Assembly (NCBI RefSeq): GCF_002355655.1
Contig: NZ_AP017570.1
Coordinates: 62,001 to 126,000 of the forward strand
Reading direction: 5' to 3'
Source: Halorubrum trapanicum
Lineage (GTDB): Archaea > Halobacteriota > Halobacteria > Halobacteriales > Haloferacaceae
DNA: 64,000 nt
Part shown: positions 1 to 64,000 of the stretch, piece by piece
Numbering within the stretch: the first letter of the stretch is position 1
Layout: every line of letters starts with the position of its first letter
The notes under the pieces: generated by a model
Database searches by the model: none
Seen by the model: only the letters and a program-made list of their open reading frames with translations
Told to the model about the DNA's origin: nothing
Program-made: the position numbers and the translations under genes

Positions 1-122
1 CCGAACGGCGACTCAGCCGAGATTCGGTGCTTGAGCTTCAGGTTCGCTGCGCCCCAATGGCTGTAGTGGAGCGTGTACTGTCCGTCTGTGCGTTCATACG
101 CAACGAGTGCGCGGTGTCCCAT
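1..122 (-). CDS. Haloarchaeal hypothetical protein, 5' part only
   Basis: An ATG at 122 opens a frame that runs off the left edge of the window, giving about 40 residues beginning MGHRALVAYERTDGQYTLHY. The opening resembles a small haloarchaeal family that I loosely associate with DUF6735; its function is unknown to me. The start is supported by a Shine-Dalgarno-like GAGGTGAT (bases 129-136) six bases upstream, which is uncommon in these mostly leaderless organisms. It lies downstream of the 189-569 gene on the same strand, with a GC hairpin between the two, so they are probably co-transcribed. Confidence 0.6.
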   Translation of the reverse strand, partial: MGHRALVAYERTDGQYTLHYSHWGAANLKLKHRISAESPF

Positions 123-159
123 CGAGCAATCACCTCACGGGGCGACCGCGACTGGACCG

Positions 160-178
160 CCCCGCACCCCTCCCGGGG
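160..178 (-). promoter_or_regulatory. Leader hairpin, CCCCG...CGGGG family
   Basis: Arms CCCCG (160-164) and CGGGG (174-178) enclose a loop that reads GGGGTG on the minus strand. It sits about 38 bases upstream of the start at 122. The same arrangement recurs at 588-612, 11790-11812 and 24732-24757, always just upstream of a start codon. Confidence 0.45.
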
Positions 179-188
179 ACGAACAACG

Positions 189-569
189 CTACTCGTCGAT
201 CGGGTCGGGGGAACTGAGGTCCGCGTGGAGGACTTCGCCGTCGTGAACGACGTACCGCTTGGCCAGGACTGGGAAGCGGCATTTGGTGAACCCCGCCGTC
301 TGGATATCGAACTTTTCGTTGGCTTCGAGGTGGTCGGCGAGTTCTCGCAGGAATTCGTGGGTCACGATCCCGCCTTCGTAGTCGGGCAGGCCGTTCTCCC
401 GCGCCTCGTACACCTCGAAGTCGTCGTACCCCCAGATGGTGAGCTCTCCGTCTTCGGTCACCTCCCAGTCGAGCGTCCCGAAGCAGTAGCTCTCACAGAG
501 CTCGCGGACTGCCTGCGGATCCGATACGATCGCGCCAGTCGACGTCGTCGCAGCTTGTAGTGTCGCCAT
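189..569 (-). CDS. Acidic haloarchaeal hypothetical protein
   Basis: This 126-residue, strongly acidic protein has no membrane segment or signal peptide. The composition is typical of haloarchaeal cytosolic proteins, and the ATG at 569 is followed by an uninterrupted frame. I recognise no catalytic motif. It lies in a minus-strand run of short plasmid-type genes (661-891, this gene, then the partial gene at the window edge), each separated by a GC-rich hairpin. Function unknown. Confidence 0.7.
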   Translation of the reverse strand: MATLQAATTSTGAIVSDPQAVRELCESYCFGTLDWEVTEDGELTIWGYDDFEVYEARENGLPDYEGGIVTHEFLRELADHLEANEKFDIQTAGFTKCRFPVLAKRYVVHDGEVLHADLSSPDPIDE

Positions 570-587
570 GTCTGGACTTCACGGGGT

Positions 588-612
588 CGCCCCCGCACCC
601 CTGTCGGGGGCG
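588..612 (-). promoter_or_regulatory. Leader hairpin, CGCCCCCG...CGGGGGCG
   Basis: Perfect 8-bp arms (588-595 and 605-612) surround a 9-base loop that reads ACAGGGGTG on the minus strand. It is 19 bases upstream of the ATG at 569. It is the cleanest member of the hairpin family seen at 160, 11790 and 24732. Confidence 0.55.
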
Positions 613-660
613 ATAAACCGACGCGAGAGTTGCCTCCCTGGTCGTGGCCGGGGACTCCAG

Positions 661-891
661 TTAGGAATCTGCGTGGGCGTCCGCCCCGGCTCCGTCGCCC
701 GGCCGCGTGAGAAGGCTCACCTCTTCCAGGAGGTCTCTCGCGGTCTCGACTCGCTCTCGATCCGCGTCGTCCAATCGGTCGACGTCGAGTCGGTTGAGAT
801 TGCTGAGTATACGATGCATCCGGTAGCCCTGTTTGAACTCTTGCTCCATCGGAAGCGCCTCACCGCTCGCCGGCGCGGAAAGACACCCCAT
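661..891 (-). CDS. Small acidic hypothetical protein
   Basis: A 76-residue protein with a charged helical stretch in its second half (many Asp, Arg and Leu, suggesting a coiled coil or helical bundle). It has no membrane segment. It lies directly upstream of the 189-569 gene on the same strand and probably shares its transcript. An inverted repeat at 927-968 separates it from the zinc-ribbon gene upstream. An in-frame internal ATG makes a slightly shorter product possible. Function unknown. Confidence 0.55.
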   Translation of the reverse strand: MGCLSAPASGEALPMEQEFKQGYRMHRILSNLNRLDVDRLDDADRERVETARDLLEEVSLLTRPGDGAGADAHADS

Positions 892-926
892 CGCGACTGG
901 CGTCGGGCTTGCAGGAGCTCGCTGCC

Positions 927-968
927 TTAACCAACGACCCTCGACGCTACTCGCAGGGTGTTGGTTAA
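927..968. repeat. TTAACCAAC inverted repeat, copy 1
   Basis: TTAACCAAC (927-935) pairs with GTTGGTTAA (960-968), and inner arms ACCCT/AGGGT extend the stem. It lies 20 bases after the stop of the minus-strand gene at 988. Two further copies (24218-24259 and 39400-39443) are placed in the same way after other minus-strand genes. Possible roles are transcript-end element or recombination site. Confidence 0.6.
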
Positions 969-987
969 TCGACGCCCAGCACTGGCG

Positions 988-1869
988 CTACTCGAGACTG
1001 GGTCCGTAGCGAGCCGAGCCACACACCCGACACTCCCAGATCGGTTGTCCCGTCCACGCCTCATCCGGGACCGACTCGTGGGTCTTGAACCGATGGTCGG
1101 TCGCCCGTCCACAGGTTTGACAGTCGAGTTCCTGCGTCGTCGGTACCGACGACTCTTGCCGATCAGCTGCAGCTTCGCCAGTAGATTCGGTCAGCGCCAT
1201 CGCTGGAACCAGCCACACCGCGTCGACGGCGTCGTCGAGGACCGCGTCGAGTCGCGACGCGCCGCGGATGCCGTCCCCACGCTGGTCGTATAGCCGCGTC
1301 GGGGCCTGTTCCTGACGCTCCGACGCTTCCTGCCCGTGCCACCCAGTCCGGTCACGGGCGGCACTGAGAAGCCGCTCTCCCTCCTCTGACGACACCTGTA
1401 CCGCGTCGGGGAGTGAGGGCCATTGCTCGGCCAGCTGGCGCGCCGGTGCCTCGTCGAGATCGTAGATGAGCGTGTAGTCGTCGACGGCCGGCTCCGCCTC
1501 GTTGGCGGAGAGGAGGTTCGCCGCGGCGCCGCCCTTCGCCACGGCGCCGTAGAACGTGGTCGACTCGACGACCAGGTGGACGATGCCGAGGCACGTCGTC
1601 GACGCTGTCTCGTTCGTGCTGGTCGCGTCACTTCCGAGATGGTTGGTGAGACAGAACCGGCATTTCGTCTGGCCGTCTGGGACTGACGCCCCACACGACT
1701 GGCACTCGCCGTCGGTTACCGTCGGCGCATCGGGGTAGCCACCAGAGCTCGTCGCGGCGCGTTGCCGCCGGGGGGCACCCTCACAGCCGTCGTCCAGCCT
1801 CGTGTCCGGAATGTGGGACGCCTCGCCAGTCGCCCGTAGTTCCTCGAAATCAGAATATCGGTTGTGCAT
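988..1869 (-). CDS. Two-zinc-ribbon haloarchaeal protein
   Basis: A 293-residue protein with two treble-clef or zinc-ribbon type sites. One near residues 57-73 has C-x2-C...C-x2-C (CQSCG and CRFC). The other, at the C-terminus, is built from CQTCG and CRVCG. Between them is an acidic alpha/beta region without an obvious catalytic motif. The pattern suggests a nucleic-acid- or protein-binding role, but I do not recognise the family with confidence. The start at 1869 is the first ATG of the frame. The gene is followed by the TTAACCAAC repeat and preceded by two diverged IS-end-like repeats. Confidence 0.7.
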   Translation of the reverse strand: MHNRYSDFEELRATGEASHIPDTRLDDGCEGAPRRQRAATSSGGYPDAPTVTDGECQSCGASVPDGQTKCRFCLTNHLGSDATSTNETASTTCLGIVHLVVESTTFYGAVAKGGAAANLLSANEAEPAVDDYTLIYDLDEAPARQLAEQWPSLPDAVQVSSEEGERLLSAARDRTGWHGQEASERQEQAPTRLYDQRGDGIRGASRLDAVLDDAVDAVWLVPAMALTESTGEAAADRQESSVPTTQELDCQTCGRATDHRFKTHESVPDEAWTGQPIWECRVCGSARYGPSLE

Positions 1870-1940
1870 CAGTTGGCTCGCAGGTTCTGTCGGTATAGCA
1901 TTTCAACGTCCGGACGCCCTCGCTCGCAATAGCCTCTCGA

Positions 1941-2066
1941 GGCTCCGTTGAAACTCTTTCAGTTAGATATGAATCGTGGTGAAACAGTTGTTCAGTAGTT
2001 CGTACTTCGTTGGCTCTGTTGAAACCTTATTAGTTCGACACTATCCGAGGTGAAACAGCCGGTAAG
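1941..2066. repeat. Tandem pair of IS-end-like repeats
   Basis: GGCTCCGTTGAAACT (1941-1955) and GGCTCTGTTGAAACC (2012-2026) head two diverged copies of a ~55-base segment. Both also share GGTGAAACAG about 35 bases further on. Inverted relatives occur at 4062-4074 and 4650-4662, and a partial one at 2808-2820. The 1870-2190 interval holds these repeats and no gene that I can support. Confidence 0.5.
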
Positions 2067-2190
2067 TGGGGTTGCGCAATTACCGAAAACCGCCGATTAG
2101 CAACGACCGCTTTCGTCGACATTCTACTCGCAGATATTGCCTGCCATATTGACATTTAGTTAATATACTTCGAGAGAGAAAGATGGGGAC

Positions 2191-2727
2191 TCACCGACAG
2201 TACCGCTCCGATGAGGTGCCGTTCGGCGTCATCGTCACTTGGAGTCCGACGAGGTCTCCGTTCCCACAAGAGATGGTATACATCCACAGGACTCGGTTTT
2301 GCCGGGAAACGATGACTAGAACCGTCCAGCCAGTCTCGAACTCGCCTATGTTACTGCGGACTGATTCCCCGGGCTGAAGTGTCTCCTCGGAATGGATAAA
2401 CGAAATATTCGATGGCACCTCTACTGCGGACACGGTCGAACTGTTTTCGCCCGGACGGGAAAATCCATATGTCGATGACCCTTGACTCGGTGAGATTGAA
2501 CTGACCTCACCGGTTTCCTCCCGGACAATTACTTCGTTATTGTTTAGTGTTCTTTCCGCGACTACAACGCGAAAGTCATACGATTGACCCGCCGCATTCG
2601 TGAGGTTGACCGAGACCGGTCCTTCCTGCCCTTGGTCGCCAAAGGGCGCCCCTGAGAGACAACCTGCTAAGAGAACGACACTGAACAGTGCCACTGTCAA
2701 AATAATCCATCGCCTGCTTAACGTCAA
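2191..2727 (-). CDS. Predicted haloarchaeal lipoprotein
   Basis: This 178-residue protein begins with a hydrophobic segment (about residues 7-21) ending in the lipobox LAGC, so it should be lipid-anchored on the outside of the membrane. The remainder is rich in Ser, Thr, Asn and Val with a beta-sandwich-like pattern, common for haloarchaeal surface proteins. No enzyme motif was seen. It lies in a lower-GC patch with two membrane-protein genes and is bounded by IS-end-like repeats, suggesting acquired DNA. Confidence 0.75.
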   Translation of the reverse strand: MTLSRRWIILTVALFSVVLLAGCLSGAPFGDQGQEGPVSVNLTNAAGQSYDFRVVVAERTLNNNEVIVREETGEVSSISPSQGSSTYGFSRPGENSSTVSAVEVPSNISFIHSEETLQPGESVRSNIGEFETGWTVLVIVSRQNRVLWMYTISCGNGDLVGLQVTMTPNGTSSERYCR

Positions 2728-2807
2728 TCGTCTTGATGTTGGGATGACACCATTTAGTCTGAAGAAAGTAATAAAGTTTGCTCGGATCAGCGGTATTTCT
2801 CATGACT

Positions 2808-2950
2808 GGCTCTGTAAACCCTATTTTTCAGATACACTTCAGCCAGCAACAACTGGTCACTGAACACCCTGCACTTACCGCTGACCGACTCTTTGCTCTT
2901 CTCGGTCTCCGATCTCGAATCGGCCGCCCGGTAGGTGTGCGCATCACTCA
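2808..2950. repeat. Dispersed repeat segment A
   Basis: This gene-free interval carries GGCTCTGTAAACC (2808-2820) and, at 2869-2880, a CTGYAYTTACCG block. The block extends about 80 bases with clear similarity to 3429-3515. Probably decayed mobile-element ends; nothing else is visible between 2728 and 3085. Confidence 0.4.
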
Positions 2951-3085
2951 GAGCGTTGCGAACACTACCAACCAATTCTATTACAGGTCTCTCGATATCC
3001 GGTAGTAGACCATAGAGAGGTCCTCCGAGCCGTATAATTCACCCATCCTAAGGGGGCGATGATTGGATATTCATGTGACAGTCAC

Positions 3086-3319
3086 CTATGTTCTCCCGAT
3101 ATTTGTCACCTTGAGAAACGAGGCGCTCCCGATCACGATACAGAGGATGCTTAGAGGCATGGAAACTAAATCCTCTAAGTAACAGTTTGAAATGATTCCG
3201 GGAGGAGGATTACAGAACACTAGACGTAGAATTGAACCTCCAGAGTTTCCGAATGCGAGGTTTACAAGTCCGAATAGAAAGATAACTACCGAAAGGAATT
3301 GGATGACTATCTTCTTCAC
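3086..3319 (-). CDS. Small two-TM membrane protein
   Basis: A 77-residue protein with two hydrophobic segments (about residues 5-25 and 50-70). The loop between them contains two cysteines (CNPP and NCYL). It is AT-richer than its surroundings. There is no family assignment. It stands alone between two copies of the dispersed repeat, so it may be cargo of a mobile element. Confidence 0.5.
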   Translation of the reverse strand: MKKIVIQFLSVVIFLFGLVNLAFGNSGGSILRLVFCNPPPGIISNCYLEDLVSMPLSILCIVIGSASFLKVTNIGRT

Positions 3320-3428
3320 ATTTAATCATTTAAGTGCATAATTAAACTTCTTGTGTGATTCCGAATCAATTCGGAACCGAAGTCTATGTACAAAAAGAAC
3401 AGGACACAATTATAGACCGATACGTCAT

Positions 3429-3515
3429 CTGTATTTACCGCTGTCCGACTCTCCCACCTTCTCAGTCAACTCGATCTTGAAAACGGCCGCTAGGTAGAGC
3501 TGCGAATTAATCAAT
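3429..3515. repeat. Dispersed repeat segment B
   Basis: CTGTATTTACCG (3429-3440), followed by about 75 bases alignable to 2869-2950 (shared CCGACTCT, CTTCTC, CGATCT, CGGCCGC and GGTAG words). It sits immediately 3' of the minus-strand gene ending at 3515. Confidence 0.45.
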
Positions 3516-3970
3516 TACTCCAACGCCTCGGTGGTTGTGCCGATGGTCGGACTGACCCATAACCCAAGCACAGAGAGGATGACGCCGAGTGCCAACGACC
3601 CAAAAAATAACACAACAACCAAGGGCCGCACGACAAGCAGGTGGATGACTATGAGTCCTCCAGCAATGAGTATGGCACCGACAACGGAGCGTTGCCACCG
3701 GCGAATCTTCGCTCGTTTCTGCTCAGAAGACACATCTCTCAACGGAGCGGCCAAGAAGCCTACACGCCCAATGCCAAACAGTAGGGCCCCAAGGAGTACC
3801 AGAATCAAGCGTTCGCCCGTACTCCATTGACCTCCGGTGGTTTCGAAGATGAATACGAATGCTCCATAGATGATTGCCCCGACCAGCAGTCCTTCCCCAA
3901 TGGTGAGCAACCTCTGAGCATGGCGAGATTTGGCAGATTCTTCCGGCCTTGAAGGGTCAGTGACCCCCAT
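3515..3970 (-). CDS. Four-TM membrane protein
   Basis: A 151-residue integral membrane protein with four predicted helices (about residues 23-44, 54-75, 95-112 and 115-138). The loop between helices 2 and 3 is basic (EQKRAKIRRWQR), which places it on the cytoplasmic side. The N-terminal tail is charged. I do not recognise the family. Its neighbours are other short, probably acquired genes. Confidence 0.65.
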   Translation of the reverse strand: MGVTDPSRPEESAKSRHAQRLLTIGEGLLVGAIIYGAFVFIFETTGGQWSTGERLILVLLGALLFGIGRVGFLAAPLRDVSSEQKRAKIRRWQRSVVGAILIAGGLIVIHLLVVRPLVVVLFFGSLALGVILSVLGLWVSPTIGTTTEALE

Positions 3971-4019
3971 AGTATCAGAAAGGAGTTACATCGACAAAAA
4001 TAAACGGTATATCGTACCT

Positions 4020-4074
4020 CTGTACTTACCGATCATCTCCATTTCTGTCACGGGCTGAGGATTTCCACAGAGCC
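4020..4074. repeat. Dispersed repeat segment C with IS-like end
   Basis: A 55-base unit beginning CTGTACTTACCG and ending TTTCCACAGAGCC. It is the same layout as 4606-4662 and lies directly downstream of the TRAM-domain gene. Confidence 0.45.
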
Positions 4075-4093
4075 ACCTCGTCATAAATCGACT

Positions 4094-4495
4094 CTACAGA
4101 TACGTTTCCTGAGACTCCAAGAGTTCAACCGCCTCTGCAAAGGCCACGTTCTCCTGAGCGTTCTCGATTTTCACCTGGACTCTATCACCGACTTCCACAT
4201 CTTCTACGATCACGACATACCCGTTATCGAGCTTGGCGATTCCATCACCCTGATCACCGATGGACTCGATTTCGACCACTCGTTCTTCGCCTTCCTCAAC
4301 AGGGGGTGAATCACTGGATTCAGTCTGACGGCCATCACCTGTCTTGGAGTGGCCGACGAGTCCGATCCGGTATGTTCTCCCCTTGTGAATTTCCCCGACT
4401 TCGACTTCACGTTTCGGTACTTCGACTACGTAGCTTCCGTCCTGTTCTTCGATTTCCGCTGTGTAGACAGTAAATAGCTGGTCAGGAATTTCCAT
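4094..4495 (-). CDS. TRAM-domain protein
   Basis: In this 133-residue protein the C-terminal half (about residues 65-128) reads as a TRAM domain: a small beta-barrel RNA-binding fold with the characteristic G-D-G-I-A-K and V-G-D-R-V-x-V-K-I spacing. Haloarchaea encode many TRAM proteins, some thought to act as RNA chaperones. The N-terminal half is another short beta-rich segment joined by an acidic linker. No methyltransferase or radical-SAM domain is attached. It is a single-gene unit flanked by repeats. Confidence 0.75.
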   Translation of the reverse strand: MEIPDQLFTVYTAEIEEQDGSYVVEVPKREVEVGEIHKGRTYRIGLVGHSKTGDGRQTESSDSPPVEEGEERVVEIESIGDQGDGIAKLDNGYVVIVEDVEVGDRVQVKIENAQENVAFAEAVELLESQETYL

Positions 4496-4605
4496 AGCTG
4501 TTCTGTAAGGTTTAGCCGGTCGGCATCTTCGTAGAACTTGACGGCTTACGATAAAACTACTTCGACGACCTCGCTACCATCTATACCTACCGCAAAGCTA
4601 TTCAT

Positions 4606-4662
4606 CTGTATTTATCGATCTGACCAACTACCCAGTCAGGGATAGAGAATTTCAACAGAGCC
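4606..4662. repeat. Dispersed repeat segment D with IS-like end
   Basis: Begins CTGTATTTATCG and ends ATTTCAACAGAGCC. The end is the inverse of the GGCTCTGTTGAAA at 2012, so 2012-4662 is bracketed by inverted end-like sequences. Confidence 0.45.
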
Positions 4663-4680
4663 CTCTCGATTATACGAGAG
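4663..4680 (+). promoter_or_regulatory. Palindrome over a TATA-like core
   Basis: CTCTCG (4663-4668) and CGAGAG (4675-4680) flank ATTATA. It lies about 50 bases upstream of the HTH gene starting at 4733. A TATA-like core inside a palindrome suggests an autoregulatory operator. Confidence 0.45.
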
Positions 4681-4732
4681 AGTACAAACATATGGGAGTA
4701 CGGTGCGAACACTGTCGTAAGAGGTGCCAAGC

Positions 4733-5284
4733 ATGTCCGAATCCCCGCGAGATGGGGCCCAGTCGTGGACTGTGTCGATGAGTGCCCGCGACCGTATTCG
4801 AGCGGTCGTCGAGACGATTCGCGAACCGCGATCGGTCAACTGGATTAGCGAACAGGCCGACGCTGCCTGGAGTACGACCAACGAGGAACTCCAGGATCTC
4901 GTCGACCAGGGCCAGCTGCGTCGCGTCGAGGCCGGCGAAACCACGCGCTATCAGCCGGACTACACGCGCCAGCTCTTCGAGGAAATCCGCACGATCATCG
5001 AGGAGAACACGCGCGAGGAACTGCGGTACGAACTGGCCGCGATTACCGAAGAGATCGAGGAGTGGCAGGCGACCTACGATGTCGAGACGTGGGAAGATCT
5101 CGAACAGTCGCTCGCCGACAGCGACCTGGCAAGTGCCGAGCTCCGCGAGCGCCGCGACGTGATCACGCGGTGGGAGGTGAATCTGGAAGACCGTCGCCTC
5201 ATCAAGCACGCGTTGGCGCTCTACTCGGATGTCGAAACCGTTGGTGAGCAGATGATGGACGTGGCTGACCGAACAATGCGCTAA
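4733..5284 (+). CDS. HTH protein of the haloarchaeal DUF7342 type
   Basis: A 183-residue protein. A winged-helix segment (about residues 15-75, with SVNWISEQADAAWSTTNEEL as the recognition region) is followed by a long charged helical region. ATG 4733 is preferred over the in-frame GTG at 4724. Homologous architecture appears at 5740-6252 and 42445-42984. I associate this type with DUF7342, unverified. The two other copies each precede an H-x-H protein gene; this one faces the 5291-5743 gene tail to tail, so two HTH genes flank a single partner. Likely a DNA-binding repressor, perhaps antitoxin-like. Confidence 0.75.
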   Translation: MSESPRDGAQSWTVSMSARDRIRAVVETIREPRSVNWISEQADAAWSTTNEELQDLVDQGQLRRVEAGETTRYQPDYTRQLFEEIRTIIEENTREELRYELAAITEEIEEWQATYDVETWEDLEQSLADSDLASAELRERRDVITRWEVNLEDRRLIKHALALYSDVETVGEQMMDVADRTMR

Positions 5285-5290
5285 TGTCGC

Positions 5291-5743
5291 TTACGGCGGG
5301 TTTGAGGCGCTATTCAGCTGCTCTATGTCGTCGTCCTCGTACACTGCACGCCACATCGTGTGGACGGCACGAGTGACGAGTGAGACCTCGGTCACCTCGA
5401 GACAGGACGGTTCGGCGGCCGTCGTCGCGGCCTCGGGCGGAGGGTGGAAATGAATCTCGGGAGAGTGTGCATTTGGGTGGCGATCGAAGCGCCAGTTGAC
5501 GCCGTCACTATCGACGTAGTGGAACGAATACATCCCTAGTTCGCTCCACTGGATATCGAGCCGGGCGCTGTCGGCGCCGCCGAGCCCATCGCTAAGAGTG
5601 ATCTGCAGTTCCGTGGGGGCGACAACATCATCGTACGACGTTGTGTCGACGAGCGGCTCGAGTTCGAGCCAAAGGTCACGAATCCGCTGGAGCGCCGGAA
5701 GGTAGATCGGCCCGAACTCGCCGGCGCGGTCGTCGTCGGTCAT
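5291..5743 (-). CDS. H-x-H partner protein of the HTH pair
   Basis: A 150-residue protein overlapping the stop of the upstream HTH gene in an ATGA junction, so translation is coupled. Its core reads FHYVDSDGVNWRFDRHPN followed by SPEIHFHPPP, giving a conserved His/Arg cluster on beta strands. The gene at 41983-42441 occupies the same place after another HTH gene and has a similar beta-rich, aromatic middle. The order (HTH then small basic/His protein) resembles TumA/TumE-like toxin-antitoxin pairs, but that is inference; toxicity cannot be read from sequence. Confidence 0.7.
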   Translation of the reverse strand: MTDDDRAGEFGPIYLPALQRIRDLWLELEPLVDTTSYDDVVAPTELQITLSDGLGGADSARLDIQWSELGMYSFHYVDSDGVNWRFDRHPNAHSPEIHFHPPPEAATTAAEPSCLEVTEVSLVTRAVHTMWRAVYEDDDIEQLNSASNPP

Positions 5744-6252
5744 ACGGCGAGCTGGTGGCTGGCCTCGTCGTAGGCGAGTGCAGCTTGGGCAACGGCGAGA
5801 TTCTGCCGCGTCGTACGCCACGCGCTGAGATCGTCCCAGCCCTCCGTCTCGTCGGCGTCGAGCTGCTGAGCAAGTTCTTCCGGTGACACCACGTCATAGC
5901 GGTCCTCGTAGCGCCGGATTTCGGCCTTCATCTCCTTGATACTGTCAAGCAACTCCGACCGAGTGACTTCCTCGCGCAGCTCGCGGATTCGGGACATCAA
6001 AATTCGGTCGCTGTTTCGCTTGTACAGCGTTGTTTGGCCATCCTGTTCCGTCTCGGCAAACCCGGTGTTCACGAGCGTCTTGCAGTGTCGACGTGCCGTC
6101 GGCTCGCTCACGAGGGCACGGCCGGCAATCTTGGCGGCCGACTGCCCGTCGTGGGTTTGTTCGACGATTTCGTACACCCGCTCGAACGGCGTGGTCTCCT
6201 CTTTCCAGTCCGCTTTGACTTGCTCGTTGACGTCCTCCCACGTTTCGGTCAT
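5740..6252 (-). CDS. HTH regulator paired with an H-x-H protein
   Basis: A 170-residue product from the ATG at 6252 (MTETWEDVNEQVKADW). The frame extends further upstream but only into non-coding composition. A winged helix (about residues 20-75, including SEPTARRHCKTLVNTGFAE) is followed by a helical region, as in the 4733 and 42445 genes. It overlaps the downstream 5291-5743 gene by four bases. A palindrome lies 28-48 bases upstream of the start. Likely a repressor of its own operon. Confidence 0.75.
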   Translation of the reverse strand: MTETWEDVNEQVKADWKEETTPFERVYEIVEQTHDGQSAAKIAGRALVSEPTARRHCKTLVNTGFAETEQDGQTTLYKRNSDRILMSRIRELREEVTRSELLDSIKEMKAEIRRYEDRYDVVSPEELAQQLDADETEGWDDLSAWRTTRQNLAVAQAALAYDEASHQLAV

Positions 6253-6279
6253 ACTGGGTGCTATGCGCGCTATGAACAA

Positions 6280-6300
6280 ATAGTTTCCTGAGAAAACTAT
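6280..6300 (-). promoter_or_regulatory. Operator-like palindrome ATAGTTT...AAACTAT
   Basis: A 21-base near-perfect palindrome (ATAGTTTCCT, G, AGAAAACTAT) centred about 38 bases upstream of the ATG at 6252, within the expected promoter. It probably binds the HTH product itself. Confidence 0.5.
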
Positions 6301-6329
6301 ACACCGTCGATGCTTGTGCAGCAGCGTTG

Positions 6330-7256
6330 TCAGGCTATCTGCTCCTCTAACGTCTCGTGGTGCGTCCGGACAGTCGTTGGCGTGACGTTCCCTGTCTCCG
6401 CGACGTCGCTTTGCGTCACCCACTGCTCCAGTTCTTGCCCGGCTTTGTAGAGACAGGCCGCCGCGAACCCGGCCGGATGGACGCCCGTCGTGACGCCGCG
6501 CTCCTCGGCCTGTTCCGCGAGGGCTCGGGCCCGCTGTCGGATCTCGTCCGGACACTCGAGGTCCGAGGCGAGTCGCGGCACGAACATGCTGGGGGAGACG
6601 GGCTCAGCGGGGAGGCCAAGCTCTTCGTTCAGCGTTTTGTACGCGTTCGTGACCCGTGACTCCGCCACGCGGGCCATCTCGCTGACGTCGTCCACTAACC
6701 GCGAGAGGCCGTTGCACCGGCAGGCCCCGTACACGCTGGCCGCGGCGATGCCCTCGATGGATCTGCCACGAAGCAGATCATCGTTCTGGGCGCTCCGGAA
6801 GAGCTGACACGCCTGGTCGCGAATCGAATCGGAGAGCTCGAGCGCGCTCGCCAGCCGACGCACTTCGCCCAGGCCGTGGGCGAGATTCCGTTCCGCTTTC
6901 GACCGCCAGCGGCCCCGGGTCTGCTCACGGCGCATGCGCGCTAGTCGCCGTCGCTTCTGCCCGGAGATCTCGTTCCCCTTTGCGTCGGTACCGCGACCGA
7001 TTTCCGTCGACAGGCCGCGGTCGTGGCGAGCCGCAGTGAGTGGGGCGCCTGTTCGTTCACACTCCTCGTCGTCGTACGCCCGCCACTCAGGCCCGTGATC
7101 GATACGCTGTTCGTCGATGACCAGGCCACAGTCCTCGCAGACCGTTTCGACCGCGTTCGTGGTGACCCGGCCGTCGCACTCAGGACACTGGTTCGCACTC
7201 GATTCCGGTCGGACGTCTTCGTCGAATCCGCTCTCGTAGATGTCTCTCGTTGCCAT
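6330..7256 (-). CDS. tfb: Transcription initiation factor TFB
   Basis: A 308-residue protein from the ATG at 7256 (MATRDIYESGFDED), the usual beginning of haloarchaeal TFBs; a longer frame to 7343 has an unlikely leader. An N-terminal zinc ribbon (CPECDG...CEDCG, about residues 25-46) and B-finger region are followed by two cyclin-like repeats (about 110-200 and 210-305). TFB recruits RNA polymerase to TBP-bound promoters. Haloarchaea carry several TFBs, and extra copies on accessory replicons are common; this one may direct a subset of promoters. No IS damage is visible. Confidence 0.92.
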   Translation of the reverse strand: MATRDIYESGFDEDVRPESSANQCPECDGRVTTNAVETVCEDCGLVIDEQRIDHGPEWRAYDDEECERTGAPLTAARHDRGLSTEIGRGTDAKGNEISGQKRRRLARMRREQTRGRWRSKAERNLAHGLGEVRRLASALELSDSIRDQACQLFRSAQNDDLLRGRSIEGIAAASVYGACRCNGLSRLVDDVSEMARVAESRVTNAYKTLNEELGLPAEPVSPSMFVPRLASDLECPDEIRQRARALAEQAEERGVTTGVHPAGFAAACLYKAGQELEQWVTQSDVAETGNVTPTTVRTHHETLEEQIA

Positions 7257-7593
7257 CGTTCTCACCGTGTTTCGGGAACCCGCCAGTTCGGCGCGCCCCT
7301 CACCCATTGGAGGGACGAAAGACTCTGTGTAGGGCTGCCGCATCTACTGAGGAATTTGGCGGAATTGAATTACGGTGCTGTAGCCCTCGAAATCATAATG
7401 TAGGGCACTATGAGTGCCGAGGACGCTTCTCTTACGTTAGAACCAGGCAAGGAATCTAGATAGTTCTCACGCCTTTTAAGTCCAAATTGAGAATTTAATG
7501 CCAGCAAGACTACCGAAATTCATGCCACCCTCTCTGAAAAATACCTAGTCATTTTAAATGTAGCATACGGAGGAGTGAATATCCAACTACATC
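7257..7593. other. Gene-free interval
   Basis: No coding frame that I can support. It contains a small hairpin (GGCACT/AGTGCC near 7403-7419) and the AT-rich promoter region of the gene at 7594, with GGAGGAG about 20 bases before its start. Confidence 0.4.
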
Positions 7594-9729
7594 ATGGAAA
7601 TCATTCCCTTCCTCTCTAATCTGCGTTCTAGTGTCTCAAGACGTTTAGATATCAATGTTCGCAGTCGTATAGCACCACTCTCGTTTTACCAGTACGGGAA
7701 AATTGGATTCTGGGCAGCTGTCGCAGTAATCGTGGTCAGTTCAATCGGAGTCACACTAGGTAAAATCGGGTTCTCCATTGACGCTCTTGCCATCCTTGTT
7801 CAAAACCCGTCAAGCGGGTTCTTTGGGTCATCACTAAATCTGATACTGAGCATCATCAGCCTGGTCTTCGTTGTCGTCATCTTCTTAGTACAGAATGCTA
7901 ACCAGGAGTACTCTTCCAGGCTCTCAGGCGTTATACTACACGACAAATACTTCCTACGGACTATCGGGTTCATTCTAGCCGCTTCCATTTTCAACATTTC
8001 AGGGAGCTACTTCAGCTGGGGTCCACCACTTACAGTAATTGGATACGCGTTTTCGATATCGACAACCCTGCTCGTCGGATCCCTAATCGCATTCGCTGCA
8101 TATTTCGTAGACGTCTCCAACATCATCGACTACATCGTAAAGGACTTGAAACAACAAATCTCTCAAGACAGAATTTACCGCCCAGCCTTCTTGGGTATTG
8201 CTCTTCAAGACGAGGACTACGTATCCAAACTCAACACAGACACACAACTCATTGTCAGCACCTGTATCCAAGCCATAGAGGAGAACCAAGAAAACGTGGT
8301 AGACACTTGTTTGAACGCTCTCTCGGAAATCGTCGAAAAATATCTTGAAGAAACAACACCATCAGAAGTCAACGACGACTTCCTAAACGAACTGAACGAC
8401 CAGTTCCAATTCATCGGATCAGCTGCCTTCGACGACTATACCCGGCAAAAATACTCAGAAACCGTTGTTGAAACCGTCGGAGACATTGGCCTGGCCATCA
8501 CCAACCACCGAGAACTAGGTTCACCCGGATCGAGATGGGCAAACCTCCTCAAATCCCTATTCCAAGACTCGCTCGAATTTGACCGCACCGCAGCAGCTCA
8601 TATCGCATTAAGAAAACTCGGAGATATGAGTGTCACCGCAATCTCGAACGGAGACATGGATTCATACCGAGTCTACCAAGGAGAAGTCGACAAACTTGCT
8701 GTACTCTGTGCTTCAGCAAACCACAGCTATCTCGCCGGACTTCTCCAAAACGCTAACCTCCAATATCAGAAAATGTATGTCGCGTTCATCGACGCACTAT
8801 GTACAGACGGATACGCGCCAGACATCGATGTGTCCACACTATTGGAAGACTTCGCAGACAGCTTCAACCAAGCAAAATCGAACTATGGACGATATTCAAA
8901 ACAAGTACTATTCGCAGGTCTATTCGGACTTAACCCGTTCGCAGGAAGAGTAGGCGCACATCTCCAGCAACATCAAGACATAGACCCTGCCGAACAAAAA
9001 TATATATCTGAATATCTCTCAGAACTAGTCAGCTTCCTCAGAAAAGTCAGTCTACAAAACCCAGAAGACAACCACACAGATATCTACAAAGGCTACACTC
9101 AATTCCTTTTCGTCCTACAAGAAACAGCACCCGTCGATAGCGATGCCAGACGAAATCTCCTAATTGATCTTAACGACAATTTCACCAGACTAATCGAAAA
9201 AGACTATCGACGCAGCCTCGAAGCCACAGAAAATCTTGATCACGGCATAAACCATCGAATAACCGACTTCTACGCACTCCTAATCTACTTCTATCGAGAA
9301 GACCCAGACGCATTAGCAACATTTCTTGACCCACTCGTCACCCTCTACATGGATCTGGTTGACGACCACCCCTCACCTGGAACAATCAACGAGCGGACCC
9401 TACACCAGCTTTACCAAGAACTCAAAATCTTCGGCGTATGGATTAGCCAATTCCACGATCTCAACGATATCAGCCCAGAATTAAAAGAAGCACTCACAGA
9501 AAATTTCCAAGATGTAGATACCAGCGGTAGACGTATCTACACGTCCTCATTACAAAGATACGATTATCCCACAAACACTTTCCATTATCGCGATGGTTGG
9601 TGGCTCCGACCAGATACGATCTGGACTAATGGCTTCCAAGATCGGATATGTAATACTCTGAACGGCGACGGAAGCCAGTACGAAGAGTTCCACAACGAAT
9701 TACAAGACTTCGCGGAGGACACTAATTAA
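7594..9729 (+). CDS. Large four-TM protein with cytosolic helical domain (DUF2254-like)
   Basis: A 711-residue protein with four predicted transmembrane helices in the first ~175 residues. Helix 2 is followed by QNANQEYSSRLSG, reminiscent of DUF2254-type membrane proteins. About 530 residues of soluble, mainly helical sequence follow. The protein at 18881-20728 has the same plan. Base composition is lower in GC than neighbouring genes, suggesting transfer. It stands next to a HEPN-type gene, so a defence or stress role is possible but unproven. The ATG at 7594 follows a purine-rich GGAGGAG. Confidence 0.7.
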   Translation: MEIIPFLSNLRSSVSRRLDINVRSRIAPLSFYQYGKIGFWAAVAVIVVSSIGVTLGKIGFSIDALAILVQNPSSGFFGSSLNLILSIISLVFVVVIFLVQNANQEYSSRLSGVILHDKYFLRTIGFILAASIFNISGSYFSWGPPLTVIGYAFSISTTLLVGSLIAFAAYFVDVSNIIDYIVKDLKQQISQDRIYRPAFLGIALQDEDYVSKLNTDTQLIVSTCIQAIEENQENVVDTCLNALSEIVEKYLEETTPSEVNDDFLNELNDQFQFIGSAAFDDYTRQKYSETVVETVGDIGLAITNHRELGSPGSRWANLLKSLFQDSLEFDRTAAAHIALRKLGDMSVTAISNGDMDSYRVYQGEVDKLAVLCASANHSYLAGLLQNANLQYQKMYVAFIDALCTDGYAPDIDVSTLLEDFADSFNQAKSNYGRYSKQVLFAGLFGLNPFAGRVGAHLQQHQDIDPAEQKYISEYLSELVSFLRKVSLQNPEDNHTDIYKGYTQFLFVLQETAPVDSDARRNLLIDLNDNFTRLIEKDYRRSLEATENLDHGINHRITDFYALLIYFYREDPDALATFLDPLVTLYMDLVDDHPSPGTINERTLHQLYQELKIFGVWISQFHDLNDISPELKEALTENFQDVDTSGRRIYTSSLQRYDYPTNTFHYRDGWWLRPDTIWTNGFQDRICNTLNGDGSQYEEFHNELQDFAEDTN

Positions 9730-9755
9730 AAATCCGTCACTTATACAGGTACTGT

Positions 9756-9975
9756 CTAGTTGGCCTCCTCAGCAGGTTTTTTGTCGTACTCTCTGTGTCT
9801 CATTTGGTTCATGATGCCGCAGAATGGGCAGTCTACGAAATTGGACCCCACGTCACTGGTGTTGGGACTATATTCCTCGCGAATTGCCTGATTCTGTCGT
9901 CGATTAGTAGACTTCGATAGAAACAACCCTTCGTAGCTACCGCCGTATCGGTGGTAGCACAGTCTTGAAGACAAA
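9756..9975 (-). other. Possible zinc-binding peptide or remnant
   Basis: A minus-strand frame without a good ATG reads through C-x-H and CPFCG motifs to a stop at 9756 (about 70 residues from a TTG). It could be a short zinc-binding protein or a decayed gene. It overlaps the promoter of the gene at 9994, which weakens it. Low confidence. Confidence 0.2.
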
Positions 9976-9993
9976 TAGGTTACTTCCCCTACT

Positions 9994-11259
9994 ATGGGCA
10001 ATTCGGGAAGTGGATTGAAGGAGCGGGTCAGAGGGTGTGTGGATGATTTCGTTGAAACCGTTCGTGAGGAGCAAGATTTCGTCCCTAAACTTCGAATTGC
10101 CGCAGGAGATCGGATGGACAGGAAAGAGAAGTTCATTGATGAGCCTTCCCGGATTATTACGTTCTATTCTTCACGCCAGCAGGAGTTCTTCGAAGAGACT
10201 GCAGAGTGGATGTATGAGACCGGAAACGGATTTGGTCTTAACGAGCCTGTTGACCCTGATGACGAAGACGTTCTATTTCTCGACGCACCGGAAGACTACA
10301 ACCCCCCTGAAGATGCTAATCTATTCTCCTACGTTAACGCGCTTTTCAACTTCGCTGGCACAGTGATGGATTATTCGGGAGGCTACGTGGTCACGGATAG
10401 AGGGTTCGATCGAGCATACGAGGAACACTGGCTTCCGAAGTACGAGACTGGGCTGGAAACCTTCGAAATTATTATTCCACTTCACCTGTTTAATATTCCA
10501 CAAGACGACGAGTCAGTTATCGATTTATCGCCAGAATTTGAACTCCGTCGAAGACGTCACAATTACTATCGAGTTGAATCACTTCGGATCTGCCCTATCA
10601 CTGATTCAGAAAGACGGGGTGTCCATACATCCTCCGCAGGTGGAGGAGAACGGTTCAATCTCAATCCTGTTGACGCCTGTGATTATAAAATCCATGCGGA
10701 GATAGCGGCCCGAGAACCTGAAGCCACTCTCTATGATCCGGGGGAAGAAATCGGAGAGCGGTTAGCGACCGCACTGCGGCTTTTTGACCCCGACCCAGAA
10801 ACAGGAGACTTGATCGTTGGCACATCCTTCCGGCAAGAACCTAATTGGCTTGAATTCAGAGAGGGAATCCCCGACTTCACAGTAATCGGAGACGCACACA
10901 AAGACCGAACGCAACCTCAAGAAGCATATCTACTGTATCCAGACTCCTCTGATGAATTCACTGATTTTTGGGGGCGCCACTGTCGACGAATCCGTCTTGA
11001 TAGGGACGGTCAGTTCACGCGTTCAATTCAGCGTTTTAACGAGATCTGGTCGAAGCGATTTTACGAAGATCAGCTCCTTGACTGTCTGATCGGGCTTGAG
11101 GGACTTCTTCTTCAAGGAGTTGGATCCGGAGGCTCGATTACTTTCCGACTCAAACTACGTGGTGGCCAGATATTGTACGATAGGTTACCCTACAGACGGG
11201 AGTACATCCAGAAGTTCCTACAGGATATCTACTCACTTAGGGGAGATATTGTACACTAG
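9994..11259 (+). CDS. HEPN-domain (ApeA-like) protein, cut by a TAG
   Basis: A 421-residue soluble protein whose last ~80 residues resemble ApeA-type HEPN domains. Helices including FYEDQLLDCLIGLEGLLL are followed by LRGDIVH, the R-x4-H signature that forms the ribonuclease site of HEPN proteins in abortive-infection and toxin systems. A TAG stop falls immediately after that His. The same frame then continues open to 11484 with sensible protein sequence. The N-terminal ~300 residues are an alpha/beta region of unknown function. Neighbour of a large membrane protein; possibly an antiviral or dormancy effector, now truncated. Confidence 0.65.
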   Translation: MGNSGSGLKERVRGCVDDFVETVREEQDFVPKLRIAAGDRMDRKEKFIDEPSRIITFYSSRQQEFFEETAEWMYETGNGFGLNEPVDPDDEDVLFLDAPEDYNPPEDANLFSYVNALFNFAGTVMDYSGGYVVTDRGFDRAYEEHWLPKYETGLETFEIIIPLHLFNIPQDDESVIDLSPEFELRRRRHNYYRVESLRICPITDSERRGVHTSSAGGGERFNLNPVDACDYKIHAEIAAREPEATLYDPGEEIGERLATALRLFDPDPETGDLIVGTSFRQEPNWLEFREGIPDFTVIGDAHKDRTQPQEAYLLYPDSSDEFTDFWGRHCRRIRLDRDGQFTRSIQRFNEIWSKRFYEDQLLDCLIGLEGLLLQGVGSGGSITFRLKLRGGQILYDRLPYRREYIQKFLQDIYSLRGDIVH

Positions 11260-11484
11260 AATCAGTATCTTGCCGATATTCTAGATCAAAATAGCCGTTT
11301 GAAGGTGTTAGACGAGAAGTTCGACCATCCGAAGGACGTAGTGGCTGAAGCGCGCCGTTTTATGGGTGCTTCTGTCGTCGCTTATATGGACGTGACTGAG
11401 CAGACAGGACTGAGTATCGACGAGATTGGCGAGCTGATGGATGATGCGGCCCTTGGTGTGGGCTCGTCTGAGTTATTCGGCTAA
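11260..11484 (+). pseudogene. In-frame 3' remainder of the HEPN gene
   Basis: It starts directly after the TAG at 11257-11259 and is in the same frame. It encodes about 74 residues (NQYLADILDQNSRLKVLDEK onward) with helical, acidic composition like the rest of the protein, ending at a TAA. Restoring one codon would give a ~496-residue protein. Either the gene is a nonsense pseudogene or a truncated product is made. Confidence 0.6.
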
Positions 11485-11525
11485 CTTTTGGAATTGTATG
11501 GCGGGTGTTGAGCCACCACACCGTA

Positions 11526-11768
11526 TTAGAATTCGATATTCTCATCATTTTGATCTTGGATTTTACATCTGTGATGCTGGATTCGTTCTGGGACCCCAAC
11601 CTTCCCACAGATTGGACACTCCCGCAGGGGTGTCGGAGGCAGGTCGGTCCATGCGTCCAGCGCGGCGTCGAGCTGTACTTCCACGATCGGCGAGTCGGTC
11701 GTGCGGCGGGCTTCGCGGAGGTGAATGCGAAGCCGTTCACGGGCCGTGAGTGTCGTGTCGTCGGTCAT
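11526..11768 (-). CDS. Small zinc-finger protein
   Basis: An 80-residue protein with a charged N-terminal helix (TARERLRIHLREARR) and a C-terminal CPICG...HHRC site that probably binds one zinc ion. Haloarchaeal plasmids carry many proteins of this plan; the role may be DNA or protein binding. A leader hairpin of the CCCCG family lies 22 bases upstream of the ATG. It follows the HNH gene on the same strand and converges with the HEPN gene. Confidence 0.65.
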   Translation of the reverse strand: MTDDTTLTARERLRIHLREARRTTDSPIVEVQLDAALDAWTDLPPTPLRECPICGKVGVPERIQHHRCKIQDQNDENIEF

Positions 11769-11789
11769 AGTGGGACGGGATCGCTGGTG

Positions 11790-11812
11790 GCCCCGCCACC
11801 CATCGCGGGGGC
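11790..11812 (-). promoter_or_regulatory. Leader hairpin, CCCCG family
   Basis: GCCCCG (11790-11795) and CGGGGGC (11806-11812), with a loop reading CGATGGGTGG on the minus strand, sit 22 bases before the ATG at 11768. Confidence 0.5.
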
Positions 11813-11833
11813 GAGCAACACCACCGGGTGCGG

Positions 11834-12835
11834 TTAGCGAATATCGGGCTGGAGCGGGGCTAGCTGTTCCCAGAAGCGATGATGTACAGCACAGAGAGTG
11901 ATAAGATTATCTAGCGCGTTCGCCGCCTCAGCGTCATATTGACCGTCCGCATCAACGAATTCACGCCGAGGTCTGATGTGGTGGATATGGAGGTCCTTTC
12001 CATAACGCGCGTGGTGTTCGGATTGATTGATCTCACACCCGGGCGTCTGGCAGCAGTAGTTGTCACGCTCAAGGACTCGTTGACGCTGTCGGCGCCACCG
12101 CGTCTGGCTCCACTTCTGTCGCTTCCACGCCACTCGCTCGTCTTGTGAGTCACCGTACCCCGCACGGCGTTTCGCCTGGCGCCACGATTCGAAACGGTCG
12201 TAGTAGGTTGCAACGTGATACTGCCCCTCCGAATTCATCTCCTCCACCGTCGGGGCATGGCCGAGTTCTGAAGCAAGCCGATTGATCTCAGCAAGGAGCT
12301 CCGGCTTGGGAATATTCTGCTTGCCAGCGGGTTCAAGGCCCGCTTCAAGTACCGCGTTGACCCACGATCCAAATCGATTCGCACAGGTCCGTTGTGAGTA
12401 CGCACCCCGTTCATCCATCTCTGGAGCAGTCGGCACACGCCCGAGTTCACTAGCTAAGTTGCGGATCGCCTCTATCAAAGCCTCGTCTGGTATGCGGCTT
12501 TCCTGGGCTGGTTTCTGCCCGATCGAGCGGATAGCGTTACTCCACGAACCGAACTCGGTACAGTACGCTGATGCTGAATACGACCCGTCTGTCTCCATCT
12601 CGTCTCGCGTGGGTGACCGGCCCAGTTGCTTAGTGAGTCGTCGAAGCTCAGTCTTCAGTTCGTCACGCCCGATCGAGGTTTGGCCACCGAGGTGGCCACG
12701 ATAGGCTGTAAGCGAGGCGAAGCTCTTACCGCACGTCTCGCATTCGTACTCCCCGTACCGGTGTACGGAGGCAACATGACCACCGAGAGCGCTAGCTCCA
12801 TCGAACGTAGCACTACAGTAGTCGCATTCGTACAT
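11834..12835 (-). CDS. HNH endonuclease with zinc fingers and three HNH-associated repeats
   Basis: A 333-residue protein from the ATG at 12835 (MYECDYC); an alternative ATG lies at 12874. Two C2H2-like fingers occupy residues 1-50. Three ~50-residue repeats follow (about 55-105, 112-163 and 170-218), each with L-A-S-E-L-G-x-x-P-T-x-x-E-M and G-S-W-x-x-A motifs, matching the homing-endonuclease-associated repeat. The HNH domain is C-terminal (about 245-325), with CCQTPGC, the catalytic HIHHI and LITLCAVHH. The repeats and fingers would give sequence specificity. Probably a selfish or defence nuclease carried by the element. Confidence 0.85.
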   Translation of the reverse strand: MYECDYCSATFDGASALGGHVASVHRYGEYECETCGKSFASLTAYRGHLGGQTSIGRDELKTELRRLTKQLGRSPTRDEMETDGSYSASAYCTEFGSWSNAIRSIGQKPAQESRIPDEALIEAIRNLASELGRVPTAPEMDERGAYSQRTCANRFGSWVNAVLEAGLEPAGKQNIPKPELLAEINRLASELGHAPTVEEMNSEGQYHVATYYDRFESWRQAKRRAGYGDSQDERVAWKRQKWSQTRWRRQRQRVLERDNYCCQTPGCEINQSEHHARYGKDLHIHHIRPRREFVDADGQYDAEAANALDNLITLCAVHHRFWEQLAPLQPDIR

Positions 12836-12848
12836 TTCTGTGTCACTC

Positions 12849-12868
12849 GCCGGCCTACTTGCGCCGGC
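12849..12868 (-). promoter_or_regulatory. GCCGGC leader hairpin
   Basis: GCCGGC (12849-12854) and GCCGGC (12863-12868) form a perfect 6-bp stem just upstream of the ATG at 12835. This placement supports the shorter start for the HNH gene. Confidence 0.4.
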
Positions 12869-13002
12869 ACCCATAGCGGCGCCAGAAAAACTGTCCGAGA
12901 GGTTGTGGCTGCGCGCGCAGCGAAGCGAGCACGGAGCGGAGGGTGGGGCGGCGGGGTCAGGGCCGGTCCGGCACACAACAAAAAAGAGGCTGCTCCGTTC
13001 GG

Positions 13003-13902
13003 CTATTCGTCCCACCAGCGGCCGCGCTCCGGGAAATGAAGGGTCGACCAGCCAGTGACGGCTAGTGAGACGCGTCCTTCGTACCAATTTCTCGCTGCTC
13101 CGTGGATACGCACCCGTTCACCTTCTTCGACCCAAGGGGCATTTGATTTCTCCCAGATCGTCACCTTCGTTTGCCCGCTTTCGTCTGCGATCAGGCCAAC
13201 TTGAGCGATGGCTGGAGAGTCACTATCCCAAAGCACCTCGATTTGTCCTTCGACACTCACTTCTTTGCGATCGACGTCCTCGAGGGCGTCGATGGGCACG
13301 GTGCCCCCCGGCGCCGTCTGTAACTCCTCGAACACCCGCACGACCGCACTCGCCATGTCCCGGCCGTCGACGACTGCGTCGGCCAGGCGTCGACTGATCG
13401 CCGCACGCGACCAGCCATCCAGCCGCGTCGTGAGTCGATCTGCTTCCGTGTTCACCGTCGCCAGTTCATCTTGGGTCAGCTCCATTCGGGGATCATCCCG
13501 TTCGGGGTCGGCCATCGGGTCCACGCTCGCGGCTCGCTGCTGGAACTTCCGCCGGCGCTTCGTGCTCCCTTGTGCGGCGACCTCCCGCGTGCGCTGCTCC
13601 CGGCCGTCCTGTGTTCCCAGCTCGGCCTGGGCACTGATGCGCTCCAGTTCGGCTTCCCGCGCCCGAATGCGCTCTTCCTGTTCGAGGGTGACACCGTGAA
13701 TCCGATCCTTGCTCGTGTCCGCGATCCCGTCCGGGTGGTTCGCATCCACCTTCGCCTGCGTCTCCTGCTCGACTGCGGCCTCGAACTCCGGCGTCTCGTC
13801 GACGACCGGGAAGCCATCTTCATCGACCGCCTGACCGCCCGCTTTCTCGAATGCCTGTTCATCCACCGTAACGACCTTGCTACTAGAGCTGTTACTTGAC
13901 AT
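13003..13902 (-). CDS. OB-fold single-stranded DNA binding-type protein
   Basis: A 299-residue protein. The N-terminal ~130 residues are charged and probably coiled or disordered. The C-terminal ~100 residues (from VSVEGQIEVLW to the end) form an RPA/SOSS-B-like OB fold with the typical G-L-I-A-D-E-S-G and W-x-K strands. It probably binds single-stranded DNA during replication or repair of the mobile replicon. Its leader holds three consecutive perfect stem-loops, and a GGTGA lies shortly before the ATG. It lies upstream of the HNH gene on the same strand. Confidence 0.75.
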   Translation of the reverse strand: MSSNSSSSKVVTVDEQAFEKAGGQAVDEDGFPVVDETPEFEAAVEQETQAKVDANHPDGIADTSKDRIHGVTLEQEERIRAREAELERISAQAELGTQDGREQRTREVAAQGSTKRRRKFQQRAASVDPMADPERDDPRMELTQDELATVNTEADRLTTRLDGWSRAAISRRLADAVVDGRDMASAVVRVFEELQTAPGGTVPIDALEDVDRKEVSVEGQIEVLWDSDSPAIAQVGLIADESGQTKVTIWEKSNAPWVEEGERVRIHGAARNWYEGRVSLAVTGWSTLHFPERGRWWDE

Positions 13903-13903
13903 T

Positions 13904-13964
13904 GGAACTTCACCAAGTTCCGAAGGCGCTCACGCGCCGACACCGCGATGCTACCACATCGTGG
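13904..13964 (-). promoter_or_regulatory. Triple stem-loop leader of the OB-fold gene
   Basis: Three stems follow one another: GGAACTT/AAGTTCC (13904-13921), GGCGC/GCGCC (13925-13938) and CCGCGATG/CATCGTGG (13943-13964). All lie within 62 bases of the start codon at 13902. The third arm set has one mismatch. Such packing suggests a structured leader RNA controlling translation. Confidence 0.55.
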
Positions 13965-13996
13965 TTTTCCGACGACAACGACCGACAGAACCATCT

Positions 13997-14052
13997 GCGC
14001 GCTCTCGCTCGCGCCTTCGCGAGCGCCCTCCCGGGCGCGAGCGAGAGCGCGC
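13997..14052. repeat. Perfect 19-bp inverted repeat
   Basis: GCGCGCTCTCGCTCGCGCC (13997-14015) is matched exactly in reverse complement at 14034-14052, with an 18-base spacer. It could be a terminator, a cruciform at an origin, or part of a longer structured RNA. Another perfect stem, CCGCGACG/CGTCGCGG, lies near 14137-14162. Confidence 0.7.
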
Positions 14053-14190
14053 CTGCATGAGGTGACCCCAACCAGCACCGCGCGCCGACCCGCCCGGAGC
14101 GAGCGGCCAGCGCATTCCCCATTCGCCGCGACGCAACTACGTCCGTCGCGGTCGGCTTTGCCGAGGTCCGGAGGACCCGAACGGGTGAAG

Positions 14191-14325
14191 CGCTGGCGCC
14201 GAGGGCACATACACTTTAGCCCGGAACGGGCGCGGGCGGTGCGGAGAGCGCCCGCATGCCCGGAATGGTCGGTCGCGAGCGACGCGGAGGGCGGAATGCG
14301 GCGAGCGGTGCGAGCCGTAAACGCT
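14191..14325. repeat. Structured GC-rich direct repeat, copy 1
   Basis: About 135 bases, with a core of ~83 bases nearly identical to 20788-20869. The core contains three hairpins in a row: GCCCG-GAA-CGGGC, GCGGGCG...CGCCCGC and GTCG-CGAG-CGAC, preceded by an AT-rich CACTTTAG. There is no good reading frame. It may be a small structured RNA or a recombination/transfer site. Confidence 0.75.
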
Positions 14326-14434
14326 TGATACTGGAGAAGATTGAGACGTTAGCGCCTGATCAAAGTCTGTTCAGCAAACCCCGATCCCGACTTCCGTTAC
14401 TCAGGTTGAAATCGATATCCCGCGTAAATTACTA

Positions 14435-14626
14435 TCACACCGAACAGTGCTGTAACGACGGCTTCAGAAGTGATGGTTGGGGGCATGCTTCACCAGCAGT
14501 ACAGACCTGGAAGCTTGCGACAATCGTGCGTAGAGTAATAAACGCACCACCAAGTAGCAGTACTCCTCGAGCAACCCTATCGAAATAGGCAAGCCAGCGA
14601 GCTGTCTCGACGGTTTTACTGCTCAT
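14435..14626 (-). CDS. Small membrane protein downstream of halocin module 1
   Basis: A 63-residue protein with one hydrophobic segment (about residues 19-40) and three cysteines in the tail. It is the third gene of the minus-strand run after the halocin-like precursor and the 61-residue membrane gene, separated from the latter by the solo TnpB-type right end. It could be an accessory or immunity peptide. Confidence is limited by its short length. Confidence 0.4.
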   Translation of the reverse strand: MSSKTVETARWLAYFDRVARGVLLLGGAFITLRTIVASFQVCTAGEACPQPSLLKPSLQHCSV

Positions 14627-14709
14627 AGTGTGTCTGAATCACGGGATGACCAAATGTTTTGAGGTGAGGTCTTCGGGGTCGATCAACTGCGTAGTGATAC
14701 GAAAAAGGG

Positions 14710-14736
14710 GCGACCAGCGGATCGACATCCACTCCG
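14710..14736 (-). repeat. Solo TnpB-element right end (27 bp match)
   Basis: A 27-base segment identical to 17185-17211, which lies at the 3' end of the TnpB locus. Similarity stops abruptly where the guide would begin in a TnpB-associated RNA. On the minus strand it reads CGGAGTGGATGTCGATCCGC then TGGTCGC. Probably a stranded element end or guide-RNA scaffold remnant. Confidence 0.55.
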
Positions 14737-14754
14737 GAGCCCGGGGCACTGGAG

Positions 14755-14940
14755 TCACGTTGTCCTAACGCGTTGATACAGCGCAACAAAGAGTTCCACG
14801 ACAGCAACGCCGGCGCCGATAGCTAACGCGACTTCTGGCCCTCGGAGGAGGTAACCGAGGGCGGCAGCACCCACCACACCGACGACAGAAAGGGCGATTC
14901 GAGTACGAAGTCGAGCGGAATCCGTGTTTGTTTGAGTCAT
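14755..14940 (-). CDS. Small two-TM protein, candidate immunity protein of module 1
   Basis: A 61-residue, very hydrophobic protein with two closely spaced helices (about residues 14-30 and 36-54), a polar N-terminus and a basic C-terminus. It starts 32 bases after the stop of the halocin-like precursor and is surely co-transcribed with it. Modules 2 and 3 also have a membrane gene 38-42 bases after the precursor. Position and topology suggest self-protection or peptide export, which is inference. Confidence 0.6.
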   Translation of the reverse strand: MTQTNTDSARLRTRIALSVVGVVGAAALGYLLRGPEVALAIGAGVAVVELFVALYQRVRTT

Positions 14941-14972
14941 AATTTATAGTACGCAAGGAGAAGGATAAGAGT

Positions 14973-16097
14973 TCAGTTACAGTACCCTGCGACAATACAG
15001 ACGTACCCTGAACCAAGTCCACAGCCGACACGTGAAATCGCCTCGACGACCAACAGACAGCCCCCGGAACAGATCAGATAACCCCCGATAGTAGTAATTA
15101 GAGGCAGACACCGCACTAGACAGGTACTTTGGCTAAGGCGACCCCCTCCAAGTTTACACAGGATACCGACCAGCGTAGTACATTGGAAACAGGAGAGTAT
15201 CGAGCCTTCGGACACCTGCGCCGTGGAGAGGGCCCCGGAGCCTGTCCCTACCGAGTTCAACGAACTGGAACTGTTCTGGTCCTGGTTCGGGCGACGAGCA
15301 TTTCGGATGGGAAGTTTGGTCGTCTGGGATCCGACCATTGCTGGCTCTTCGCCGGCCTGATCTTGGCCGAACGTCATCAGCTTGGCCTGGAACTGCCCAG
15401 CGTCTGAAGCACCGTTGTCAACTCTTTCGATGGTTTTTGCTCCTGACTGTGTTGGGTGAGAAGCAACCCCGAATGCGGTTGCCGCTTGACGCTCGCCTTC
15501 TTGTACGACGGTGACGGCAAACAATGCACCGACGTTCGCTGGATCGGTCTGTCCAGTTGTGTCCCGAGGATCGACCGGACGGTTGCCAACGGGTTCAAAA
15601 GGAACGATCACCACCCGAGGATCTACATCGTTCAGATCAGGATCGGTTGTCTCAACATCGACAGAAACTATGCCAGAGGGCTGCATCTTCCCTTCGGATC
15701 GCATCACAGCTTTGAGCTTGTTGATTTCCGAATTATTCAGCGCCATAGCGGTCGCTCGGGGAACCTCGTCACCCGCACGGACTTCGACATCAGTTGCTTC
15801 GAAGTCGGGGTCGTCAGATGCCCGGGATTTCGGCTCGGTCGATCCTTTACTGCCGGCAGCCATTCCGGACAGTCCACCGAACCCAGCAACACCAGCCAAT
15901 GAGGCAACTGTTTTTTGTAGTACAGACCGCCGGTTCTCATCAGTGTTAAAGTTGCCAAAATTAGCCTCATTCGAGTTGGAAACCTGATTAGCTGCTTGGA
16001 GAGTCTCCATACAGCCACCGCCATCGTCAACAGCGTCGTTCAGTTCGTTCTGATACTGTTCCTCGTCAAAGTCGGGGTCGGAGTCTGATTCCTCCAT
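14973..16097 (-). CDS. Halocin C8-like precursor, module 1
   Basis: A 374-residue precursor. The acidic N-terminus (QNELNDAVDDGGGC) is shared with the precursors at 46385 and 50793. A Tat-type signal follows (RRSVLQK plus hydrophobic stretch, about residues 56-82), then a ~220-residue soluble pro-region. The C-terminal core (about 302-374) has ten cysteines, opening SCFQC and glycine-rich, like halocin C8. In halocin C8 the pro-region acts as the immunity protein and the core is released. Membrane genes follow downstream, and the FilR1-type regulator is divergent. Probably a secreted antimicrobial peptide; activity and processing site are untested. Confidence 0.85.
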   Translation of the reverse strand: MEESDSDPDFDEEQYQNELNDAVDDGGGCMETLQAANQVSNSNEANFGNFNTDENRRSVLQKTVASLAGVAGFGGLSGMAAGSKGSTEPKSRASDDPDFEATDVEVRAGDEVPRATAMALNNSEINKLKAVMRSEGKMQPSGIVSVDVETTDPDLNDVDPRVVIVPFEPVGNRPVDPRDTTGQTDPANVGALFAVTVVQEGERQAATAFGVASHPTQSGAKTIERVDNGASDAGQFQAKLMTFGQDQAGEEPAMVGSQTTKLPIRNARRPNQDQNSSSSLNSVGTGSGALSTAQVSEGSILSCFQCTTLVGILCKLGGGRLSQSTCLVRCLPLITTIGGYLICSGGCLLVVEAISRVGCGLGSGYVCIVAGYCN

Positions 16098-16130
16098 GGT
16101 AACACACCACTTAGCACTCTTTCGCGGCTT

Positions 16131-16154
16131 GTATTCACGTTAATTGATGAATAC
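16131..16154 (-). promoter_or_regulatory. GTATTCA palindrome in the halocin promoter, module 1
   Basis: GTATTCA (16131-16137) and TGAATAC (16148-16154) lie 34-57 bases upstream of the precursor start, over the expected TATA/BRE region. Related pairs are at 47434-47460 and 51792-51815. Confidence 0.6.
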
Positions 16155-16186
16155 GACTGGTAGGACAAGAGTACCCCCCGCAAGCT

Positions 16187-16237
16187 TTGAGGGCCCCCCT
16201 CAAGCTGTACACATTCTGCTAACATGGTTCGTGTACA
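16187..16237. promoter_or_regulatory. Operator block between precursor and regulator, module 1
   Basis: TTGAGGG/CCCTCAA (16187-16203) is followed by TGTACAC (16206-16212), an 18-base spacer, and GTGTACA (16231-16237). The TGTACAC-N18-GTGTACA pair is kept exactly at 51868-51899. Likely the site of the adjacent regulator. Confidence 0.6.
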
Positions 16238-16288
16238 ACCAATTGACCTCCACAGAACTGAATACGCCCACGCTACTAGAACTCGTTA

Positions 16289-17080
16289 ATGGAACAACCT
16301 GATCCCGCCGATTTTGAATCGCTCATCGCAGACCGGTCGGGATTTCTTCGTGTCCTCACCGCGGCCCCACGTTCAAAACGTGAGCTTACCGAACTATTCG
16401 ACTCTTCGCGGTCGACGATTGATCGAGTGCTGCGCTCGCTCGCTGACGCACACCTCGTTGAGTATCGGGACGGTGAATGGCACGCAACTGCGGCCGGGGT
16501 GTGTGCATATCGTAAACACGACGAGTACGCATCGTTTCTCACCGACCTCGCCGACGCAGCACCGATTCTCGCTGCGCTCCCCACCGAAACTTCTATCCAT
16601 GAAGCGTTTCTCGCGGGGTCAACTGCGCATATTGCGGAGGAGAACGTCCCGGACGCGGTTCTTGACCCAATGCTTCAGTCAATCCGCGAGGCCTCTCTCG
16701 TTCGTGGATTCGCGCCAAAGGCTCTTGTGGGCTCAGCGATGGACTTCTACGACGCTGCCGTTACAGGTGATGCATACGAATTGGAGTTAGTGGTCGATGG
16801 AGACGTGTTTGACCAGTTATACGAGTTGCAACCCCAAGAGACGAGAGAAGCTGTAGAGGACCCAGACGTCACGTTGCTCCGTGGGCCAATCCCTTACGCG
16901 TATGGGCTGTGGATCGTCGATGACACGGATGTGGGTATCGTCGTCTACACAGAAAAAGGAATTCAGGGCTGTATACTGAACGATACTGAGACCGCTGTCG
17001 ACTGGGCGGTCGAACAGTTCGAGTCGGTGAAAGACACTGCTGAACCGATTCTATTTCGAGGCGGTCGAAACACCGTCTAA
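16289..17080 (+). CDS. FilR1-type HTH regulator of module 1
   Basis: A 263-residue protein. A winged-helix domain (about residues 12-75; SRSTIDRVLRSLADAHLVEY is the recognition region) is followed by a FilR1_middle-like domain (about 95-255) that ends with the typical PYAYGLWIVDDTDVG and ND-x-x-A-x-x-W motifs. It is divergent from the halocin-like precursor and closely related to the protein at 51950, less so to 47636. By family it is a DNA-binding regulator, here presumably of the halocin operon through the palindromes in the shared intergenic region. Confidence 0.85.
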   Translation: MEQPDPADFESLIADRSGFLRVLTAAPRSKRELTELFDSSRSTIDRVLRSLADAHLVEYRDGEWHATAAGVCAYRKHDEYASFLTDLADAAPILAALPTETSIHEAFLAGSTAHIAEENVPDAVLDPMLQSIREASLVRGFAPKALVGSAMDFYDAAVTGDAYELELVVDGDVFDQLYELQPQETREAVEDPDVTLLRGPIPYAYGLWIVDDTDVGIVVYTEKGIQGCILNDTETAVDWAVEQFESVKDTAEPILFRGGRNTV

Positions 17081-17184
17081 CCCCAATAACGACAAGAACC
17101 TATTAAATGAGAATGTCCAACCGGCTATTGTGAGCAGGAAGTTGCGTTTTTTACAACACTTACTGAAACGTCTGATAACTGCGA

Positions 17185-17211
17185 GCGACCAGCGGATCGA
17201 CATCCACTCCG
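17185..17211 (-). repeat. TnpB-element right end
   Basis: The 3' (minus-strand) end of the TnpB locus. It forms stems with nearby CTCCG/CGGAG and GCGAGCG/CGCTCGC. The 27 bases recur at 14710-14736. In TnpB systems the guide RNA uses this end as scaffold and the flank as guide. Confidence 0.5.
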
Positions 17212-17277
17212 CGTTCACGGAGCGTCCGCTCGCTGGTGTCACGGCGACACCACGGCGGCACCTTGCGGGTCTGTGCG

Positions 17278-18519
17278 CTATTCGTTGGGCCCCACCGCGG
17301 CCCCCTCGGCGGGGGACCACTGGTGGTCGTCCCACTGGAACCGCACGGGCCGTGCCGTCGGCCTGACCGCAGTGTTCGTCGCCTGTTCGAGCAGCGTCCG
17401 CGACGCGACGAGGTCGGCGTGCCCCTCGAAGCCACACGGACACCGCAGCGTCTCGCGATGCCGGCGGGTCTGCTCGCGCTCACCACACTCCGGACACGTC
17501 TGAGAAGTCCACGCCTCAGAGGTCGACGCCACCTCGATGCCGTACTCCTCACAGACATTCGCAAGTTGGTCGAGACACTGTCGATGCGCCCAGAAGGCAC
17601 GCGCTTTGAGGTTCGCCTCGACCGACCAGTACTCGCCGAGGACGCCGGTGAGATCGCCATGGTAGATGGTTTCGACGCCATCGTCGTGGAGCCGCTCGAC
17701 CAGGTCACGGAGCAGTGCGTTCACGGCGTGGTCGCGCCGGCGGGACCGCTTCCGATAGAGCCGCTGGATTCGTTTGCTAGTCTCCTGTCCATCCGGCAGC
17801 TTCGCTTTGGCGTCGGCGATGCGCTCGGTCGTTTCGCGGAACTGCCGGAACGGCTCGTGACCGCTGTACCAGTACTGGTCGCCGGCCGTCGTCGTACACG
17901 CCACGAGGACGTTCGCGCCGATATCGAGTGCGGCGACGTCCGTCCCCGTCGGCGTCGCCTGTTCGGCCTCGGAGACCGTTACCGGCTGATGGGCCCGATA
18001 CGTCTCGTCGACGTCGTCGTAGGTGAGGTGGAGACGGCCCTGGTCGCCCTGCCAGTGCGGTTCACCGCGGATCGCAACCCGGAGCCGCTCGAACCGACCG
18101 AAGCCGTACTCGTCTTTGAGCTGGCTGCCGATGGGCACTTCGAGCCGGGAGCGCTCGCTCCAGTCGATCGTGTAGGCGTCGTTGCGAATGTAGGTCCGCA
18201 GGTCGCGCCCGTCGGCGTGGTTCCCCCAGTAGCCGGGCGGACTGACCTCCTGGTCGGCCTCCTCGACCGTCTCGAAGAACGACCGCCAGGCGGCGTCGTT
18301 GACGCGGGTGACCTGCTGGGTCGTCGCCGACCCCAACACGTCGACGTACTCGTCGTAGTAGCCCGCACAGTCCCAGACGCTCTCGCCGGCGAAGAACTGC
18401 TGCCGGCGCGCATACGTCAGCTGGTTCCAGAGGCTGGCTGACGCATCGAGGAGTCGGCGAAGGACGGCCTCGTCTTGTTCCGACTGTGGGACGACCTCGA
18501 AGGTGTTGGTTCGTCTCAT
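17278..18519 (-). CDS. tnpB: TnpB-family RNA-guided nuclease-type protein (IS1341-like)
   Basis: A 413-residue protein with an N-terminal helical region, a split RuvC fold and a C-terminal zinc finger (CPECG...CPCG, about residues 343-361). The first RuvC aspartate is visible in ALDIGANVL and the third in GHADLVASR. The usual second acid, normally in an E-D-L motif, is replaced by GDL in [10 protein letters not shown]. No TnpA is nearby. It overlaps the upstream 58-residue gene in an ATGA junction. It could be active with a relocated acid, or impaired; see findings. Confidence 0.85.
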
Positions 18520-18692
18520 CGCTCTGACTCACCCCACATCCGCGGCACGTAGCCGAGGTGTTCGATGTCGTCTGCATAGTCCCGAAGGAGTCCTATCAGA
18601 ACGATTTCCGGGACGCCGTTCTCGGCCTGTTTGACCAACCACTCCTCCAGTTCGACCTCAGCCTCCTCAATCTCGTTAAGATTGACCGACAT
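18516..18692 (-). CDS. 58-residue protein translationally coupled to TnpB
   Basis: Start ATG 18692; the stop overlaps the TnpB start (ATGA). The protein is acidic and helical: an amphipathic Glu-rich N-terminus ([20 protein letters not shown]) then a second helix ([17 protein letters not shown]). It is too short for most gene finders. A 16-codon frame (18696-18746), with its own Shine-Dalgarno-like AGGTGATT, ends three bases before this start, implying re-initiation. Tight coupling suggests it regulates or assists TnpB. Family unknown. Confidence 0.65.
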
Positions 18693-18695
18693 CGG

Positions 18696-18746
18696 TCATC
18701 GCCCCTCGGGCTGACGGTACACCTGTTGCTGGTAGTGGTGTCGCAT
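18696..18746 (-). promoter_or_regulatory. 16-codon upstream ORF of the TnpB operon
   Basis: ATG 18746 is preceded by AGGTGATT eight bases upstream and encodes MRHHYQQQVYRQPEGR. The stop at 18696 abuts the next start. Probably a leader peptide that couples ribosomes onto the 58-aa gene. Confidence 0.45.
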
Positions 18747-18764
18747 CTCGAATCACCTGTGTCG

Positions 18765-18804
18765 TGCAGGCGCAACCGAGCGCGCCTGCACCCTCTGCAG
18801 GCGC
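18765..18804 (-). promoter_or_regulatory. Three-arm switchable hairpin before the TnpB operon
   Basis: TGCAGGCGC occurs at 18765-18773 and again at 18796-18804, and GCGCCTGCA between them (18782-18790) can pair with either. Two mutually exclusive 9-bp stems suggest an RNA switch or attenuator ahead of the leader ORF. Confidence 0.5.
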
Positions 18805-18880
18805 TAAAAAAAACTAATACGGTGCTCCATCATTCTCATAAAGGAGAACTATTTAACGGACACCCATATCAACAGAAGAT

Positions 18881-20728
18881 ATGACACCAATTCGCAGGCG
18901 ACTTTTTGCGGGGTCGGTTGCTCTACTTCTCTTGGTTATCGGTCTTTTTGTTGGATATTGTCTCCCAGGTTATTCAGCAACTTCTGGAATGATTAGCAGT
19001 ACGCTTCAAACGCTTATCACAGCCCAAGCATCCGTACTGGCAATCGTCTTTTCGGTTGCGTTCGTTGCCACCCAAATTGTCAGTGCTCGATATTCTCCAG
19101 CATTCATCAAGCTATTTGTCAAGTCACCTTTACTCCGTGAAGCTCTGTATCTTGCTATTGGGTCGATTTTCCTTTCGCTCGGTATATTGGTATTACTTCC
19201 AGTTCTGGGGTTGGATGCTCAGCAATCCTTGTTCGTCTGGAGTGTTGAGGTAACAGGCGCAGTTTTACTAGGAGTCGCGATTTATGCTGGTATCTTCTTT
19301 GAACAAACAACCCCAACAAATCTATTGCGGCAATACCAGACCCAGCTGTCGTCTACAGATTATCGAAATCAGTCTATCGATGCTGGCGCAGAAAACTCTC
19401 TTGCAGACCATCCGTTACAGCCAGTATATGACTTAACTCGCACCTCTATCCAGAGAGACGAACTTGCTGTTGCATCCGAAGGTGAAGAGGCCATTCACGA
19501 AATCACCGACAAGACTGTTGAAGACCTGGTCAAAACGAACGAGGTCAACACTATCAACGTGCCTGAGAGTTACGATGATCAGTATGCAACGACTGGGGAT
19601 GCCGAAAAAATTGGAATTTTGTACACTCCTGTATTTAGTGAATATCTCCCTCGTATCGCTCTGAGTGCTGTAGATAAGAACTACATTGAGTTGTCTCAGA
19701 GTTCAATCGGCCACTTGGGAGATCTCGGTGTAAAAGGAGCTGAATACGAGTGTCATACCCTTGCCGACCTTGCTCTCATTTCCATCTACAGCGATATTAT
19801 GTTGGGGTTGTCGGATCCAATTGAGGATGGCTCTGGGCACAGTCGAGCCCTGCACTTCTCAGTTGAGAACTCATTAGATATTATCGGACAGCACATCAAT
19901 AATCGGGACTTCGAGCATTTCCACGAAGTCTCCCCACATGCCTACGAGATTATGAGGTGGGTTGATGGCATCACTCCGAGCGAAAACTTAGTTCAGAATG
20001 TTACAATAAAAGAACTCGTTGAACGCCAGGTTGAATGGTACAAAAAGATCGTTTCTGAGTTTGACTCAGAACTTTCTCAGGAAGACCCAACTGTTGAAGA
20101 GATGCTCGGCAAAAAGGATCGAACCGGTCTTAGCATTAGTCAAGACTGGGACCCGAGACAGCACGAGAATTTGAAAGTGTCTGCTCTAATAAATATACGC
20201 TTACATATGATGACAATCACAGCGAAGCATTACAAATCAGTAGACTGGCCCGATGATGATGGGACCGTACCTATGTTTATCTCTGGTGCGTGGCGTGATT
20301 TATTGGAATATGCTGTTACACACCCTCCTGCAGCAAGTTCGATATTACTCTTACAGCGGTATATCGAAATTGTAGGCTATACGCTCGTTGAGCGTGACGA
20401 TTCCTCTTATTTAGAAGGGCATTCGAACCTGACGATGGTCTTGCATTCTGGGGGTATCATTCCGTTTGAGATTGCTTTTAACCGAATTTTAGAGAATCCG
20501 GAGCATGAGGATTTGTTCGGTTATACTACTTTCCGAGGATTGGGTCGAGGACTATTGTGGTTCCCTTTCCGAATGTACGACTACTCGGATGAGTTCATAG
20601 AAGCAGTAAATGACCTCCGTGCTGATTTGAGACGAAAGTATTGGGACGAACGATTTGAGGCAGGGGAATCTGCTGCAAGTTCTCTTGACCAGTATCTTCA
20701 GTACCGAACTGATGAATGGCAGGGATAG
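18881..20728 (+). CDS. Large four-TM protein with cytosolic helical domain (DUF2254-like)
   Basis: A 615-residue protein with four predicted membrane helices in the first ~145 residues. The second contains SVLAIVFSVAFVATQIVSAR, typical of DUF2254-like proteins. About 470 residues of soluble helical sequence follow. Overall plan and size match the protein at 7594-9729, though direct similarity is low. The gene is AT-richer than its GC-rich flanks and sits at the right end of the block bounded by the 14191 and 20766 repeats. Function unknown; an envelope stress or defence role is possible. Confidence 0.7.
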   Translation: MTPIRRRLFAGSVALLLLVIGLFVGYCLPGYSATSGMISSTLQTLITAQASVLAIVFSVAFVATQIVSARYSPAFIKLFVKSPLLREALYLAIGSIFLSLGILVLLPVLGLDAQQSLFVWSVEVTGAVLLGVAIYAGIFFEQTTPTNLLRQYQTQLSSTDYRNQSIDAGAENSLADHPLQPVYDLTRTSIQRDELAVASEGEEAIHEITDKTVEDLVKTNEVNTINVPESYDDQYATTGDAEKIGILYTPVFSEYLPRIALSAVDKNYIELSQSSIGHLGDLGVKGAEYECHTLADLALISIYSDIMLGLSDPIEDGSGHSRALHFSVENSLDIIGQHINNRDFEHFHEVSPHAYEIMRWVDGITPSENLVQNVTIKELVERQVEWYKKIVSEFDSELSQEDPTVEEMLGKKDRTGLSISQDWDPRQHENLKVSALINIRLHMMTITAKHYKSVDWPDDDGTVPMFISGAWRDLLEYAVTHPPAASSILLLQRYIEIVGYTLVERDDSSYLEGHSNLTMVLHSGGIIPFEIAFNRILENPEHEDLFGYTTFRGLGRGLLWFPFRMYDYSDEFIEAVNDLRADLRRKYWDERFEAGESAASSLDQYLQYRTDEWQG

Positions 20729-20765
20729 GGTGAGCAGCCACGCCGCGCAACCCCTCGCGCTTACC

Positions 20766-20901
20766 CGCTGGCGTCGAGACCAGATTCACTTTAGCCCGGA
20801 ACGGGCGCGGGCGGTGCGGAGAGCGCCCGCACGCCCGGAATGGTCGGTCGCGAGCGACGCGAAGGGCGGCAGCGGCGAGCGGGGCGGGCCGTCACGTACG
20901 C
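20766..20901. repeat. Structured GC-rich direct repeat, copy 2
   Basis: Nearly the same ~135 bases as 14191-14325 in the same orientation, with the same three hairpins and leading CACTTTAG. It begins 38 bases after the stop of the membrane-protein gene. Together the copies bracket 6.4 kb. Confidence 0.75.
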
Positions 20902-20956
20902 ACCTGTCCAGCCGGCTAGGTCGCTCGGTGGGCCATCTACAGTCCTGGCGGACTCA

Positions 20957-21058
20957 GAAAGGGCGAGGCCGTCTCGATCGTCCCCCGACCCCGCAAGCAC
21001 CGCAGGCACGAGGCGCGCAGCGGCGGTCGCGGGACGATCGAGACGGCCTCGCCCTTTC
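20957..21058. terminator. Perfect 28-bp inverted repeat
   Basis: Arms at 20957-20984 and 21031-21058 are exact reverse complements (GAAAGGGCGAGGCC... on the left) with a 46-base GC-rich spacer. It lies between convergent genes, nine bases beyond the stop of the 21067 gene. A terminator is the simplest reading; a cruciform or recombination site is possible. Confidence 0.6.
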
Positions 21059-21066
21059 AAAGACGC

Positions 21067-21372
21067 CTACGAGTCCGTGTTCAGTTCACGGAGAACCTGT
21101 GTTGCGACAGTTCCGATCCGAACACCATCCAGTGCCGCCACATCGTGATCTGCAGCAGCCGTCCGAAACGGGACGCCGTCGACGAGAATCCGACGGATGA
21201 CCGCCTGGACGACTGCGTCCCCGTATCGATCGACAACCGTGGCCATCGTTTCATCGAGATGTGCATCCGGGTGATCCGTTCGCGGAGTAGCCGCACGGTC
21301 GAGCAGCCGCTCACAAACCCTGTCGACAGATGGATGCGCGGGATTGCCAGTTCGTTCTTGGACGTCGTACAC
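21067..21372 (-). CDS. Hypothetical protein downstream of MazF-type toxin
   Basis: About 101 residues if the GTG at 21372 is used; the frame is open further upstream into the toxin gene, so the start is uncertain. It is a soluble, mixed alpha/beta protein (RYGDAVVQAVIRRILVDGVP in the middle) without recognised motifs. It begins about 14 bases after the toxin stop and so probably shares its transcript as a third gene of the unit. Confidence 0.5.
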   Translation of the reverse strand: MYDVQERTGNPAHPSVDRVCERLLDRAATPRTDHPDAHLDETMATVVDRYGDAVVQAVIRRILVDGVPFRTAAADHDVAALDGVRIGTVATQVLRELNTDS

Positions 21373-21386
21373 GGTCGTGTGATCGG

Positions 21387-21728
21387 TCAGTCCTCGGTCG
21401 GTGATTCGAGATACGCTTCGAGTGCGTCGACGACGGTCTGGACGAACGACTCCTCGAGGCGGCCCTGGCGTCGAACAATCGCAGCGTGCTTCGGCGACGC
21501 GACGGCCCACGGCGAGGCGTAACTCTGCCGAGGCATCCCGCCCTCGACCCAGTCGGTGTCGTCGAGGGGAATCCCCTCGTCGTGGGGTGTCGTCGTTAGT
21601 GTGACCGTCATATACTCCTCGTCACCGAATGGATGCGTGTCGTTGTTGAGAATCAGCCACGGACGAGGGTTCTCTCCCGACTTGAACGGGTCAGGTCCCC
21701 AGACGACATCCCCACGCTGATAGCTCAT
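21387..21728 (-). CDS. PemK/MazF-family toxin
   Basis: A 113-residue protein with the MazF/PemK barrel hallmarks: RGDVVWGPDPF near the N-terminus, RPWLILNN, and EEYMTVTLTTT. MazF-family proteins are sequence-specific endoribonucleases held inactive by an antitoxin. The ATG overlaps the stop of the upstream HTH gene (ATGA), the expected layout of a type II toxin-antitoxin operon. Length is normal and the fold looks intact, so it is probably functional and may stabilise the mobile region. Confidence 0.85.
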   Translation of the reverse strand: MSYQRGDVVWGPDPFKSGENPRPWLILNNDTHPFGDEEYMTVTLTTTPHDEGIPLDDTDWVEGGMPRQSYASPWAVASPKHAAIVRRQGRLEESFVQTVVDALEAYLESPTED

Positions 21729-22090
21729 TCAGTCGCCTCGTCCTCGTCGTCGACAGCGTGCTCCAACCATTCGTCTATGTCCTCTTCACCGAAACGGTCG
21801 TTGGCCGCTCGCGTACTCTCGAGCATGCTGGCGTACGCGGCGACATCATCGACCTCACCGAGCGCCCAGTAATTGCCCTTGTGCCGGACGAGCCCTCGGT
21901 CTTCGAGGCGGGAGAGGACGACACTGATGCTCCCTGCTTTGACGTCAGTTGCGTCGCGAATCTCGCTCTGCGTGAACGCCTGGTCAGGGTGCGCAGCGAG
22001 GAAGCGCATCACGCGGTCCGCGTTCGTCTCCCCGGAGCGCTGGAGGTGATCCTCGGGGGAGGCTTCGAAGGTCTCGATGTCGATGGGCAT
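21725..22090 (-). CDS. HTH antitoxin/regulator of the MazF pair
   Basis: A 121-residue protein from the ATG at 22090; the longer frame to 22174 lies in its promoter. A MarR/winged-helix domain (about residues 25-80, TQSEIRDATDVKAGSISVVL) is followed by an acidic helical tail that may neutralise the toxin. It overlaps the MazF-type gene by four bases. Direct repeats GTGTAT-TAG-GTGTAT just upstream (about 22111-22125) are candidate operator half-sites. Likely antitoxin and autorepressor. Confidence 0.75.
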   Translation of the reverse strand: MPIDIETFEASPEDHLQRSGETNADRVMRFLAAHPDQAFTQSEIRDATDVKAGSISVVLSRLEDRGLVRHKGNYWALGEVDDVAAYASMLESTRAANDRFGEEDIDEWLEHAVDDEDEATE

Positions 22091-22174
22091 ATGTATTTCT
22101 TTGTCGGTGAGTGTATTAGGTGTATCGGCGTATTTCAACGTGATGGTGCGCGGGGCTATCGGGTGAGAAGCCAA

Positions 22175-22501
22175 CTACTGCTCAACCATATGCTCCTCCA
22201 GGTCACGTGTCCAGTACGTCGCGAGCCCGCCCGGACTACAACGTGCGCACAGCTGCAACGGGCCTTCCAGATGCCCCAGTTCGGCCCGGAATCGGGTGAG
22301 TGCCGCAAGTGTGTCGACGACCAGTCCACAGCCGTCACAGGCGACGTGATCGCACTCGTCGGGATCCGGCTCCGTCTGAATCGCGCAGTCCACGCAGATC
22401 GGGTGGGTGACCCGCTCGTCTTGCCCCCAGGTGTGGGCCTCGCCAGTCTCGGTACCAGGCGGGGCGTCGCAAAACGCACAGCCGACGAGGGTCTGCTGCA
22501 T
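22175..22501 (-). CDS. Multi-zinc-finger protein (DUF7558-like)
   Basis: A 108-residue protein from the ATG at 22501, overlapping the upstream stop (ATGA). Cysteine pairs CAFC, CVDC, CDGC and CARC plus interspersed His can hold two zinc ions. The arrangement matches a small haloarchaeal family that I associate with DUF7558 (unverified). No catalytic residues were seen; probably a nucleic-acid- or protein-binding accessory protein. A longer upstream extension of the frame is out-of-frame overlap with the 22501-22791 gene. Confidence 0.7.
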   Translation of the reverse strand: MQQTLVGCAFCDAPPGTETGEAHTWGQDERVTHPICVDCAIQTEPDPDECDHVACDGCGLVVDTLAALTRFRAELGHLEGPLQLCARCSPGGLATYWTRDLEEHMVEQ

Positions 22502-22791
22502 CACTCGCACTCCGCGTCGGCGTCGCGGCCGACCGTCCAGCCACGGTGGAAGACGGCCAACTGCGTTGTCGAGTCGAACGCCGTACCGCTCGGCTCGTGA
22601 ACCAGAACTTGGTCCTCGGGAACCGAAGTGACGACGTCCGCATCGACGAGATCGCTGACCAGGCGCTGGGCCGTCGTGTCGTCGATGTCCGCCGTGTCGA
22701 CGCTGGTGGCGTCGCGGTCTTGGGCGAGCAGTTCTTTCTCGAACTGTTCGTAGTCGCGACTCGTGTCGTCGTGAGGATCGGGACCAGGCAT
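22501..22791 (-). CDS. Acidic hypothetical protein
   Basis: A 96-residue, very acidic protein (MPGPDPHDDTSRDYEQFEKE) with a short helix-turn-helix-like middle (DIDDTTAQRLVSDLVDADVV) and a beta-rich end. It is translationally coupled to the zinc-finger gene downstream. A strong hairpin (22802-22825) lies immediately before the start. Function unknown. Confidence 0.6.
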   Translation of the reverse strand: MPGPDPHDDTSRDYEQFEKELLAQDRDATSVDTADIDDTTAQRLVSDLVDADVVTSVPEDQVLVHEPSGTAFDSTTQLAVFHRGWTVGRDADAECE

Positions 22792-22801
22792 GGTGAGTCA
22801 C

Positions 22802-22825
22802 GCAGCGCACGCTGTTGCGCGCTGC
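22802..22825 (-). promoter_or_regulatory. Leader hairpin GCAGCGC/GCGCTGC
   Basis: A perfect 7-bp stem 11 bases before the ATG at 22791. It occupies the same place as the CCCCG-family leader hairpins but differs in sequence. Confidence 0.45.
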
Positions 22826-22864
22826 ACGCCTCCCGGCGCCGACAAACAGTCAGGGCGGACAGGG

Positions 22865-23410
22865 TCAGTCCGGTCGCGGGTCGCGATAGCCGATGACGGC
22901 GACGTCGTCGATGAACAGGACGCCCTTCATGAAGTCGAGCTTTGTCAGGCTGTGCTGGTAGAGGTTATGCCGCCCGAGATAGTTCACCGGCACCACCAGA
23001 CAGCCGAACGCGATCTTCGGCCGGCCGTCCTTCTTGGTGCGGTACCCCTTCTGGAACTTGAGGAGATCGTCGCTGACGTTCTTCCGTTCGCTCTTCTCGA
23101 CCTCGATGGCGATGCGGGCGTCGGCGTCGTAGAGATCGACGCTGTAGTTAAAACCCTGATGCGACCAGAGCTTGCAGTTCGGGTTGTAGCCGCCGGCGGC
23201 GTCTCCTTCGTACTCGTACTGCGGGAGCCGGTCGGCGATCGCGGCATCGAAGCCGCCGACCTCTGTGTGCTTCGTCGAGCCGTCGAAGACGCTTGCTGGG
23301 ACGGCCTCGACGGCCGACCGAATCGACGCCAGCGCATCGTCCGGAAACGCCTCGGACGAGGTTTGGTTGCGGCGCTCGCTCAGTTTGGTGACCTCCTCGA
23401 CGACGACCAT
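22865..23410 (-). CDS. PD-(D/E)XK nuclease-like protein
   Basis: In this 181-residue protein the segment VDLYDADARIAIEVEKSERK, followed by LLKFQKGY, has the strand-turn-strand with D...E-x-E-K expected of PD-(D/E)XK nucleases, as in BglII/BstYI-type restriction enzymes. The N-terminal third is helical. No DNA methylase lies nearby, so a classical restriction system is unlikely. It could be an element-encoded nuclease or a lone defence enzyme. Activity is inferred only from the motif. Confidence 0.6.
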   Translation of the reverse strand: MVVVEEVTKLSERRNQTSSEAFPDDALASIRSAVEAVPASVFDGSTKHTEVGGFDAAIADRLPQYEYEGDAAGGYNPNCKLWSHQGFNYSVDLYDADARIAIEVEKSERKNVSDDLLKFQKGYRTKKDGRPKIAFGCLVVPVNYLGRHNLYQHSLTKLDFMKGVLFIDDVAVIGYRDPRPD

Positions 23411-23604
23411 ACTCGCTCACGAGGAGTAGCGACCCGATAAAACCCGTCGCGACGGTCAATCGAGCCGACCGGCCGCCAAGGTATACTTACTCGAGGAGTA
23501 GGGCGATGGGCGGGGTTATTCGACTGATTTTAGTTAGGCGCAATATCCCCTTCTCAATTCAGCGATGGGGTGAAAATCCTGCTCAGGGCTGCTAGTCATC
23601 GTCA

Positions 23605-23778
23605 TTATCCCGACTTCTTCAACCGGAAAATCATCACTTCTAAGTCTCGAGTCTCGGCGTCATGGCGTAGTTCGTATCCTCCATTGTCTATGGGAACACC
23701 GTTCTCAAGTGCACGAAGAATGAGGTCATCCATCGCTTCTTGAAACTCCCGTTTGGTAGTTGGATCCTGTACAGGCAT
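23605..23778 (-). CDS. 57-residue hypothetical protein
   Basis: ATG 23778, TAA 23605; it reads MPVQDPTTKREFQEAMDDLI... and ends LEVMIFRLKKSG. An amphipathic helix is followed by a beta hairpin, with balanced acidic and basic residues and strong haloarchaeal codon character. It is too short for common gene-calling cut-offs. It lies 63 bases downstream of another short frame on the same strand. Function unknown. Confidence 0.55.
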   Translation of the reverse strand: MPVQDPTTKREFQEAMDDLILRALENGVPIDNGGYELRHDAETRDLEVMIFRLKKSG

Positions 23779-23841
23779 CCTTCTCTTTAGACTGCGGAGA
23801 GGAATACGATTGTGGCATGATACACCATGTCGAATCCTGAA

Positions 23842-24064
23842 TTAGCTCTTGAGGGGACGTTCCTTGTCGAAGTGGGGGCCTTTCTTTACAATATTTCTCT
23901 CGGGATCCCACTTGACTACCCCATCTTCCACTAATTCTTCCAAGGACTTTTCGCTCAATTCAAGACGGAGTTTAGCAACGTCTAAATCAGCGGAGGGGGG
24001 ATCGGAACGGGGGGCGTTCCCCGATGACGTGAGGTCTGTGATAAACAGATAGTACGTGCTTCAT
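23842..24064 (-). pseudogene. Short winged-helix-like gene with probable frameshift
   Basis: From ATG 24064 one frame gives MKHVLSVYHRPHVIGERPPF then stops. One base off, the frame continues through DLDVAKLRLELSEKSLEELV and VKWDPERNIV to a TAA at 23842. The second part is clearly protein-like (helix then wing). A proline-rich homopolymer-like C tract near 24005-24020 is the likely frameshift site. Either a decayed gene or one using a non-ATG start. Confidence 0.4.
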
Positions 24065-24217
24065 ACGGAAGAGTCCAGTAGGTTTTCACGCGACCTAGAC
24101 AATTTGATTAAGTGGGTAACATTCTGCGATACGCACTCAGTCCGTAGTCTTCCTTGCGAAAATGGCGATTCCAGCTGTGGTCCTGTTCTGGAAAAAGGGG
24201 TCGCGATAGCCCCAGAG

Positions 24218-24259
24218 TTAACCAACACTGTGTCGATATCGGCCGAAGATGTTGGTTAA
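24218..24259. repeat. TTAACCAACA inverted repeat, copy 2
   Basis: TTAACCAACA (24218-24227) and TGTTGGTTAA (24250-24259), perfect 10-bp arms with a 22-base loop, end 10 bases downstream of the stop at 24269. Same family as 927-968 and 39400-39443. Confidence 0.65.
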
Positions 24260-24268
24260 GCCTAACCG

Positions 24269-24709
24269 CTACGGCGTTCGGAGCTCTCGAACTGGCTTCG
24301 CGACGAAGTTGTCTGGTTCGCTGGCTACTCCCTCACCTGACCGCTCCGCCGGCGTCGAGGCCGACCGCGTGAGCTGAGTAATGAGCTCGTCGCGAACGGT
24401 TCGTCGAGGGACGGTGGTCTCGTGCCAGCCCAGCCGGTCGTCGAAGTGCCGTTTCTGGAACTGCTCGCCGACGTCGTCGGCTGCGACGTACTGCGTCCGC
24501 GTCGACCGCCCGACCTGCCGGGAGATGAAGACGGCGCCCACGGCCTCGTGCGTGAGTTCGACGAGAGAACACTCCACGAGCGCTACGACGGACGCGTGAT
24601 CCCGGTCGGTCGGAACCGTTACCTCGATGTCTTCCCACGGTGCTTGACCGTCGGGGGTAGTTCCTGCCTGATGCGCTGCTCGTGTCTTGCTGCGTTGTTC
24701 CGAAGCCAT
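24269..24709 (-). CDS. Hypothetical protein
   Basis: A 146-residue soluble protein. An alpha/beta middle (VALVECSLVELTHEAVGAVF, then SRQVGRSTRTQYVAADDVG) suggests a compact domain; the C-terminus is charged and probably disordered. No known motif. It is a monocistronic unit with a CCCCG-family leader hairpin upstream and the TTAACCAACA repeat downstream, giving it a cassette-like look. Confidence 0.6.
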   Translation of the reverse strand: MASEQRSKTRAAHQAGTTPDGQAPWEDIEVTVPTDRDHASVVALVECSLVELTHEAVGAVFISRQVGRSTRTQYVAADDVGEQFQKRHFDDRLGWHETTVPRRTVRDELITQLTRSASTPAERSGEGVASEPDNFVAKPVRELRTP

Positions 24710-24731
24710 CGTCTATCGGGGGCACGTGATG

Positions 24732-24757
24732 CGCCCCGCCACCCCCTCGCGGGGGCG
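24732..24757 (-). promoter_or_regulatory. Leader hairpin, CGCCCCG...CGGGGGCG
   Basis: Arms CGCCCCG (24732-24738) and CGGGGGCG (24750-24757), with a loop reading CGAGGGGGTGG on the minus strand, lie 23 bases before the ATG at 24709. Confidence 0.5.
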
Positions 24758-24825
24758 ACAGACACCACTGACACACACCCTGTCAACCTATGCGCTAAAT
24801 CTGATAGATTACTGGATCCAAACTC

Positions 24826-24970
24826 TGGATGACGGCCCCTCGGCCTGAGAGAGCCGGCGGCCTTCGCACACTGCATATCGCCTCTTTCTTTGGACGAAAT
24901 CCGCGATATGCAAGACGATATGACGGCCTCAAATCGAAGAAGAACTCCGTCGGGCCGATTTGAGGCAGTA
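24826..24970. other. Stem-loop-rich non-coding region downstream of the primase operon
   Basis: The gap 24710-25251 has no supportable gene. It holds a GGCC-rich imperfect stem (24834-24863), GCATATCGC/GCGATATGC (24873-24911, perfect 9 bp) and GCCTCAAATCG/CGATTTGAGGC (24926-24966, perfect 11 bp). Two CTCGACGAG direct repeats follow near 24981 and 25020. Adjacent to PriS/PriL-like genes it is a candidate replication or transfer origin. Confidence 0.45.
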
Positions 24971-25251
24971 GAAAACACCTCGACGAGTTCGGGAGCGATA
25001 CTGGAGTCCCAAAATTTGCTCGACGAGGGGGTGATGAAGGTGATTTCGGAGGTATCTAAATTTCACCGGGCCGCTGCTTCACCTGTTCTGTGTCTCTCGA
25101 GGCTCCCCTGCTCGGTACTTCGAATCGTGAAACACCCCGATTCCCTCGATTCCGGTTGTGTTAGCCGCTGAAAATTGCTCGACGGGGATTCTGAAAAGAC
25201 TGGCTTTGGTCTGCAACACGATTCTCGAAAATCTGAGGAGAAGTCTATTAT

Positions 25252-26775
25252 TTAGAATTGCTCAGCGGGGCCGGCAGACTGCTCGTCAACTTGTTCGTAC
25301 ATCTCGTCCGGGAACGGAAGACTGCCCCAGATCGAGTAGGGACATTGGTCCTGGCCGATGCAGTAGCGCTGCATATCGTCGTTATCGCAGTTCATCGGCA
25401 ACGGGGTGTCTCCGCCGATCGTGTTCGAGAACTCGTAGCGGACTTGGTACTCAGTTTCCTGCTCGTCGTACCACGGCCACCTGGAGAAGACGTCCTTGAG
25501 GTCCGCAACGATTTCGTCGAGGCTGCTGTCTTGGTACTGCGGCAGCCACATCACCATCCGAGCGAAGTTGTAGAGATCCTTCCGAACCGGCTTCTTCTCG
25601 TGGAGTCGCTCCTCCATATTCGCCAGACAGGGGAGTTCGAAGAGGTCCTCGATTTCCCGCACCTCGATCTGTTCAGCGCCGGTTCCGGCCCGCCCGATTC
25701 GATAGGTGTTGACGCGCCCGTCGCGGTCGATGGTGACCGCCGAATGTGACTCGTGGTCGGCCAACGTCTTGGCGAGACTGCTCGGACTCGAGATCCAATC
25801 TGTCACGGATGATTCCCAGTCGTCCTCGGCCTCGTACGCCTCGACCGCTCGATAGAGCTCTTTCGCTGTAAGGAACTCCCCTTTCTGGGCGACGTCGTCG
25901 GGGGCGTCACTCAGGGCTCGCCGGAGGACGCGGATCGTCCGTTCGCCACGGTCCCAGTTCCGCCAGATGCGCTCGTGATGGCCGGTCTCGAGGAAGCGGT
26001 CGATCCGCTCCGTTATCGCGGACTCGTTCGTCGTCAGCCACGTCAGCTGGTCGTCGGAGAGCCCGTCTTCTTGCACCCGCAGGAGCTTCTTGAACGCCCG
26101 CTCAGCATAGTCCCGATACTTGCTGTCGAAATCACCGACCGGGACGTACAGCTTGTTGTCTTTCACTCGCGTCAGTATCTCCCCGCCATCGTCACTCCCC
26201 GTCGACCCCTGGTCCTCCCGAACGAGACATTTGCGTGACGCTGCGGCCATCGGGATTTCGAGGTAGAGACCCTCCCCGAACTCCGGCATCTCTGTGATGC
26301 CCGTACAGACTCGACCAGGGTGTGGGCCATCCTCGCCGGGCTCCTTGCTGTACAGCACGTCGGCGATGTCCTGCTGGAGCGATCCATCACCGTGGGCGCG
26401 GATGAGGGAGGCGAGATTGTTGACGTACAGCTGCCGGATGTCGTAGAGCACCTGGATGTTCCGGGGCAATGCGTGCTCGAACTTCGGGTGATCCTTTACA
26501 CAGACCGCACTCAGCGTTGCAAGCACGGCGAGCGTCCCGGGCTCGTCGACGAACGGCTCCTCAGCGGCGTCAGCACGAACCTGCTCTTTGAACGCCGCCG
26601 TCCCGAACCGCTCGAGATCGTTCACGAGGTCCTCGGGCTGGTCCTCGCCCTCGAGGACGTATCGGTTGTAGCCACGCGTAAACAGCTGGTTGATGCGGGT
26701 CTCACCGTACTCCAGCGGGAGTGCCGCAACTCGATACGCTGCGTCCTCGTCGTCGGTGGGCGTACTGGGGCTCAT
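25252..26775 (-). CDS. PriL-like primase large-subunit protein
   Basis: A 507-residue protein. The C-terminal ~160 residues resemble the PriL iron-sulfur domain. PCLANMEERL, a helical stretch with NFARMVMWLPQY and ETEYQVRYEFSN, and then three further cysteines in NCDNDDMQRYC and QCPYS give the four expected ligands. The N-terminal ~330 residues are helical and acidic, longer than chromosomal PriL. It overlaps the PriS-like gene by four bases and ends the conjugation operon. Probably forms a heterodimer that primes element DNA synthesis. Confidence 0.7.
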   Translation of the reverse strand: MSPSTPTDDEDAAYRVAALPLEYGETRINQLFTRGYNRYVLEGEDQPEDLVNDLERFGTAAFKEQVRADAAEEPFVDEPGTLAVLATLSAVCVKDHPKFEHALPRNIQVLYDIRQLYVNNLASLIRAHGDGSLQQDIADVLYSKEPGEDGPHPGRVCTGITEMPEFGEGLYLEIPMAAASRKCLVREDQGSTGSDDGGEILTRVKDNKLYVPVGDFDSKYRDYAERAFKKLLRVQEDGLSDDQLTWLTTNESAITERIDRFLETGHHERIWRNWDRGERTIRVLRRALSDAPDDVAQKGEFLTAKELYRAVEAYEAEDDWESSVTDWISSPSSLAKTLADHESHSAVTIDRDGRVNTYRIGRAGTGAEQIEVREIEDLFELPCLANMEERLHEKKPVRKDLYNFARMVMWLPQYQDSSLDEIVADLKDVFSRWPWYDEQETEYQVRYEFSNTIGGDTPLPMNCDNDDMQRYCIGQDQCPYSIWGSLPFPDEMYEQVDEQSAGPAEQF

Positions 26776-27656
26776 TCGTCGATCACCTCCGGTGTCGCCG
26801 ACCGAACGTCGAACGCCGGACTCTCGATAGGTTGGACGATGCTACAGACGTCGGCGTGCAGCGAGTAGGGCAGACGAGCGACACGCCGGCGGTCGGCCGT
26901 CACGACGGGGTCGATCGGGATGTCGTACGTCTCGAGGAGGAGGTCGTTCAACACCTCGCGACTCTGCTCGTCGTACCGGTGCGCCAGGTCGGTATCCAGC
27001 AGATAGACGTGGACCCCCTGCCCGCTGTAGACGACCATCGTCTCCTCGGCGTCGAAATCGTCCTCAAAGATGTCGCGCACCTCGAACCCGTACTCGATGG
27101 CGCGGTCGACGTCTTCGAAGGCGTACGGATACCCCTCGGGAGCGGCGTCGAGGATACCCGCAGCGTCGAGGAGCGCATCGTCGTCCCGACTGTCGACGTC
27201 CGCCGACACCATCTCGTCCGCTCGGTCTCGGGCGATCTCTTTCGCGTCGATGTCGACCAGGAGGACCCAGGGTCGTTCCCAGTGATCCAGCGCGTAGTAG
27301 ACGGCGTCGGGCCGTGGGTCCGGTTGCTCCAGCACCTCTGGATCTGCAAGCGCGAACTCGCTCCGCCCCAGCGGGTCGTTGCGAGCTGGATGCCGAATGA
27401 ACTCAACGACGTCCTCGAAGTCGTCGAACTCGGGCGTCGTTCGGTCCCCCGACGTATCTGTTTGCCACGTATCCCGCCGGATGAAGTCCTTGGCTGGCAC
27501 CTCGTCTTTGCGTACCGGGTGGGACTCGCGGAAGGCGACGGCGTACTGTTTCGGGCCGGTCGCCGTGATGAATTCCGGCAGGTCGTCCAGATAGCGGGGG
27601 AACTCCTCGGCGTAGTAGGCGTAAATCTCCTCGCGGGTCGCCTGTCGCCAAGTCAT
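26772..27656 (-). CDS. PriS-like archaeo-eukaryotic primase catalytic subunit
   Basis: A 294-residue protein with AEP-superfamily motifs: the metal-binding D-x-D in VLLVDIDAKE (about residue 133), S-G-x-G-x-H in YSGQGVHVYLLD (about 211), and RVARLPYSLHADV near the C-terminus. It lacks an obvious zinc stem. It overlaps the coupling-ATPase gene upstream and the PriL-like gene downstream by four bases each, so all three are translated together. Likely primes the complementary strand of transferred or rolling-circle DNA. Confidence 0.8.
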   Translation of the reverse strand: MTWRQATREEIYAYYAEEFPRYLDDLPEFITATGPKQYAVAFRESHPVRKDEVPAKDFIRRDTWQTDTSGDRTTPEFDDFEDVVEFIRHPARNDPLGRSEFALADPEVLEQPDPRPDAVYYALDHWERPWVLLVDIDAKEIARDRADEMVSADVDSRDDDALLDAAGILDAAPEGYPYAFEDVDRAIEYGFEVRDIFEDDFDAEETMVVYSGQGVHVYLLDTDLAHRYDEQSREVLNDLLLETYDIPIDPVVTADRRRVARLPYSLHADVCSIVQPIESPAFDVRSATPEVIDE

Positions 27657-30600
27657 TGGTTGAAGTCTTGATCGAGATTTTTGAAGCCCCGAACGGTGGT
27701 CAGCCCCGCAGCATCGAACTCGTCGACGGCGTCTCTGATGGTCGTAAACGACCGTGCCGCCCGCCCGCTGACCCGCTCGTCGATTCGGTCCGCGTCGGCA
27801 AGGCTATCCAGTACGTCGAGCGCCGTCTCGCGATTGTTGAAGGCCCAGATCGCGTCGGCGTCCACCGCGCTGAGTTTGTCGTAATCCTCGACCGGGGCGT
27901 GCCGGTTGTTACTCGCGAGCTCTGCTTCGCCGGCCCAGACGAGATCGCCGTCCTCGTCGAAGCCGGCCACGTCCAGGACGGTGCAGTCGTCGGTTTCGTA
28001 GTACGGGTCCACGCGAACGACGTTGTCCTGCTGGTGGAACCACAGTTCGAGGAGCCGGACGCCAACCTTGTGTGGCGTTTTCTCGCCGAGATCGCCCGCT
28101 CCTGGTCCCGCCTTCAATTCTCTCCCCAGGAGGTCTCGACCGTCGGGGAGGACGGTGTAGTACTTGCGCCCGGCAGCGGAGTCCGCTTCCAGGAGATCCT
28201 GCTCTGTGAGCCGCTCTATATGGAGGTCGTCGTATTCGTCCCGGAGCTGGCTCATCCTGTCCAGTAGCGTGTACTCGTCGTCCTCCCGGTTCATCACGTC
28301 GAGGACCCGATTCAGGAACCGGACGTCGTCACGGCTGAGCCCGCGTTGTCGGAGTTCGTCATCGGGGACAGGTACGCTGCTTTCCTGGACGGGCGTTGCC
28401 CCGTTCTCCGGCTGCCCTGCTTGGTCACCAGCTGGGTCCTCGTCCGTTTCGGTGGCCTGCCCGAACAGGGAGCTCATCTCTGACTCGTCTGCATCTGGGT
28501 CGCTGTCCGTCTCGGTCGGCGTGGTCGACGTCGACGCATCTTCGGTCGTCGATTTGCTGATGAACGCGGATTGCGTCGGGTCCGTTTTTGAGTCGCCGTC
28601 GGCAGCCGCACCCGTCGTCTCGGCCCCCGAACTCCCCCAGCCAGTCTCCTCCGGATCAGTGTCCGACTCAGTCGGCTCTGTTAGCCCGTGCTGGGCCTGT
28701 GTCCGCTCGACCATCCGTGGCCGGGACACGGACTCGAAATGGTCTTCTTGGGGCTCTGTGAGCGGCTGGTCGCTTTCTGGATGCCCCGGCGCAATCGGGA
28801 GGGGCTTCAACGAAAACGGCGGCGGACCAGTCTCCCCGAAGGACGGGCTCGGGAGCTGCGCAATCCACTCGCCGCTCGGAAGCGTGTTGATTCGGTTGCG
28901 GAGTTCGGTCGGGCTGAGGTCCTCGTGCGCGAGCGACTCTGCGAGATCACGCTCGATCGAGATGTTGCCGATGAGCTTCGTCTTGATATTGTTCAGCACC
29001 TCGTCGTAGGCTCGTTCGTTCCGATTTCGTACCTGTTCGGGGAACTGCATCACGAGCCCCATACTCAGCCCGAACGATCGGCCCTGCGGCAGGAGCTGCT
29101 CGGAGACGAGCTTTGTCGACGCGACCGGCGCCGCCTCCTCGATGATGAGGTTCGTGAGCTTCTCGTAGTCGGTCTGACCGTCGCGACGGCGCACCTGAAC
29201 GGCGTCCCAGAGGTTGCTCAACAGCAGGAGTGTGATCGCTCGCTGTGCCTCCGGCCGAAGGTCGCCGAGGTCGAAGATGATGGTCGCGTCTTCATCGAGG
29301 AACTCGCGGAAGTCGAAGCGGTTGTCGACGTACTCGCCGGCGTCGTTCTGCTCGGGGACGTGGCTGAAGATCCGGCGGAGATGTGCGTCCTCTTTGAGCT
29401 TGTCGAGACGGTTCCCGACGGCGTCCATCGACACCTGGAACTGGTGGTTGTCCTTCGTGAAGTGGCGCGTCAGCGATTCCTCGATGTTTTGATTGTCCGC
29501 TGAGACCGGGGGAATCGTCTGATCGCGCTGCATCCGGAGCGCGGCGGCGAAGAGGTCGTCCAGCCCGAACACGTCGCTCCCATACTCCTCGTCGAACAGC
29601 GCCTTGATCAGGTAGCTGAGGATCTCGTTCGCGACGAACGCCTGCCCGTACTGCTCGCGGCCCATAATCATCCGGAGGATGTCGTGGAAATGGTCGACCT
29701 TGTCCTGAATCGCGTCCTCACGGTTGCGACCAGCCTCGAGCGCGGGCCGGATGTCGAAGAACGAGAACGCGGGAATCGTCTCCGGGACGCGGAAATGGTA
29801 GACGTCGTCCAAACCACCGAATCGTTCGTAGTGGCAGCGCAGGTAGTTCTCACACATCCCGTCGCCCTTCGGGTCGACGAGGACGACGGGGCCACCCGTC
29901 GTCTCGCGGAGCGAGAGCGCGTCGTTGATGATGGCCTTCGACTTCCCGCCACCAGTCGACGCGAATCGCCCGTAATGCGTCGGCAACAGGTCCGGCGGGA
30001 TCCGAATGGGGTCCGGCCGTGGCTCACCGTTCTCGTCGAGTGCGTAGCCGATGGCCATCCCGTCTTGGAACTGCTGGATCAGATCCGGATTAGGCCACGG
30101 GAGCGGATTCCGACTCTGCTGTTCGGCCCTCGTTCCCCTCGTCCCTTCGACGGTCAACTGTTCGGAGGAGGGGACGAGGACGAAGTTCGCGAGCTCCGTC
30201 CCGCTGAGGACCAGCTCGGGACGGGTCTTCCCTCGTCCCGTCGTCAACTCGCGATTGAGGAGGTGCTGGAGAGCGGCCCGTGCCTTCTTCTCCTTCGTCT
30301 TCTCACGGAAGCCGCTGTCCCGGAGGCGTTGCCCCTCGACCTCGTAGAACGGACCATCAAGCGGGTCGAACACGGGGAGGAGCGAGTCCATCCGGCCATC
30401 GAGGTCGTCGCGGGTGTCGTCGGTGGGGACGCCGATGGCCCGGATGTTGACCGTGAACGACCGTTTGGCGTTCTTCGCGTCGATGTACTCGATCCGCTTC
30501 TCGACGGCCTCGCTGAGCTGCCGGTCGTCCTGGTCGCTCCGCTGGTCCTCGACCTCGAGCAACGACCCGACGACTTCCTGGAAGAACGTGTCGCGGCCGT

Positions 30601-31477
30601 CGACGAGGTCCTCTTTCCGCACCTCCGCGTCGGACTGCCAGCTGGCACGCCGTTGAAAGACGACCTGGAACGCGGTCGGCGCTGTCGCCTCCATCAGGTG
30701 GTCGATCAGCGACGCCAGCGCCGCGCCGGGTTCGTCGACGGACGAGAGGTCGCCGTCAGTTTCCTCTGCTGTGAACGGCGTCAGCGAGGTCATCCAGTCC
30801 TGCTTCCGCGACGCGGCGCCACACCACCGAACCCCGAGCGGCGAGACAGCGTCTTGTGCCGGGCGAGCCAGAATCGTTCCCGCCGGTGTCATCGTCGGCT
30901 TCTCGATGGCCCGTCGCTCTTCCTCGTCGTCTGGAAGTGCATCGGGCGGCGCTAGTTCCAGGGCTGAGTCCCCGACAGTCACGTGATGATCGGGGACGCT
31001 CGTGGATGCCGTACCGCCGTCGACAACGGGGTCTGCTTCGGCTGACTCGGAGTCCGCTGATTCCTCGTCGACGATGCCGTACTGTTCTGCCGGGCCAAAC
31101 TCGTACTGCAGCCGCCCGGCCTCGTAGTGGTCGACGAATTCCTGCGGTGTGAACTCGACTGGCTGAATGAGCCGGGCAGCGACGTCGACGTCGACGCGCT
31201 CGATGTCGAACGTGGCTGGATAGATGGAACGGAGGCGCTTCTCGAGCGTATCGAGGTGCGCATCGGCCCCGTAGAAGAACTCTACCGGGTCGTCCGGGCC
31301 ATCACTGATCGCGAGGAACTCGAATCGGGGTGGTGTCTCACTGTGGAGCGGGTTCAGCTTCGCCCCGAGGCCCGACGAGCCGGGCGTGGTCAGCTTGTGG
31401 AGACTGTCGAGGACGCGGGAGATACTCTCCGGGTCAAGTCGCTCGGATGTCGGCGTGACGCGCAAGTACTCAGCCAT
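27653..31477 (-). CDS. VirD4/TraG-type conjugation coupling ATPase with C-terminal nuclease-like region
   Basis: A 1274-residue protein. An N-terminal ~450-residue region precedes a HerA/VirD4-type ATPase: Walker A in FASTGGGKSKAI (about residue 507) and Walker B in NLIIEEAA (about 777). A Ser/Asp/Glu/Thr-rich linker (about 930-1040) leads to a C-terminal domain with winged-helix-like sequence and VLDVAGFDEDGDLVWAGEAE, suggestive of a PD-(D/E)XK fold. It is in one operon with the VirB4-like gene. It should deliver DNA to the secretion channel. No transmembrane helix is obvious, unlike bacterial VirD4. Confidence 0.8.
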   Translation of the reverse strand: MAEYLRVTPTSERLDPESISRVLDSLHKLTTPGSSGLGAKLNPLHSETPPRFEFLAISDGPDDPVEFFYGADAHLDTLEKRLRSIYPATFDIERVDVDVAARLIQPVEFTPQEFVDHYEAGRLQYEFGPAEQYGIVDEESADSESAEADPVVDGGTASTSVPDHHVTVGDSALELAPPDALPDDEEERRAIEKPTMTPAGTILARPAQDAVSPLGVRWCGAASRKQDWMTSLTPFTAEETDGDLSSVDEPGAALASLIDHLMEATAPTAFQVVFQRRASWQSDAEVRKEDLVDGRDTFFQEVVGSLLEVEDQRSDQDDRQLSEAVEKRIEYIDAKNAKRSFTVNIRAIGVPTDDTRDDLDGRMDSLLPVFDPLDGPFYEVEGQRLRDSGFREKTKEKKARAALQHLLNRELTTGRGKTRPELVLSGTELANFVLVPSSEQLTVEGTRGTRAEQQSRNPLPWPNPDLIQQFQDGMAIGYALDENGEPRPDPIRIPPDLLPTHYGRFASTGGGKSKAIINDALSLRETTGGPVVLVDPKGDGMCENYLRCHYERFGGLDDVYHFRVPETIPAFSFFDIRPALEAGRNREDAIQDKVDHFHDILRMIMGREQYGQAFVANEILSYLIKALFDEEYGSDVFGLDDLFAAALRMQRDQTIPPVSADNQNIEESLTRHFTKDNHQFQVSMDAVGNRLDKLKEDAHLRRIFSHVPEQNDAGEYVDNRFDFREFLDEDATIIFDLGDLRPEAQRAITLLLLSNLWDAVQVRRRDGQTDYEKLTNLIIEEAAPVASTKLVSEQLLPQGRSFGLSMGLVMQFPEQVRNRNERAYDEVLNNIKTKLIGNISIERDLAESLAHEDLSPTELRNRINTLPSGEWIAQLPSPSFGETGPPPFSLKPLPIAPGHPESDQPLTEPQEDHFESVSRPRMVERTQAQHGLTEPTESDTDPEETGWGSSGAETTGAAADGDSKTDPTQSAFISKSTTEDASTSTTPTETDSDPDADESEMSSLFGQATETDEDPAGDQAGQPENGATPVQESSVPVPDDELRQRGLSRDDVRFLNRVLDVMNREDDEYTLLDRMSQLRDEYDDLHIERLTEQDLLEADSAAGRKYYTVLPDGRDLLGRELKAGPGAGDLGEKTPHKVGVRLLELWFHQQDNVVRVDPYYETDDCTVLDVAGFDEDGDLVWAGEAELASNNRHAPVEDYDKLSAVDADAIWAFNNRETALDVLDSLADADRIDERVSGRAARSFTTIRDAVDEFDAAGLTTVRGFKNLDQDFNQ

Positions 31478-33695
31478 CGTTGGTCTCCTCCGTTGACCCG
31501 CCGTCTGGCTCAGCTTCGACGGCGTCTGATTCCTCGTTCAGTTCGCTCGTTTCGTTCGTTCCGTTCGTTGCTCGATGCTCGAGCTCTTCTTGGAACTCCT
31601 CCATCTCGGTATCGACGGCCTCATCGCCGGCGCCGGGCAGCGAGGATCGAACTTGGGAGGTCGGGTCAAAGTCGATGACCTGCTTCTCCTTGGGCATCGC
31701 TTTGACCTGGATGCCGTGCCACTCGCCGTCGACGCCTACCAACGCCTCGGAGAAGCCGGCGTCCTCGTTGCCGGGGACAGCGTCCTGAACGAACCGCATC
31801 TGCGCGTAGTTCAAGCCGAACTCGTCGGCCCATTCTTCGTCCATCCCGTCGAGGCGGTGGAACTGCTTAACCGCACATTGGTCCAGAATCGCCTCGGACT
31901 CGGCGTGCTCGAAGAACTCGTCGACGGTCTGCGTGACCAGTCGAATCGAGAGGTCGTGATGTCGGTGGTGGCGGAACACCGTCTCGAGGAACGCCAGGCT
32001 CGCGGCGTCCTGCATGATGTAGCGCGCCTCGTCGATGTAGAACACGACCTCCTTCTCCGAGACTTTCGCCCGCTCGTACACCAGCGAGATGAGTAGCTGC
32101 ATCGTCAGCGCCGTGCTGCTGTCGACGCTGCCCTCCTGCTGGGCGAGGTCGAGGTAGATGACCTTCTCGTCGCGGATATCGAAGTCGGACTCCTGGCCGA
32201 GGTTGCCGTGCCGACCGTCGTCCTCGAAGGGGCGGAGCTGGTCGAGGAGCCACGTCGCGTCCTCTTTGATCTTCCCCGCCTCCTCGTCGGACCGGACGAC
32301 GAACTCCTCGGGGTCGTTGACCATCTCCTCGAAGACGTCCATCATATCCTGAATCGTCGGACTCGGGTTGTCGTGCGTCGAGATGTCGTCGGTGATGCCG
32401 TTGCGCTTGTACGCTCGCTTGAGTCCGAGTTCGAGCGTCGTCCGGCGGTCACCCAGCGAGATGCCCCGCAGCGCGAAGAAGTTGGTGAGGAAGCTCATCG
32501 CGTCGTCGAGCTTCTCGTTGAACGGGCTCGCGTCCTCGCCCATCGCCCGCTGGACGTGCTCGGGCGTCTCCCGAATCTCCAAGGGGTTCAGGCCGAGCGT
32601 CCCGCCGACCGTGATGCGTTTGGCATCGAGCGCTTCGGCGACCCCCGCCCAGTTGTTCAACGGCTCGAGGATGATGCCGATACGGTCCTTGCTCTGCTCG
32701 ATCGACCGGATGAAGTTCTGTTTCGAACTGAACGACTTCCCGGAGCCGGTGTCGCCGACGGTGAACATCGCGTACCCGTTGTCCCGCGCGAACGGGTCGA
32801 TGACGACCGGGCTCTGGTTGTCTTTGTGAATCCCGAACTCGACGCCGCCCTCCTCGAGGATCGTCGCGTTGTGCGGCGAGGACAGCAGCGCGCCGACGGC
32901 GCCGCCGAGCGCAATCGACGTCCGCCCGAACTCGTTGTCGCCGATGGGCGCGGCGGACTGAAGGGCGAGGTCCTGCCGACAGATTGCCGTCTTCGGCGTG
33001 AGGTTCGCCGGGTCGTCGCGGAGCGCGCTCTTGACCTTCTGGACGGCGTCGCGGAGGTCCTCCTTCTCGTCGGCCCGGACCGTGATGAACATCCCCTGGT
33101 CGAAGACATTCGCGCCGTTCTCGACGGCCTTGTACGTCGCTGCGGCCTCGTTGGCGCGTTCCTGTAGGTAGGCACTCCGCACGCTCTGTTCAAGGTCAGC
33201 GTCCACCTGAAGGTCGTCAGCGATATCCTGCAGTTCGTTCCGCGCCCGCTCCTGGTTCTTCGGCGTGATGTGGGCCGTCAAATCGAACTGCACGTCCGTC
33301 ATCTCGAAGAGCTCGGAGAGGTAGCCGTCGTTGGGGTAGTCCGGGTAGTCAGCGATGTACAGCGTCGTCGTCCACTGCTCGCCGACCCGTGCGGCTCGCG
33401 TTTCCCACTCGGCGGCAGCCGGCGCGGTCACCGTCTTGTGTGATTCGGCGATGTCGTCGAGGAGCTGGCGTTCGGCCTCGCCCTGTTCGAGTGTCTCCTC
33501 GTCGAGTACGTCGGAGAACTCGACTTCTTCCGTGTCGTCTTCGGTGTACCAGTCCCAGAGGAGTTTCCCACCGATACCGAGCAGGCCAACGATGAGGAGA
33601 TAGAGCGCTGCGCCCTCCGTAGAGGTCGGACTGGAGAGCCACCTGACGAGCTGACTGCCCACGCCGCCTCCCGCTTGAAGGATCGCGCTACGCAT
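31470..33695 (-). CDS. virB4: VirB4-like conjugation ATPase
   Basis: 741 residues from ATG 33695, overlapping the upstream TAG by eight bases (ATGCGTAG); the frame itself extends further to 33749. A membrane helix (about residues 25-45) is followed by a VirB4 N-terminal region and the ATPase domain with Walker A GDTGSGKSFSS (about 315) and Walker B VVFYIDEAR (about 552), then a QTVDEF motif. VirB4 powers pilus assembly and substrate transfer. Its C-terminal Asn/Glu-rich tail overlaps the coupling-protein start by eight bases. Confidence 0.88.
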   Translation of the reverse strand: MRSAILQAGGGVGSQLVRWLSSPTSTEGAALYLLIVGLLGIGGKLLWDWYTEDDTEEVEFSDVLDEETLEQGEAERQLLDDIAESHKTVTAPAAAEWETRAARVGEQWTTTLYIADYPDYPNDGYLSELFEMTDVQFDLTAHITPKNQERARNELQDIADDLQVDADLEQSVRSAYLQERANEAAATYKAVENGANVFDQGMFITVRADEKEDLRDAVQKVKSALRDDPANLTPKTAICRQDLALQSAAPIGDNEFGRTSIALGGAVGALLSSPHNATILEEGGVEFGIHKDNQSPVVIDPFARDNGYAMFTVGDTGSGKSFSSKQNFIRSIEQSKDRIGIILEPLNNWAGVAEALDAKRITVGGTLGLNPLEIRETPEHVQRAMGEDASPFNEKLDDAMSFLTNFFALRGISLGDRRTTLELGLKRAYKRNGITDDISTHDNPSPTIQDMMDVFEEMVNDPEEFVVRSDEEAGKIKEDATWLLDQLRPFEDDGRHGNLGQESDFDIRDEKVIYLDLAQQEGSVDSSTALTMQLLISLVYERAKVSEKEVVFYIDEARYIMQDAASLAFLETVFRHHRHHDLSIRLVTQTVDEFFEHAESEAILDQCAVKQFHRLDGMDEEWADEFGLNYAQMRFVQDAVPGNEDAGFSEALVGVDGEWHGIQVKAMPKEKQVIDFDPTSQVRSSLPGAGDEAVDTEMEEFQEELEHRATNGTNETSELNEESDAVEAEPDGGSTEETNDG

Positions 33696-34809
33696 CGAAC
33701 GCATCCTCCCGGCGCGACTGGCCGATGATCGGCTGTTCGCGAACGACACGCTCTGCCTCGTCGTAGTCGTGTTCGCGACCGTTCCAGAAGTCCATATTCA
33801 GGACGAACAGTTCGACCGTGCTGAGCCGCCGTGCGGACCATCCGGACGCCTGCTGGATGAACTCGGATCGCACGTCGTTCACCCGACTGTCGAGCTTCTC
33901 GAACATCTGTGCGCGACGTTCGACGTCGGTGAGGTCCTCGCGACGGGTGACGAACGGGTTGAACAGGAAGCCGATGACGGGAAACTGCGTCAGCTTCTCG
34001 GCGGGCGTGCCCTCGTCGCGGAAGCGGTCGTAGACCTCCAACGGGCTGACCTGGACGCCGATGTAGTATCGCACCTGCTGGATGCCGCGCTCCCGCATCT
34101 CCTTCGGCCGGGTCTCCCGGTACTCCTCGAGGAGTTCCTTGAAGATCGGATTCTCCGTGACGTCCTCGTCGTTGAGGCGGTCCTCGATGTTCTCCGTGAT
34201 CTGCTCCACCGGGAATGAGCGGGTTGTGGCGTGGAGTTTGAGCTTCGAATCCAGCTCTTTGTTGGCGAAGTCCTCGCCGGCGTCTTGGAGCTGTGCCCAG
34301 TCGTCGGACATCGCGAAGTCCATGTTGTCCGGGTCGATCTCGATGAACGCCTCCATCGTCCCGTCGGCCCGCTGAATGGCTCTTGCGCCCGGCCACGCTC
34401 GCTCGATGTTCGTGAGGTCCTGCGTACGTTCGTCCGGCTTGAAGGGCGTGTAGTTCGCCAGACCGCCCTCATTCCGCTCTGTCTCGTTGGTACTCCCATC
34501 AGCGTCTTCGGGAGCACTGAAGGTAATCTGCGGCCGTTTGACGTACCGATAGACGTCCTTGGTCCACGTCCACGCGTTCAGGTGATCGGGAGAGACGTAG
34601 ACGATGGCAACGCCAAAGCCGAAGCCGCCGGCGACGAACGGAAGTGCGAGCGATTCGATCCCCGTGAGGCCGGCGATGAATAGGCCGACGATCGGAAAGG
34701 CGATCAGGACGCCGACGTCACCCTCCTCAATGTTGAGGTAGGGGATGCGACTCTCCTCGCCGAACTGGTCCATGATGCGCCGTGCGGCTGCGTCTTGATC
34801 TATCGACAT
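33688..34809 (-). CDS. VirB3/VirB4-N-like T4SS membrane component
   Basis: A 373-residue protein with two close transmembrane helices (about residues 30-72, GVLIAFPIVGLFIAGLTG then LALPFVAGGFGFGVAIVYV), as in PrgI/VirB3-type proteins. A ~290-residue cytosolic domain follows, resembling the N-terminal domain of VirB4 ATPases. It is immediately upstream of and overlapping VirB4. In several archaeal and Gram-positive systems this part is a separate gene, so it probably docks VirB4 to the channel. Confidence 0.75.
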   Translation of the reverse strand: MSIDQDAAARRIMDQFGEESRIPYLNIEEGDVGVLIAFPIVGLFIAGLTGIESLALPFVAGGFGFGVAIVYVSPDHLNAWTWTKDVYRYVKRPQITFSAPEDADGSTNETERNEGGLANYTPFKPDERTQDLTNIERAWPGARAIQRADGTMEAFIEIDPDNMDFAMSDDWAQLQDAGEDFANKELDSKLKLHATTRSFPVEQITENIEDRLNDEDVTENPIFKELLEEYRETRPKEMRERGIQQVRYYIGVQVSPLEVYDRFRDEGTPAEKLTQFPVIGFLFNPFVTRREDLTDVERRAQMFEKLDSRVNDVRSEFIQQASGWSARRLSTVELFVLNMDFWNGREHDYDEAERVVREQPIIGQSRREDAFDA

Positions 34810-34811
34810 TG

Positions 34812-35927
34812 TTAGTGGATACCTCTATCAAAGTCCATTCCGCGTTCCTCACCCGCTGTATCCGACGTAGTACCACCAGGGTCGTTCTCGGTCCGTCGGT
34901 ATGAGGGCGTACTATCTCCACCCTCACCATGACCGCCTTGGGCCGCAGCTTTCTGTGCAACGGCATGGCCGGCTGCGGCTTTCGGCCCCCACCGAGCAGC
35001 GGTTGTCGCGACGCCGGCACCCCCAACATACGCACCGGCAGCTACGCCGCCGATGAGGGCTGCGCCCTTGGTGGCGCCGCCGATAACTTTCGCCGTCAGC
35101 GGGGTTGCGTATTTGAACGTCTTCCAAGTGATATAGAGCGCGATAAGCGGCAGTGACGCGGCAACCAGGTACTTCAGAAACGCACTATTTGGCGTGAGGG
35201 CCCCTTCCGAATACAGCAAATCGTATCCTTTGAACACGACTGCTGCTGGGAGGGGTAGAACCGCCAAAGGAACAAACCGCTTGGAGAATCCCATCGCGAT
35301 GTCCGAAAGGACTGGGACATTACCATAGGCGAGAGCAAACGCTATCGGCATCCCGTAGACATACACGTAAAGCAATACCTCTCGAATATAGTAGAGGGCC
35401 TCAAGTGCCCACATCGAGAGGCCACCAACAATTGCGAACACGAATGCAAGCCCGGGATTGGTCAGAGATTCTTTGAGAAAATTCAGCATCGCATCACCCA
35501 GGGTTTCGAGACTCGGCATCAATGCGATGGTGAACCCGTCGACGATGTAGAGACCAAGAACACTGACCCAGTACCAGCTGATGATAAGAAACGCGCCAAC
35601 CCACGCAGTCTTCTTTGTCCGTCTCGCTTCGTATACACTTCCGATATTGAATATCCGAACTGTGTGTCGCCCTTGAATACACATCACCAGAAGGAGTAAT
35701 GAGATGAGCATAATCTCACCTCCGACCAACGCATCCCGAATTGCAGGCCAGGGTCCGTTTGTTGGCGCACCAAAGACAAATGCACCGTCGGTTTCGGGCG
35801 TTGGAGTCCCGAACATCTCCTCAGTGAGGGTTTCATAACCAGTGTTCAATCCCTCCATGAAGAGGGAGATCACCCAATCGACGACGTCTTTGAACCCCTC
35901 TAGGACGACATCAATCAGGTCCACCAT
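34812..35927 (-). CDS. VirB6-like polytopic channel protein
   Basis: A 371-residue protein with a short amphipathic start and seven or eight predicted membrane helices (residues ~65-310). A Gly/Ala-rich segment (GGATKGAALIGGVAAGAYVG) and a hydrophilic, disordered C-terminal tail follow. Position between the lipoprotein and the VirB3/B4-like genes, and topology, match VirB6/TrbL-type inner channel components. It starts two bases before the stop codon of the upstream lipoprotein gene ends. Confidence 0.75.
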   Translation of the reverse strand: MVDLIDVVLEGFKDVVDWVISLFMEGLNTGYETLTEEMFGTPTPETDGAFVFGAPTNGPWPAIRDALVGGEIMLISLLLLVMCIQGRHTVRIFNIGSVYEARRTKKTAWVGAFLIISWYWVSVLGLYIVDGFTIALMPSLETLGDAMLNFLKESLTNPGLAFVFAIVGGLSMWALEALYYIREVLLYVYVYGMPIAFALAYGNVPVLSDIAMGFSKRFVPLAVLPLPAAVVFKGYDLLYSEGALTPNSAFLKYLVAASLPLIALYITWKTFKYATPLTAKVIGGATKGAALIGGVAAGAYVGGAGVATTAARWGPKAAAGHAVAQKAAAQGGHGEGGDSTPSYRRTENDPGGTTSDTAGEERGMDFDRGIH

Positions 35928-35929
35928 AG

Positions 35930-36790
35930 TTAGTCCTCACTAATCGTAATCTCGCAATTATCGAATTCCTCTGACGCGGAGTAGTGGATACTGTAAGTAT
36001 TGGAAACTCGGTTTGTCCCCACTCGTGTTTCTATAATGACTTCGAAGCTCCCGGTTTGTTCTTCGCTCTCACACGAAGTCCCCTCACCTCGAACGAACGC
36101 AAACGGTGAACGGTAACTGTACAGTGTGAGCTGCTCTCCCGGTTCTATGACTACCTCGTCAACCTCTGTATCTTCTTCTGGATCGTATATGCCACTGACA
36201 TCATCGTTTTCATCATAGTTCGTCCCTTCCTCATCCGAGGGATATGGAACATCTCCAATAAAGAGGAGCTGCGTGATCGCATCCGGGCCATTCCCTTGGT
36301 TTTCAACAGATACGAAGGCCTCTTTTGAGATTTTATCACTCGAGCTATTCCACATCTTTTCAGGCTGATTCTTCCCGATCCCCATCTCCACGATGCTAAG
36401 ATTCGGCTGAACGGACAGAGCGGACTCTTGCACAGTTTCTTCGCCCTCTAGTGCGAGAACGCGATACTCGCCTGGAGCGTATGACGTTCCAATCTCAAAC
36501 GAAACCTGCTGTGCTCCTGTCGCTACGTCACGTTGACCGAACAATTCTCCATTCGGCTGGATGAGATTGACTTGGCTGACATCGGTGTCTTCCGAGAGTT
36601 CCACCACGACCGTTGTCCCATCAACAGCAACGCGCTGAAGTGGACCTTGGTCATTTTGAGATGGAGACCCATTACTGGGTGTTCCGGAGCTCTCATTTGT
36701 ATTCATACACCCAGCAAGGGTTGTGAGTGCGGCGCCGGCGACTGTTCGGAGGGCGGTTCGCCTACTGATGGGTGGGGTATCTCGTGTCAT
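35930..36790 (-). CDS. Tat lipoprotein inside the conjugation operon
   Basis: A 286-residue protein with a classical haloarchaeal Tat lipoprotein signal: SRRTALRTVAG followed by TLAGC, with lipid attachment at that Cys (about residue 28). The exported part is Asn/Ser/Glu-rich beta sandwich-like sequence, with two later cysteines (SCE and NCE) that may pair. It overlaps the surface-protein gene by four bases. It could take the place of a VirB7-like channel stabiliser or an exclusion lipoprotein. Confidence 0.75.
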   Translation of the reverse strand: MTRDTPPISRRTALRTVAGAALTTLAGCMNTNESSGTPSNGSPSQNDQGPLQRVAVDGTTVVVELSEDTDVSQVNLIQPNGELFGQRDVATGAQQVSFEIGTSYAPGEYRVLALEGEETVQESALSVQPNLSIVEMGIGKNQPEKMWNSSSDKISKEAFVSVENQGNGPDAITQLLFIGDVPYPSDEEGTNYDENDDVSGIYDPEEDTEVDEVVIEPGEQLTLYSYRSPFAFVRGEGTSCESEEQTGSFEVIIETRVGTNRVSNTYSIHYSASEEFDNCEITISED

Positions 36791-38520
36791 GAATTGCGTT
36801 GGAAGATGTCTGCTGGACCGAGCATCCGCAGGAGGCGCTTGCCAGCGTAGAACATCACGAAGAACGGCAGGAGCTGCCAGCCGACCTCGAACACCAGCGC
36901 AAACCAGCCGTCGATCGTTCCTAGAGGGTGCCAGCGGGCCGTCGCGGTATCACTCACGTACGCCGGGTCGTGACCGAGCCACGAGCCAGAGTGGTACCGA
37001 GCCGTGTAGATGCCCGGTTCGTCGATGGTCACGATCGCCACCCCCGAGGCGTTGGTCTCGACGCGCTGATCTGCGACCGTGATGTACCCGTTCCGGGTGG
37101 TGCCGCCGATTGGATACTGACGGCTATCGTCAAGCGCAATCGGCGCACCAGTTTGATTGTCCCGCAGTTCGACCCTGAGCGTCGCTTGCGACTGATTCTG
37201 CTGGATAACCTTAACAGTAAGATTGCTGCGGTGGAGTTGTCGCTCGGAGCCGGCATCCGACTCGACGATTGACGCATTCACGCCCCGGACGATTCCCGCA
37301 ACATGGAGCGCCTCTCGATCGACGTTCTCAGCTCGAACGGCGACGCCGTACGTCGTCGTGTACGATTGGTTGACGATGTCGATATTGATGTTCTCACCGA
37401 TGGTGCCGACCGGAGACGGGCGGTCAGTCCCCCAGGTCTCGATGAGTTCCGGCCCGTCTCGAACCGGCTCGGCACGCGGCCCGATCCGCGAGGGATAGGC
37501 GTGGACGTACACCGGAATCGCGTCCGACTCGACGGTGGCGCTATCCGTGCGATTCGACCGGACGAGCGTGTCCCAGTTGGTGTTCCGAGCGGTGTAGAAC
37601 CGCCAGATGCCACGGACCCGTGCCTCACCGTCCTCCGTGAGCGTGTACCCCTGCCACGGCCGCGACTGGAAGATGGCCACGCCGGCTTCGCCGTTCGGAT
37701 ACTCGGCGTAGTAGGGGTACGCCGAGAGGTCGTAGATCTCGACGGCGATCGAATCGGAGACGTTGTGTGATTCCGTCCGATAGGTGACGTCGACGTCCGT
37801 CCGGTCACCCAGGTCGGTCCTGACGGTTTTCTTCAGCCGGACGCTAATCTCCGCTTCCAGCGTGAGATTCGCACTCCAGTCGTCCTCGATCTGGTAGTCG
37901 AGGACAGGCGTATGGGCTCCGTCACGCTCGGCGATGGTCTCGCCGTCCTTCTTCAACCGGACTTCTTCGATCTCGTGCTCCGTGAGCGACCATGAGATAG
38001 TTGTGTTGCCGGAGGAACTCCCGTTGGGGACGCGAACGCGGTAATCAACGAACCCGCGCATCGTCCCATTCGGTGCGATATAGAGTGGGGTTTCACCGGA
38101 CTCGAGGTGTCCACGAGTGGAGGGCTGGACCGCGAAGATCGTTGCGTGAGCATCTTCGATGAAGACGCCGTCCTCAAGGTCCGCGTGCGGCGGATGTACG
38201 GACGTATCTGGGCCGCCGGCGTCGAGGTCCTCAAAGTCGTTCCGCGTCCACGTCGCCGCAGTCGCCGGCGGTCGTTTGAACGTAACGTCCGTCCCGTTGG
38301 CGACCTGATGGACGGCGGAGCGGTTCTCGCCGTAGCGCTGGCGGTACTCTTCTTGGCTGATGTAGTTGTCCGCATCACGTGACCACAGCGTTGCCGACTC
38401 GTTTTCCGTGAGCCCATTCCCCTCCGTACCTGGTCGTGGCGGGTCAGCGGCGACGATACCCGTGACTAGGCTCGTCGCGAGCAAGCCGGCCATGAGCACG
38501 GAGAGCTCTCGGTGGTTCAT
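36787..38520 (-). CDS. Large exported conjugation-associated surface protein
   Basis: A 577-residue protein with an N-terminal signal peptide (about residues 5-25, cleavage near GIVAADP). The ~500-residue extracellular region is rich in beta strands and N-glycosylation sequons (many N-x-S/T). A C-terminal membrane helix (WFALVFEVGWQLLPFFVMFYAG) is followed by a basic tail. An Ig-like or carboxypeptidase-regulatory-like domain sits near residues 440-520. Its place in the T4SS operon suggests a role in mating-pair contact. Confidence 0.7.
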   Translation of the reverse strand: MNHRELSVLMAGLLATSLVTGIVAADPPRPGTEGNGLTENESATLWSRDADNYISQEEYRQRYGENRSAVHQVANGTDVTFKRPPATAATWTRNDFEDLDAGGPDTSVHPPHADLEDGVFIEDAHATIFAVQPSTRGHLESGETPLYIAPNGTMRGFVDYRVRVPNGSSSGNTTISWSLTEHEIEEVRLKKDGETIAERDGAHTPVLDYQIEDDWSANLTLEAEISVRLKKTVRTDLGDRTDVDVTYRTESHNVSDSIAVEIYDLSAYPYYAEYPNGEAGVAIFQSRPWQGYTLTEDGEARVRGIWRFYTARNTNWDTLVRSNRTDSATVESDAIPVYVHAYPSRIGPRAEPVRDGPELIETWGTDRPSPVGTIGENINIDIVNQSYTTTYGVAVRAENVDREALHVAGIVRGVNASIVESDAGSERQLHRSNLTVKVIQQNQSQATLRVELRDNQTGAPIALDDSRQYPIGGTTRNGYITVADQRVETNASGVAIVTIDEPGIYTARYHSGSWLGHDPAYVSDTATARWHPLGTIDGWFALVFEVGWQLLPFFVMFYAGKRLLRMLGPADIFQRNS

Positions 38521-38547
38521 AGGGCTCGCAACGGTGCTGTGGAGTGC

Positions 38548-38967
38548 TTACCAGGGGACGAGGTCGACGCACTGCGCCAGCGGGAGGCCCATCATTGACC
38601 CGGCGACGGTGTAGAGCGGGCCGAGGACGACGAGGACGACCGCGGACTTCATCGCCGAACGCTTGTGGCGCTTGAGCCCCTTCTTCTGCTCGGGATTGAG
38701 GGTGAACATCTCGATAAGGGAGTCAGCCTGCCAAACGATTGCGAGGCCGACGATCCCCAGCGCGGTGGTCAGCTGGAAGAACCCCTCAATCATACTCGGG
38801 AGGTTGTCTGCGCTACAGACCGCGTTACTCTGGGCTGCAACCGGTTGAACGGCAAACAGGCTCAGGAGGACGATGGTGAGCGCTGCCTGCCGAGGGATTT
38901 TCCCAGTCAGCGGTGACTCGGTGTCAGTGCTACGCTCAGGGTCGGAGGGAGTCTGGTCCTGTGACAT
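38548..38967 (-). CDS. VirB2-like pilin candidate
   Basis: A 139-residue protein with a polar N-terminus, a signal-like hydrophobic segment ending PVAAQSNAVC (about residues 28-46) and then two membrane helices (about 62-80 and 108-128) separated by a basic loop (KKGLKRHKRSAMK). Two-helix pilin precursors upstream of VirB4-type genes are a hallmark of type IV secretion, including archaeal systems. Two cysteines outside the helices could pair. Confidence 0.65.
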   Translation of the reverse strand: MSQDQTPSDPERSTDTESPLTGKIPRQAALTIVLLSLFAVQPVAAQSNAVCSADNLPSMIEGFFQLTTALGIVGLAIVWQADSLIEMFTLNPEQKKGLKRHKRSAMKSAVVLVVLGPLYTVAGSMMGLPLAQCVDLVPW

Positions 38968-38973
38968 AGCGGG

Positions 38974-39252
38974 TCAATCATCGGTGGCGTCTCCAGCCGT
39001 TGGCTGGTTCTGCTGCTCTTCGACGAGCGACTGGAGGTCGTCGAATCGGTTGGTGTCCTCTGCGATCTCTTCGAGGGTGTAGCCCTGCTCGCGGGCCCGT
39101 TCGAGGAGGTCGCGGAGCTCATCGGGGTCAACACCGCGGACTTCCATTTCCTCGCGGAGGGCGCGGCGATAGAGGGCGGAGGCGTTGATGTGGTCGTTCC
39201 ACATCAGGTACAGGTCATCGATGTCCTCGATGGTGACTGACCTCGTAATCAT
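38974..39252 (-). CDS. Small RHH/CcdA-like protein, first gene of the conjugation operon
   Basis: 92 residues from the ATG at 39252. The first ~40 residues (MITRSVTIEDIDDLYLMWND, then INASALYRRALREEM) read as a beta strand plus two helices, as in ribbon-helix-helix proteins. A long charged helix follows. A small RHH protein ahead of T4SS genes could be the operon repressor or a relaxosome accessory. The leader has repeated GGGTATG words and an ACCGG/CCGGT hairpin upstream. Confidence 0.6.
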   Translation of the reverse strand: MITRSVTIEDIDDLYLMWNDHINASALYRRALREEMEVRGVDPDELRDLLERAREQGYTLEEIAEDTNRFDDLQSLVEEQQNQPTAGDATDD

Positions 39253-39399
39253 ACATGCGGGTATGGGTATGCACCGGCTGAGTCCCGGTACATATTGGCA
39301 CGGTAGCTGGATGAGGAATAAATGCTTTCTGGCTGCCAAGTGGTGCAAATTTATCCGATAAATTATAACCAAATCACTTGTTGACCTAGTAGAAAAAGT

Positions 39400-39443
39400 C
39401 TTAACCAACATCCACTGAGAAAGTTGGGCATCTGTTGGTTAAG
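39400..39443. repeat. CTTAACCAACA inverted repeat, copy 3
   Basis: Perfect 11-bp arms CTTAACCAACA (39400-39410) and TGTTGGTTAAG (39433-39443) lie 18 bases after the stop of the 47-residue gene at 39461. Confidence 0.65.
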
Positions 39444-39460
39444 AATGAGAATCAGCTCGC

Positions 39461-39604
39461 TTACTCGAGCTCTACAACCTCGCCGTTTCCGTCGTCGAGG
39501 AGCCCCTTCTCGCCTACGCCCGCGGAGAACTGACTCACGATGAACATGAACAACGTCGAGAGACGCACGAATGAGACACCTGAATTCAGACCACGGACGG
39601 CCAT
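39461..39604 (-). CDS. 47-residue hypothetical protein
   Basis: ATG 39604, TAA 39461; it begins MAVRGLNSGVSFVRLSTLFM and ends with an acidic tail (GEVVELE). A hydrophobic middle (STLFMFIVSQFSAG) could insert in or lie on the membrane. A TATA-like TTTTTTATA is about 35 bases upstream, and the CTTAACCAACA repeat follows. Too short for standard gene callers but with coherent promoter and 3' element. Confidence 0.5.
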   Translation of the reverse strand: MAVRGLNSGVSFVRLSTLFMFIVSQFSAGVGEKGLLDDGNGEVVELE

Positions 39605-39726
39605 AACTGGAGAAATAGGTATTCGGCATGCTTAGCAGTATAAAAAAGCAGTCCACCGACTTTTCGAAGAGAATCTCGCTCGTGAACTTGATTAAGAAGC
39701 ACAGATGAGTAGTAATACGCACGCAG

Positions 39727-40602
39727 ATGGGCCACGTCTACTACCACCACCCCGGCGACAAGCAGTTCTCCCTTGACTTCGTCCATCCAGCTCCTGCCAA
39801 AATCGTCTCGAAGATCGTCGACTACGGCGACGACGTCGCTGTGAAGGTCCAGAAATACGATATCGACGAACCGTTCTACGTCATCTACACATCCCGCGTC
39901 GGCGGTGGGCCTGTTCAAGAGATTGATTTTAACCTGAACGAGTCGCTCTCAGAGATGAGTGCCGACAACAGTACCATCATCGTTCGTCTTCTCGAGATTT
40001 ACCGCGCACTTATCGCTCAGAACGAAGAAGAAGAGGGAACTCCCGTTGAGGCGTACAAGAATATCGACGTCGATGCACTGCCGGACGTTCTCGACCGGAC
40101 GTCGTGGGAAGGATCAGCAACAGACGTAGCGGGCCGACTCGCCTCGAACCTGATCCTCAAGCACGCGCTTCCAAATGCCAACCATCGAACCGCTGTTGCG
40201 CTGATTCAGTTCTACCTCCGGCGACTGAATCCGGATTTCGCTATGCCGGAAACCTCTGTAGAGACCGATCCAGAATCCTACGACTGGCGAGAGTGGGTGA
40301 ACGAGTACATCAACGAATCGAAGCGACTGTTGACCGTTCGACGGAAGAACGTCCTCTTCAAGCACCTGTATAGCTTCGGTGCGCGGACGCTTGAGCGAAA
40401 ACACGCAGTCGAGATCGATCTGACTGAATACGAGTTGGATATGTACCCAAGTGAGGCGAAAATCGCCTACGCGGAGAAGCACGAAGATCTCTGGGTAACG
40501 TTTGTTGAGGAGGCTGTCGAACGTGCCGGCTATCCGGAGCTAAAAGAGACGTCTGGCCTCTCGAAAGCAGAATTCGCCGAAAAAATCCGAGACCTCAACT
40601 AA
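39727..40602 (+). CDS. Fic/Doc-type protein
   Basis: A 291-residue protein. The Fic core motif is visible as LILKHALPNANHRTAVALIQ (His about residue 145); the N-A-N-x-R-T-A form is closer to Doc than to the HPFxxGNGR form of AMPylating Fic proteins. The flanking N-terminal domain (~90 residues, beta-rich) and C-terminal helices are not assigned. Fic/Doc proteins modify targets with nucleotides or phosphate and often act as toxins. No classical Phd gene is beside it; a 34-residue frame is convergent just downstream. Confidence 0.75.
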   Translation: MGHVYYHHPGDKQFSLDFVHPAPAKIVSKIVDYGDDVAVKVQKYDIDEPFYVIYTSRVGGGPVQEIDFNLNESLSEMSADNSTIIVRLLEIYRALIAQNEEEEGTPVEAYKNIDVDALPDVLDRTSWEGSATDVAGRLASNLILKHALPNANHRTAVALIQFYLRRLNPDFAMPETSVETDPESYDWREWVNEYINESKRLLTVRRKNVLFKHLYSFGARTLERKHAVEIDLTEYELDMYPSEAKIAYAEKHEDLWVTFVEEAVERAGYPELKETSGLSKAEFAEKIRDLN

Positions 40603-40611
40603 GCGGTTCTA

Positions 40612-40716
40612 CTAGTCTTGAAGCGTGGCGACTGTTCGGCCCGTTTCCTCGGCCTCTTCGCTGCGCGACATATTGTACGTCGCGAGCGCTTCGTCAACCG
40701 CTTGGTCAAGGCTCAT
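40612..40716 (-). CDS. Possible 34-residue peptide
   Basis: ATG 40716 to TAG 40612, reading MSLDQAVDEALATYNMSRSE then a short acidic/Thr tail. The promoter looks real: a TTTATA about 35 bases upstream and a palindrome AACCTA-N3-TAGGTT immediately before the start. It could be an antitoxin-like peptide for the Fic/Doc protein, which is inference. Coding status is uncertain because of length. Confidence 0.35.
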   Translation of the reverse strand: MSLDQAVDEALATYNMSRSEEAEETGRTVATLQD

Positions 40717-40721
40717 TGGTT

Positions 40722-40736
40722 AACCTAATCTAGGTT
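40722..40736 (-). promoter_or_regulatory. Palindrome AACCTA-N3-TAGGTT
   Basis: Perfect 6-bp arms (40722-40727 and 40731-40736) six bases before the ATG at 40716 and downstream of its TATA-like box: a plausible operator. Confidence 0.4.
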
Positions 40737-40759
40737 CTCCTCCCGTATAAACGCTTGCG

Positions 40760-41986
40760 TCAATCGATCTGTTCGAGTGCTTCAGTTGCGACATCACCCA
40801 ATTCACCGGCTTCAATATGCGAATACCGTTCACGAACCATCTCCTCCGAGTTATCGAGATAGCGAGCCGCAACAGTGTACCCGAACGCGCGGACTAGCAC
40901 CTCGCCCATTCCACGTCGACCACCGTGGGGCGCGAGATAGTCGTGTTTCGGATGGTCGATGTCGATCTCTGCAGCCTCTGAGAGCCGTTGGAGAATCGAC
41001 CGTGCGCCGTCCGTCGTGATCGATGGAGGCCGAATGTCCTCATCGAGCGCCAGCAGCAGGTCGCGAGCGTACTCCGCACGGCGTTCAGTGATTGCTTCTG
41101 GGCGTTCCCCTCGATCGGCGAGGTCATCCTGGACGAGCTCTGCGAGCGTCCGTTGGTCGAACGTCGGAAACACCGGCCACTGCTCCGTCGGCGGGTCCAT
41201 CAGCTGGCGATAGCTTCGCAGCGGAGAAATCACTGGATCGGGGAGACTCGCGGCGTCCCACTGCTGTTTCTTCCGGTAGACGTCCATACTCCCGTCGTCG
41301 AGGGAGAGATCCTCCCAGCGGACGCCGCGCCGGCGCGGGTCGTTTGGATCTCGGAGGAGTTCGCCAACGCGGACAGCGGTGTACGCGAGGACGAACACCA
41401 GAGCCCGGTCACGAGTCGCCTTCAGCGCTACGTAGCGCGCTCGCTGCTTGTCGAGGGGGTCAGTATCCTCTGGGAGTGTCGTGTACGCCTCGACAGCGTC
41501 GCGGGCCCGTTCGTCGACGTGGCGGGTGAGAGCGTGGCGCTGTTCAGACGTCCAGGCCTGCTGGTCGCCGGGCTTGCGGCCGTCGTCCTCCGGTAACGGC
41601 GCCATCGCACTCGCCCGCTGCGCGTAATGCGCCTCGAGATACCCTTCGTTGACACACCACCCACACCAGGCAGAGATATAGCGGTAATAGGTTTGTACCG
41701 TGTTCTGCTTGAGTCCCCGATCTCCACCGAGATGTCGGGCGTACTCCCGGAACACGCGTTCGTCGAGATCGTCGAAGGTCGGTTTGCGGTCGACGTCGTC
41801 GGAGACGATCCCGGTCCAGTCGTCGGCGCCGCGGTCGCCGGCGGTCCACTCGGCGAACCGTTCAAGCTCGCGTGCAGCGTTACGTCGATAGTTCCCACCG
41901 TCGCCGCCGCGGCCTTTCCCCTTGTCCTGGAGGTAGCGCTCGAAGGAACTCGCGAGTGACTGATTAGTGCGTTCTCGAGGTGTCAT
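40760..41986 (-). CDS. Tyrosine recombinase / integrase
   Basis: A 408-residue protein. A SAM-like N-terminal core-binding domain (about residues 5-125, with LKQNTVQTYYRYISAWCGWC) is followed by the catalytic domain. The first Arg is in AYTAVRVGELL, the H-x-x-R box is HGGRRGMG and the nucleophile Tyr is in RERYSHIE. It lies next to the conjugation operon and probably integrates and excises the element. No tRNA attachment target was recognised nearby. It precedes a TTAACC-containing promoter region and follows the second HTH/H-x-H pair. Confidence 0.88.
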   Translation of the reverse strand: MTPRERTNQSLASSFERYLQDKGKGRGGDGGNYRRNAARELERFAEWTAGDRGADDWTGIVSDDVDRKPTFDDLDERVFREYARHLGGDRGLKQNTVQTYYRYISAWCGWCVNEGYLEAHYAQRASAMAPLPEDDGRKPGDQQAWTSEQRHALTRHVDERARDAVEAYTTLPEDTDPLDKQRARYVALKATRDRALVFVLAYTAVRVGELLRDPNDPRRRGVRWEDLSLDDGSMDVYRKKQQWDAASLPDPVISPLRSYRQLMDPPTEQWPVFPTFDQRTLAELVQDDLADRGERPEAITERRAEYARDLLLALDEDIRPPSITTDGARSILQRLSEAAEIDIDHPKHDYLAPHGGRRGMGEVLVRAFGYTVAARYLDNSEEMVRERYSHIEAGELGDVATEALEQID

Positions 41987-42441
41987 CGTTCCTCGTTCGC
42001 GTACTGGTAAGTCGGACGGACGTCCTCGAAGAGCGTTTCGACGATTTCCCAGAGGATCAGGGAAGGAGTCTCGTATTCAAATGTGATCCCCCAGCGGTCC
42101 TCCGTATTGGCGGCAGAGTACTGGAAATGCGCCCGTCCGAGATCGGGATGGTCCTCGTCCTGGTGCCAGCCGGCGTGAAAGCCCGTGTTCGGATCGGTGT
42201 AGTTGATACGGAACCAGTCGTGAGGGTCCTGTCGATACCACTTGACGGTCAGTTCCGGCGAATCAGGGCCCGTTGGGGGATTAAGGCGGGCTGGATCAAA
42301 AACCGCCCGCAGCTGCTTGGCCTCGATATCGTCAGGAACGTACTCGACGGCCGTGATCTGGGGGACACGGTCGAGGACGTCCCGCTTCAATTGGGCGTAG
42401 AGGTTCGCGTTCGGGTCACCACCTGGATGCGGGACCGACAT
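41983..42441 (-). CDS. Partner protein of the second HTH pair
   Basis: A 152-residue protein located three bases after the HTH gene and overlapping the integrase start by four bases. Beta-rich with aromatic and His residues (KWYRQDPHDWFRINY, FHAGWHQDEDHPDLGRAHFQ), it matches the position and general chemistry of the 5291-5743 protein. In both loci an HTH gene precedes it, so the pair behaves as a unit. A toxin-like role is suspected but not shown. Confidence 0.65.
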   Translation of the reverse strand: MSVPHPGGDPNANLYAQLKRDVLDRVPQITAVEYVPDDIEAKQLRAVFDPARLNPPTGPDSPELTVKWYRQDPHDWFRINYTDPNTGFHAGWHQDEDHPDLGRAHFQYSAANTEDRWGITFEYETPSLILWEIVETLFEDVRPTYQYANEER

Positions 42442-42444
42442 CCG

Positions 42445-42984
42445 TTAGCTGCTGGCCTCGGCAGGCTCTGTCGTCGGAGCCAGGAAGTCCCACTCGCGAA
42501 TGGCGAAGCCAACGATCTGGATACGACGCTGAAGGTGCTCCCACTCGCGGGCAATCTCACGGCGACGGTCTTCCTCGTCACCGTCAAGGGACTCGTCAGC
42601 GAGCGTTCCGCGAAGCTGATTCGGTGACTCGACGCCGAATTCGCCCTCCCAGTCGCGAATCTGCGTCTTCATATCGGCGAGACGGTCCGTAAGCTCCTCG
42701 ACAGTGTGCCCACTGTCTCGAAGCCGCATCGCCTCCTGCATCGCTTGGCGGCGATAATCTGGGTAATACGTGGTGTGAGTCCCGCTTTCGTCACGGTGGA
42801 GGATGCCATCGTCGACGAGCCGATCGAGGACGCGTTTGGTCGGCTCGTGTGACCAGCCCGCTTCCGAGGCGATCCAGTTGGCCGTCTGAGGCTCCGAAAG
42901 CTGCCGGGCGGTCATCCTCACGCGGTCTTCGCCCGTGGTCTGGCGTTCCATTAGGCCCTCGGAGTTCGGTTCGTCTTCGGACAT
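42445..42984 (-). CDS. HTH protein of the DUF7342 type, second pair
   Basis: 179 residues from the ATG at 42984 (MSEDEPNSEGLMERQTTGED); the longer upstream frame is rejected. The winged helix with SEPQTANWIASEAGWSHEPT closely matches the 4733 protein (REPRSVNWISEQADAAWSTT). A long charged helical region with DMKTQIRDWEGEFGVESPNQ follows. Probable autorepressor; a divergent palindrome lies just upstream. Confidence 0.75.
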   Translation of the reverse strand: MSEDEPNSEGLMERQTTGEDRVRMTARQLSEPQTANWIASEAGWSHEPTKRVLDRLVDDGILHRDESGTHTTYYPDYRRQAMQEAMRLRDSGHTVEELTDRLADMKTQIRDWEGEFGVESPNQLRGTLADESLDGDEEDRRREIAREWEHLQRRIQIVGFAIREWDFLAPTTEPAEASS

Positions 42985-43008
42985 ACAACACCGTTCGCGC
43001 TTTGTCTT

Positions 43009-43038
43009 AATATAGGTTGAGGTCATTAGTTCTATATT
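43009..43038 (-). promoter_or_regulatory. Inverted repeat AATATAG-N16-CTATATT
   Basis: Arms at 43009-43015 and 43032-43038 upstream of the HTH gene at 42984. The arms contain TATA-like cores, so binding would compete with TBP. Confidence 0.4.
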
Positions 43039-43186
43039 GAGTGCGTTTCTTCGCCATCGCCTCGACCCCGGCTGAGGAGAGTCATAGCAAACTCGGAGCC
43101 CGGTCTTGTCGGCTCTACCCCGGGGAAGCGCCGTCGTGAGGCGGTTGCAGCATTCGTGCTTCACCGACGGCGGCGTGGTACTTCAA

Positions 43187-43220
43187 AGTGGTCGTGATTA
43201 CCGGCGTAATCAGGACCACT
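43187..43220. repeat. 15-bp hairpin with CGGC loop
   Basis: AGTGGTCGTGATTAC (43187-43201) and GTAATCAGGACCACT (43206-43220) pair with one mismatch around a 4-base CGGC loop. It lies in the gene-free 43040-43340 stretch before the first IS; a terminator or IS-related hairpin. A GCCGTCG/CGACGGC stem precedes it. Confidence 0.5.
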
Positions 43221-43344
43221 TGTAGTATTTGGCTCATCGGGAGAATTCGGAGGTCTAGAGTCTCTTAACGCCGTAAATCCGTAATACAGTAGAATGTATA
43301 TCGTATATCGCTATACAAAATTTTACGCCTCGCGCAGATCACAG

Positions 43345-45200
43345 TTTCGGAGGATAGGTCAGTTCTGGGTTGAATCGCCGTCGGTTTGTGATACTTCCCA
43401 CTTATCAAGCGTCGACTTTGGACCTTAGCGGGCATGTCCATCAAGCGAGCTGGGAACTTACGCGGATTCTGGCGCTGCTGAACGGTGTCACCACTCCCGA
43501 GCGGCGAGCCCGGTGGGGAATCGGTCGCTCAGTCGGGTGGTATCAACGCCGAGGCGATTATCTCGACACACTCACCCGCGGTCAGCACGGGTGCGTAGTT
43601 CATCTCGCCGTTGACACCCGCTTTCAGCAGGGAGTCCGTGAGTCGCCAGATGTTGTAGAGAAGTACGGCGAACACGAAGTAGAACAAGCGAACGCGGTAG
43701 TCCTTCGAGGAGGTCTTCGCCAAGAAGTCGTTCTTGATGCTCTTGTACTCGTTCTCGATCTGCCAGCGACGGCTGTAGCGCCGACAGAACGTCTCGGCTT
43801 CATCGGGGCCGACTCGGAGATTCGTCGCGAACACGGTTGTCCCCTCGCCGCTCGTCGACGGCACGTACAGAAACCGCATCGGATGTGAGCCAGCCTCGAC
43901 GTGAACGGAGGCCGACTCCACAGCTACCTCTTGGTCATCCTCGTCCATCTGCTCTATCACATCGCGTTCGGAGCTGGTGATCCGTTTCGGGATGAGGTAG
44001 TTCACATTTAGGTTCGAGAGCGTCTGCAACACGCGCATAGAATCGAACTCGCGGTCGCAAAGCACCGTCTCGATGGGGACGTGCTCTTTCGCGCGCTGAA
44101 CGAGTCTGCGTACGACGCGATGAATCTGGTTCGGCGGGTTCTCATCCCACGCTGAACTCTCACACACTGGCTCGACTGCCAGAACAAGGGGGATATTCCG
44201 CCCAATGATCGAGAGGGTCGCAAATTTGAACGCTCGACCCTCCCCATCTTTCGTCCCGCTCACCATCGGCATCTCCTCAACATCCCCATAGTAGGGAACA
44301 GTCGTGATATCGATGGCGGCAGTAACAGGCCGACGGAACGACGCTTCAGAGGCGATAACTGAGAGCAAACGATCCGTCAACTCATTAAATCCATCCACAA
44401 GTTCTTGAGGTTCGAATTGCTTGACAGCGCGGAGGTGGGTATCTCCATGGGGTCCGTACTCCGCGCCTCGTCGATACTGGAAGCGAGCGGCCCCCTGGGC
44501 GGTGCCACAGCTGACCATTCCCATGTAGGTCTGCAACTCAAAGAACCGCGTGTCCTCGTAGGAGGCGTTCGCGGCCCGGTCTGACTCGAAGTGGTCAAAA
44601 GCGTGATCACGGGCAAGCCGCGTCGTCTGGACGATCTCGTCCTGCGAGAACGATTCATCCTCCGCGGAGTCCGCGTCTTCTTGAGTATCGTCGACGATCT
44701 CTGCCTTGGGGCGCACTTCGGGTGCAGAGATGTCGAAATCGTGGACCTCTTTGACGACGAAGTGGGCGGCGGTCTGCACGTATTCGTGGACAGCGTCGTC
44801 GAATCGGTTCCGCCACGCCCGCGAGAATGCCGATTCATCGGGGACACGACTGAATCCGAGGAGAGTGGCGACTTCCGGTTGTCGCGTTAGTCGTCGCGTG
44901 AATGCGGCGTACGACACCCCTGTAATCTCCATGAAAATGAACGCGAGAACCATCGCGCGAAAGGAGAGCGGGGCAGGATGCCACGCTGGATACCCGTCTT
45001 CGATGGCATCAATCGAGTGGTCGATATTCTCAAACGCGGTGGCAAGGTCGGTATCATGGAGATCGTTTCGGATAGCTATCCCGAGTTGATACGCTTCGCA
45101 CAGATAGCGCATTCGAGGACTCTCTCTTCTGTTTGTCCCGTCAGAACTCTCCATGTGAGCGCTTCAAAACAGGATGTAAAGCAAATTTTGAAGGACTTAT
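43345..45200 (-). mobile_element. IS4-superfamily insertion sequence A
   Basis: Limits are approximate. The left side shares GCAGTTTCGGAGGATAGG-like sequence with IS B (here CACAGTTTCGGAGGATAGG, near 43345). The right end is not resolved. It contains one transposase. It stands between the integrase region and halocin module 2 in the same orientation as IS B. Confidence 0.6.
43529..45154 (-). CDS. IS4-superfamily transposase (IS A)
   Basis: A 541-residue DDE transposase. The catalytic residues lie in VTAAIDITTVPYYG, VLCDREFDS, and the Y-R-E-K signature YSRRWQIENEYKSIK near residue 480. A hydrophobic helix, YFVFAVLLYNIWRLTD, follows, as usual for the group. It is highly similar throughout to the 540-residue protein at 48704-50326 and more distantly to 53066-54742. 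The reading frame is intact, so the element may still be mobile. Confidence 0.9.
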   Translation of the reverse strand: MESSDGTNRRESPRMRYLCEAYQLGIAIRNDLHDTDLATAFENIDHSIDAIEDGYPAWHPAPLSFRAMVLAFIFMEITGVSYAAFTRRLTRQPEVATLLGFSRVPDESAFSRAWRNRFDDAVHEYVQTAAHFVVKEVHDFDISAPEVRPKAEIVDDTQEDADSAEDESFSQDEIVQTTRLARDHAFDHFESDRAANASYEDTRFFELQTYMGMVSCGTAQGAARFQYRRGAEYGPHGDTHLRAVKQFEPQELVDGFNELTDRLLSVIASEASFRRPVTAAIDITTVPYYGDVEEMPMVSGTKDGEGRAFKFATLSIIGRNIPLVLAVEPVCESSAWDENPPNQIHRVVRRLVQRAKEHVPIETVLCDREFDSMRVLQTLSNLNVNYLIPKRITSSERDVIEQMDEDDQEVAVESASVHVEAGSHPMRFLYVPSTSGEGTTVFATNLRVGPDEAETFCRRYSRRWQIENEYKSIKNDFLAKTSSKDYRVRLFYFVFAVLLYNIWRLTDSLLKAGVNGEMNYAPVLTAGECVEIIASALIPPD

Positions 45201-45234
45201 CGAGACCAGCCCCGACGTTCTGCAGGTGCCAGTC

Positions 45235-45432
45235 GGTACAGGCACCTGCTGATGCTGGACTACACCCTCCCTAAGCTCGGGATCGCAGATAGCGCTATGA
45301 GAGCGGTGATTTCACGAGTAAGTTCGCTTCGGAACGAGGTCAAGCGTTCAGAACCTTCTCTCGTGGGCACTCAACAGTGAACACCAGAACGTAGGCCAGC
45401 TGATACAGGAAATTGAAGAGCTGTTCGCCTAA
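45235..45432 (+). pseudogene. Frameshifted gene fragment
   Basis: One frame reads LDYTLPKLGIADSAMRAVIS then RVSSLRNEVK. Another then reads QNLLSWALNSEHQNVGQLIQ then EIEELFA before a TAA at 45430-45432. Together they look like the C-terminal end of a helical protein cut by IS insertion and a frameshift. A GCAGGTGCC/GGCACCTGC hairpin (45222-45249) precedes it. Family not recognised. Confidence 0.35.
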
Positions 45433-45526
45433 CGTGCGAAGTCAAATAACTAGACAGTGCCTCTGATATGGTAGCTCCGTTAGACGAAGATATCGTTATT
45501 AGCCTGGAAATCGTATCTTGTTATAC

Positions 45527-45931
45527 ATGAAAACAGCAACCCGGCAAATTGTCACCGAGGAACTGTGGCGGAGCGCCGTCTGGATAGCGATTGGCCTGTT
45601 TGGCTGGTCGATGATTATTGCATCTACTGATCTCATTCAGGCAAGTGCGCTAACCGCACTCGGACTTCCAATACTGACGTGGGCGGTATTGACGGCGGTG
45701 ATGGTTGGTATCCGAGTCACTACTGGGTTAGAATTGAAGGCGAAGACTGAAAACAGCCAGCTGCTTTGGCTCATTACTGGAAGTGTCCTTGGGGGGTTCT
45801 TTATCCTCTATGACGTACTAGTTAATGGGCGAGATCCAGTAATATTCCTCTGGTTCGGGGGTGCTGTCGCAGTTGGTGTCGGAATTTGGCGATTAGGTCT
45901 GCGCAATAAATCCGCATCAAACACCAACTGA
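45527..45931 (+). CDS. Four-TM protein, paralogue of the module 2 candidate immunity protein
   Basis: 134 residues from ATG 45527 (MKTATRQIVTEELWRSAVWI). Four predicted helices. It is clearly paralogous to the convergent protein at 45950-46342: both share EELWRS-x-VWIA-x-GLFGWSMI, the T-A-L-G-L-P-(I/L)-L-T-W segment and R-V-T-T-G-(L/M)-E-L-K. Having two versions beside one halocin-like gene suggests immunity diversification or a reserve copy from another producer. Confidence 0.7.
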   Translation: MKTATRQIVTEELWRSAVWIAIGLFGWSMIIASTDLIQASALTALGLPILTWAVLTAVMVGIRVTTGLELKAKTENSQLLWLITGSVLGGFFILYDVLVNGRDPVIFLWFGGAVAVGVGIWRLGLRNKSASNTN

Positions 45932-45949
45932 GATTTTTTCAACACAAGG

Positions 45950-46342
45950 TTATTGTCCCGCTCGAACAATATAACCCCGCCAGATCAGGGTACCGAGTAC
46001 AGCCCCAACTATATATGCCACACTTATACCCCATGATTGGTTTTCTACCAAAATCATCCAAAAGACGAGGAATCCCCCCACAACTAAGCCTACAAACCAG
46101 ACCAAATACTTTCCACTTGCTGTTTCAACTTTTAATTCCATTCCTGTAGTAACTCGAAGAGTAATCATAAAAATCGTAAGTGTCGCCCATGTCAGAAGCG
46201 GTAGCCCAAGAGCAGTGTATGCAGTTGCCTCTAGCTGATCAGTTGATGAAAGAATCATTGACCAGCCGAACAACCCAACTGCAATCCAGACGACGCTCCG
46301 CCACAGTTCTTCGTTGATAATACGTCTAGTATTGTATTCCAT
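45950..46342 (-). CDS. Four-TM candidate immunity protein of module 2
   Basis: A 130-residue integral membrane protein whose ATG is 42 bases after the stop of the halocin-like precursor, so it is in the same operon. Helices lie at about residues 15-33, 40-62, 78-98 and 105-122. Its paralogue lies convergently at 45527. The position matches the membrane genes behind the precursors at 14973 and 50793, although the three membrane families differ. An immunity or export role is inferred from context. Confidence 0.7.
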   Translation of the reverse strand: MEYNTRRIINEELWRSVVWIAVGLFGWSMILSSTDQLEATAYTALGLPLLTWATLTIFMITLRVTTGMELKVETASGKYLVWFVGLVVGGFLVFWMILVENQSWGISVAYIVGAVLGTLIWRGYIVRAGQ

Positions 46343-46384
46343 ATTTGAATGGTTGTATGAATGCTAAAAATCGAACTGACGGAA

Positions 46385-47398
46385 TTACGTTATCTGCTCA
46401 ATACCGCACGAGAGCGCACAGGAACCACCTACTACACCGACACAGGCCAAGCACGCAACGCACGTGAGCTTGCTCGGGTCTGGGAGGCAGAGACTACAGC
46501 CAACCGTCCAGCAGAATCCCCAGAACGAGGTGCTTCGGAGGGCGACACAGTTCACCCAGCAATCCCAAGCGCTCGCTTGTATGGTGATGACGTCGCCGCT
46601 GCTCTTGTCGAGTTCAGCTGTGACTAGTCTGTCCGGACCGGAATCGTTACTCTCTCGATCAACGACAGGGATATGCAGGTACATCTTCGCCTGCCCTTCG
46701 AAAGCGCTCACCGCGGCTTTGTCTTCACGGAAATCGAACCTGCCAGAGTTGTTCTGCACGTACTGCTGGTAATCCTCGTTGTTCCGAACCGACTTGAGAG
46801 CAGACTGCTCATGTTTCTCATCAGGTTCTCGATTTACCGACTCTACATTACCCTGCTTACCAGCGCGAGCACGGACTACCTCACCCGATTCGAGAATGAC
46901 TCCTGCGGATGCCTTTGCGGAGTCGGTGTCCGTTGCAAACCCGAGAGCAGTCTCCCCACCCCGAACCGGAATCAGGATTTGTGTGAACGTGTTCTGCTTG
47001 TCCCCTGATTCCGCGACAACCCTGAATGCATTCGCGGCATCCTTGTCCAATCGATTACGTCCACCAGGGATCTTCGAAAGGACGGTTTCCATTACCTCCG
47101 TTTCTAATGCTGCTTCCACTTTCTTCGCCGTTTTTTCCTCCGATAACTTTTCGCGAGCCGAGTTGTCTGGAGTCCTAGCTTCGACAGAACGGATTGCTGA
47201 GACGCCGAATGCACTAATCCCCGCAGAAGCACCGACACTCTTGAGCACACCACGCCGTGTGGTTGAGGGACCGTTTGACTGTCGGTACTTGTTGAGCGCT
47301 TCCCACGTTTCAGCACAGCCGCCACCATCGTCTGACTCTTCGCTCAACTCGTCTTGGTACTGATCGACTTCGAGGTCTCGTTGGTTATCATCTGGCAT
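46385..47398 (-). CDS. Halocin C8-like precursor, module 2
   Basis: 337 residues from ATG 47398 (MPDDNQRDLEVDQYQDELSE). It shares the D-Q-Y-Q-x-E-L...DDGGGCxETWE opening with the other two precursors, then the Tat motif TTRRGVLKSVG with its hydrophobic segment (about residues 48-72). A ~200-residue pro-region leads to the C-terminal core (about 278-337) with ten cysteines, beginning WDCWVNC and Trp-rich at first. The core has no sequence identity beyond cysteine count with modules 1 and 3, so target range may differ. Confidence 0.82.
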   Translation of the reverse strand: MPDDNQRDLEVDQYQDELSEESDDGGGCAETWEALNKYRQSNGPSTTRRGVLKSVGASAGISAFGVSAIRSVEARTPDNSAREKLSEEKTAKKVEAALETEVMETVLSKIPGGRNRLDKDAANAFRVVAESGDKQNTFTQILIPVRGGETALGFATDTDSAKASAGVILESGEVVRARAGKQGNVESVNREPDEKHEQSALKSVRNNEDYQQYVQNNSGRFDFREDKAAVSAFEGQAKMYLHIPVVDRESNDSGPDRLVTAELDKSSGDVITIQASAWDCWVNCVALRSTSFWGFCWTVGCSLCLPDPSKLTCVACLACVGVVGGSCALSCGIEQIT

Positions 47399-47433
47399 GT
47401 GGATACACCACACTGGGCACACACTCAGCTATT

Positions 47434-47569
47434 GTATTCATCTCACCGACTGATGAATCCATCATGCGACGGGGGGTACCCCCATTGGTTGCGACCCCAC
47501 CCCAGTTTATACCCCCTCCCCCCACGAGTTGACCCCCACCCCCACGGCGTGAGTTTTTCCGTCGTGGGG
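47434..47569. promoter_or_regulatory. Control region between precursor and regulator, module 2
   Basis: GTATTCA...TGAATCC (47434-47460) lies over the precursor promoter, followed by the palindrome GGGGGTACCCCC (47472-47483). A long run of minus-strand G tracts spans about 47494-47545, and CCCCACG/CGTGGGG (47540-47569) lies near the regulator. The exact TGTACAC pair of modules 1 and 3 is absent. Confidence 0.55.
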
Positions 47570-47635
47570 GAACCAACAGTTATCCTGTTAAATAGATACG
47601 AGAAATTAAGGCCATCCTGTGTGTAACAGCTTGAC

Positions 47636-48418
47636 ATGCCCCGCCCACCCGATGATTGCCTTGACGCCGTCCTCACCGAGCGTCACCCATTCCTCCGCGC
47701 ACTCATCGAACAACCTCGCTCGAAGTGTGACCTCGAAGACGAAATAGACGGGTCGCGCTCCACACTCGACCGCGCGCTTCGTGACCTCGCCGACGCCGAA
47801 CTCGCCACGTACGAAGACGGAGTGTGGAAGCCCACGCCCCTCGGACGATGCAGTTACCGGACACGAAACGCGTATCTCGAACGCTTGGAGAATCTTGCTG
47901 AGGTGGCACCACTATTCAACGAACTCTCTTCCGGGAGTCCAGTCGACTGCGCATTCGTTATCGGAGCAGATGTCCACGAGACCGATCCATCGATGCCAGA
48001 TGCAATCATGCAAACACTGCTCGACAGTGTCGAAGGTGGACAAGTCGTTTCCGTTGTGACGCCTGTCGTCGTCACCGGCTTCGCTGAAGACTTCTACGAG
48101 CGCGTGAGTCGTGGTAAGAACTACTCGCTCGAACTGCTCATCCCACCAGACGTGTTCGAGCGCACCCGTGCCGCGTTTCCAACACTCACGGACGAACTGC
48201 TGGATGACGAGAACGTGAGCCTGCACACTGCATCGATCCCATTCAGTTTCGGGCTCTGGATCGTCGATTCAGCCGAGGCAGGCATTATCATCTTCACCGA
48301 CCAAGGCGTGCGTGGCATCCTCGTGAACGACACCACAGAAGCGCTCGACTGGGCGACAGAGCAGTATGAACGCGTGAAACAGGACGCTGACCCGGTCTTC
48401 CTCCGAGGCCACGTCTAA
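47636..48418 (+). CDS. FilR1-type HTH regulator of module 2
   Basis: A 260-residue protein. A winged helix (about residues 12-72, with DGSRSTLDRALRDLADAELA) is followed by a FilR1_middle-type domain ending PFSFGLWIVDSAEAGIIIFT and NDTTEALDWATEQY. It is divergent from the module 2 precursor. Same family as 16289 and 51950 but the most diverged of the three, in line with its different operator region. Probably a repressor or activator of the halocin operon. Confidence 0.82.
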   Translation: MPRPPDDCLDAVLTERHPFLRALIEQPRSKCDLEDEIDGSRSTLDRALRDLADAELATYEDGVWKPTPLGRCSYRTRNAYLERLENLAEVAPLFNELSSGSPVDCAFVIGADVHETDPSMPDAIMQTLLDSVEGGQVVSVVTPVVVTGFAEDFYERVSRGKNYSLELLIPPDVFERTRAAFPTLTDELLDDENVSLHTASIPFSFGLWIVDSAEAGIIIFTDQGVRGILVNDTTEALDWATEQYERVKQDADPVFLRGHV

Positions 48419-48469
48419 ATAGGCGAGAGATCAGCTGCCAATCCTCGATTCAGACCACGATCTTCTGAA

Positions 48470-48536
48470 TAAAAGGCACGCATGAAATCCATCCTCCGAG
48501 GTTGTGCGCAGAGTGCAGTTTCGGAGGATAGGCCAG
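48470..48536. repeat. Repeat and hairpin at the junction of module 2 and IS B
   Basis: AAGGCACGCAT and CCATCCTCCGAG (48472-48501) match 52849-52875 after the module 3 regulator. ATCCTCCGA also pairs with TCGGAGGAT (near 48525-48535), forming a 9-bp hairpin at the left edge of IS B. Confidence 0.45.
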
Positions 48537-50345
48537 TTCCAAGTCGAATCTCCGCCGGTTCGTGGTCTATTTCCCAACGAATCGCTCGATTCCTGTTCAT
48601 TCAGAACGAGATAATCGGACGAGCATGGGAAATTGCGCGGATTTTTGTGCTCCTACAGAGCGTCGCCACTCCCAAGCGGTGACCCCGGTGGAGAATCGGT
48701 CACTCAGTCGGGCGGAATCAATGCCGAAACGACGATCTCGACACACTCACCCGCAGTCAGGACCGGCGCATAGTCCATTTCGCCATCGACGCCCGCTTTC
48801 AGCAGGAAATCCGTGAGTCGCCAGATATTGTAGAGGAGTACGGCGAACACGAAGTAGAACAGCCGGACGCGGTAGTCTTTTGAGGAGGTCTTCGCGAGGA
48901 AATCGCCCTTGATAGACTTGTACTCGTTTTCGATCTGCCAGCGGCGGCTGTAGCGGCGACAGAACGACTCGGCCTCATCGGGGCCGACTCGGAGATTCGT
49001 GGCGAAGACAGTCGTCCCCTCACCACTCGTCGACGGCACGTACAGAAACTGCATCGAGTGACTTCCCGATTCGACGTGAACGGACGCTGATTCGACCGCT
49101 ACGTTTTGTCCATCGGCATCCATTGTTTCGATGACCTCCCGCTCAGTGCTATTGATCCGTGTGGGAACGAGGTAGTTCACGCCGAGATTCGAGAGTGTCT
49201 GGTAGACTCGCTTAGAATCGAACTCCCGGTCACAAAGCACCGTCTCTACGGGGACGTGTTCTTTCGCTCGTTGAACGAGCCGCCGAACTACACGGTGAAC
49301 CTGATTCGGCGGATTCCTATCCCACGCTGAGCTCTCCCGAATCGGCTCCACAGCGAGCACGAGCGGGATGTTCTCGCCGACAATCGAGAGCGTCGCGAAC
49401 TTGAAAACCCGTTCTTCTTCACCTTTTGTACCGCTGACCATCGGCATCGCCTCGACCTCGCCGTAGTAAGGAACTGTCGTGACGTCGATCGCGGCCGTCA
49501 CGGGTCGTCGGAACGAGGCTTCCTCCCCGATTACCGAGAGTAGTCGGTCGCTGGCCCGGTCGAACCCCTCGATCAGCGCTTCCGGCTCAAATTGCTTGAC
49601 CGCCCGCAAGTGCGTGTCCCCGTGTGGACCATATTCTTCGCCACGCCTGTACTGGAAGCGAGCAGCTCCCTGCGCAGTGCCACAACCAACCATCCCCATG
49701 AACGTCTGTAGCTCGAAGAACTGCGTATCCTCGTAGGAGGCGTTCTGCGCTCGATCAGAATCGAATCCGTCAAATCCGTGGTCCCGTGCGAGGCGTGTCG
49801 TCCGGTGAACCTGCTCGTCCGAAAACTCAGTGCCTGTAGAGTGGGTTTGCTCATCGTCGTCGGCCGACTCTGGGTTCGAGTCAGTGACCTCCTCTTTCGG
49901 ACGCACCACGGGGACAGGAGGTCCGTAGTCGTGGACCTCTTTGACGACGAAGTGAGCGGCGACGGTCACGTATTCGCGGACCCCATCGTCGAAGCGCTTG
50001 CGCCAAGTGCGCGAGAGAACCGACTCGTCAGGAACGTGGTCTAGCCCGAACGGTTCGGCGAGCTCCTGATGCGTTTCGAGAGTCCGATAGCTGTCGCCGG
50101 TAATCTCCCGATACATAAACAGCCGGAGCATCCCCTGGAACGAATCGGATGCCGGGTGCCAGTCCGGGTAGCCGTCTTGGAGATGTTTTGTGTAGAGCGT
50201 GACGCCGCTCACCGCAGCTCGGAGACACGCTCGATCTCGCAGTGTTTCGCTGAGCTCGATTCCGGTTTTATAGGCGTGGGTCAGCCGGCGGGCACGGTCC
50301 GACAGCGGGTCCAAGATCTCTGACATCGTTTTTCAGTTGTATAGA
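48500..50345 (-). mobile_element. IS4-superfamily insertion sequence B
   Basis: A close relative of IS A in the same orientation, on the other side of module 2. The left edge carries GCAGTTTCGGAGGATAGGCC; the right edge lies after the ATG at 50326 and is not resolved. Confidence 0.6.
48704..50326 (-). CDS. IS4-superfamily transposase (IS B)
   Basis: A 540-residue DDE transposase with the same motifs as IS A: AIDVTTVPYYG, VLCDREFDS and YSRRWQIENEYKSIK. Long identical stretches to the IS A protein in the C-terminal two thirds, with more divergence in the N-terminal 130 residues, imply common origin but not a recent duplication. Intact frame. Confidence 0.9.
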   Translation of the reverse strand: MSEILDPLSDRARRLTHAYKTGIELSETLRDRACLRAAVSGVTLYTKHLQDGYPDWHPASDSFQGMLRLFMYREITGDSYRTLETHQELAEPFGLDHVPDESVLSRTWRKRFDDGVREYVTVAAHFVVKEVHDYGPPVPVVRPKEEVTDSNPESADDDEQTHSTGTEFSDEQVHRTTRLARDHGFDGFDSDRAQNASYEDTQFFELQTFMGMVGCGTAQGAARFQYRRGEEYGPHGDTHLRAVKQFEPEALIEGFDRASDRLLSVIGEEASFRRPVTAAIDVTTVPYYGEVEAMPMVSGTKGEEERVFKFATLSIVGENIPLVLAVEPIRESSAWDRNPPNQVHRVVRRLVQRAKEHVPVETVLCDREFDSKRVYQTLSNLGVNYLVPTRINSTEREVIETMDADGQNVAVESASVHVESGSHSMQFLYVPSTSGEGTTVFATNLRVGPDEAESFCRRYSRRWQIENEYKSIKGDFLAKTSSKDYRVRLFYFVFAVLLYNIWRLTDFLLKAGVDGEMDYAPVLTAGECVEIVVSALIPPD

Positions 50346-50451
50346 TGTTACAAAAATATGCGAATATGTTATTTATGTAGTCTAGTCTGGCTCAAATAGT
50401 CGGCCCAGTTGTCTCAGGTTGAGTATATTACCATATCATACACGGATACAG

Positions 50452-50754
50452 CTATTCATCCAAATCAATATCGGACCCGGTGTCCGGGTGTCCTACCAGT
50501 AATAAATAAAAACCGGCAGCAAGGAATACGAGCATACCGATTTCAATAACCGTTCTCGCTGTCCCACTCGGATTTCCTAACAAGACAAATAATTGTGGAG
50601 CGTACGTTTGAAATAATAACCCAACCAGCAACAGGACACTACCAATCCGTGTAGGTTGACTCATCCGGGACCAACGGTATGCCCAAGCAACACCGGCACC
50701 GAGTAATAAAATCGTTCCGAGTACCGTCCGGAGGGTAAGTTCGAGCGGGGCCAT
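50452..50754 (-). CDS. Three-TM candidate immunity protein of module 3
   Basis: A 100-residue membrane protein with three predicted helices (about residues 8-26, 37-57 and 68-88) and an acidic C-terminal tail. The start is 38 bases behind the stop of the module 3 precursor. No similarity to the module 1 or 2 membrane proteins beyond topology. An immunity function is inferred from the conserved position. Confidence 0.6.
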   Translation of the reverse strand: MAPLELTLRTVLGTILLLGAGVAWAYRWSRMSQPTRIGSVLLLVGLLFQTYAPQLFVLLGNPSGTARTVIEIGMLVFLAAGFYLLLVGHPDTGSDIDLDE

Positions 50755-50792
50755 TATATCTGAATTTGCGAGGAGATCATAAATCAGTTAGG

Positions 50793-51758
50793 TCAACAGA
50801 GCGGCTTCGGACCAAGGCATGGGTCGCAGAGAAAGCCCAGCTTTGGGGCTGAAATAATCGCTCCCAAACAAGTCGTACAGGTCTTGAATTCTTTGAAAAC
50901 GCCACACAGGGAGCAGGCCGCAAAAATACCTCCATATGCGCGTGCCAACCGGTACCAACAATTCAAGTCTGGCACACATGGGCCGCATGGTAGGAGAGCG
51001 GCGGTTTGGACGCCGTCATTAACCGAGAAGGTGGATACAGCCCCAGAATCATCAGTTTCGTCCTCTATTTCATCAAGTAAGTCACGGTATTCTTCAGTCG
51101 TCAGTGAGGTCTCTTGAGTGTTCAATTCACCACTTTCTGCTGAAGTTGAAACAACATCTGCACGTGCAGTATCTTCTCCAGTGTCAATATAGGTGACCGT
51201 AGTATAGGTCGGTGGGGAGTCGTCTCGATCGTCCCACCCGAGGAAAGCGTCGGGGATTCGTTCCACATCCTCGTCGGTTTGAAGAGATACGCCCGTATCG
51301 AAAGGAAGATCGACGGTCCGATAATCGATATCTACATCCCCGACGCCCCGTATTCGAAAGGCAACGGCGTCCTCAGGTTGTTTGTTATAACTATGTTCAG
51401 AGGCGGCATCATTCAGGAGCTGCTGAACATCGCTGTTACCCAGCGCGTCGTCAACTGCTTCTCTACGACGTTTCCCGGCCAGTCGTTGAATGACAACCTC
51501 TCGTTCGCCGTTAGTGCTATCGCTTCCATCACCAAGATCCTTTTTATTGTCTGCAGTGGCAACTCCCGGCACGAGCGTTGTAGCGATTCCCAGAGATCCA
51601 ATCTTTAGAACTGTCCGGCGGTCAACACCTGGGCGCGGATCGGGACTACTCCGTATATCCGACAATTTTTCCCACGTCTCGGTACAACCACCACCATCAT
51701 CGACAGCGTCGTTCAGTTCGGCTTGGTACTGGTCTGGGTCGGAGTCTGGTTTTTCCAT
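50793..51758 (-). CDS. Halocin C8-like precursor, module 3
   Basis: A 321-residue precursor starting MEKPDSDPDQYQAELNDAVD, with the shared GGGCTETWE element. The Tat motif VDRRTVLKIGS and hydrophobic stretch (about residues 41-66) end near VATA. A pro-region of ~185 residues precedes a C-terminal core (about 255-321) with ten cysteines in C-x2-C pairs (LLPCGPC, CSLC, CTTC, CDPC). The upstream intergenic sequence is nearly the same as that of module 1, so the two modules share recent ancestry despite different cores. Confidence 0.83.
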   Translation of the reverse strand: MEKPDSDPDQYQAELNDAVDDGGGCTETWEKLSDIRSSPDPRPGVDRRTVLKIGSLGIATTLVPGVATADNKKDLGDGSDSTNGEREVVIQRLAGKRRREAVDDALGNSDVQQLLNDAASEHSYNKQPEDAVAFRIRGVGDVDIDYRTVDLPFDTGVSLQTDEDVERIPDAFLGWDDRDDSPPTYTTVTYIDTGEDTARADVVSTSAESGELNTQETSLTTEEYRDLLDEIEDETDDSGAVSTFSVNDGVQTAALLPCGPCVPDLNCWYRLARAYGGIFAACSLCGVFKEFKTCTTCLGAIISAPKLGFLCDPCLGPKPLC

Positions 51759-51791
51759 GGTAACACACCACTTGCCATTCTTTCGCGGTTT

Positions 51792-51899
51792 GTATTCATG
51801 TTAATTGATGAGTACCCCTCCCAGACTACTCCCACCCCCCTCACTTGCTGAGGGTCCCCCTCAAGCTGTACACATACCATTGACATAGTTCGTGTACAG
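51792..51899. promoter_or_regulatory. Control region between precursor and regulator, module 3
   Basis: GTATTCA/TGAGTAC (51792-51815) lies over the precursor promoter. TGAGGG/CCCTCA (about 51850-51864) and TGTACAC-N18-GTGTACA (51868-51899) lie nearer the regulator. Order and spacing match module 1. Confidence 0.6.
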
Positions 51900-51949
51900 C
51901 CAATTAACCTCCCCAGAACTGAATACGCTCACGCTACTAGAACCCGCTA

Positions 51950-52744
51950 ATGAAACAACCCGATCCCGCCGATTTTGAAGCGCTCATCGCAGACCGGTCG
52001 GGTTTTCTCCGTGTCCTCACCGCGGCGCCACGCTCAAAACGCGACCTTACCGAATTGTTCGACTGTTCGCGCTCGACGATTGATCGAGTGTTACGCTCGC
52101 TCGCTGACGCATACCTCGTTGAGTACCAGGACGGTGAATGGCACGCAACCGCCGCCGGGGTGTGTGCATATCGCAAACACGACGAGTACGCCTCGTTCCT
52201 CACCGACCTCGCCGACGCAGCACCGATCCTCGCTGCGCTCCCCACCGAGACCCCCATCGGTGAAGCGTTTCTTCCGGGATCAACTGCGCATATTGCCGAG
52301 AGCAGTGTTCCCGATGCAGTCCTCGATGTAATGCTTTGCTCAGTCCGCGGAGCATCTGTCGTCCGAGGGCTAGTCCCGAAGGCGCCCGCAGGCTCAGCGA
52401 CTGAGTTCTACGAGGCAGCAGTCACAGATGATTCTGCTACACTGGAGTTGGTGCTCGATGGAGACGTATTCGACCGATTATACGAACTGAATCCACAGGA
52501 GACGAAAGATGCGTTAGACAAACCGAGCGTTACGTTGTTTCGCGGGACGATTCCGTGGACGTTTGGGCTATGGATAGCGGATGAAACGGAGGTCGGTGTC
52601 GTCGTTTACACGGAACAAGGAATTCAGGGCTGTATGCTGAATGATACTAAGACTGCGGTTGAGTGGGCGACAGAACAGTATGATTCGGTTGAGCGAGATG
52701 CAGAGGAAATTTTCCTTCGTGGAGGTCCCAAAGGGATACGGTAA
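51950..52744 (+). CDS. FilR1-type HTH regulator of module 3
   Basis: A 264-residue protein highly similar to the 16289 regulator over the first ~110 residues (same ADFE-x-LIADRSGFLRVLTA start and winged helix) and clearly related to the end (WTFGLWIADETEVGVVVYTE). FilR1_middle-like domain C-terminal. Divergent from the module 3 precursor. It may cross-regulate module 1, since the TGTACAC-N18-GTGTACA site is identical. Confidence 0.85.
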   Translation: MKQPDPADFEALIADRSGFLRVLTAAPRSKRDLTELFDCSRSTIDRVLRSLADAYLVEYQDGEWHATAAGVCAYRKHDEYASFLTDLADAAPILAALPTETPIGEAFLPGSTAHIAESSVPDAVLDVMLCSVRGASVVRGLVPKAPAGSATEFYEAAVTDDSATLELVLDGDVFDRLYELNPQETKDALDKPSVTLFRGTIPWTFGLWIADETEVGVVVYTEQGIQGCMLNDTKTAVEWATEQYDSVERDAEEIFLRGGPKGIR

Positions 52745-52839
52745 CGGGAAATCCCGTAGTCACACTTAGTGTTCGCTGAAACGGATTACTAAGAAAAAAA
52801 TCAATTTCCAATTTCTATTCGTTTTCTATATCTCTGTAT

Positions 52840-54775
52840 AGAAGGCACGCATCAATTCCATCCTCCGAGATTGTGGGAAGTTGAGACTACACCGGATTTA
52901 GCGAGGCTGTGATGCGTGAATTTGGCCGATTCAGTCAAGGCAAATCACCTCATATCACTCCCTAAGCGGTCATTCCTGTCATACTTTCAATTGTATGGAC
53001 GAATTTTCGTGACTTCCAACAGTGTAGCCACTCAGACGGCGAGCTAACCTAGACAGAGTGTCTCTCTACCCAATTCCAGTCTCCTTCTTTAGCAGCGTCA
53101 GCGTATTGTCGGCTGTTACGATCGGCGAGTGCTCGTACTCACCAGTCAACTCAACCTGCACGAGCAGATCGACAGCTCGCCAGATCGAGTACAGGAGACA
53201 CGCGAATGCGAAGTAGAAGAACCGTAGCCCGAAATCCTTCGACGTTGTCGCAGCCATGAACCGTTTGATCGATTTGTAGCCGCTCTCGATCTCCCAGCGA
53301 TAGCCGTACTCTGTGAGGTGCCCGCTCCCGCAATTCGACATGAACACCGAATACTGCCGGTGATCGTCGTGCTCGGAGTCCTCTTTCCGGCGGTAGGTCA
53401 GCGTCGTCTCGTGCCACTCATTTTTTCCGAGATGGAGCTTCCGGTCGGCCTCGTAGCGGTCTTGGCCGCGCTGGAGCAATCGCTTGGCCTGGGCTTTCTC
53501 GCTGGTCTGCATTCGTTTCGGCACGACGTATGAAAGCCCACGTTGGCTGAGCATCTCCAGGACGTGCTGGCTATCGAACTCTCGGTCCATCAGCACGTTG
53601 TCGACGTGAACCATCTCCTCGGCAGAATTCAAGAGGTCCTTGACGATTTCTAAGCGGGACTCACCCTTCTGAACTGGCCGCGCATCAAGGACGATCGGGA
53701 CGGCGTTGCCGACTAACTGGACTGTCGCCCACTGATAGGCGTACTCGTCAGTTGTCTCCTTGGTGCCGATAATTTCGTCTTCGTGGCCCGTTCTATCGCC
53801 CGTGAACGGGTCAGCTTCGGTAATGTCGATCGCGACGATCCCCGCTCGAAAGAACTGCTCTGTCCCGGCAACTTCGTTCAGGAGCCGAGTGACGGCCTGC
53901 CGGTACATCGCTCGAACCTGTTCAATCGAGAGGTCGCGGATGTGCTCGCGATGGGCGTGGCCCAGCGGTGTCCGATCCCGAGTCGATTCGTAGATAAAAC
54001 TGCGAGCCCCTTCGTTCGCAGCCAGCCGCTCGCGAAGTCCGAGATACGTCTGTAAGTCCCAGTAGGCGTTCTCGTGTATCTCACAGCCCTCGCCACGTTC
54101 CAGCGAAAACGCCGGGAAGACGACGCGGCTGACGTGTCCGGTGATCTTCTCTGCCTGCTCCAACGTAGTTTGATCATTCGGGTCTGACTCACCAGACTCG
54201 TTCCCGTGGTATCGGAGCTTTCGTGCCGGTTCACGCGGAGTCTCGACACCCGCATTCTGGGCTTTGATGAGAATCGTTCGAGCCGCTGTCTCGACAGTCT
54301 CTCGGAGGTCAGGGGTGAACCGCTCGTGCCAGCTTCGCCACAGTGTCGATTGGTACGGGATCGTCTCGACCCCCAGTTTATCGCGGAGTTCAGGGCGGTT
54401 CCTGAGGTAGCCAACGAGTGCGGTTTCGTGCTCCCACCCGTGGCATTCTTGCAGGACGAACACCCGGAAGAGAGTGGCCATCTGGTAGCGTGTCGACCCC
54501 GCATACTGATCATGGGCGCTAAATCGAAAGTAGGCTAGCGGGAGTGCACAGACGAACTCCTCGATAGAGTCGTGACTATCGTGATCGAACCACGTCTCTG
54601 AGACTGTCCGGATATCAGATTCCAGTCCAGCGAGCGACGTTCGATCGTACAGTAGTGTCGAATTGTACGCCGGCCACTCACTATATTGTCGTTGGGCGAT
54701 CCGTCGAAACGTAGTCCGACAGGACTCACTGGTGTAGGGCATCAGTCTATAGAAAGTAGAACGAACTCAAAACGC
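52840..54775 (-). mobile_element. IS4-superfamily insertion sequence C
   Basis: Approximate limits. The left side begins after the regulator of module 3, in sequence matching 48472-48501. The right side lies near the G-rich tract at 54795. It encodes a more distant member of the IS A/B group. Confidence 0.5.
53066..54742 (-). CDS. IS4-superfamily transposase (IS C)
   Basis: A 558-residue DDE transposase. Motifs: VAIDITEADPFTG, VLMDREFDSQHVLEML, and the Y-R-E-K box YGYRWEIESGYKSIK with the following helix FYFAFACLLYSIWRAVDLL. Same architecture as IS A/B but low overall identity, so it is a separate lineage of the same group. Intact frame. Confidence 0.88.
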   Translation of the reverse strand: MPYTSESCRTTFRRIAQRQYSEWPAYNSTLLYDRTSLAGLESDIRTVSETWFDHDSHDSIEEFVCALPLAYFRFSAHDQYAGSTRYQMATLFRVFVLQECHGWEHETALVGYLRNRPELRDKLGVETIPYQSTLWRSWHERFTPDLRETVETAARTILIKAQNAGVETPREPARKLRYHGNESGESDPNDQTTLEQAEKITGHVSRVVFPAFSLERGEGCEIHENAYWDLQTYLGLRERLAANEGARSFIYESTRDRTPLGHAHREHIRDLSIEQVRAMYRQAVTRLLNEVAGTEQFFRAGIVAIDITEADPFTGDRTGHEDEIIGTKETTDEYAYQWATVQLVGNAVPIVLDARPVQKGESRLEIVKDLLNSAEEMVHVDNVLMDREFDSQHVLEMLSQRGLSYVVPKRMQTSEKAQAKRLLQRGQDRYEADRKLHLGKNEWHETTLTYRRKEDSEHDDHRQYSVFMSNCGSGHLTEYGYRWEIESGYKSIKRFMAATTSKDFGLRFFYFAFACLLYSIWRAVDLLVQVELTGEYEHSPIVTADNTLTLLKKETGIG

Positions 54776-54794
54776 GTGTTATATTTAATTAAAC

Positions 54795-54816
54795 GGGGGT
54801 GGGGGGGTGGGGTGGG
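54795..54816 (+). other. G-quadruplex-type tract
   Basis: Four G runs of 5, 7, 4 and 3 bases separated by single T residues, just upstream (5' side) of the IS C transposase. On the + strand this is an ideal short-loop quadruplex motif. Confidence 0.6.
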
Positions 54817-54959
54817 TGTGCCTCTGACGCTTCGCTGGATACCAGTTTGAGAGGTATCCGGTTCGATCATTATTGAGGAAGAATATAATTCTGAACCCAA
54901 TAGATATACCTGATCAATATTGTCAACGTCTAAGTATTGGCCTTACTATCTATCTTCTA

Positions 54960-56402
54960 ACAGCGAGAGAATCCCGGCGTTCACGCCGGGCGTGAATCGC
55001 GTAAGCCCGGTGCCACAGTCCACGCGGGTCTGTCGGGCCGGATATTCTACTTTCACTCCGGTTGGCACGCCATTATGTAGCCACTCCGCCACATGCTATG
55101 TATGGCGAATCTGGTCACGCGCACCTACGTTGCGTCCATTCGCAACCACCAGCAGGTGCGCGACGACCTCAATTCGCTTGGGTTCGCCGCCTCGAAACTC
55201 TGGAACGTCGCCCGGTGGACCTGCGACTGTATCTGGAGTGAAACCGGCACGATTCCAGACCACGGCACGCTCAAAGCGTACCTCAAGAGTCACGAACGCT
55301 ACGCGGATTTGAACGCTCAATCCAGTCAGGCAATTCTCGAAGAATTGGCTGAAGCGTTCGACTCGTGGTACGCCCACCGTCAAAATGGCAACGGGGACGC
55401 GAACCCACCCGGCTACCGCAAGCAGGGCGACGAGCATCCCCGCTCGACGGTCACATTCAAAGAGGACGGTTTCAAACACGACCCCGACCACAACAGGATT
55501 CGACTCTCGAAAGGAGCGAATCTCAAAAAGTCGTGGTCGGACTTCGTTCTCTGCGAGTACGCCACCGGCCCGGATGTGGACGTACAGCACGTCCAGCAGG
55601 TCCGAGCGGTCTGGACCGGTAAGGAGTGGGAGCTGCACATCGTCTGTCGCGTCGACACTGGCGATCCGGACCCTCCCGGCGACCGGGTGGCAGGTATCGA
55701 CCTCGGCATCTGCAACTTTGCCGCCGTCGCGGTCGGAGACGAGGCCCTGCTGTACCCCGGCGGCGCACTCAAAGAGGACGACTACTACTTCCAGAAGGAG
55801 CGAGCGACGTGCGACGACAGCGACTCCCACAAAGCGCAACGACTAGACCGGAAGCGCCGGGGGCGGCGTGACCACTTCTTGCACGCCGTCTCGAAGGATG
55901 TGGTAGCTGAGTGTGCGGCCCGCAACGTCGGGACGATTGCCGTGGGCGACCTCTCTGGTATCCGCGAGGACGCCGATTGGGGCGACCACGGCAATCTGGA
56001 CCTGCACGGATGGGCGTTCGACCGCTTCCTCGAGATGCTGGAATACAAAGCCGCCGAGCGCGGCATCAGCGTCGAGCGCGTGGACGAGCGCGGCACGTCC
56101 AAATCGTGTGCATCCTGTGGGACGACCGACGACAGCCAGCGCGTCGAACGTGGGCTGTACGTCTGCGACGAGTGCGGGGTGGTCGCCAACGCCGACGTGA
56201 ACGGAGCCGAGAACATCCGACAGAAGGTACTCCCGAATCTCGTCTGTGACGGGGGAGATAGGGATAACGGCTGGATGGCACAGCCAGCGGTGCGCCTGTT
56301 CGACAAATCCACGGGGCAAGTCGCCCCACAAGAGTGGGCGTCCCGCGAACCATAATATCCCAACGCTTGGGAAACCGCGCCGTTCACGGCGCGGAGGATG
56401 TC
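54960..56402 (+). mobile_element. TnpB-only (IS1341-type) element
   Basis: Left-end hairpin CCCGGCGT/ACGCCGGG (54973-54990) and right-end hairpin CCGCGCCG/CGGCGCGG (56375-56394), followed by GAGGATGTCAT, bracket a tnpB gene. No tnpA, so mobility would need a helper. Exact ends are inferred. Confidence 0.65.
55093..56355 (+). CDS. tnpB: TnpB-family protein of the IS1341-type element
   Basis: A 420-residue protein (ATG 55093; ATG 55108, giving MANLVTRTYV, is equally plausible). N-terminal helical region, RuvC I in AGIDLGICNFAAVAVGD, a GDL instead of the usual EDL motif in IAVGDLSGIRED, zinc finger CASCG...CDECG, and RuvC III in NADVNGAENI. The C-terminal tail is hydrophilic. Known TnpBs are RNA-guided endonucleases, with the guide from the element right end. 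Whether the changed second motif leaves cleavage intact is unclear. Confidence 0.87.
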   Translation: MLCMANLVTRTYVASIRNHQQVRDDLNSLGFAASKLWNVARWTCDCIWSETGTIPDHGTLKAYLKSHERYADLNAQSSQAILEELAEAFDSWYAHRQNGNGDANPPGYRKQGDEHPRSTVTFKEDGFKHDPDHNRIRLSKGANLKKSWSDFVLCEYATGPDVDVQHVQQVRAVWTGKEWELHIVCRVDTGDPDPPGDRVAGIDLGICNFAAVAVGDEALLYPGGALKEDDYYFQKERATCDDSDSHKAQRLDRKRRGRRDHFLHAVSKDVVAECAARNVGTIAVGDLSGIREDADWGDHGNLDLHGWAFDRFLEMLEYKAAERGISVERVDERGTSKSCASCGTTDDSQRVERGLYVCDECGVVANADVNGAENIRQKVLPNLVCDGGDRDNGWMAQPAVRLFDKSTGQVAPQEWASREP

Positions 56403-56623
56403 ATGTATAGTGTAACTCGTAGATTGCTTCTGCTAATAGGTGTCAATACTCTACACAGTTTTAATCCGTGAATTGCCGCAAGGTTAATCCATCCTCCTAT
56501 ACCGTTTATAAAATGAGGGTTTGGAGCTTCATTGCAGAAATTAAAGCAGAGAAAGCAGCATAGCAAATGATATAATTAACACAATTGAAACATATAATAA
56601 TAAACCGACAAACTCGATCAATC
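56384..56623. other. AT-rich gene-free interval
   Basis: Contains the right end of the TnpB element and then AT-rich sequence. No supportable gene or strong repeat was seen after about 56405. Confidence 0.4.
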
Positions 56624-57007
56624 TCATATCCAAATGAGTACCATATTATGAAGCGACACAGCGCTCCATACGACCAAAACTGAAAGGTATGCTACATTGC
56701 TCCACAGATCGATATTATGTCTCGATTGTGCGACTCCGGGAAGCAGGTATTCACCAAGAAAGAATAATAACACTAGTGACACCGACGAGAGAAAGAATAG
56801 GCCGGGGATGATTCCGAGAGTCTCAACAATAAGTACGACAATCGGATTGGCTTCTCGCAGTCCGATGCTTAGCCCATAGTACGTGAGACTCGCATCTATA
56901 GCTCGTACGAAGACCAATCCGATGAGCAGCGGATATTTATTTTCTGCGAGTACTTCGGTACTGCTGCTGGTAGCACAATTAGTGGATGCCACGGCTCCTC
57001 GCACCAT
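56624..57007 (-). CDS. DUF5658-like membrane protein
   Basis: A 127-residue protein with four predicted helices. The motif RAIDASLTYYGLSIGLREANPI in the first half matches the small haloarchaeal DUF5658 family (D-x-x-x-T-Y-Y-x-L...E-x-N-P). Function unknown. It starts one base after the response-regulator frame ends and so belongs to the same minus-strand operon as the phosphorelay genes. Confidence 0.7.
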   Translation of the reverse strand: MVRGAVASTNCATSSSTEVLAENKYPLLIGLVFVRAIDASLTYYGLSIGLREANPIVVLIVETLGIIPGLFFLSSVSLVLLFFLGEYLLPGVAQSRHNIDLWSNVAYLSVLVVWSAVSLHNMVLIWI

Positions 57008-57008
57008 A

Positions 57009-57601
57009 TCAGAACTGCTCTACAGGTTGGGATCCGATACGCTGGTCTCTGACCAGCATATCGATCTGATAATCTGTCTCGAGACGCTGGAGTGTCGTAT
57101 CAGCTTCTTCCTCCAACTCTCGTATTCTCTGGAGGAGATCGCCGTATCGGTCGTCCTTTTCTAGCTCTGTTTTGTCGAGGTTCGCTTCTAACGTGGCTTT
57201 CCTCGCGGTGAGTGAGAGAAGCTCTGTGAGTGAATCTTCGTATGTTAGAATCAGCTCTGCAGCTTCCACAGCTCGAAGAAGCTTTGTCCGGTCGATTGGT
57301 TTGAGAAGATAGTCATCCACATCGATGGACGCTAGGTCTTCCGTTGGCTGAACAGCTGTTACCATGATCACCTGCTGGGCATCGCCGCCTTCACGAATTG
57401 ATTGTAGCACCTCCGTGCCAGAGAGGCCCGGCATTCGACGATCTAAAAGGACAATATCAATCGGTTCCTCAGCGAAGATTTCCAGTGCATCTTCCCCGGA
57501 TGGGCAACATGAACCTCGAACTGCTCCTGTAGCCAAATGCCAAACAAGTCAGCGAGATTCTCTTCGTCTTCGACGATCAGAACGGTACTGGAATGGGTCA
57601 T
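57009..57601 (-). pseudogene. HalX response regulator with a frameshift
   Basis: From ATG 57601 one frame reads MTHSSTVLIVEDEENLADLF, then IWLQEQFEVHVAHPG, and is then lost. The frame shifted by one base resumes SGEDALEIFAEEPIDIVLLD with the phospho-acceptor Asp in LLDRRMPGLSG. A receiver domain is followed by a HalX domain (about residues 120-180). A single-base loss near 57503-57512 explains both parts. It is either a recent pseudogene or a sequencing error. HalX regulators act in two-component signalling. Confidence 0.75.
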
Positions 57602-57611
57602 CTATTCTCAC

Positions 57612-57935
57612 TCACGCATCTCGTTCGACGATGACACGCACCGTTGATGCGTACATGACCGTCACAAGTGCGTCCTGAAAGAGAAACTCCACAGAGGGCA
57701 TATGACTGGTCTCCTCGACTGTACGAGTTTTGAACAAGCCATCTAATTTGTCTGCATCAACAAATTCGAACACCGGAGGTGATCTACTGAGTTCCGGCCA
57801 GTCTTCGACAGCTTCCATAAGTGTCTCAATGACCGCATCCGAAACACGGACAGGTCTATCAAATTCACGCACTATTTGGGAATCTGTACTCCATCCCGTA
57901 GGTTCAGACTCTCGGTGCGGAGAGCTTTGGGCCAT
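57612..57935 (-). CDS. HalOD1-domain protein
   Basis: A 107-residue protein with a single haloarchaeal output domain 1: RVSDAVIETLMEAVEDWPEL, FEFVDADKLDGLF, then a C-terminal beta pair (VEFLFQDALVTVMYAS). These domains are frequent beside haloarchaeal sensor kinases and are thought to be output modules. It lies 10 bases upstream of the response-regulator start, in the same operon. Confidence 0.75.
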   Translation of the reverse strand: MAQSSPHRESEPTGWSTDSQIVREFDRPVRVSDAVIETLMEAVEDWPELSRSPPVFEFVDADKLDGLFKTRTVEETSHMPSVEFLFQDALVTVMYASTVRVIVERDA

Positions 57936-58093
57936 AAAGAATACATCTATTCTACAATCAAACGTCTTCTACCCTCTAATATCGGGTTGCCAAATTTAAT
58001 GCCTATATGGAAAGGCCCACTATTTGGAGCCAGTTTTCCGAATGTCGATAAGCAGGACAGCCCGAGTACTGTAGAACGTGATACTGAGGCAGG

Positions 58094-60802
58094 TCACAGC
58101 TCGGTTGAATCCTGATAGAGAGTCGTCAGCAGATTAGACTCAGCAGCTCGAAGATGCTGGTTGAACGTTGACTGTGCGATATCGAGAGTCTTGGCAATCG
58201 ACGTCGAATCTGCATCCCGCGGCCAATTAAAATATCCTGCGTAGAGCGCCGTCTGCAAGACTTCTTCTTGCCGGGCGGTAAGAGCTCCATCAAGACGTGC
58301 TGAGAGAGAGGTATTAGTTTCTCCCCGCTCACTATCCAGTTTGGATAACAGGGTGAGATCGCTGTAGTCTTCCCGGAGTGAACTCAGATATTCCCCGACG
58401 TCGACGGTGAATGGCACGGTTACTGAAACCACGATCTCGTTGGACTCCGAAGCGTTTGTGATTTGATTTATCGCAACTCCTTGATCGGTCAGTTTCTCGC
58501 AAAAGCTGCTGTTCCGCACCGGGACTTTACAGTAGATACCATTTCGAGAGTCGCTCAAAATGACCGTCTCTGGATCGAAACCAGCAGCTTCGAACGCCTC
58601 GGGGGTCACGTTTTCACCGGTCACTCGCGCGAACAGGAGGTGATCTGGACTCTCAGTCACTACATTCAACACTTCGAGATCCGTCTCCATATCCGAAACA
58701 AGAGTTGCAAGGCCAGTATCGTCCTCGAACTGAATTTCGAGAATTGTGCCCCCACCAGATAGAAGCGCCGCCTTTTGCCGGAGTGCTGATATCCCGTGAC
58801 CTATTATTTGACCGAGCTCTGTGAGGGCTGTCACCTCTTCTTCAGCGAAGGCGTTTGGTAGTTTGGAGTGGACTTCTAATACGCCAAGGATCGAAGCCTC
58901 GCTCTGTAGTGGTACAGCCACAATCGAGTTGGTGCCATTTTTCAGTGCGTCTTGTTCCCACTCCGTTTCGGAGCTAGCGGTCATTAAGTCGCTCTCCACG
59001 ACCGAACGTTCAATCCTGTATGCCCGTTCAGTAGGTGGCAATGTAGAGTTACTCCGCTGGGTATTGTCATCTGCTGGAGTGTCGTTCGCCCCCACTTTTT
59101 GATATTGGAGCGAATCCGTTTTGGCTCTGACCTCGATCGTATTCGTATTAATATCTTTTTTACCGATCCACGCCCCGCTAATCAGATCCAGATGAGCTAA
59201 AGCATTACAGACCTCTTGCTCCAGTTCTTCTCGTGTATTTGCACTGATAACCGTGGCACTTATCGACCGTATCAGTGTATTGATTCGATCCAGTCGTGTC
59301 AGCCGTTCGTTTTGCTCGTTTAACCGCTGGTCGCGTTGCCGAAGGGCCGCCTCTTGTGCTGTTCGTTCGAATGCGCTTGCTGCGTTCGCTGCTAACGTCT
59401 TTGCCAATTTGTTCTTTCTTGAGGAGATCTCTGGCGTCGTGGTCATCCCCACCAACAGAACCCCCTCTGATTCTAGTGAGTAGAGTCGCCACGACGAGAA
59501 CTCCTCTGCCAACCACTGGCTCGACCGAGTATCTACTACGTCTTCGTCGTCAGGAGCCAACTGTTCCGTTCGAGTCACATAGGTCGTCCAGACTGGTGTG
59601 TCTCCTTCAGAGATAGTGGGAAGGTCAATTTCAGTAACATCTTCCGTGGATGCGTGTGCTAGTGGGACCAAGCGTCCCGTGTTCTCTTCTCGTGTATATA
59701 TCGCGGCAAACTCGAATCCGAGTTCCCCGACTGCGGCAGTTGTCACGGTCTCGCCGATGCTACGTTCCGAGTCCGCTGTCATTAGATCGCGGGAAACCGC
59801 ATGCAGATCCTCAAGCTGTTGTTCATACGCGTACCTCTCTGTAATATTGTGGTAGTGTTCAATCCGCCCGCCTGCATAAAGACCAGTTTGAATCGGTCCG
59901 CTCCAGTACTCCAACCACTGCTGCTCTTTCGAAGCCGTCTCAGGGATACGGACGATGGCTTCGACTTCGGAATTCATGTTCTCTAGAGAATGAGTTACGA
60001 GGTCAGACAGTGTTTGCTCACCTGAGGGATATTCCTGGTACGATTCAGAAGCAATTCGACTGTAGTCAGACCCTTGGATATCGTCTCTATCAACTCCAAG
60101 TAATTCTTCGGTAGTTTCGTTTGCCCACACCACTTGTCCATCACGGTCAATTACAATGACCCCTTCCTGTGATGTGTCTAATACGTCTTCAGTGAGGGAC
60201 TGGTACTGCTGTTGTTCCCTGCGCTCTGCTGCTGTTCGTTGCAGGCGCTCGATAGCCACTCGAAAATCCCTATCTGGCAGGTTCTGGAGGTACCGTTCGA
60301 CTTTATCCTCGAGTTCTGTGATTTGGTCTGTGAGTGCCTGGTATTTTGGGCTCGTTTCGAGGGTATCTGCCTCCATGACGGCTTCCAAGGTCGATTGGCG
60401 TTCTATCAGCGAGAACAGCTCTTGCAGATCCTCGTTGTACTCGGCACGAGTGAGCATCTGGGAGATAACGTCTTCGAGGTCGTCAGCTTCAACGGGCTTT
60501 TCGAGATACGCATCGAATCCCATTTTGACGATATCGAAGTCCGGTGTCACCGCAGAGACGATAACCACCTGGCAGTTCGACTCATATTGTCTGAGTCGCG
60601 TGAGAACCTCTCCGCCGGATAACCCGGGCATCATCCGATCCAGAAGAACGATATCGACAGTCGCATCGAACGCTTCCAAGGCTTCTTCGCCAGAGTACGC
60701 GGTTTCGACAACATAGCGGTCTGCGAGCCACTCTGCATACAGCTCAGCCAAACTCTGGTCATCCTCGACGACCAGGATTTTTGTATTTCCGTCTTGGGTC
60801 AT
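58094..60802 (-). CDS. Response regulator - PAS - GAF - Bat-type HTH protein
   Basis: A 902-residue protein. Receiver domain (residues 5-120, phospho-acceptor Asp55 in DIVLLDRMMPG), HalX-like coiled segment (about 125-195), PAS (about 210-325), GAF (about 335-480), a second GAF (about 525-690), then a Bat-type dimerisation region and a C-terminal HTH_10 (about 840-895, LTARQEEVLQTALYAGYFNW). It resembles bacterio-opsin activator proteins, which control transcription in response to light or oxygen, with an added receiver. Its start lies three bases after the histidine kinase stop, so the two form a signalling pair. Confidence 0.88.
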   Translation of the reverse strand: MTQDGNTKILVVEDDQSLAELYAEWLADRYVVETAYSGEEALEAFDATVDIVLLDRMMPGLSGGEVLTRLRQYESNCQVVIVSAVTPDFDIVKMGFDAYLEKPVEADDLEDVISQMLTRAEYNEDLQELFSLIERQSTLEAVMEADTLETSPKYQALTDQITELEDKVERYLQNLPDRDFRVAIERLQRTAAERREQQQYQSLTEDVLDTSQEGVIVIDRDGQVVWANETTEELLGVDRDDIQGSDYSRIASESYQEYPSGEQTLSDLVTHSLENMNSEVEAIVRIPETASKEQQWLEYWSGPIQTGLYAGGRIEHYHNITERYAYEQQLEDLHAVSRDLMTADSERSIGETVTTAAVGELGFEFAAIYTREENTGRLVPLAHASTEDVTEIDLPTISEGDTPVWTTYVTRTEQLAPDDEDVVDTRSSQWLAEEFSSWRLYSLESEGVLLVGMTTTPEISSRKNKLAKTLAANAASAFERTAQEAALRQRDQRLNEQNERLTRLDRINTLIRSISATVISANTREELEQEVCNALAHLDLISGAWIGKKDINTNTIEVRAKTDSLQYQKVGANDTPADDNTQRSNSTLPPTERAYRIERSVVESDLMTASSETEWEQDALKNGTNSIVAVPLQSEASILGVLEVHSKLPNAFAEEEVTALTELGQIIGHGISALRQKAALLSGGGTILEIQFEDDTGLATLVSDMETDLEVLNVVTESPDHLLFARVTGENVTPEAFEAAGFDPETVILSDSRNGIYCKVPVRNSSFCEKLTDQGVAINQITNASESNEIVVSVTVPFTVDVGEYLSSLREDYSDLTLLSKLDSERGETNTSLSARLDGALTARQEEVLQTALYAGYFNWPRDADSTSIAKTLDIAQSTFNQHLRAAESNLLTTLYQDSTEL

Positions 60803-60805
60803 AGT

Positions 60806-63800
60806 TTACGACACGATGCCCGGTTTTTCTGAGTCCTCTCGAGCCGGTTGGGTGGGGACTTCCAGTCTGATCTCACTCCCATCGCCCGAGGTTTCAACTG
60901 AAATCGATCCCCCGGCACGAGTCACCAGTGATCGCACCATCCACAATCCGAGTCCCTGCCCGTGACTCAGCGGCGTTTCTTCGCCAGTTTCGAGGAGATT
61001 TTTCTCCATTTCCGGGAGTCCAGGCCCAGTATCGGACACACAAACCTCTACCCACCGTTCATCGGATTGCGAGACACTGATCTGTACGGATGGATGCTCA
61101 GTATCGTTCGCTGTGATGGCGTTCTCAACGAGCTCAGAAATCGCCTTGTCAAGTTCACTCGGTATTTGTGATTCTAGATCGTGGTCGGCTGTGATAGTGA
61201 TATTCGCATTAGCATATTCGTCTTCTTTTTTGGCTTGAATATCCTGAGCTATTTGCTGAGCACTCTGGTAGGAAGCGAGAGCGCTCTCGCTCGTGAGTAT
61301 ATTCTGGAGCTCTTGGGTCTTGTTTGCCATTTCTTCCCACTTGTCGAGAATGTCTCGGATCGTCGCAGCGCGCTGTTCACGAGTGTCTGTCTCTGTGTCC
61401 GACGCAAGCAGATCGACATACCCTCTCACTTTCGTCAGATCATTTCGGATATTGTGCCGCATAATCCGGTGTAAGACCTGGACGTGTTGCTGACGCTGTT
61501 CCTGAGCTGTAATATCTCGTGCCTCAAATACTAGGAAGCTAAGCTCCCCGTGCTGGCTTGAGATCGGCTTGATCGAGAAGTCGAAGCTGGCGAGTCCATC
61601 AACGCCTTCTGCTTCCACGTCGAACCGAACGAATGAACCCGAAGATGCTTGAGTAACTGCCTGTCTAATTTGAGTTTGCACTTCAGACGAATGCGCGAAC
61701 AGAGGGCATTCCCAGAGCGGTGTGCCTCTGCTCTCCTCCACACGTATGCCGCCGAACTCCATGAAGGGGTCGTTTAGCTCAAGGATTTCACCACTCTGGG
61801 TCATCAGACCCGTCAATTGGAACGTTTGATTGAATACGGATTCGAATTTTTTCGTTTGTTCTCTTATATTACTGATGTCACGTATATATAACAGAAACCC
61901 ACCAATTGCTTCATCGTCAAAGAGATTCCGTCCACGTGCCTCTACGGTAATCCACTCGTCATCCGCATCCATTGCTTGGAACTCTAGCTGAACGCTTGAA
62001 TCGGAATCCTCCACGGCGGCGAAAAACGCTTCCATTACACGTTCCCGATCCTCTGGATGGATATAATCAAAGACACTCTCTTGATTTAGCTGAGTTGGAT
62101 CATATCCAAGAACCCGTTCAGCAGAGCCACTAAGATAGGTGAAACACCCGTCGCGATCTAAGATAGACACGACGTCGACTGATTCCTCAACGAACCGCTC
62201 TGTTCTACGCCGCTGTTGACGCTGGTTAGTAAGATCTCTGATGACCATCCCGTATCCCAGGAACACTCCATCTTCAGTTTGAAGGGGAACGTATGAGACT
62301 TCTGCAGGGAACGACGATCCATCCTGACGGACTCGCTGTCCTTCGTGAGTACTTTCTCCTGCGAGTGATGCCTGTTTTAATAACCGATCAGCAATCCCAC
62401 GTTTTTGATCCTGTTCAGGGTGTAACTCTGCTGCTGGCATACCAATTGCAGTTTCTTCGTCATATCCAAAGATGTCGGCTGCTCCATCGTTCCAGCTGTC
62501 GATCTGTCCATCGTCATCGAGAAGTACAAAGGCGTATTCTTCGAGACTTTCCGAGAGGATCTCGAATCGCTTCCGCTCCTGTTGAATCTGCCGAATCCGT
62601 CGTTTTTGATCCGTTATGTCCGTGGCAATCGCGACAAGTCTCTCTCCAGTTTCGTCATCGGGTATCAGAACAGCATCTGTGTGTATCCATCGCGTTTGTT
62701 CGTTGGCATCAATAACTCTGAAATCCGCAGACAAGTCGTTGATATCGCCGACTCGTTCTAGTGAATCACGAACACGGTCCCGATCTTCCGGCGCGACGAT
62801 CTGTACGAACTCTTCATAGTTGTCCGGATCATGGCCAAGTAAATCGACAAGCGTGTCGTCGAATGATATCTGATCCGTCTCAAGACTCCACTCTGCAATA
62901 CCAGTGTCCGTTCCAGAAAGAACCAATTCGAGTTTCCGGTTTTGTTCTGCCAGGCTCCGAGTCCGTTGCCTCCGACCTGTTACGTCCTGCTGTATGCCAA
63001 TAAACTTCGAAAGCGTCCCATCTGCATCAGTGACTGGCGTGACAGACAATCGATTCCAGTATTCACTCCCGTCTTTTCGGTAGTTTTTCAATTCTACCGT
63101 TACCGGTTCACCGGCCGCAATCGCCTCTCGAAGCTTCGATATTTCGTCTGGGTCTGTCTCGGGTCCCTGGAGGAAACGTGGATTACGACCTAAGGCGTCG
63201 TCCTCCTGGTAGCCAGTAATGTCGGTGAATCCTTTATTTACGTACTCGATCGGGTTGTCTTCTCGCTGTGGGTCGGTGATCATGACCCCAACATTCGAGG
63301 AGTCAATCGCTTGCTCCTTGAGTTCGAGTTCGCGCTTCCGTTCTCGTTGTGCAGTCTGATCGCGCACAGTACAAACGAGGGGGCCCTCATCGATGATGGT
63401 CAGAGAGAGATCAGCCGGGAATGTGGTCCCGTCCGGTCGGGATCCGGTTACCTTACCCCGCCAGTGGCCCTCCGACTCAAGAACAGGGAAGGCTTCCGAC
63501 TCAAGACGCTCTACCTCATCTTCGTCATAGAGCATCCGCCAAGAGTCCCCGAGGAGTTGGTCAGTACCATCGAATCCATACATATCCACGTGTGTGTCGT
63601 CGATGTAGGTGTATTCTCCATCCTCAAGAATAGCGAAGCCGTCTTTCGCATCCTCGACAGCCTGCTGGAACGTCTCTAACTCGCGACGTCGTCGCTCACG
63701 GGGAGTAATATCACGGCTAGAAATGACGAGCGATTCGACTCCAGATTCCCCTGTAACCGGACGGATTGTGCCCGTCATGAACCGACTGTCACCGTCCTGA

Positions 63801-64000
63801 TCCGGATGTTCAGCCTGGAAACTAACATACTCGCCAGCAGCCGCTCGTTCGATCCAGTTTTTTAGATCTTCTTGTAGGTCCGAGGAATGCGACCACCAGT
63901 CTCCTTCCCAGAACGGTTCCCCCAAGATATCGGATTTGTCGTTCGAAACGTAGTTTAGCGCTGTTTCATTGACCTCAATCGTCTCACCATCAGTTTCTAA
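60806..64000 (-). CDS. Multi-PAS sensor histidine kinase (5' end outside the window)
   Basis: At least 1064 residues; the frame is open to the right edge, so the ATG at 63925 is internal. About seven PAS domains in series, then a HisKA-like H-box (HRIMRHNIRNDLTKVRGY) and HATPase_c (ELVENAITAN, DTGPGLP, GQGLGLWMV). No membrane helices in the visible part, so it senses intracellular cues. The third PAS carries GRNPRFLQG, a LOV-like motif with Pro in place of the photoactive Cys. It probably phosphorylates the adjacent receiver-Bat protein. Confidence 0.9.
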   Translation of the reverse strand, partial: LETDGETIEVNETALNYVSNDKSDILGEPFWEGDWWSHSSDLQEDLKNWIERAAAGEYVSFQAEHPDQDGDSRFMTGTIRPVTGESGVESLVISSRDITPRERRRRELETFQQAVEDAKDGFAILEDGEYTYIDDTHVDMYGFDGTDQLLGDSWRMLYDEDEVERLESEAFPVLESEGHWRGKVTGSRPDGTTFPADLSLTIIDEGPLVCTVRDQTAQRERKRELELKEQAIDSSNVGVMITDPQREDNPIEYVNKGFTDITGYQEDDALGRNPRFLQGPETDPDEISKLREAIAAGEPVTVELKNYRKDGSEYWNRLSVTPVTDADGTLSKFIGIQQDVTGRRQRTRSLAEQNRKLELVLSGTDTGIAEWSLETDQISFDDTLVDLLGHDPDNYEEFVQIVAPEDRDRVRDSLERVGDINDLSADFRVIDANEQTRWIHTDAVLIPDDETGERLVAIATDITDQKRRIRQIQQERKRFEILSESLEEYAFVLLDDDGQIDSWNDGAADIFGYDEETAIGMPAAELHPEQDQKRGIADRLLKQASLAGESTHEGQRVRQDGSSFPAEVSYVPLQTEDGVFLGYGMVIRDLTNQRQQRRRTERFVEESVDVVSILDRDGCFTYLSGSAERVLGYDPTQLNQESVFDYIHPEDRERVMEAFFAAVEDSDSSVQLEFQAMDADDEWITVEARGRNLFDDEAIGGFLLYIRDISNIREQTKKFESVFNQTFQLTGLMTQSGEILELNDPFMEFGGIRVEESRGTPLWECPLFAHSSEVQTQIRQAVTQASSGSFVRFDVEAEGVDGLASFDFSIKPISSQHGELSFLVFEARDITAQEQRQQHVQVLHRIMRHNIRNDLTKVRGYVDLLASDTETDTREQRAATIRDILDKWEEMANKTQELQNILTSESALASYQSAQQIAQDIQAKKEDEYANANITITADHDLESQIPSELDKAISELVENAITANDTEHPSVQISVSQSDERWVEVCVSDTGPGLPEMEKNLLETGEETPLSHGQGLGLWMVRSLVTRAGGSISVETSGDGSEIRLEVPTQPAREDSEKPGIVS

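Follow-up and report, generated by a model that had tools for sequence, protein, structure and literature searches.

Organization of the two gene pairs

The window, the whole stretch of 64,000 nucleotides that we analysed, corresponds to positions 62,001–126,000 of a 141.5-kb contig (C2) in a haloarchaeal genome of three contigs (3.08 Mb). The size of this contig, the presence of a separate 2.8-Mb contig (C1), and matches to plasmids of close relatives suggest that the replicon is a plasmid. The window contains two gene pairs, each composed of a helix-turn-helix (HTH) gene followed closely by a partner gene on the same, reverse strand. In pair A, the HTH gene (P0005, 170 aa) is at 5740–6252 and the partner gene (P0002, 150 aa) at 5291–5743, with the partner start and the HTH stop overlapping by four bases (ATGA). 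In pair B, the HTH gene (P0003, 179 aa; 42445–42984) is separated from its partner (P0004, 152 aa; 41983–42441) by a 3-base gap. A third HTH gene (P0001, 183 aa; 4733–5284) is on the forward strand without a partner, and is convergent with pair A, six bases separating the two stop codons. The original prediction had placed both pairs and the orphan HTH gene at these positions, with the same overlap and gap, and our analysis confirms each of these assignments.

The gene immediately preceding pair A, in the same orientation, codes for a paralogue of transcription factor IIB (TFB; 6330–7343; Pfam TFIIB). A TFB paralogue is found in this position and orientation in 47 of 78 loci of the A1 type. 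Pair B is followed by a gene that the original prediction did not include, coding for a tyrosine recombinase with a phage-integrase SAM-like domain (Pfam PF13102; 40760–41986, reverse strand); it overlaps partner B by four bases (ATGA) and is the third gene of the B operon. An integrase gene is located downstream on the same strand in 27 of 40 B1 loci, and the order HTH–partner–integrase is repeated on numerous plasmids of haloarchaea, among them N. pharaonis PL131 and Halolamina pCBA1230-02. Across relatives more generally, the pairs are found in the context of plasmids, integrase genes and IS elements. Two other features of the window are a gene for a TRAM-domain protein (4094–4495, reverse strand), divergent from the orphan HTH gene, and two similar genes for small membrane proteins (45518–45931, forward, and 45950–46342, reverse) that lie tail to tail 18 bases apart and whose products share the motif ELWRS.VWIA.GLFGWSMI.

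The orphan HTH protein P0001 is 84–87% identical to HTH proteins of three other loci (L243, L254 and L265), each of which has a partner. A convergent orphan without a partner of its own is present in 36 of the 78 A1 loci; in the redundant set, 38 A1-type loci have an orphan near pair A with no trace of the orphan's partner, and one further A1-type locus (L170) retains a partner remnant beside it. The orphan is under purifying selection (Ka/Ks 0.12–0.19), and yet its frame is broken in several genomes. It would be the surviving antitoxin of a related module that has lost its partner, retained by selection next to pair A, and it may work on its own as an antidote or regulator; clean cases of a toxin lost and an antitoxin kept are too few beyond this orphan to establish a general asymmetry. 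On pNRC200 of H. salinarum (locus L299, 5456–6277 and 6323–7257), pair A and the orphan are separated by a SWIM zinc-finger gene that overlaps the end of the A partner, and a VapC gene is located 11 bases before the orphan HTH gene on the same strand.

Association of the HTH and partner genes

All three HTH proteins of the window are full-length members of Pfam family DUF7342 (PF24033), with E-values from 4e-40 to 2e-54 (3.9e-40 for P0005 and 1.9e-54 for P0003) and scores of 170.4, 137.7 and 184.2 bits against a gathering cut-off of 31.6. An IclR-like HTH occupies residues 32–69 of P0005. DUF7342 is found above cut-off in 266 of 292 sampled haloarchaeal genomes, and a literature search returned no paper naming the family and none on the HTH–partner module. 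The partners are labelled 'hypothetical protein' by NCBI and in the RefSeq-derived plasmid annotation.

Several features characterize the association. First, of the seven DUF7342 genes above the Pfam cut-off in the source genome, six have an A-like or B-like partner as the next gene, the seventh being the orphan P0001, and all six partners have a DUF7342 gene upstream. Second, in a census of six genomes, each with 4–13 examined copies of the module, 45 of 48 DUF7342 genes above cut-off are directly followed by a partner (two further marginal genes were left out). Third, the reverse also holds. The original prediction had taken frequent occurrence of the partner without the HTH gene as evidence against its reading, but of 279 partner ORFs, a count that takes in fragments, about 266 have DUF7342 directly upstream (264 were scored by script, and L155 and L181 were added by eye), although the surveyed loci are mutually related, and these pairing counts are therefore not independent events. 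Most of the partner ORFs lacking an adjacent DUF7342 gene are fragments or are located at contig edges or in masked sequence; at L259 the DUF7342 gene is about 1.7 kb from the partner, and L221 is truncated. Finally, the distances among HTH proteins and among partners are correlated (Mantel r 0.84, 0 of 5000 permutations) over 75 non-redundant pairs differing by more than 30% in partner sequence. Pairing is close to obligatory, and the HTH and partner proteins diverge in step. Adjacent or overlapping co-directed genes that are inherited jointly, as in type II toxin-antitoxin systems, are thus found here.

The sole clear lone partner is an A-type gene (L226, 1507–1944) with a different winged-HTH (wHTH) gene upstream, possibly reflecting an antitoxin swap. 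This locus counts against a toxin-antitoxin reading.

The module appears to be restricted to haloarchaea in the collections searched. When 84,980 species genomes were searched, the best 80 relatives of partner A were all haloarchaeal (one is a MAG labelled only Euryarchaeota), and within the phylum A-type partners are present in six of seven Halobacteria versus none of 53 other genomes. A search of phage records and viral contigs confirmed no relatives.

Partner A contains the RHPN...HFHPPP motif attributed to one of the partners in the original prediction, and in 15 diverse relatives residues R85, D87, H89 and H98-F99-H100 do not vary; in a set of 64 they hardly do. Partner B has the motif GWHxD-DHP-LG-HFQ; B-type partners keep the D, H and H of the core, but H-x-Q (H-F-Q) replaces H-x-H. 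Direct BLAST comparison of partners A and B gives no match. Comparison by hhalign aligns them over 121 columns with a probability of 96.6% (P 5.8e-10), a 64-row A model matches a chromosomal B-type partner (E 2.7e-16), and iterated A and B models converge, with 274 and 288 hits in all and 274 in common (the larger set had by then absorbed nine canonical TumE ORFs). On this evidence partners A and B are distant homologues within one superfamily, a link visible by profile methods only, and they share the core W-x(4-8)-Y-x-x-[HN]-[YW]-x-[DE] ... [RH]-x-D-x(1,2)-H-P ... H-[FY]-[HQ]. The pairs are under purifying selection, with Ka/Ks values of 0.08–0.12 for the pair A HTH gene, 0.09–0.23 for partner A and 0.07–0.12 for partner B.

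An AF2 model of P0002 built from the 64-row alignment (mean pLDDT 88.6) predicts a helix, a six-strand meander and a second helix, and a weaker model of P0004 (pLDDT 67.9) predicts a helix, seven strands and a helix. For TumE, the published account is of a seven-strand antiparallel sheet carrying two helices, with no confident PDB matches (PMC10584680); the predicted partner fold appears similar, the comparison being by description. A PDB sequence search with the partners gave no match, and Foldseek of the models against the PDB and viral models gave none at E ≤ 0.001. The best VIA-align score for the A model (Z 6.2) includes the Rhs toxin TreTu (7zhm), but several unrelated proteins tie with it; we therefore read the score as reflecting a common arrangement. 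The top rows for the B model, to actin-capping protein (Z up to 9.7), were set aside in view of the low confidence of that model.

These motifs and models bear on whether a partner could be an HUH-type endonuclease, with H-F-H as the HUH motif, that acts in recombination together with the integrase. H-F-H does lie on a predicted strand and there is an integrase in the B operon; it is, however, the integrase-adjacent B-type partners that have H-F-Q, the family has no conserved tyrosine in the C-terminal helix, and the strands are predicted to form a simple meander flanked by two helices. We consider this identity highly improbable and reject it.

Promoter dyads and kinship with TumE

Two dyads are proposed as operators: a 21-bp imperfect dyad, ATAGTTTTCTCAGGAAACTAT, at 6280–6300 before the pair A HTH gene, which is conserved in the promoters of relatives, and a 30-bp dyad, AATATAG-N16-CTATATT, at 43009–43038 before the pair B HTH gene. 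The original prediction of a palindrome in each HTH promoter stands as a family trait at a fixed position, but taken singly the dyads are within chance, 16 of 200 shuffles being as good for each of these two and 51 of 200 for the still weaker dyad of the orphan promoter. Across the family, the mean best dyad score is 6.02 in 59 non-redundant A-type promoters (5.04 ± 0.12 when shuffled) and 6.47 in 30 non-redundant B-type promoters (5.08 ± 0.16), an excess over dinucleotide shuffles of about eight standard deviations. Position is also well conserved: the A1 dyad is present in 65 distinct promoters, at −48 from the ATG in 56 of them, the B1 dyad is at −54 in all 29 distinct relatives that have it, and the B2 dyad is at −49 in 16 of 17 sites. 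The dyads hold TATA-like half-sites and differ in sequence among subfamilies. Covariation between the halves was looked for and none was seen, as would be the case for a DNA operator, and we therefore interpret the dyads as DNA operators rather than RNA hairpins. From their position and sequence we infer that they overlap the BRE/TATA region. A DUF7342 wHTH protein together with a conserved dyad would correspond to the DNA-binding antitoxin, and the operator in its own promoter, of a type II system.

The relationship of the partners to TumE (PF20126, equivalent to DUF6516; gathering cut-off 23.4 bits) is remote. P0002 matches the Pfam model below cut-off (E 0.0078, 16.6 bits), P0004 has no match, and 12 of 15 A-type members match weakly; the partner of L220 reaches E 1.1e-4 over nearly the full length, with 22.5 bits as a protein and 23.7, above the cut-off, in a six-frame search. 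A joint model was made from 264 DUF7342-adjacent partners, no TumE among them; when 19,030 ORFs were scanned with it, the top hits outside the family were all canonical TumE ORFs (best E 1e-5, most between 1e-4 and 1e-3). By hhalign, the joint model matches haloarchaeal TumE with P 8e-4 versus 0.15–0.22 for unrelated controls, a weak match that extends over only some 34 columns at the His motif, and the single models give weak local matches (P 0.0025 for A and 0.023 for B). The TumE core motif, R-[FYW]-D followed by H-x-H, is invariant in A-type partners, and B-type partners have H-x-Q. These comparisons point to the partners as remote TumE relatives that we do not place in PF20126, and because both partners of the window score under the Pfam cut-off we call them TumE-like rather than TumE. 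The original suggestion of a TumA/TumE-like system thus survives as remote profile homology to TumE together with a near-obligate, co-diverging operon and a conserved dyad, but not as membership of the Pfam family. TumA antitoxins have been described as diverse and mutually unrelated proteins, and the label 'TumA-like' therefore adds little.

Could the pairs instead be non-toxic and regulatory, a DUF7342 repressor controlling its own gene and neighbors such as the TFB and integrase genes, with the partner serving as an enzyme or as a co-regulator that senses a ligand or metal? The recurrence of these neighbors in A1 and B1 loci, the strong purifying selection on both genes and the conserved His/Asp pocket are all consistent with such a role. 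However, the neighbors change between subfamilies whereas the HTH–partner pair persists, the modules are plasmid-borne and patchy, with many copies per genome and close relatives across genera, and the partner's only detectable outside relatives are TumE toxins. We regard a regulatory pair as unlikely.

The proposed module and its known relatives

We propose that both pairs are type II toxin-antitoxin modules from a branch of the TumE superfamily specific to Halobacteria, in which the DUF7342 protein would be the antitoxin and autorepressor and the partner the toxin. On sequence evidence, we assign this reading a probability of roughly 0.7. TumE itself is toxic in E. coli, is rescued by its partner, and inhibits translation (PMC10584680). 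For the modules described here, we infer DNA binding, repression, complex formation, toxicity and target as follows. The upstream DUF7342 wHTH protein would bind the dyad in its own promoter, at what is presumed to be the BRE/TATA region, repress its operon when so bound, and hold the downstream partner in an inactive complex. If the plasmid (or a chromosomal island) were lost, or synthesis stopped, the HTH protein would disappear first, and the freed partner would halt growth through its conserved pocket R-x-D-x-H...H-x-H/Q, RNA cleavage or some other translation block being the likeliest means.

The same biochemistry could in principle serve abortive infection, with release triggered by virus infection instead of plasmid loss. 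Toxin-antitoxin modules often serve in defence, and the HTH proteins have weak PADLOC matches. These matches, however, go no further than generic wHTH segments, and PADLOC has no match for the partners; a defence module seems to us distinctly improbable, and we favor the plasmid-linked toxin-antitoxin reading.

A broader and more speculative proposal, which we consider possible but doubtful, is that DUF7342 modules form a major unnamed toxin-antitoxin superfamily of haloarchaea, in which co-diverging pairs and subfamily operators would keep specificities apart and conserved orphans such as that at 4733 would protect, as anti-addiction antidotes, against related modules carried by other plasmids. 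If the toxin-antitoxin reading of the pairs is right, a sizeable fraction of the 'hypothetical' gene pairs of haloarchaea would become testable toxin-antitoxin modules, including ones from the model species Halobacterium salinarum (VNG_RS11935/VNG_RS11930 on pNRC200), the TumE superfamily would gain a new type of antitoxin and, within haloarchaea, an opposite gene order, and the persistence of haloarchaeal megaplasmids may in part be explained.

Three known systems invite comparison. DUF7342 is a family of unknown function in Pfam, to which the present analysis adds the association with the partner. Canonical TumE, for which a literature search found no paper on haloarchaea, is above the Pfam cut-off in 50 of 97 haloarchaeal genomes, the source genome included; in these loci the toxin gene leads and a wHTH gene of the HVO_A0114 type (PF25212) usually comes next. 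These pairs (for example L093, in the source genome) resemble DUF7342 modules in class of organism, core motif and small wHTH mate, and the two wHTH families are alike over the HTH (hhalign P 5e-5), but they are different families and the gene order is reversed, toxin-first versus HTH-first. The TumE–TumA superfamily (Durairaj et al. 2023, PMC10584680) has in common with our modules a two-gene operon with a DNA-binding-type protein, the toxin in second position as in most TumE clusters, the core Y-x-[FH]-[QH]-Y-x-D ... R-[FYW]-D ... H-x-H with remote profile homology, and possibly, by comparison of the predicted partner models with the description of TumE, a fold of helix, antiparallel sheet and helix. 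It differs in that the partners are about 150 aa, with an extra N-terminal stretch, rather than about 100 aa, that they score below the Pfam gathering cut-off, with H-x-Q in the B branch, and that their HTH mate is DUF7342, which is not named for TumE–TumA in that study.

Follow-up and report, generated by a model that had tools for sequence, protein, structure and literature searches.

Two related, convergent four-helix membrane proteins beside a halocin-like precursor gene of Halorubrum trapanicum: candidate immunity proteins in an exchangeable cassette

To our knowledge, halocin immunity has been worked out in detail for halocin C8 alone. Halocin C8 is the best described halocin, and its immunity resides within its own precursor, as stated in the available part of PMC11509114. 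Halocin C8 and HalI (TIGR04449; Sun 2005, Mei 2008) share with the modules described here a Tat-exported precursor and a Cys-rich C-terminal peptide (same part of PMC11509114), and one of the present precursors, that of module 1, matches model TIGR04449. Unlike halocin C8, the locus under study has a separate membrane gene behind a precursor, P0003, that does not match this model. The immunity proteins of two-peptide bacteriocins are membrane-associated and dedicated to the protection of the producer, in the portion of PMC6957408 available, and the same is proposed here for the membrane protein P0002. In contrast to those proteins, P0002 and its neighbor P0001 are haloarchaeal and nameless in domain libraries, and the likeness is one of description. 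Type VII toxin loci carry strings of non-identical immunity paralogues (available text of PMC9484751), and there, as with orphan immunity genes and at the present locus, a second non-identical paralogue lies near the toxin gene or putative toxin gene. However, only two copies are found here, and they are of separate ancestry and convergent. A secreted haloarchaeal precursor activated by proteolysis is described in the accessible part of PMC12893001; it is another protein, and its active part is the N-terminus. Among the top literature matches listed, from a search that most subscription journals lie outside, no paper on the present arrangement was found.

The DNA analyzed (the window) is a 64-kb stretch of a 141.5-kb contig of Halorubrum trapanicum, whose 3.08-Mb genome consists of three contigs. 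The window harbors three modules of one design: a regulator gene on the forward strand, a divergent gene for a Tat-type, Cys-rich precursor on the reverse strand, and a small membrane gene in the slot behind the precursor. In module 1, the 374-aa precursor (14973..16097, reverse strand) contains the halocin C8 domain (TIGR04449, 52.3 bits), the slot is taken by a 61-aa protein with two TM segments (14755..14940, reverse strand), and the regulator (16289..17080, forward strand) shares 78% identity with the module 3 regulator. Module 3 comprises a 321-aa Tat/Cys-rich precursor (50793..51758, reverse strand), a 100-aa TM protein in the slot (50452..50754, reverse strand), and a regulator of the same family as that of module 2 (51950..52744, forward strand). 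Sequence comparison found no mutual similarity among the slot membrane proteins of modules 1, 2, and 3. A near-copy of module 1 (window 14755-17080) is present in genome G089, with 92.5% DNA identity over 5.9 kb (L121). A contig of the same genome, which belongs to another genus, is 99.93% identical over 4370 bp to window positions 48506-52875, covering an IS and module 3 (L120), indicating a very recent transfer. The replicon may itself be transmissible, as suggested by two large ORFs (27653-31477 and 31470-33749) whose translations resemble conjugation ATPases. Two additional ORFs (17278-18519 and 55093-56355) have ends that resemble TnpB zinc fingers by eye.

Module 2 contains the membrane protein pair. 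The initial annotation had placed this pair beside a halocin gene. A gene for a Tat-type precursor with a Cys-rich C-terminus does adjoin it, but this 337-aa precursor, P0003 (46385..47398, reverse strand), had no match to TIGR04449 at E<=1 and was for that reason rejected as a member of the halocin C8 family. The P0003 translation contains twin arginines at residues 48-49 and 10 cysteines within the last 65 residues, and is weakly similar to other Tat/Cys-rich precursors (23-28% identity over most of its length). Judged by its Tat motif, Cys-rich C-terminus, and this weak similarity, P0003 is a halocin-like protein. The 222-224-aa proteins of L138, L140, and L141 also begin with a P0003-like leader (DGGGC.ETW, one D shorter) and end in a zinc-ribbon-like stretch in place of a halocin, indicating that this type of leader is wider than the halocins. 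Divergent from P0003 is a FilR1/HVO_A0261-type HTH regulator (47636..48418, forward strand) with HVO_A0261_N and FilR1_middle domains in Pfam. ISH3-like transposase genes flank the module. The one on the left of the payload (43529..45154, reverse strand) has matches below the NCBIfam cut-off, and the one on the right (48704..50326) is related to it and has the same orientation. A recent composite transposon was considered for module 2 and rejected, because the two IS are only about 75% identical.

P0001 (45527..45931 with the stop codon, forward strand; 134 aa) and P0002 (45950..46342 with the stop codon, reverse strand; 130 aa) are membrane proteins with four predicted TM segments each, candidates for a second, orphan-type immunity protein and for the cognate immunity protein, respectively. 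The stop codons of the two convergent genes are 18 bp apart, and P0002 starts 42 bp past the stop of P0003 on the same strand. The proteins are identical at 62 of 122 positions (51%; BLASTP E 2e-40) and the genes share 72% DNA identity over 191 bp, a likeness beyond chance. The stretches EELWRS, GLFGWSMI, RVTTG, and ELK are exact in both proteins. The initial annotation had drawn attention to these stretches and had described convergent, paralogous four-TM proteins of 134 and 130 residues, one in the precursor operon and one opposed to it; the coordinates, the identity, and the TM scan all agree with that description. TM counts and orientations throughout are from a crude hydropathy scan, in which both proteins have an equal N-in/C-in charge bias. 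An AlphaFold2 model of P0002 consists of four helices, with low confidence (pLDDT 64.7).

Neither protein receives a name from Pfam, NCBIfam, or PADLOC; matches were far below the cut-offs in the first two libraries and absent in the third. The family profile had no match among PDB sequences, and viral contigs had no relatives of P0001, P0002, or P0003. Small multidrug resistance (SMR) paired transporters consist of two four-TM proteins of about 110-130 aa, and P0001 and P0002 are like them in TM number, size, and pairing. However, P0001 and P0002 lack a Pfam SMR match and have an equal rather than an opposite topology bias by the crude hydropathy scan, and an SMR-type antiparallel pair was rejected on these grounds. 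Purifying selection is indicated by dN/dS values of 0.10-0.23 in three pairs of family members, with dS near saturation; the L097/L099 pair gave 0.37 from eight differences only, and P0002/L096 gave no computable value.

The related proteins do not appear to derive from one another at this locus. A tree of 46 rows unites P0002 with a gene of Halosimplex pelagicum (99/95) and excludes it from the set formed by P0001, plasmid orphans, and forms with a long N-terminal part (97/82). The rows nearest to P0001 are plasmid orphans, and that fork is drawn open. The tree omitted the duplicates L033 and L044 as well as L063, and L061, L064, and L065 were under the profile threshold. Since the tree places P0001 and P0002 in separate sets, their common ancestor is older than the locus, and local tandem duplication was rejected. 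Thus, the term paralogues in the initial annotation is accurate as to relatedness and is not to be read as duplication in place; by the tree, the pair was probably assembled.

The position of P0002 was compared with that of genes behind other halocin-type precursors. A TIGR04449 search gave 65 places in 391 Halobacteria genomes, and 40 of these, mostly better-scoring and including several near-copies, were opened. The slot was counted as occupied when a same-strand ORF of 40-200 aa with at least two TM segments lay no more than 150 bp behind the precursor. This was the case for 14 of the 40 precursors and for 8 of 205 other long ORFs (p about 1e-7), a control that includes some wrong-frame ORFs. 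Stricter controls gave 6/98 for gene-like ORFs (p 5e-5) and 3/59 for those of 230-430 aa (p 2e-4). When near-copies were merged, a small TM gene was found behind 9 of 25 precursor clusters, representing 37 of the 40 loci (L156 and L187, which have a slot gene, dropped out). The other 26 of the 40 precursors have no small TM neighbor. The precursors of L151-L153, which by their sequence are taken to be halocin C8 itself, have no small TM gene in the slot. With P0003 as the query, 37 of 44 places were opened and a slot gene was counted by hand behind 8 of 22 precursors, a set that includes the near-copies of modules 3 and 1 (L120, L121). In a comparison of 21 genes (slot genes, P0001, and those of named cassettes), the only similarities found were those among near-copies, that of P0001 to P0002, and a short one shared by L154 and L155. 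A membrane partner is therefore a common, not a general, companion of halocin-C8-type precursors, and P0002 occupies the place of such a partner. Six distant full-length relatives of P0003 were opened as well, and five of them have a protein with 13-15 TM segments behind or beside the precursor, followed in two by an ABC-ATPase-like gene; the partner of P0003-like precursors thus varies.

Comparison of cassettes with related regulators revealed that payloads are exchanged. In modules 1 and 3 and on a plasmid of the halophilic archaeon DL31, the regulators share 77-90% identity and the precursor leaders 48-58%, but neither the remainder of the precursor nor the TM partner is detectably similar. 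DL31 has two small TM genes, of which the 58-aa one was compared first and both were included in a later comparison. Comparisons of modules whose regulators are more distant gave two very weak matches in the precursor remainder (E 0.002 and 0.007). The counterpart of module 2 is on a plasmid of Halorussus aquaticus. A block at 47393..48506, composed of the first six bases of P0003, the intergenic region, the regulator, and the sequence up to the start of the right IS, has 88.9% DNA identity to this plasmid over 1115 bp, and the regulators are 88% identical. The identity ends on one side at 47393, inside the first two codons of P0003; its other end, at 48506, is the start of the right IS. The H. 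aquaticus plasmid also has a relative of the left IS in the left position (82% DNA identity) and a transposase on the right, the latter with no DNA match to the compared part of the right IS of module 2. The H. aquaticus payload is different: it comprises a 357-aa twin-arginine protein, which is not Cys-rich and matches no Pfam model, and behind it a 96-aa TM protein. Because identity to H. aquaticus is limited to the left IS and the regulator block, P0001, P0002, and P0003 were replaced as one block.

In all four cassette pairs with related regulators (modules 1/3, 1/DL31, 3/DL31, and 2/H. aquaticus), both the precursor body and the membrane gene are dissimilar, a comparison of few cassettes and of short proteins, for which the power of BLAST is low. 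Replacement of precursor and membrane gene as a block fits an effector and its immunity gene; it would fit equally any swap with two breakpoints, including one of unrelated genes, and is support rather than proof. A search at E<=1e-40 found regulators like that of module 2 encoded by 49 of the 391 genomes. Among the 20 loci of this type that were opened, several encode a divergent twin-arginine protein, of varied kinds, and at L194 and L199 a small TM gene lies about 45 bp behind it. It appears as if one promoter frame serves many secreted payloads. FilR1/HVO_A0261 regulators at L188, L189, and L190-L209 are often divergent to quite different twin-arginine proteins, some of which contain by eye a GDSGS stretch as in trypsin-like proteases; the only one scanned, that of L193, had no Pfam match.

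The distribution of the membrane protein family is less suggestive of halocins. Relatives of P0002 occur in 32 of 391 genomes including its own, i.e., in 31 of 390 others, of which three have only weak matches (E 5e-4 to 0.006). When 392 genomes of the order were searched with a profile, 29 contained the family at E<=1e-6, that of P0002 among them. Family members have three architectures: the membrane protein alone (130-136 aa), a form of about 190-200 aa that is extended at the N-terminus, and a longer form, mostly near 250 aa (245-313), with a front domain that is winged-helix- or HTH-like as judged from Pfam matches just under the cut-off. The flanks of 38 other family loci were inspected for precursor-like ORFs, the requirements being RR among residues 1-100, 8 or more Cys among the final 95 residues, a length of 180-430 aa, and less than 11% Arg. 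These loci include one duplicate (L044/L101), weak matches (L061, L063-L065), and some whose flanks are cut short by a contig end; two further family genomes from the profile search, G423 and G438, lay outside the set. No convincing precursor-like ORF was found at any of the 38; the sole ORF with all four properties, at L056, was judged a wrong-frame artefact. Outside these requirements, G268 (L060) has on one strand the truncated N-terminus of a precursor (about 5180-5320) and, at a distance of 1.2 kb, a decayed family member (about 6522-7010); the opposite strand carries an alcohol-dehydrogenase-like gene in the interval. The probability of this arrangement by chance is about 0.004, a rough value estimated after the locus had been seen. 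By eye comparison of the listings, the only contig besides that of the window with both family and TIGR04449 matches is G295:C1, where they are 2.6 Mb apart. The initial annotation had named a family far from any halocin-like gene as evidence against immunity, and the 31 genomes and 38 loci largely conform to that picture, with the G268 relic to the contrary. Distance from halocins is nevertheless a weak criterion, since orphan immunity genes would give the same distribution.

We consider P0002 a candidate cognate immunity protein and P0001 a candidate second one, captured into an exchangeable halocin-type cassette, and assign this reading a probability of about 0.5. The immunity pair claimed by the initial annotation is favored for P0002 by its position and by the joint exchange of the payload; the location of the family mostly away from halocins speaks against it. 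Alternatively, P0002 could be the cognate immunity protein and P0001 a chance neighbor, a piece of plasmid cargo that is unrelated to it in role and serves some general function in the membrane. As expected of cargo, the sequences nearest to P0001 (70%) occur as single genes in Halonotius, Halomicroarcula, and Halorarius, on contigs whose backbone is partly shared with the window (stretches of its first 14 kb), and neither TIGR04449 nor P0003-like sequence was found in the genomes of these three or of Halosimplex (0/4; the P0003 search had no positive control). The Halomicroarcula genome (G368) is not free of such cassettes, since it encodes two regulators with 65-67% identity to the module 2 regulator, adjoined by other twin-arginine proteins. 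The Halosimplex relative of P0002 adjoins a gene that was named nitric-oxide-reductase-like by eye. We regard chance adjacency of P0001 as unlikely, because P0001 is within the block exchanged with the precursor and is 51% identical to P0002. The odds that P0002 is an immunity protein are somewhat better than even, and above those of the whole reading, because the cargo explanation also includes immunity for P0002; for P0001 the odds are about even or below.

In 11 genomes (L034-L036, L038-L040, L042, L043, L045, L046, L048) a 136-aa family member adjoins a longer, HTH-like-fused paralogue (245-313 aa). These pairs are perhaps a membrane-bound regulator with its partner, and they hint at a regulatory or sensory role for the family. 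By analogy, P0001 and P0002 could together form a membrane complex for sensing or transport, i.e., for export, processing, or sensing of membrane stress. That neither has an HTH, that convergent genes do not form one operon, that the set of the window proteins is apart from that of the fused pairs in the tree (100/100), and that their close relatives are single genes make such a complex improbable here. An equally low probability is given to P0002 as a general membrane protein in an accidental position, with immunity in the N-terminal part of the precursor. In-precursor immunity is stated for halocin C8 in the available part of PMC11509114, and by analogy P0003 may need no partner; the scarcity of halocin genes at the 38 other loci likewise fits an accident and keeps a general membrane role of the family alive. 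Against an accident, a rough estimate for the whole sample puts at about 0.0003 the probability that a family member would lie by chance no more than 100 bp from a P0003-like gene. In addition, the slots of modules 1 and 3 are likewise occupied by TM genes, and the relic in G268 combines a decayed precursor with a decayed family member, an association assessed post hoc.

If P0002 and P0001 are the cognate and a captured immunity protein, the divergent HTH regulator presumably controls the precursor gene. The precursor would be exported by the Tat route, and its Cys-rich C-terminal peptide, presumably cut off outside the cell, would be antimicrobial. The four-TM protein P0002 would protect the producer from within the membrane, presumably by capturing the hydrophobic peptide or by shielding its membrane target. 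P0001, from another lineage with plasmid-borne orphan relatives, would serve as a non-cognate immunity protein that widens protection to a related peptide. More speculatively, halocin genes of haloarchaea may reside in cartridges that are anchored at the promoter of a FilR1-type regulator and bounded by IS, in which effector and membrane immunity gene are swapped as a block and a plasmid-borne pool supplies additional immunity genes, P0001 for example, to that block. Such cartridges would be the archaeal counterpart of polymorphic toxin/immunity loci with arrays of orphan immunity genes, a joint proposal that we hold only tentatively, as doubtful.

As immunity, the arrangement would be new: a separate membrane gene within an exchangeable block, instead of immunity within the precursor. 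An exchangeable membrane gene behind many precursors would, if true, provide a simple rule for finding immunity genes in haloarchaea, and P0001 and P0002 make cognate versus non-cognate protection directly testable.
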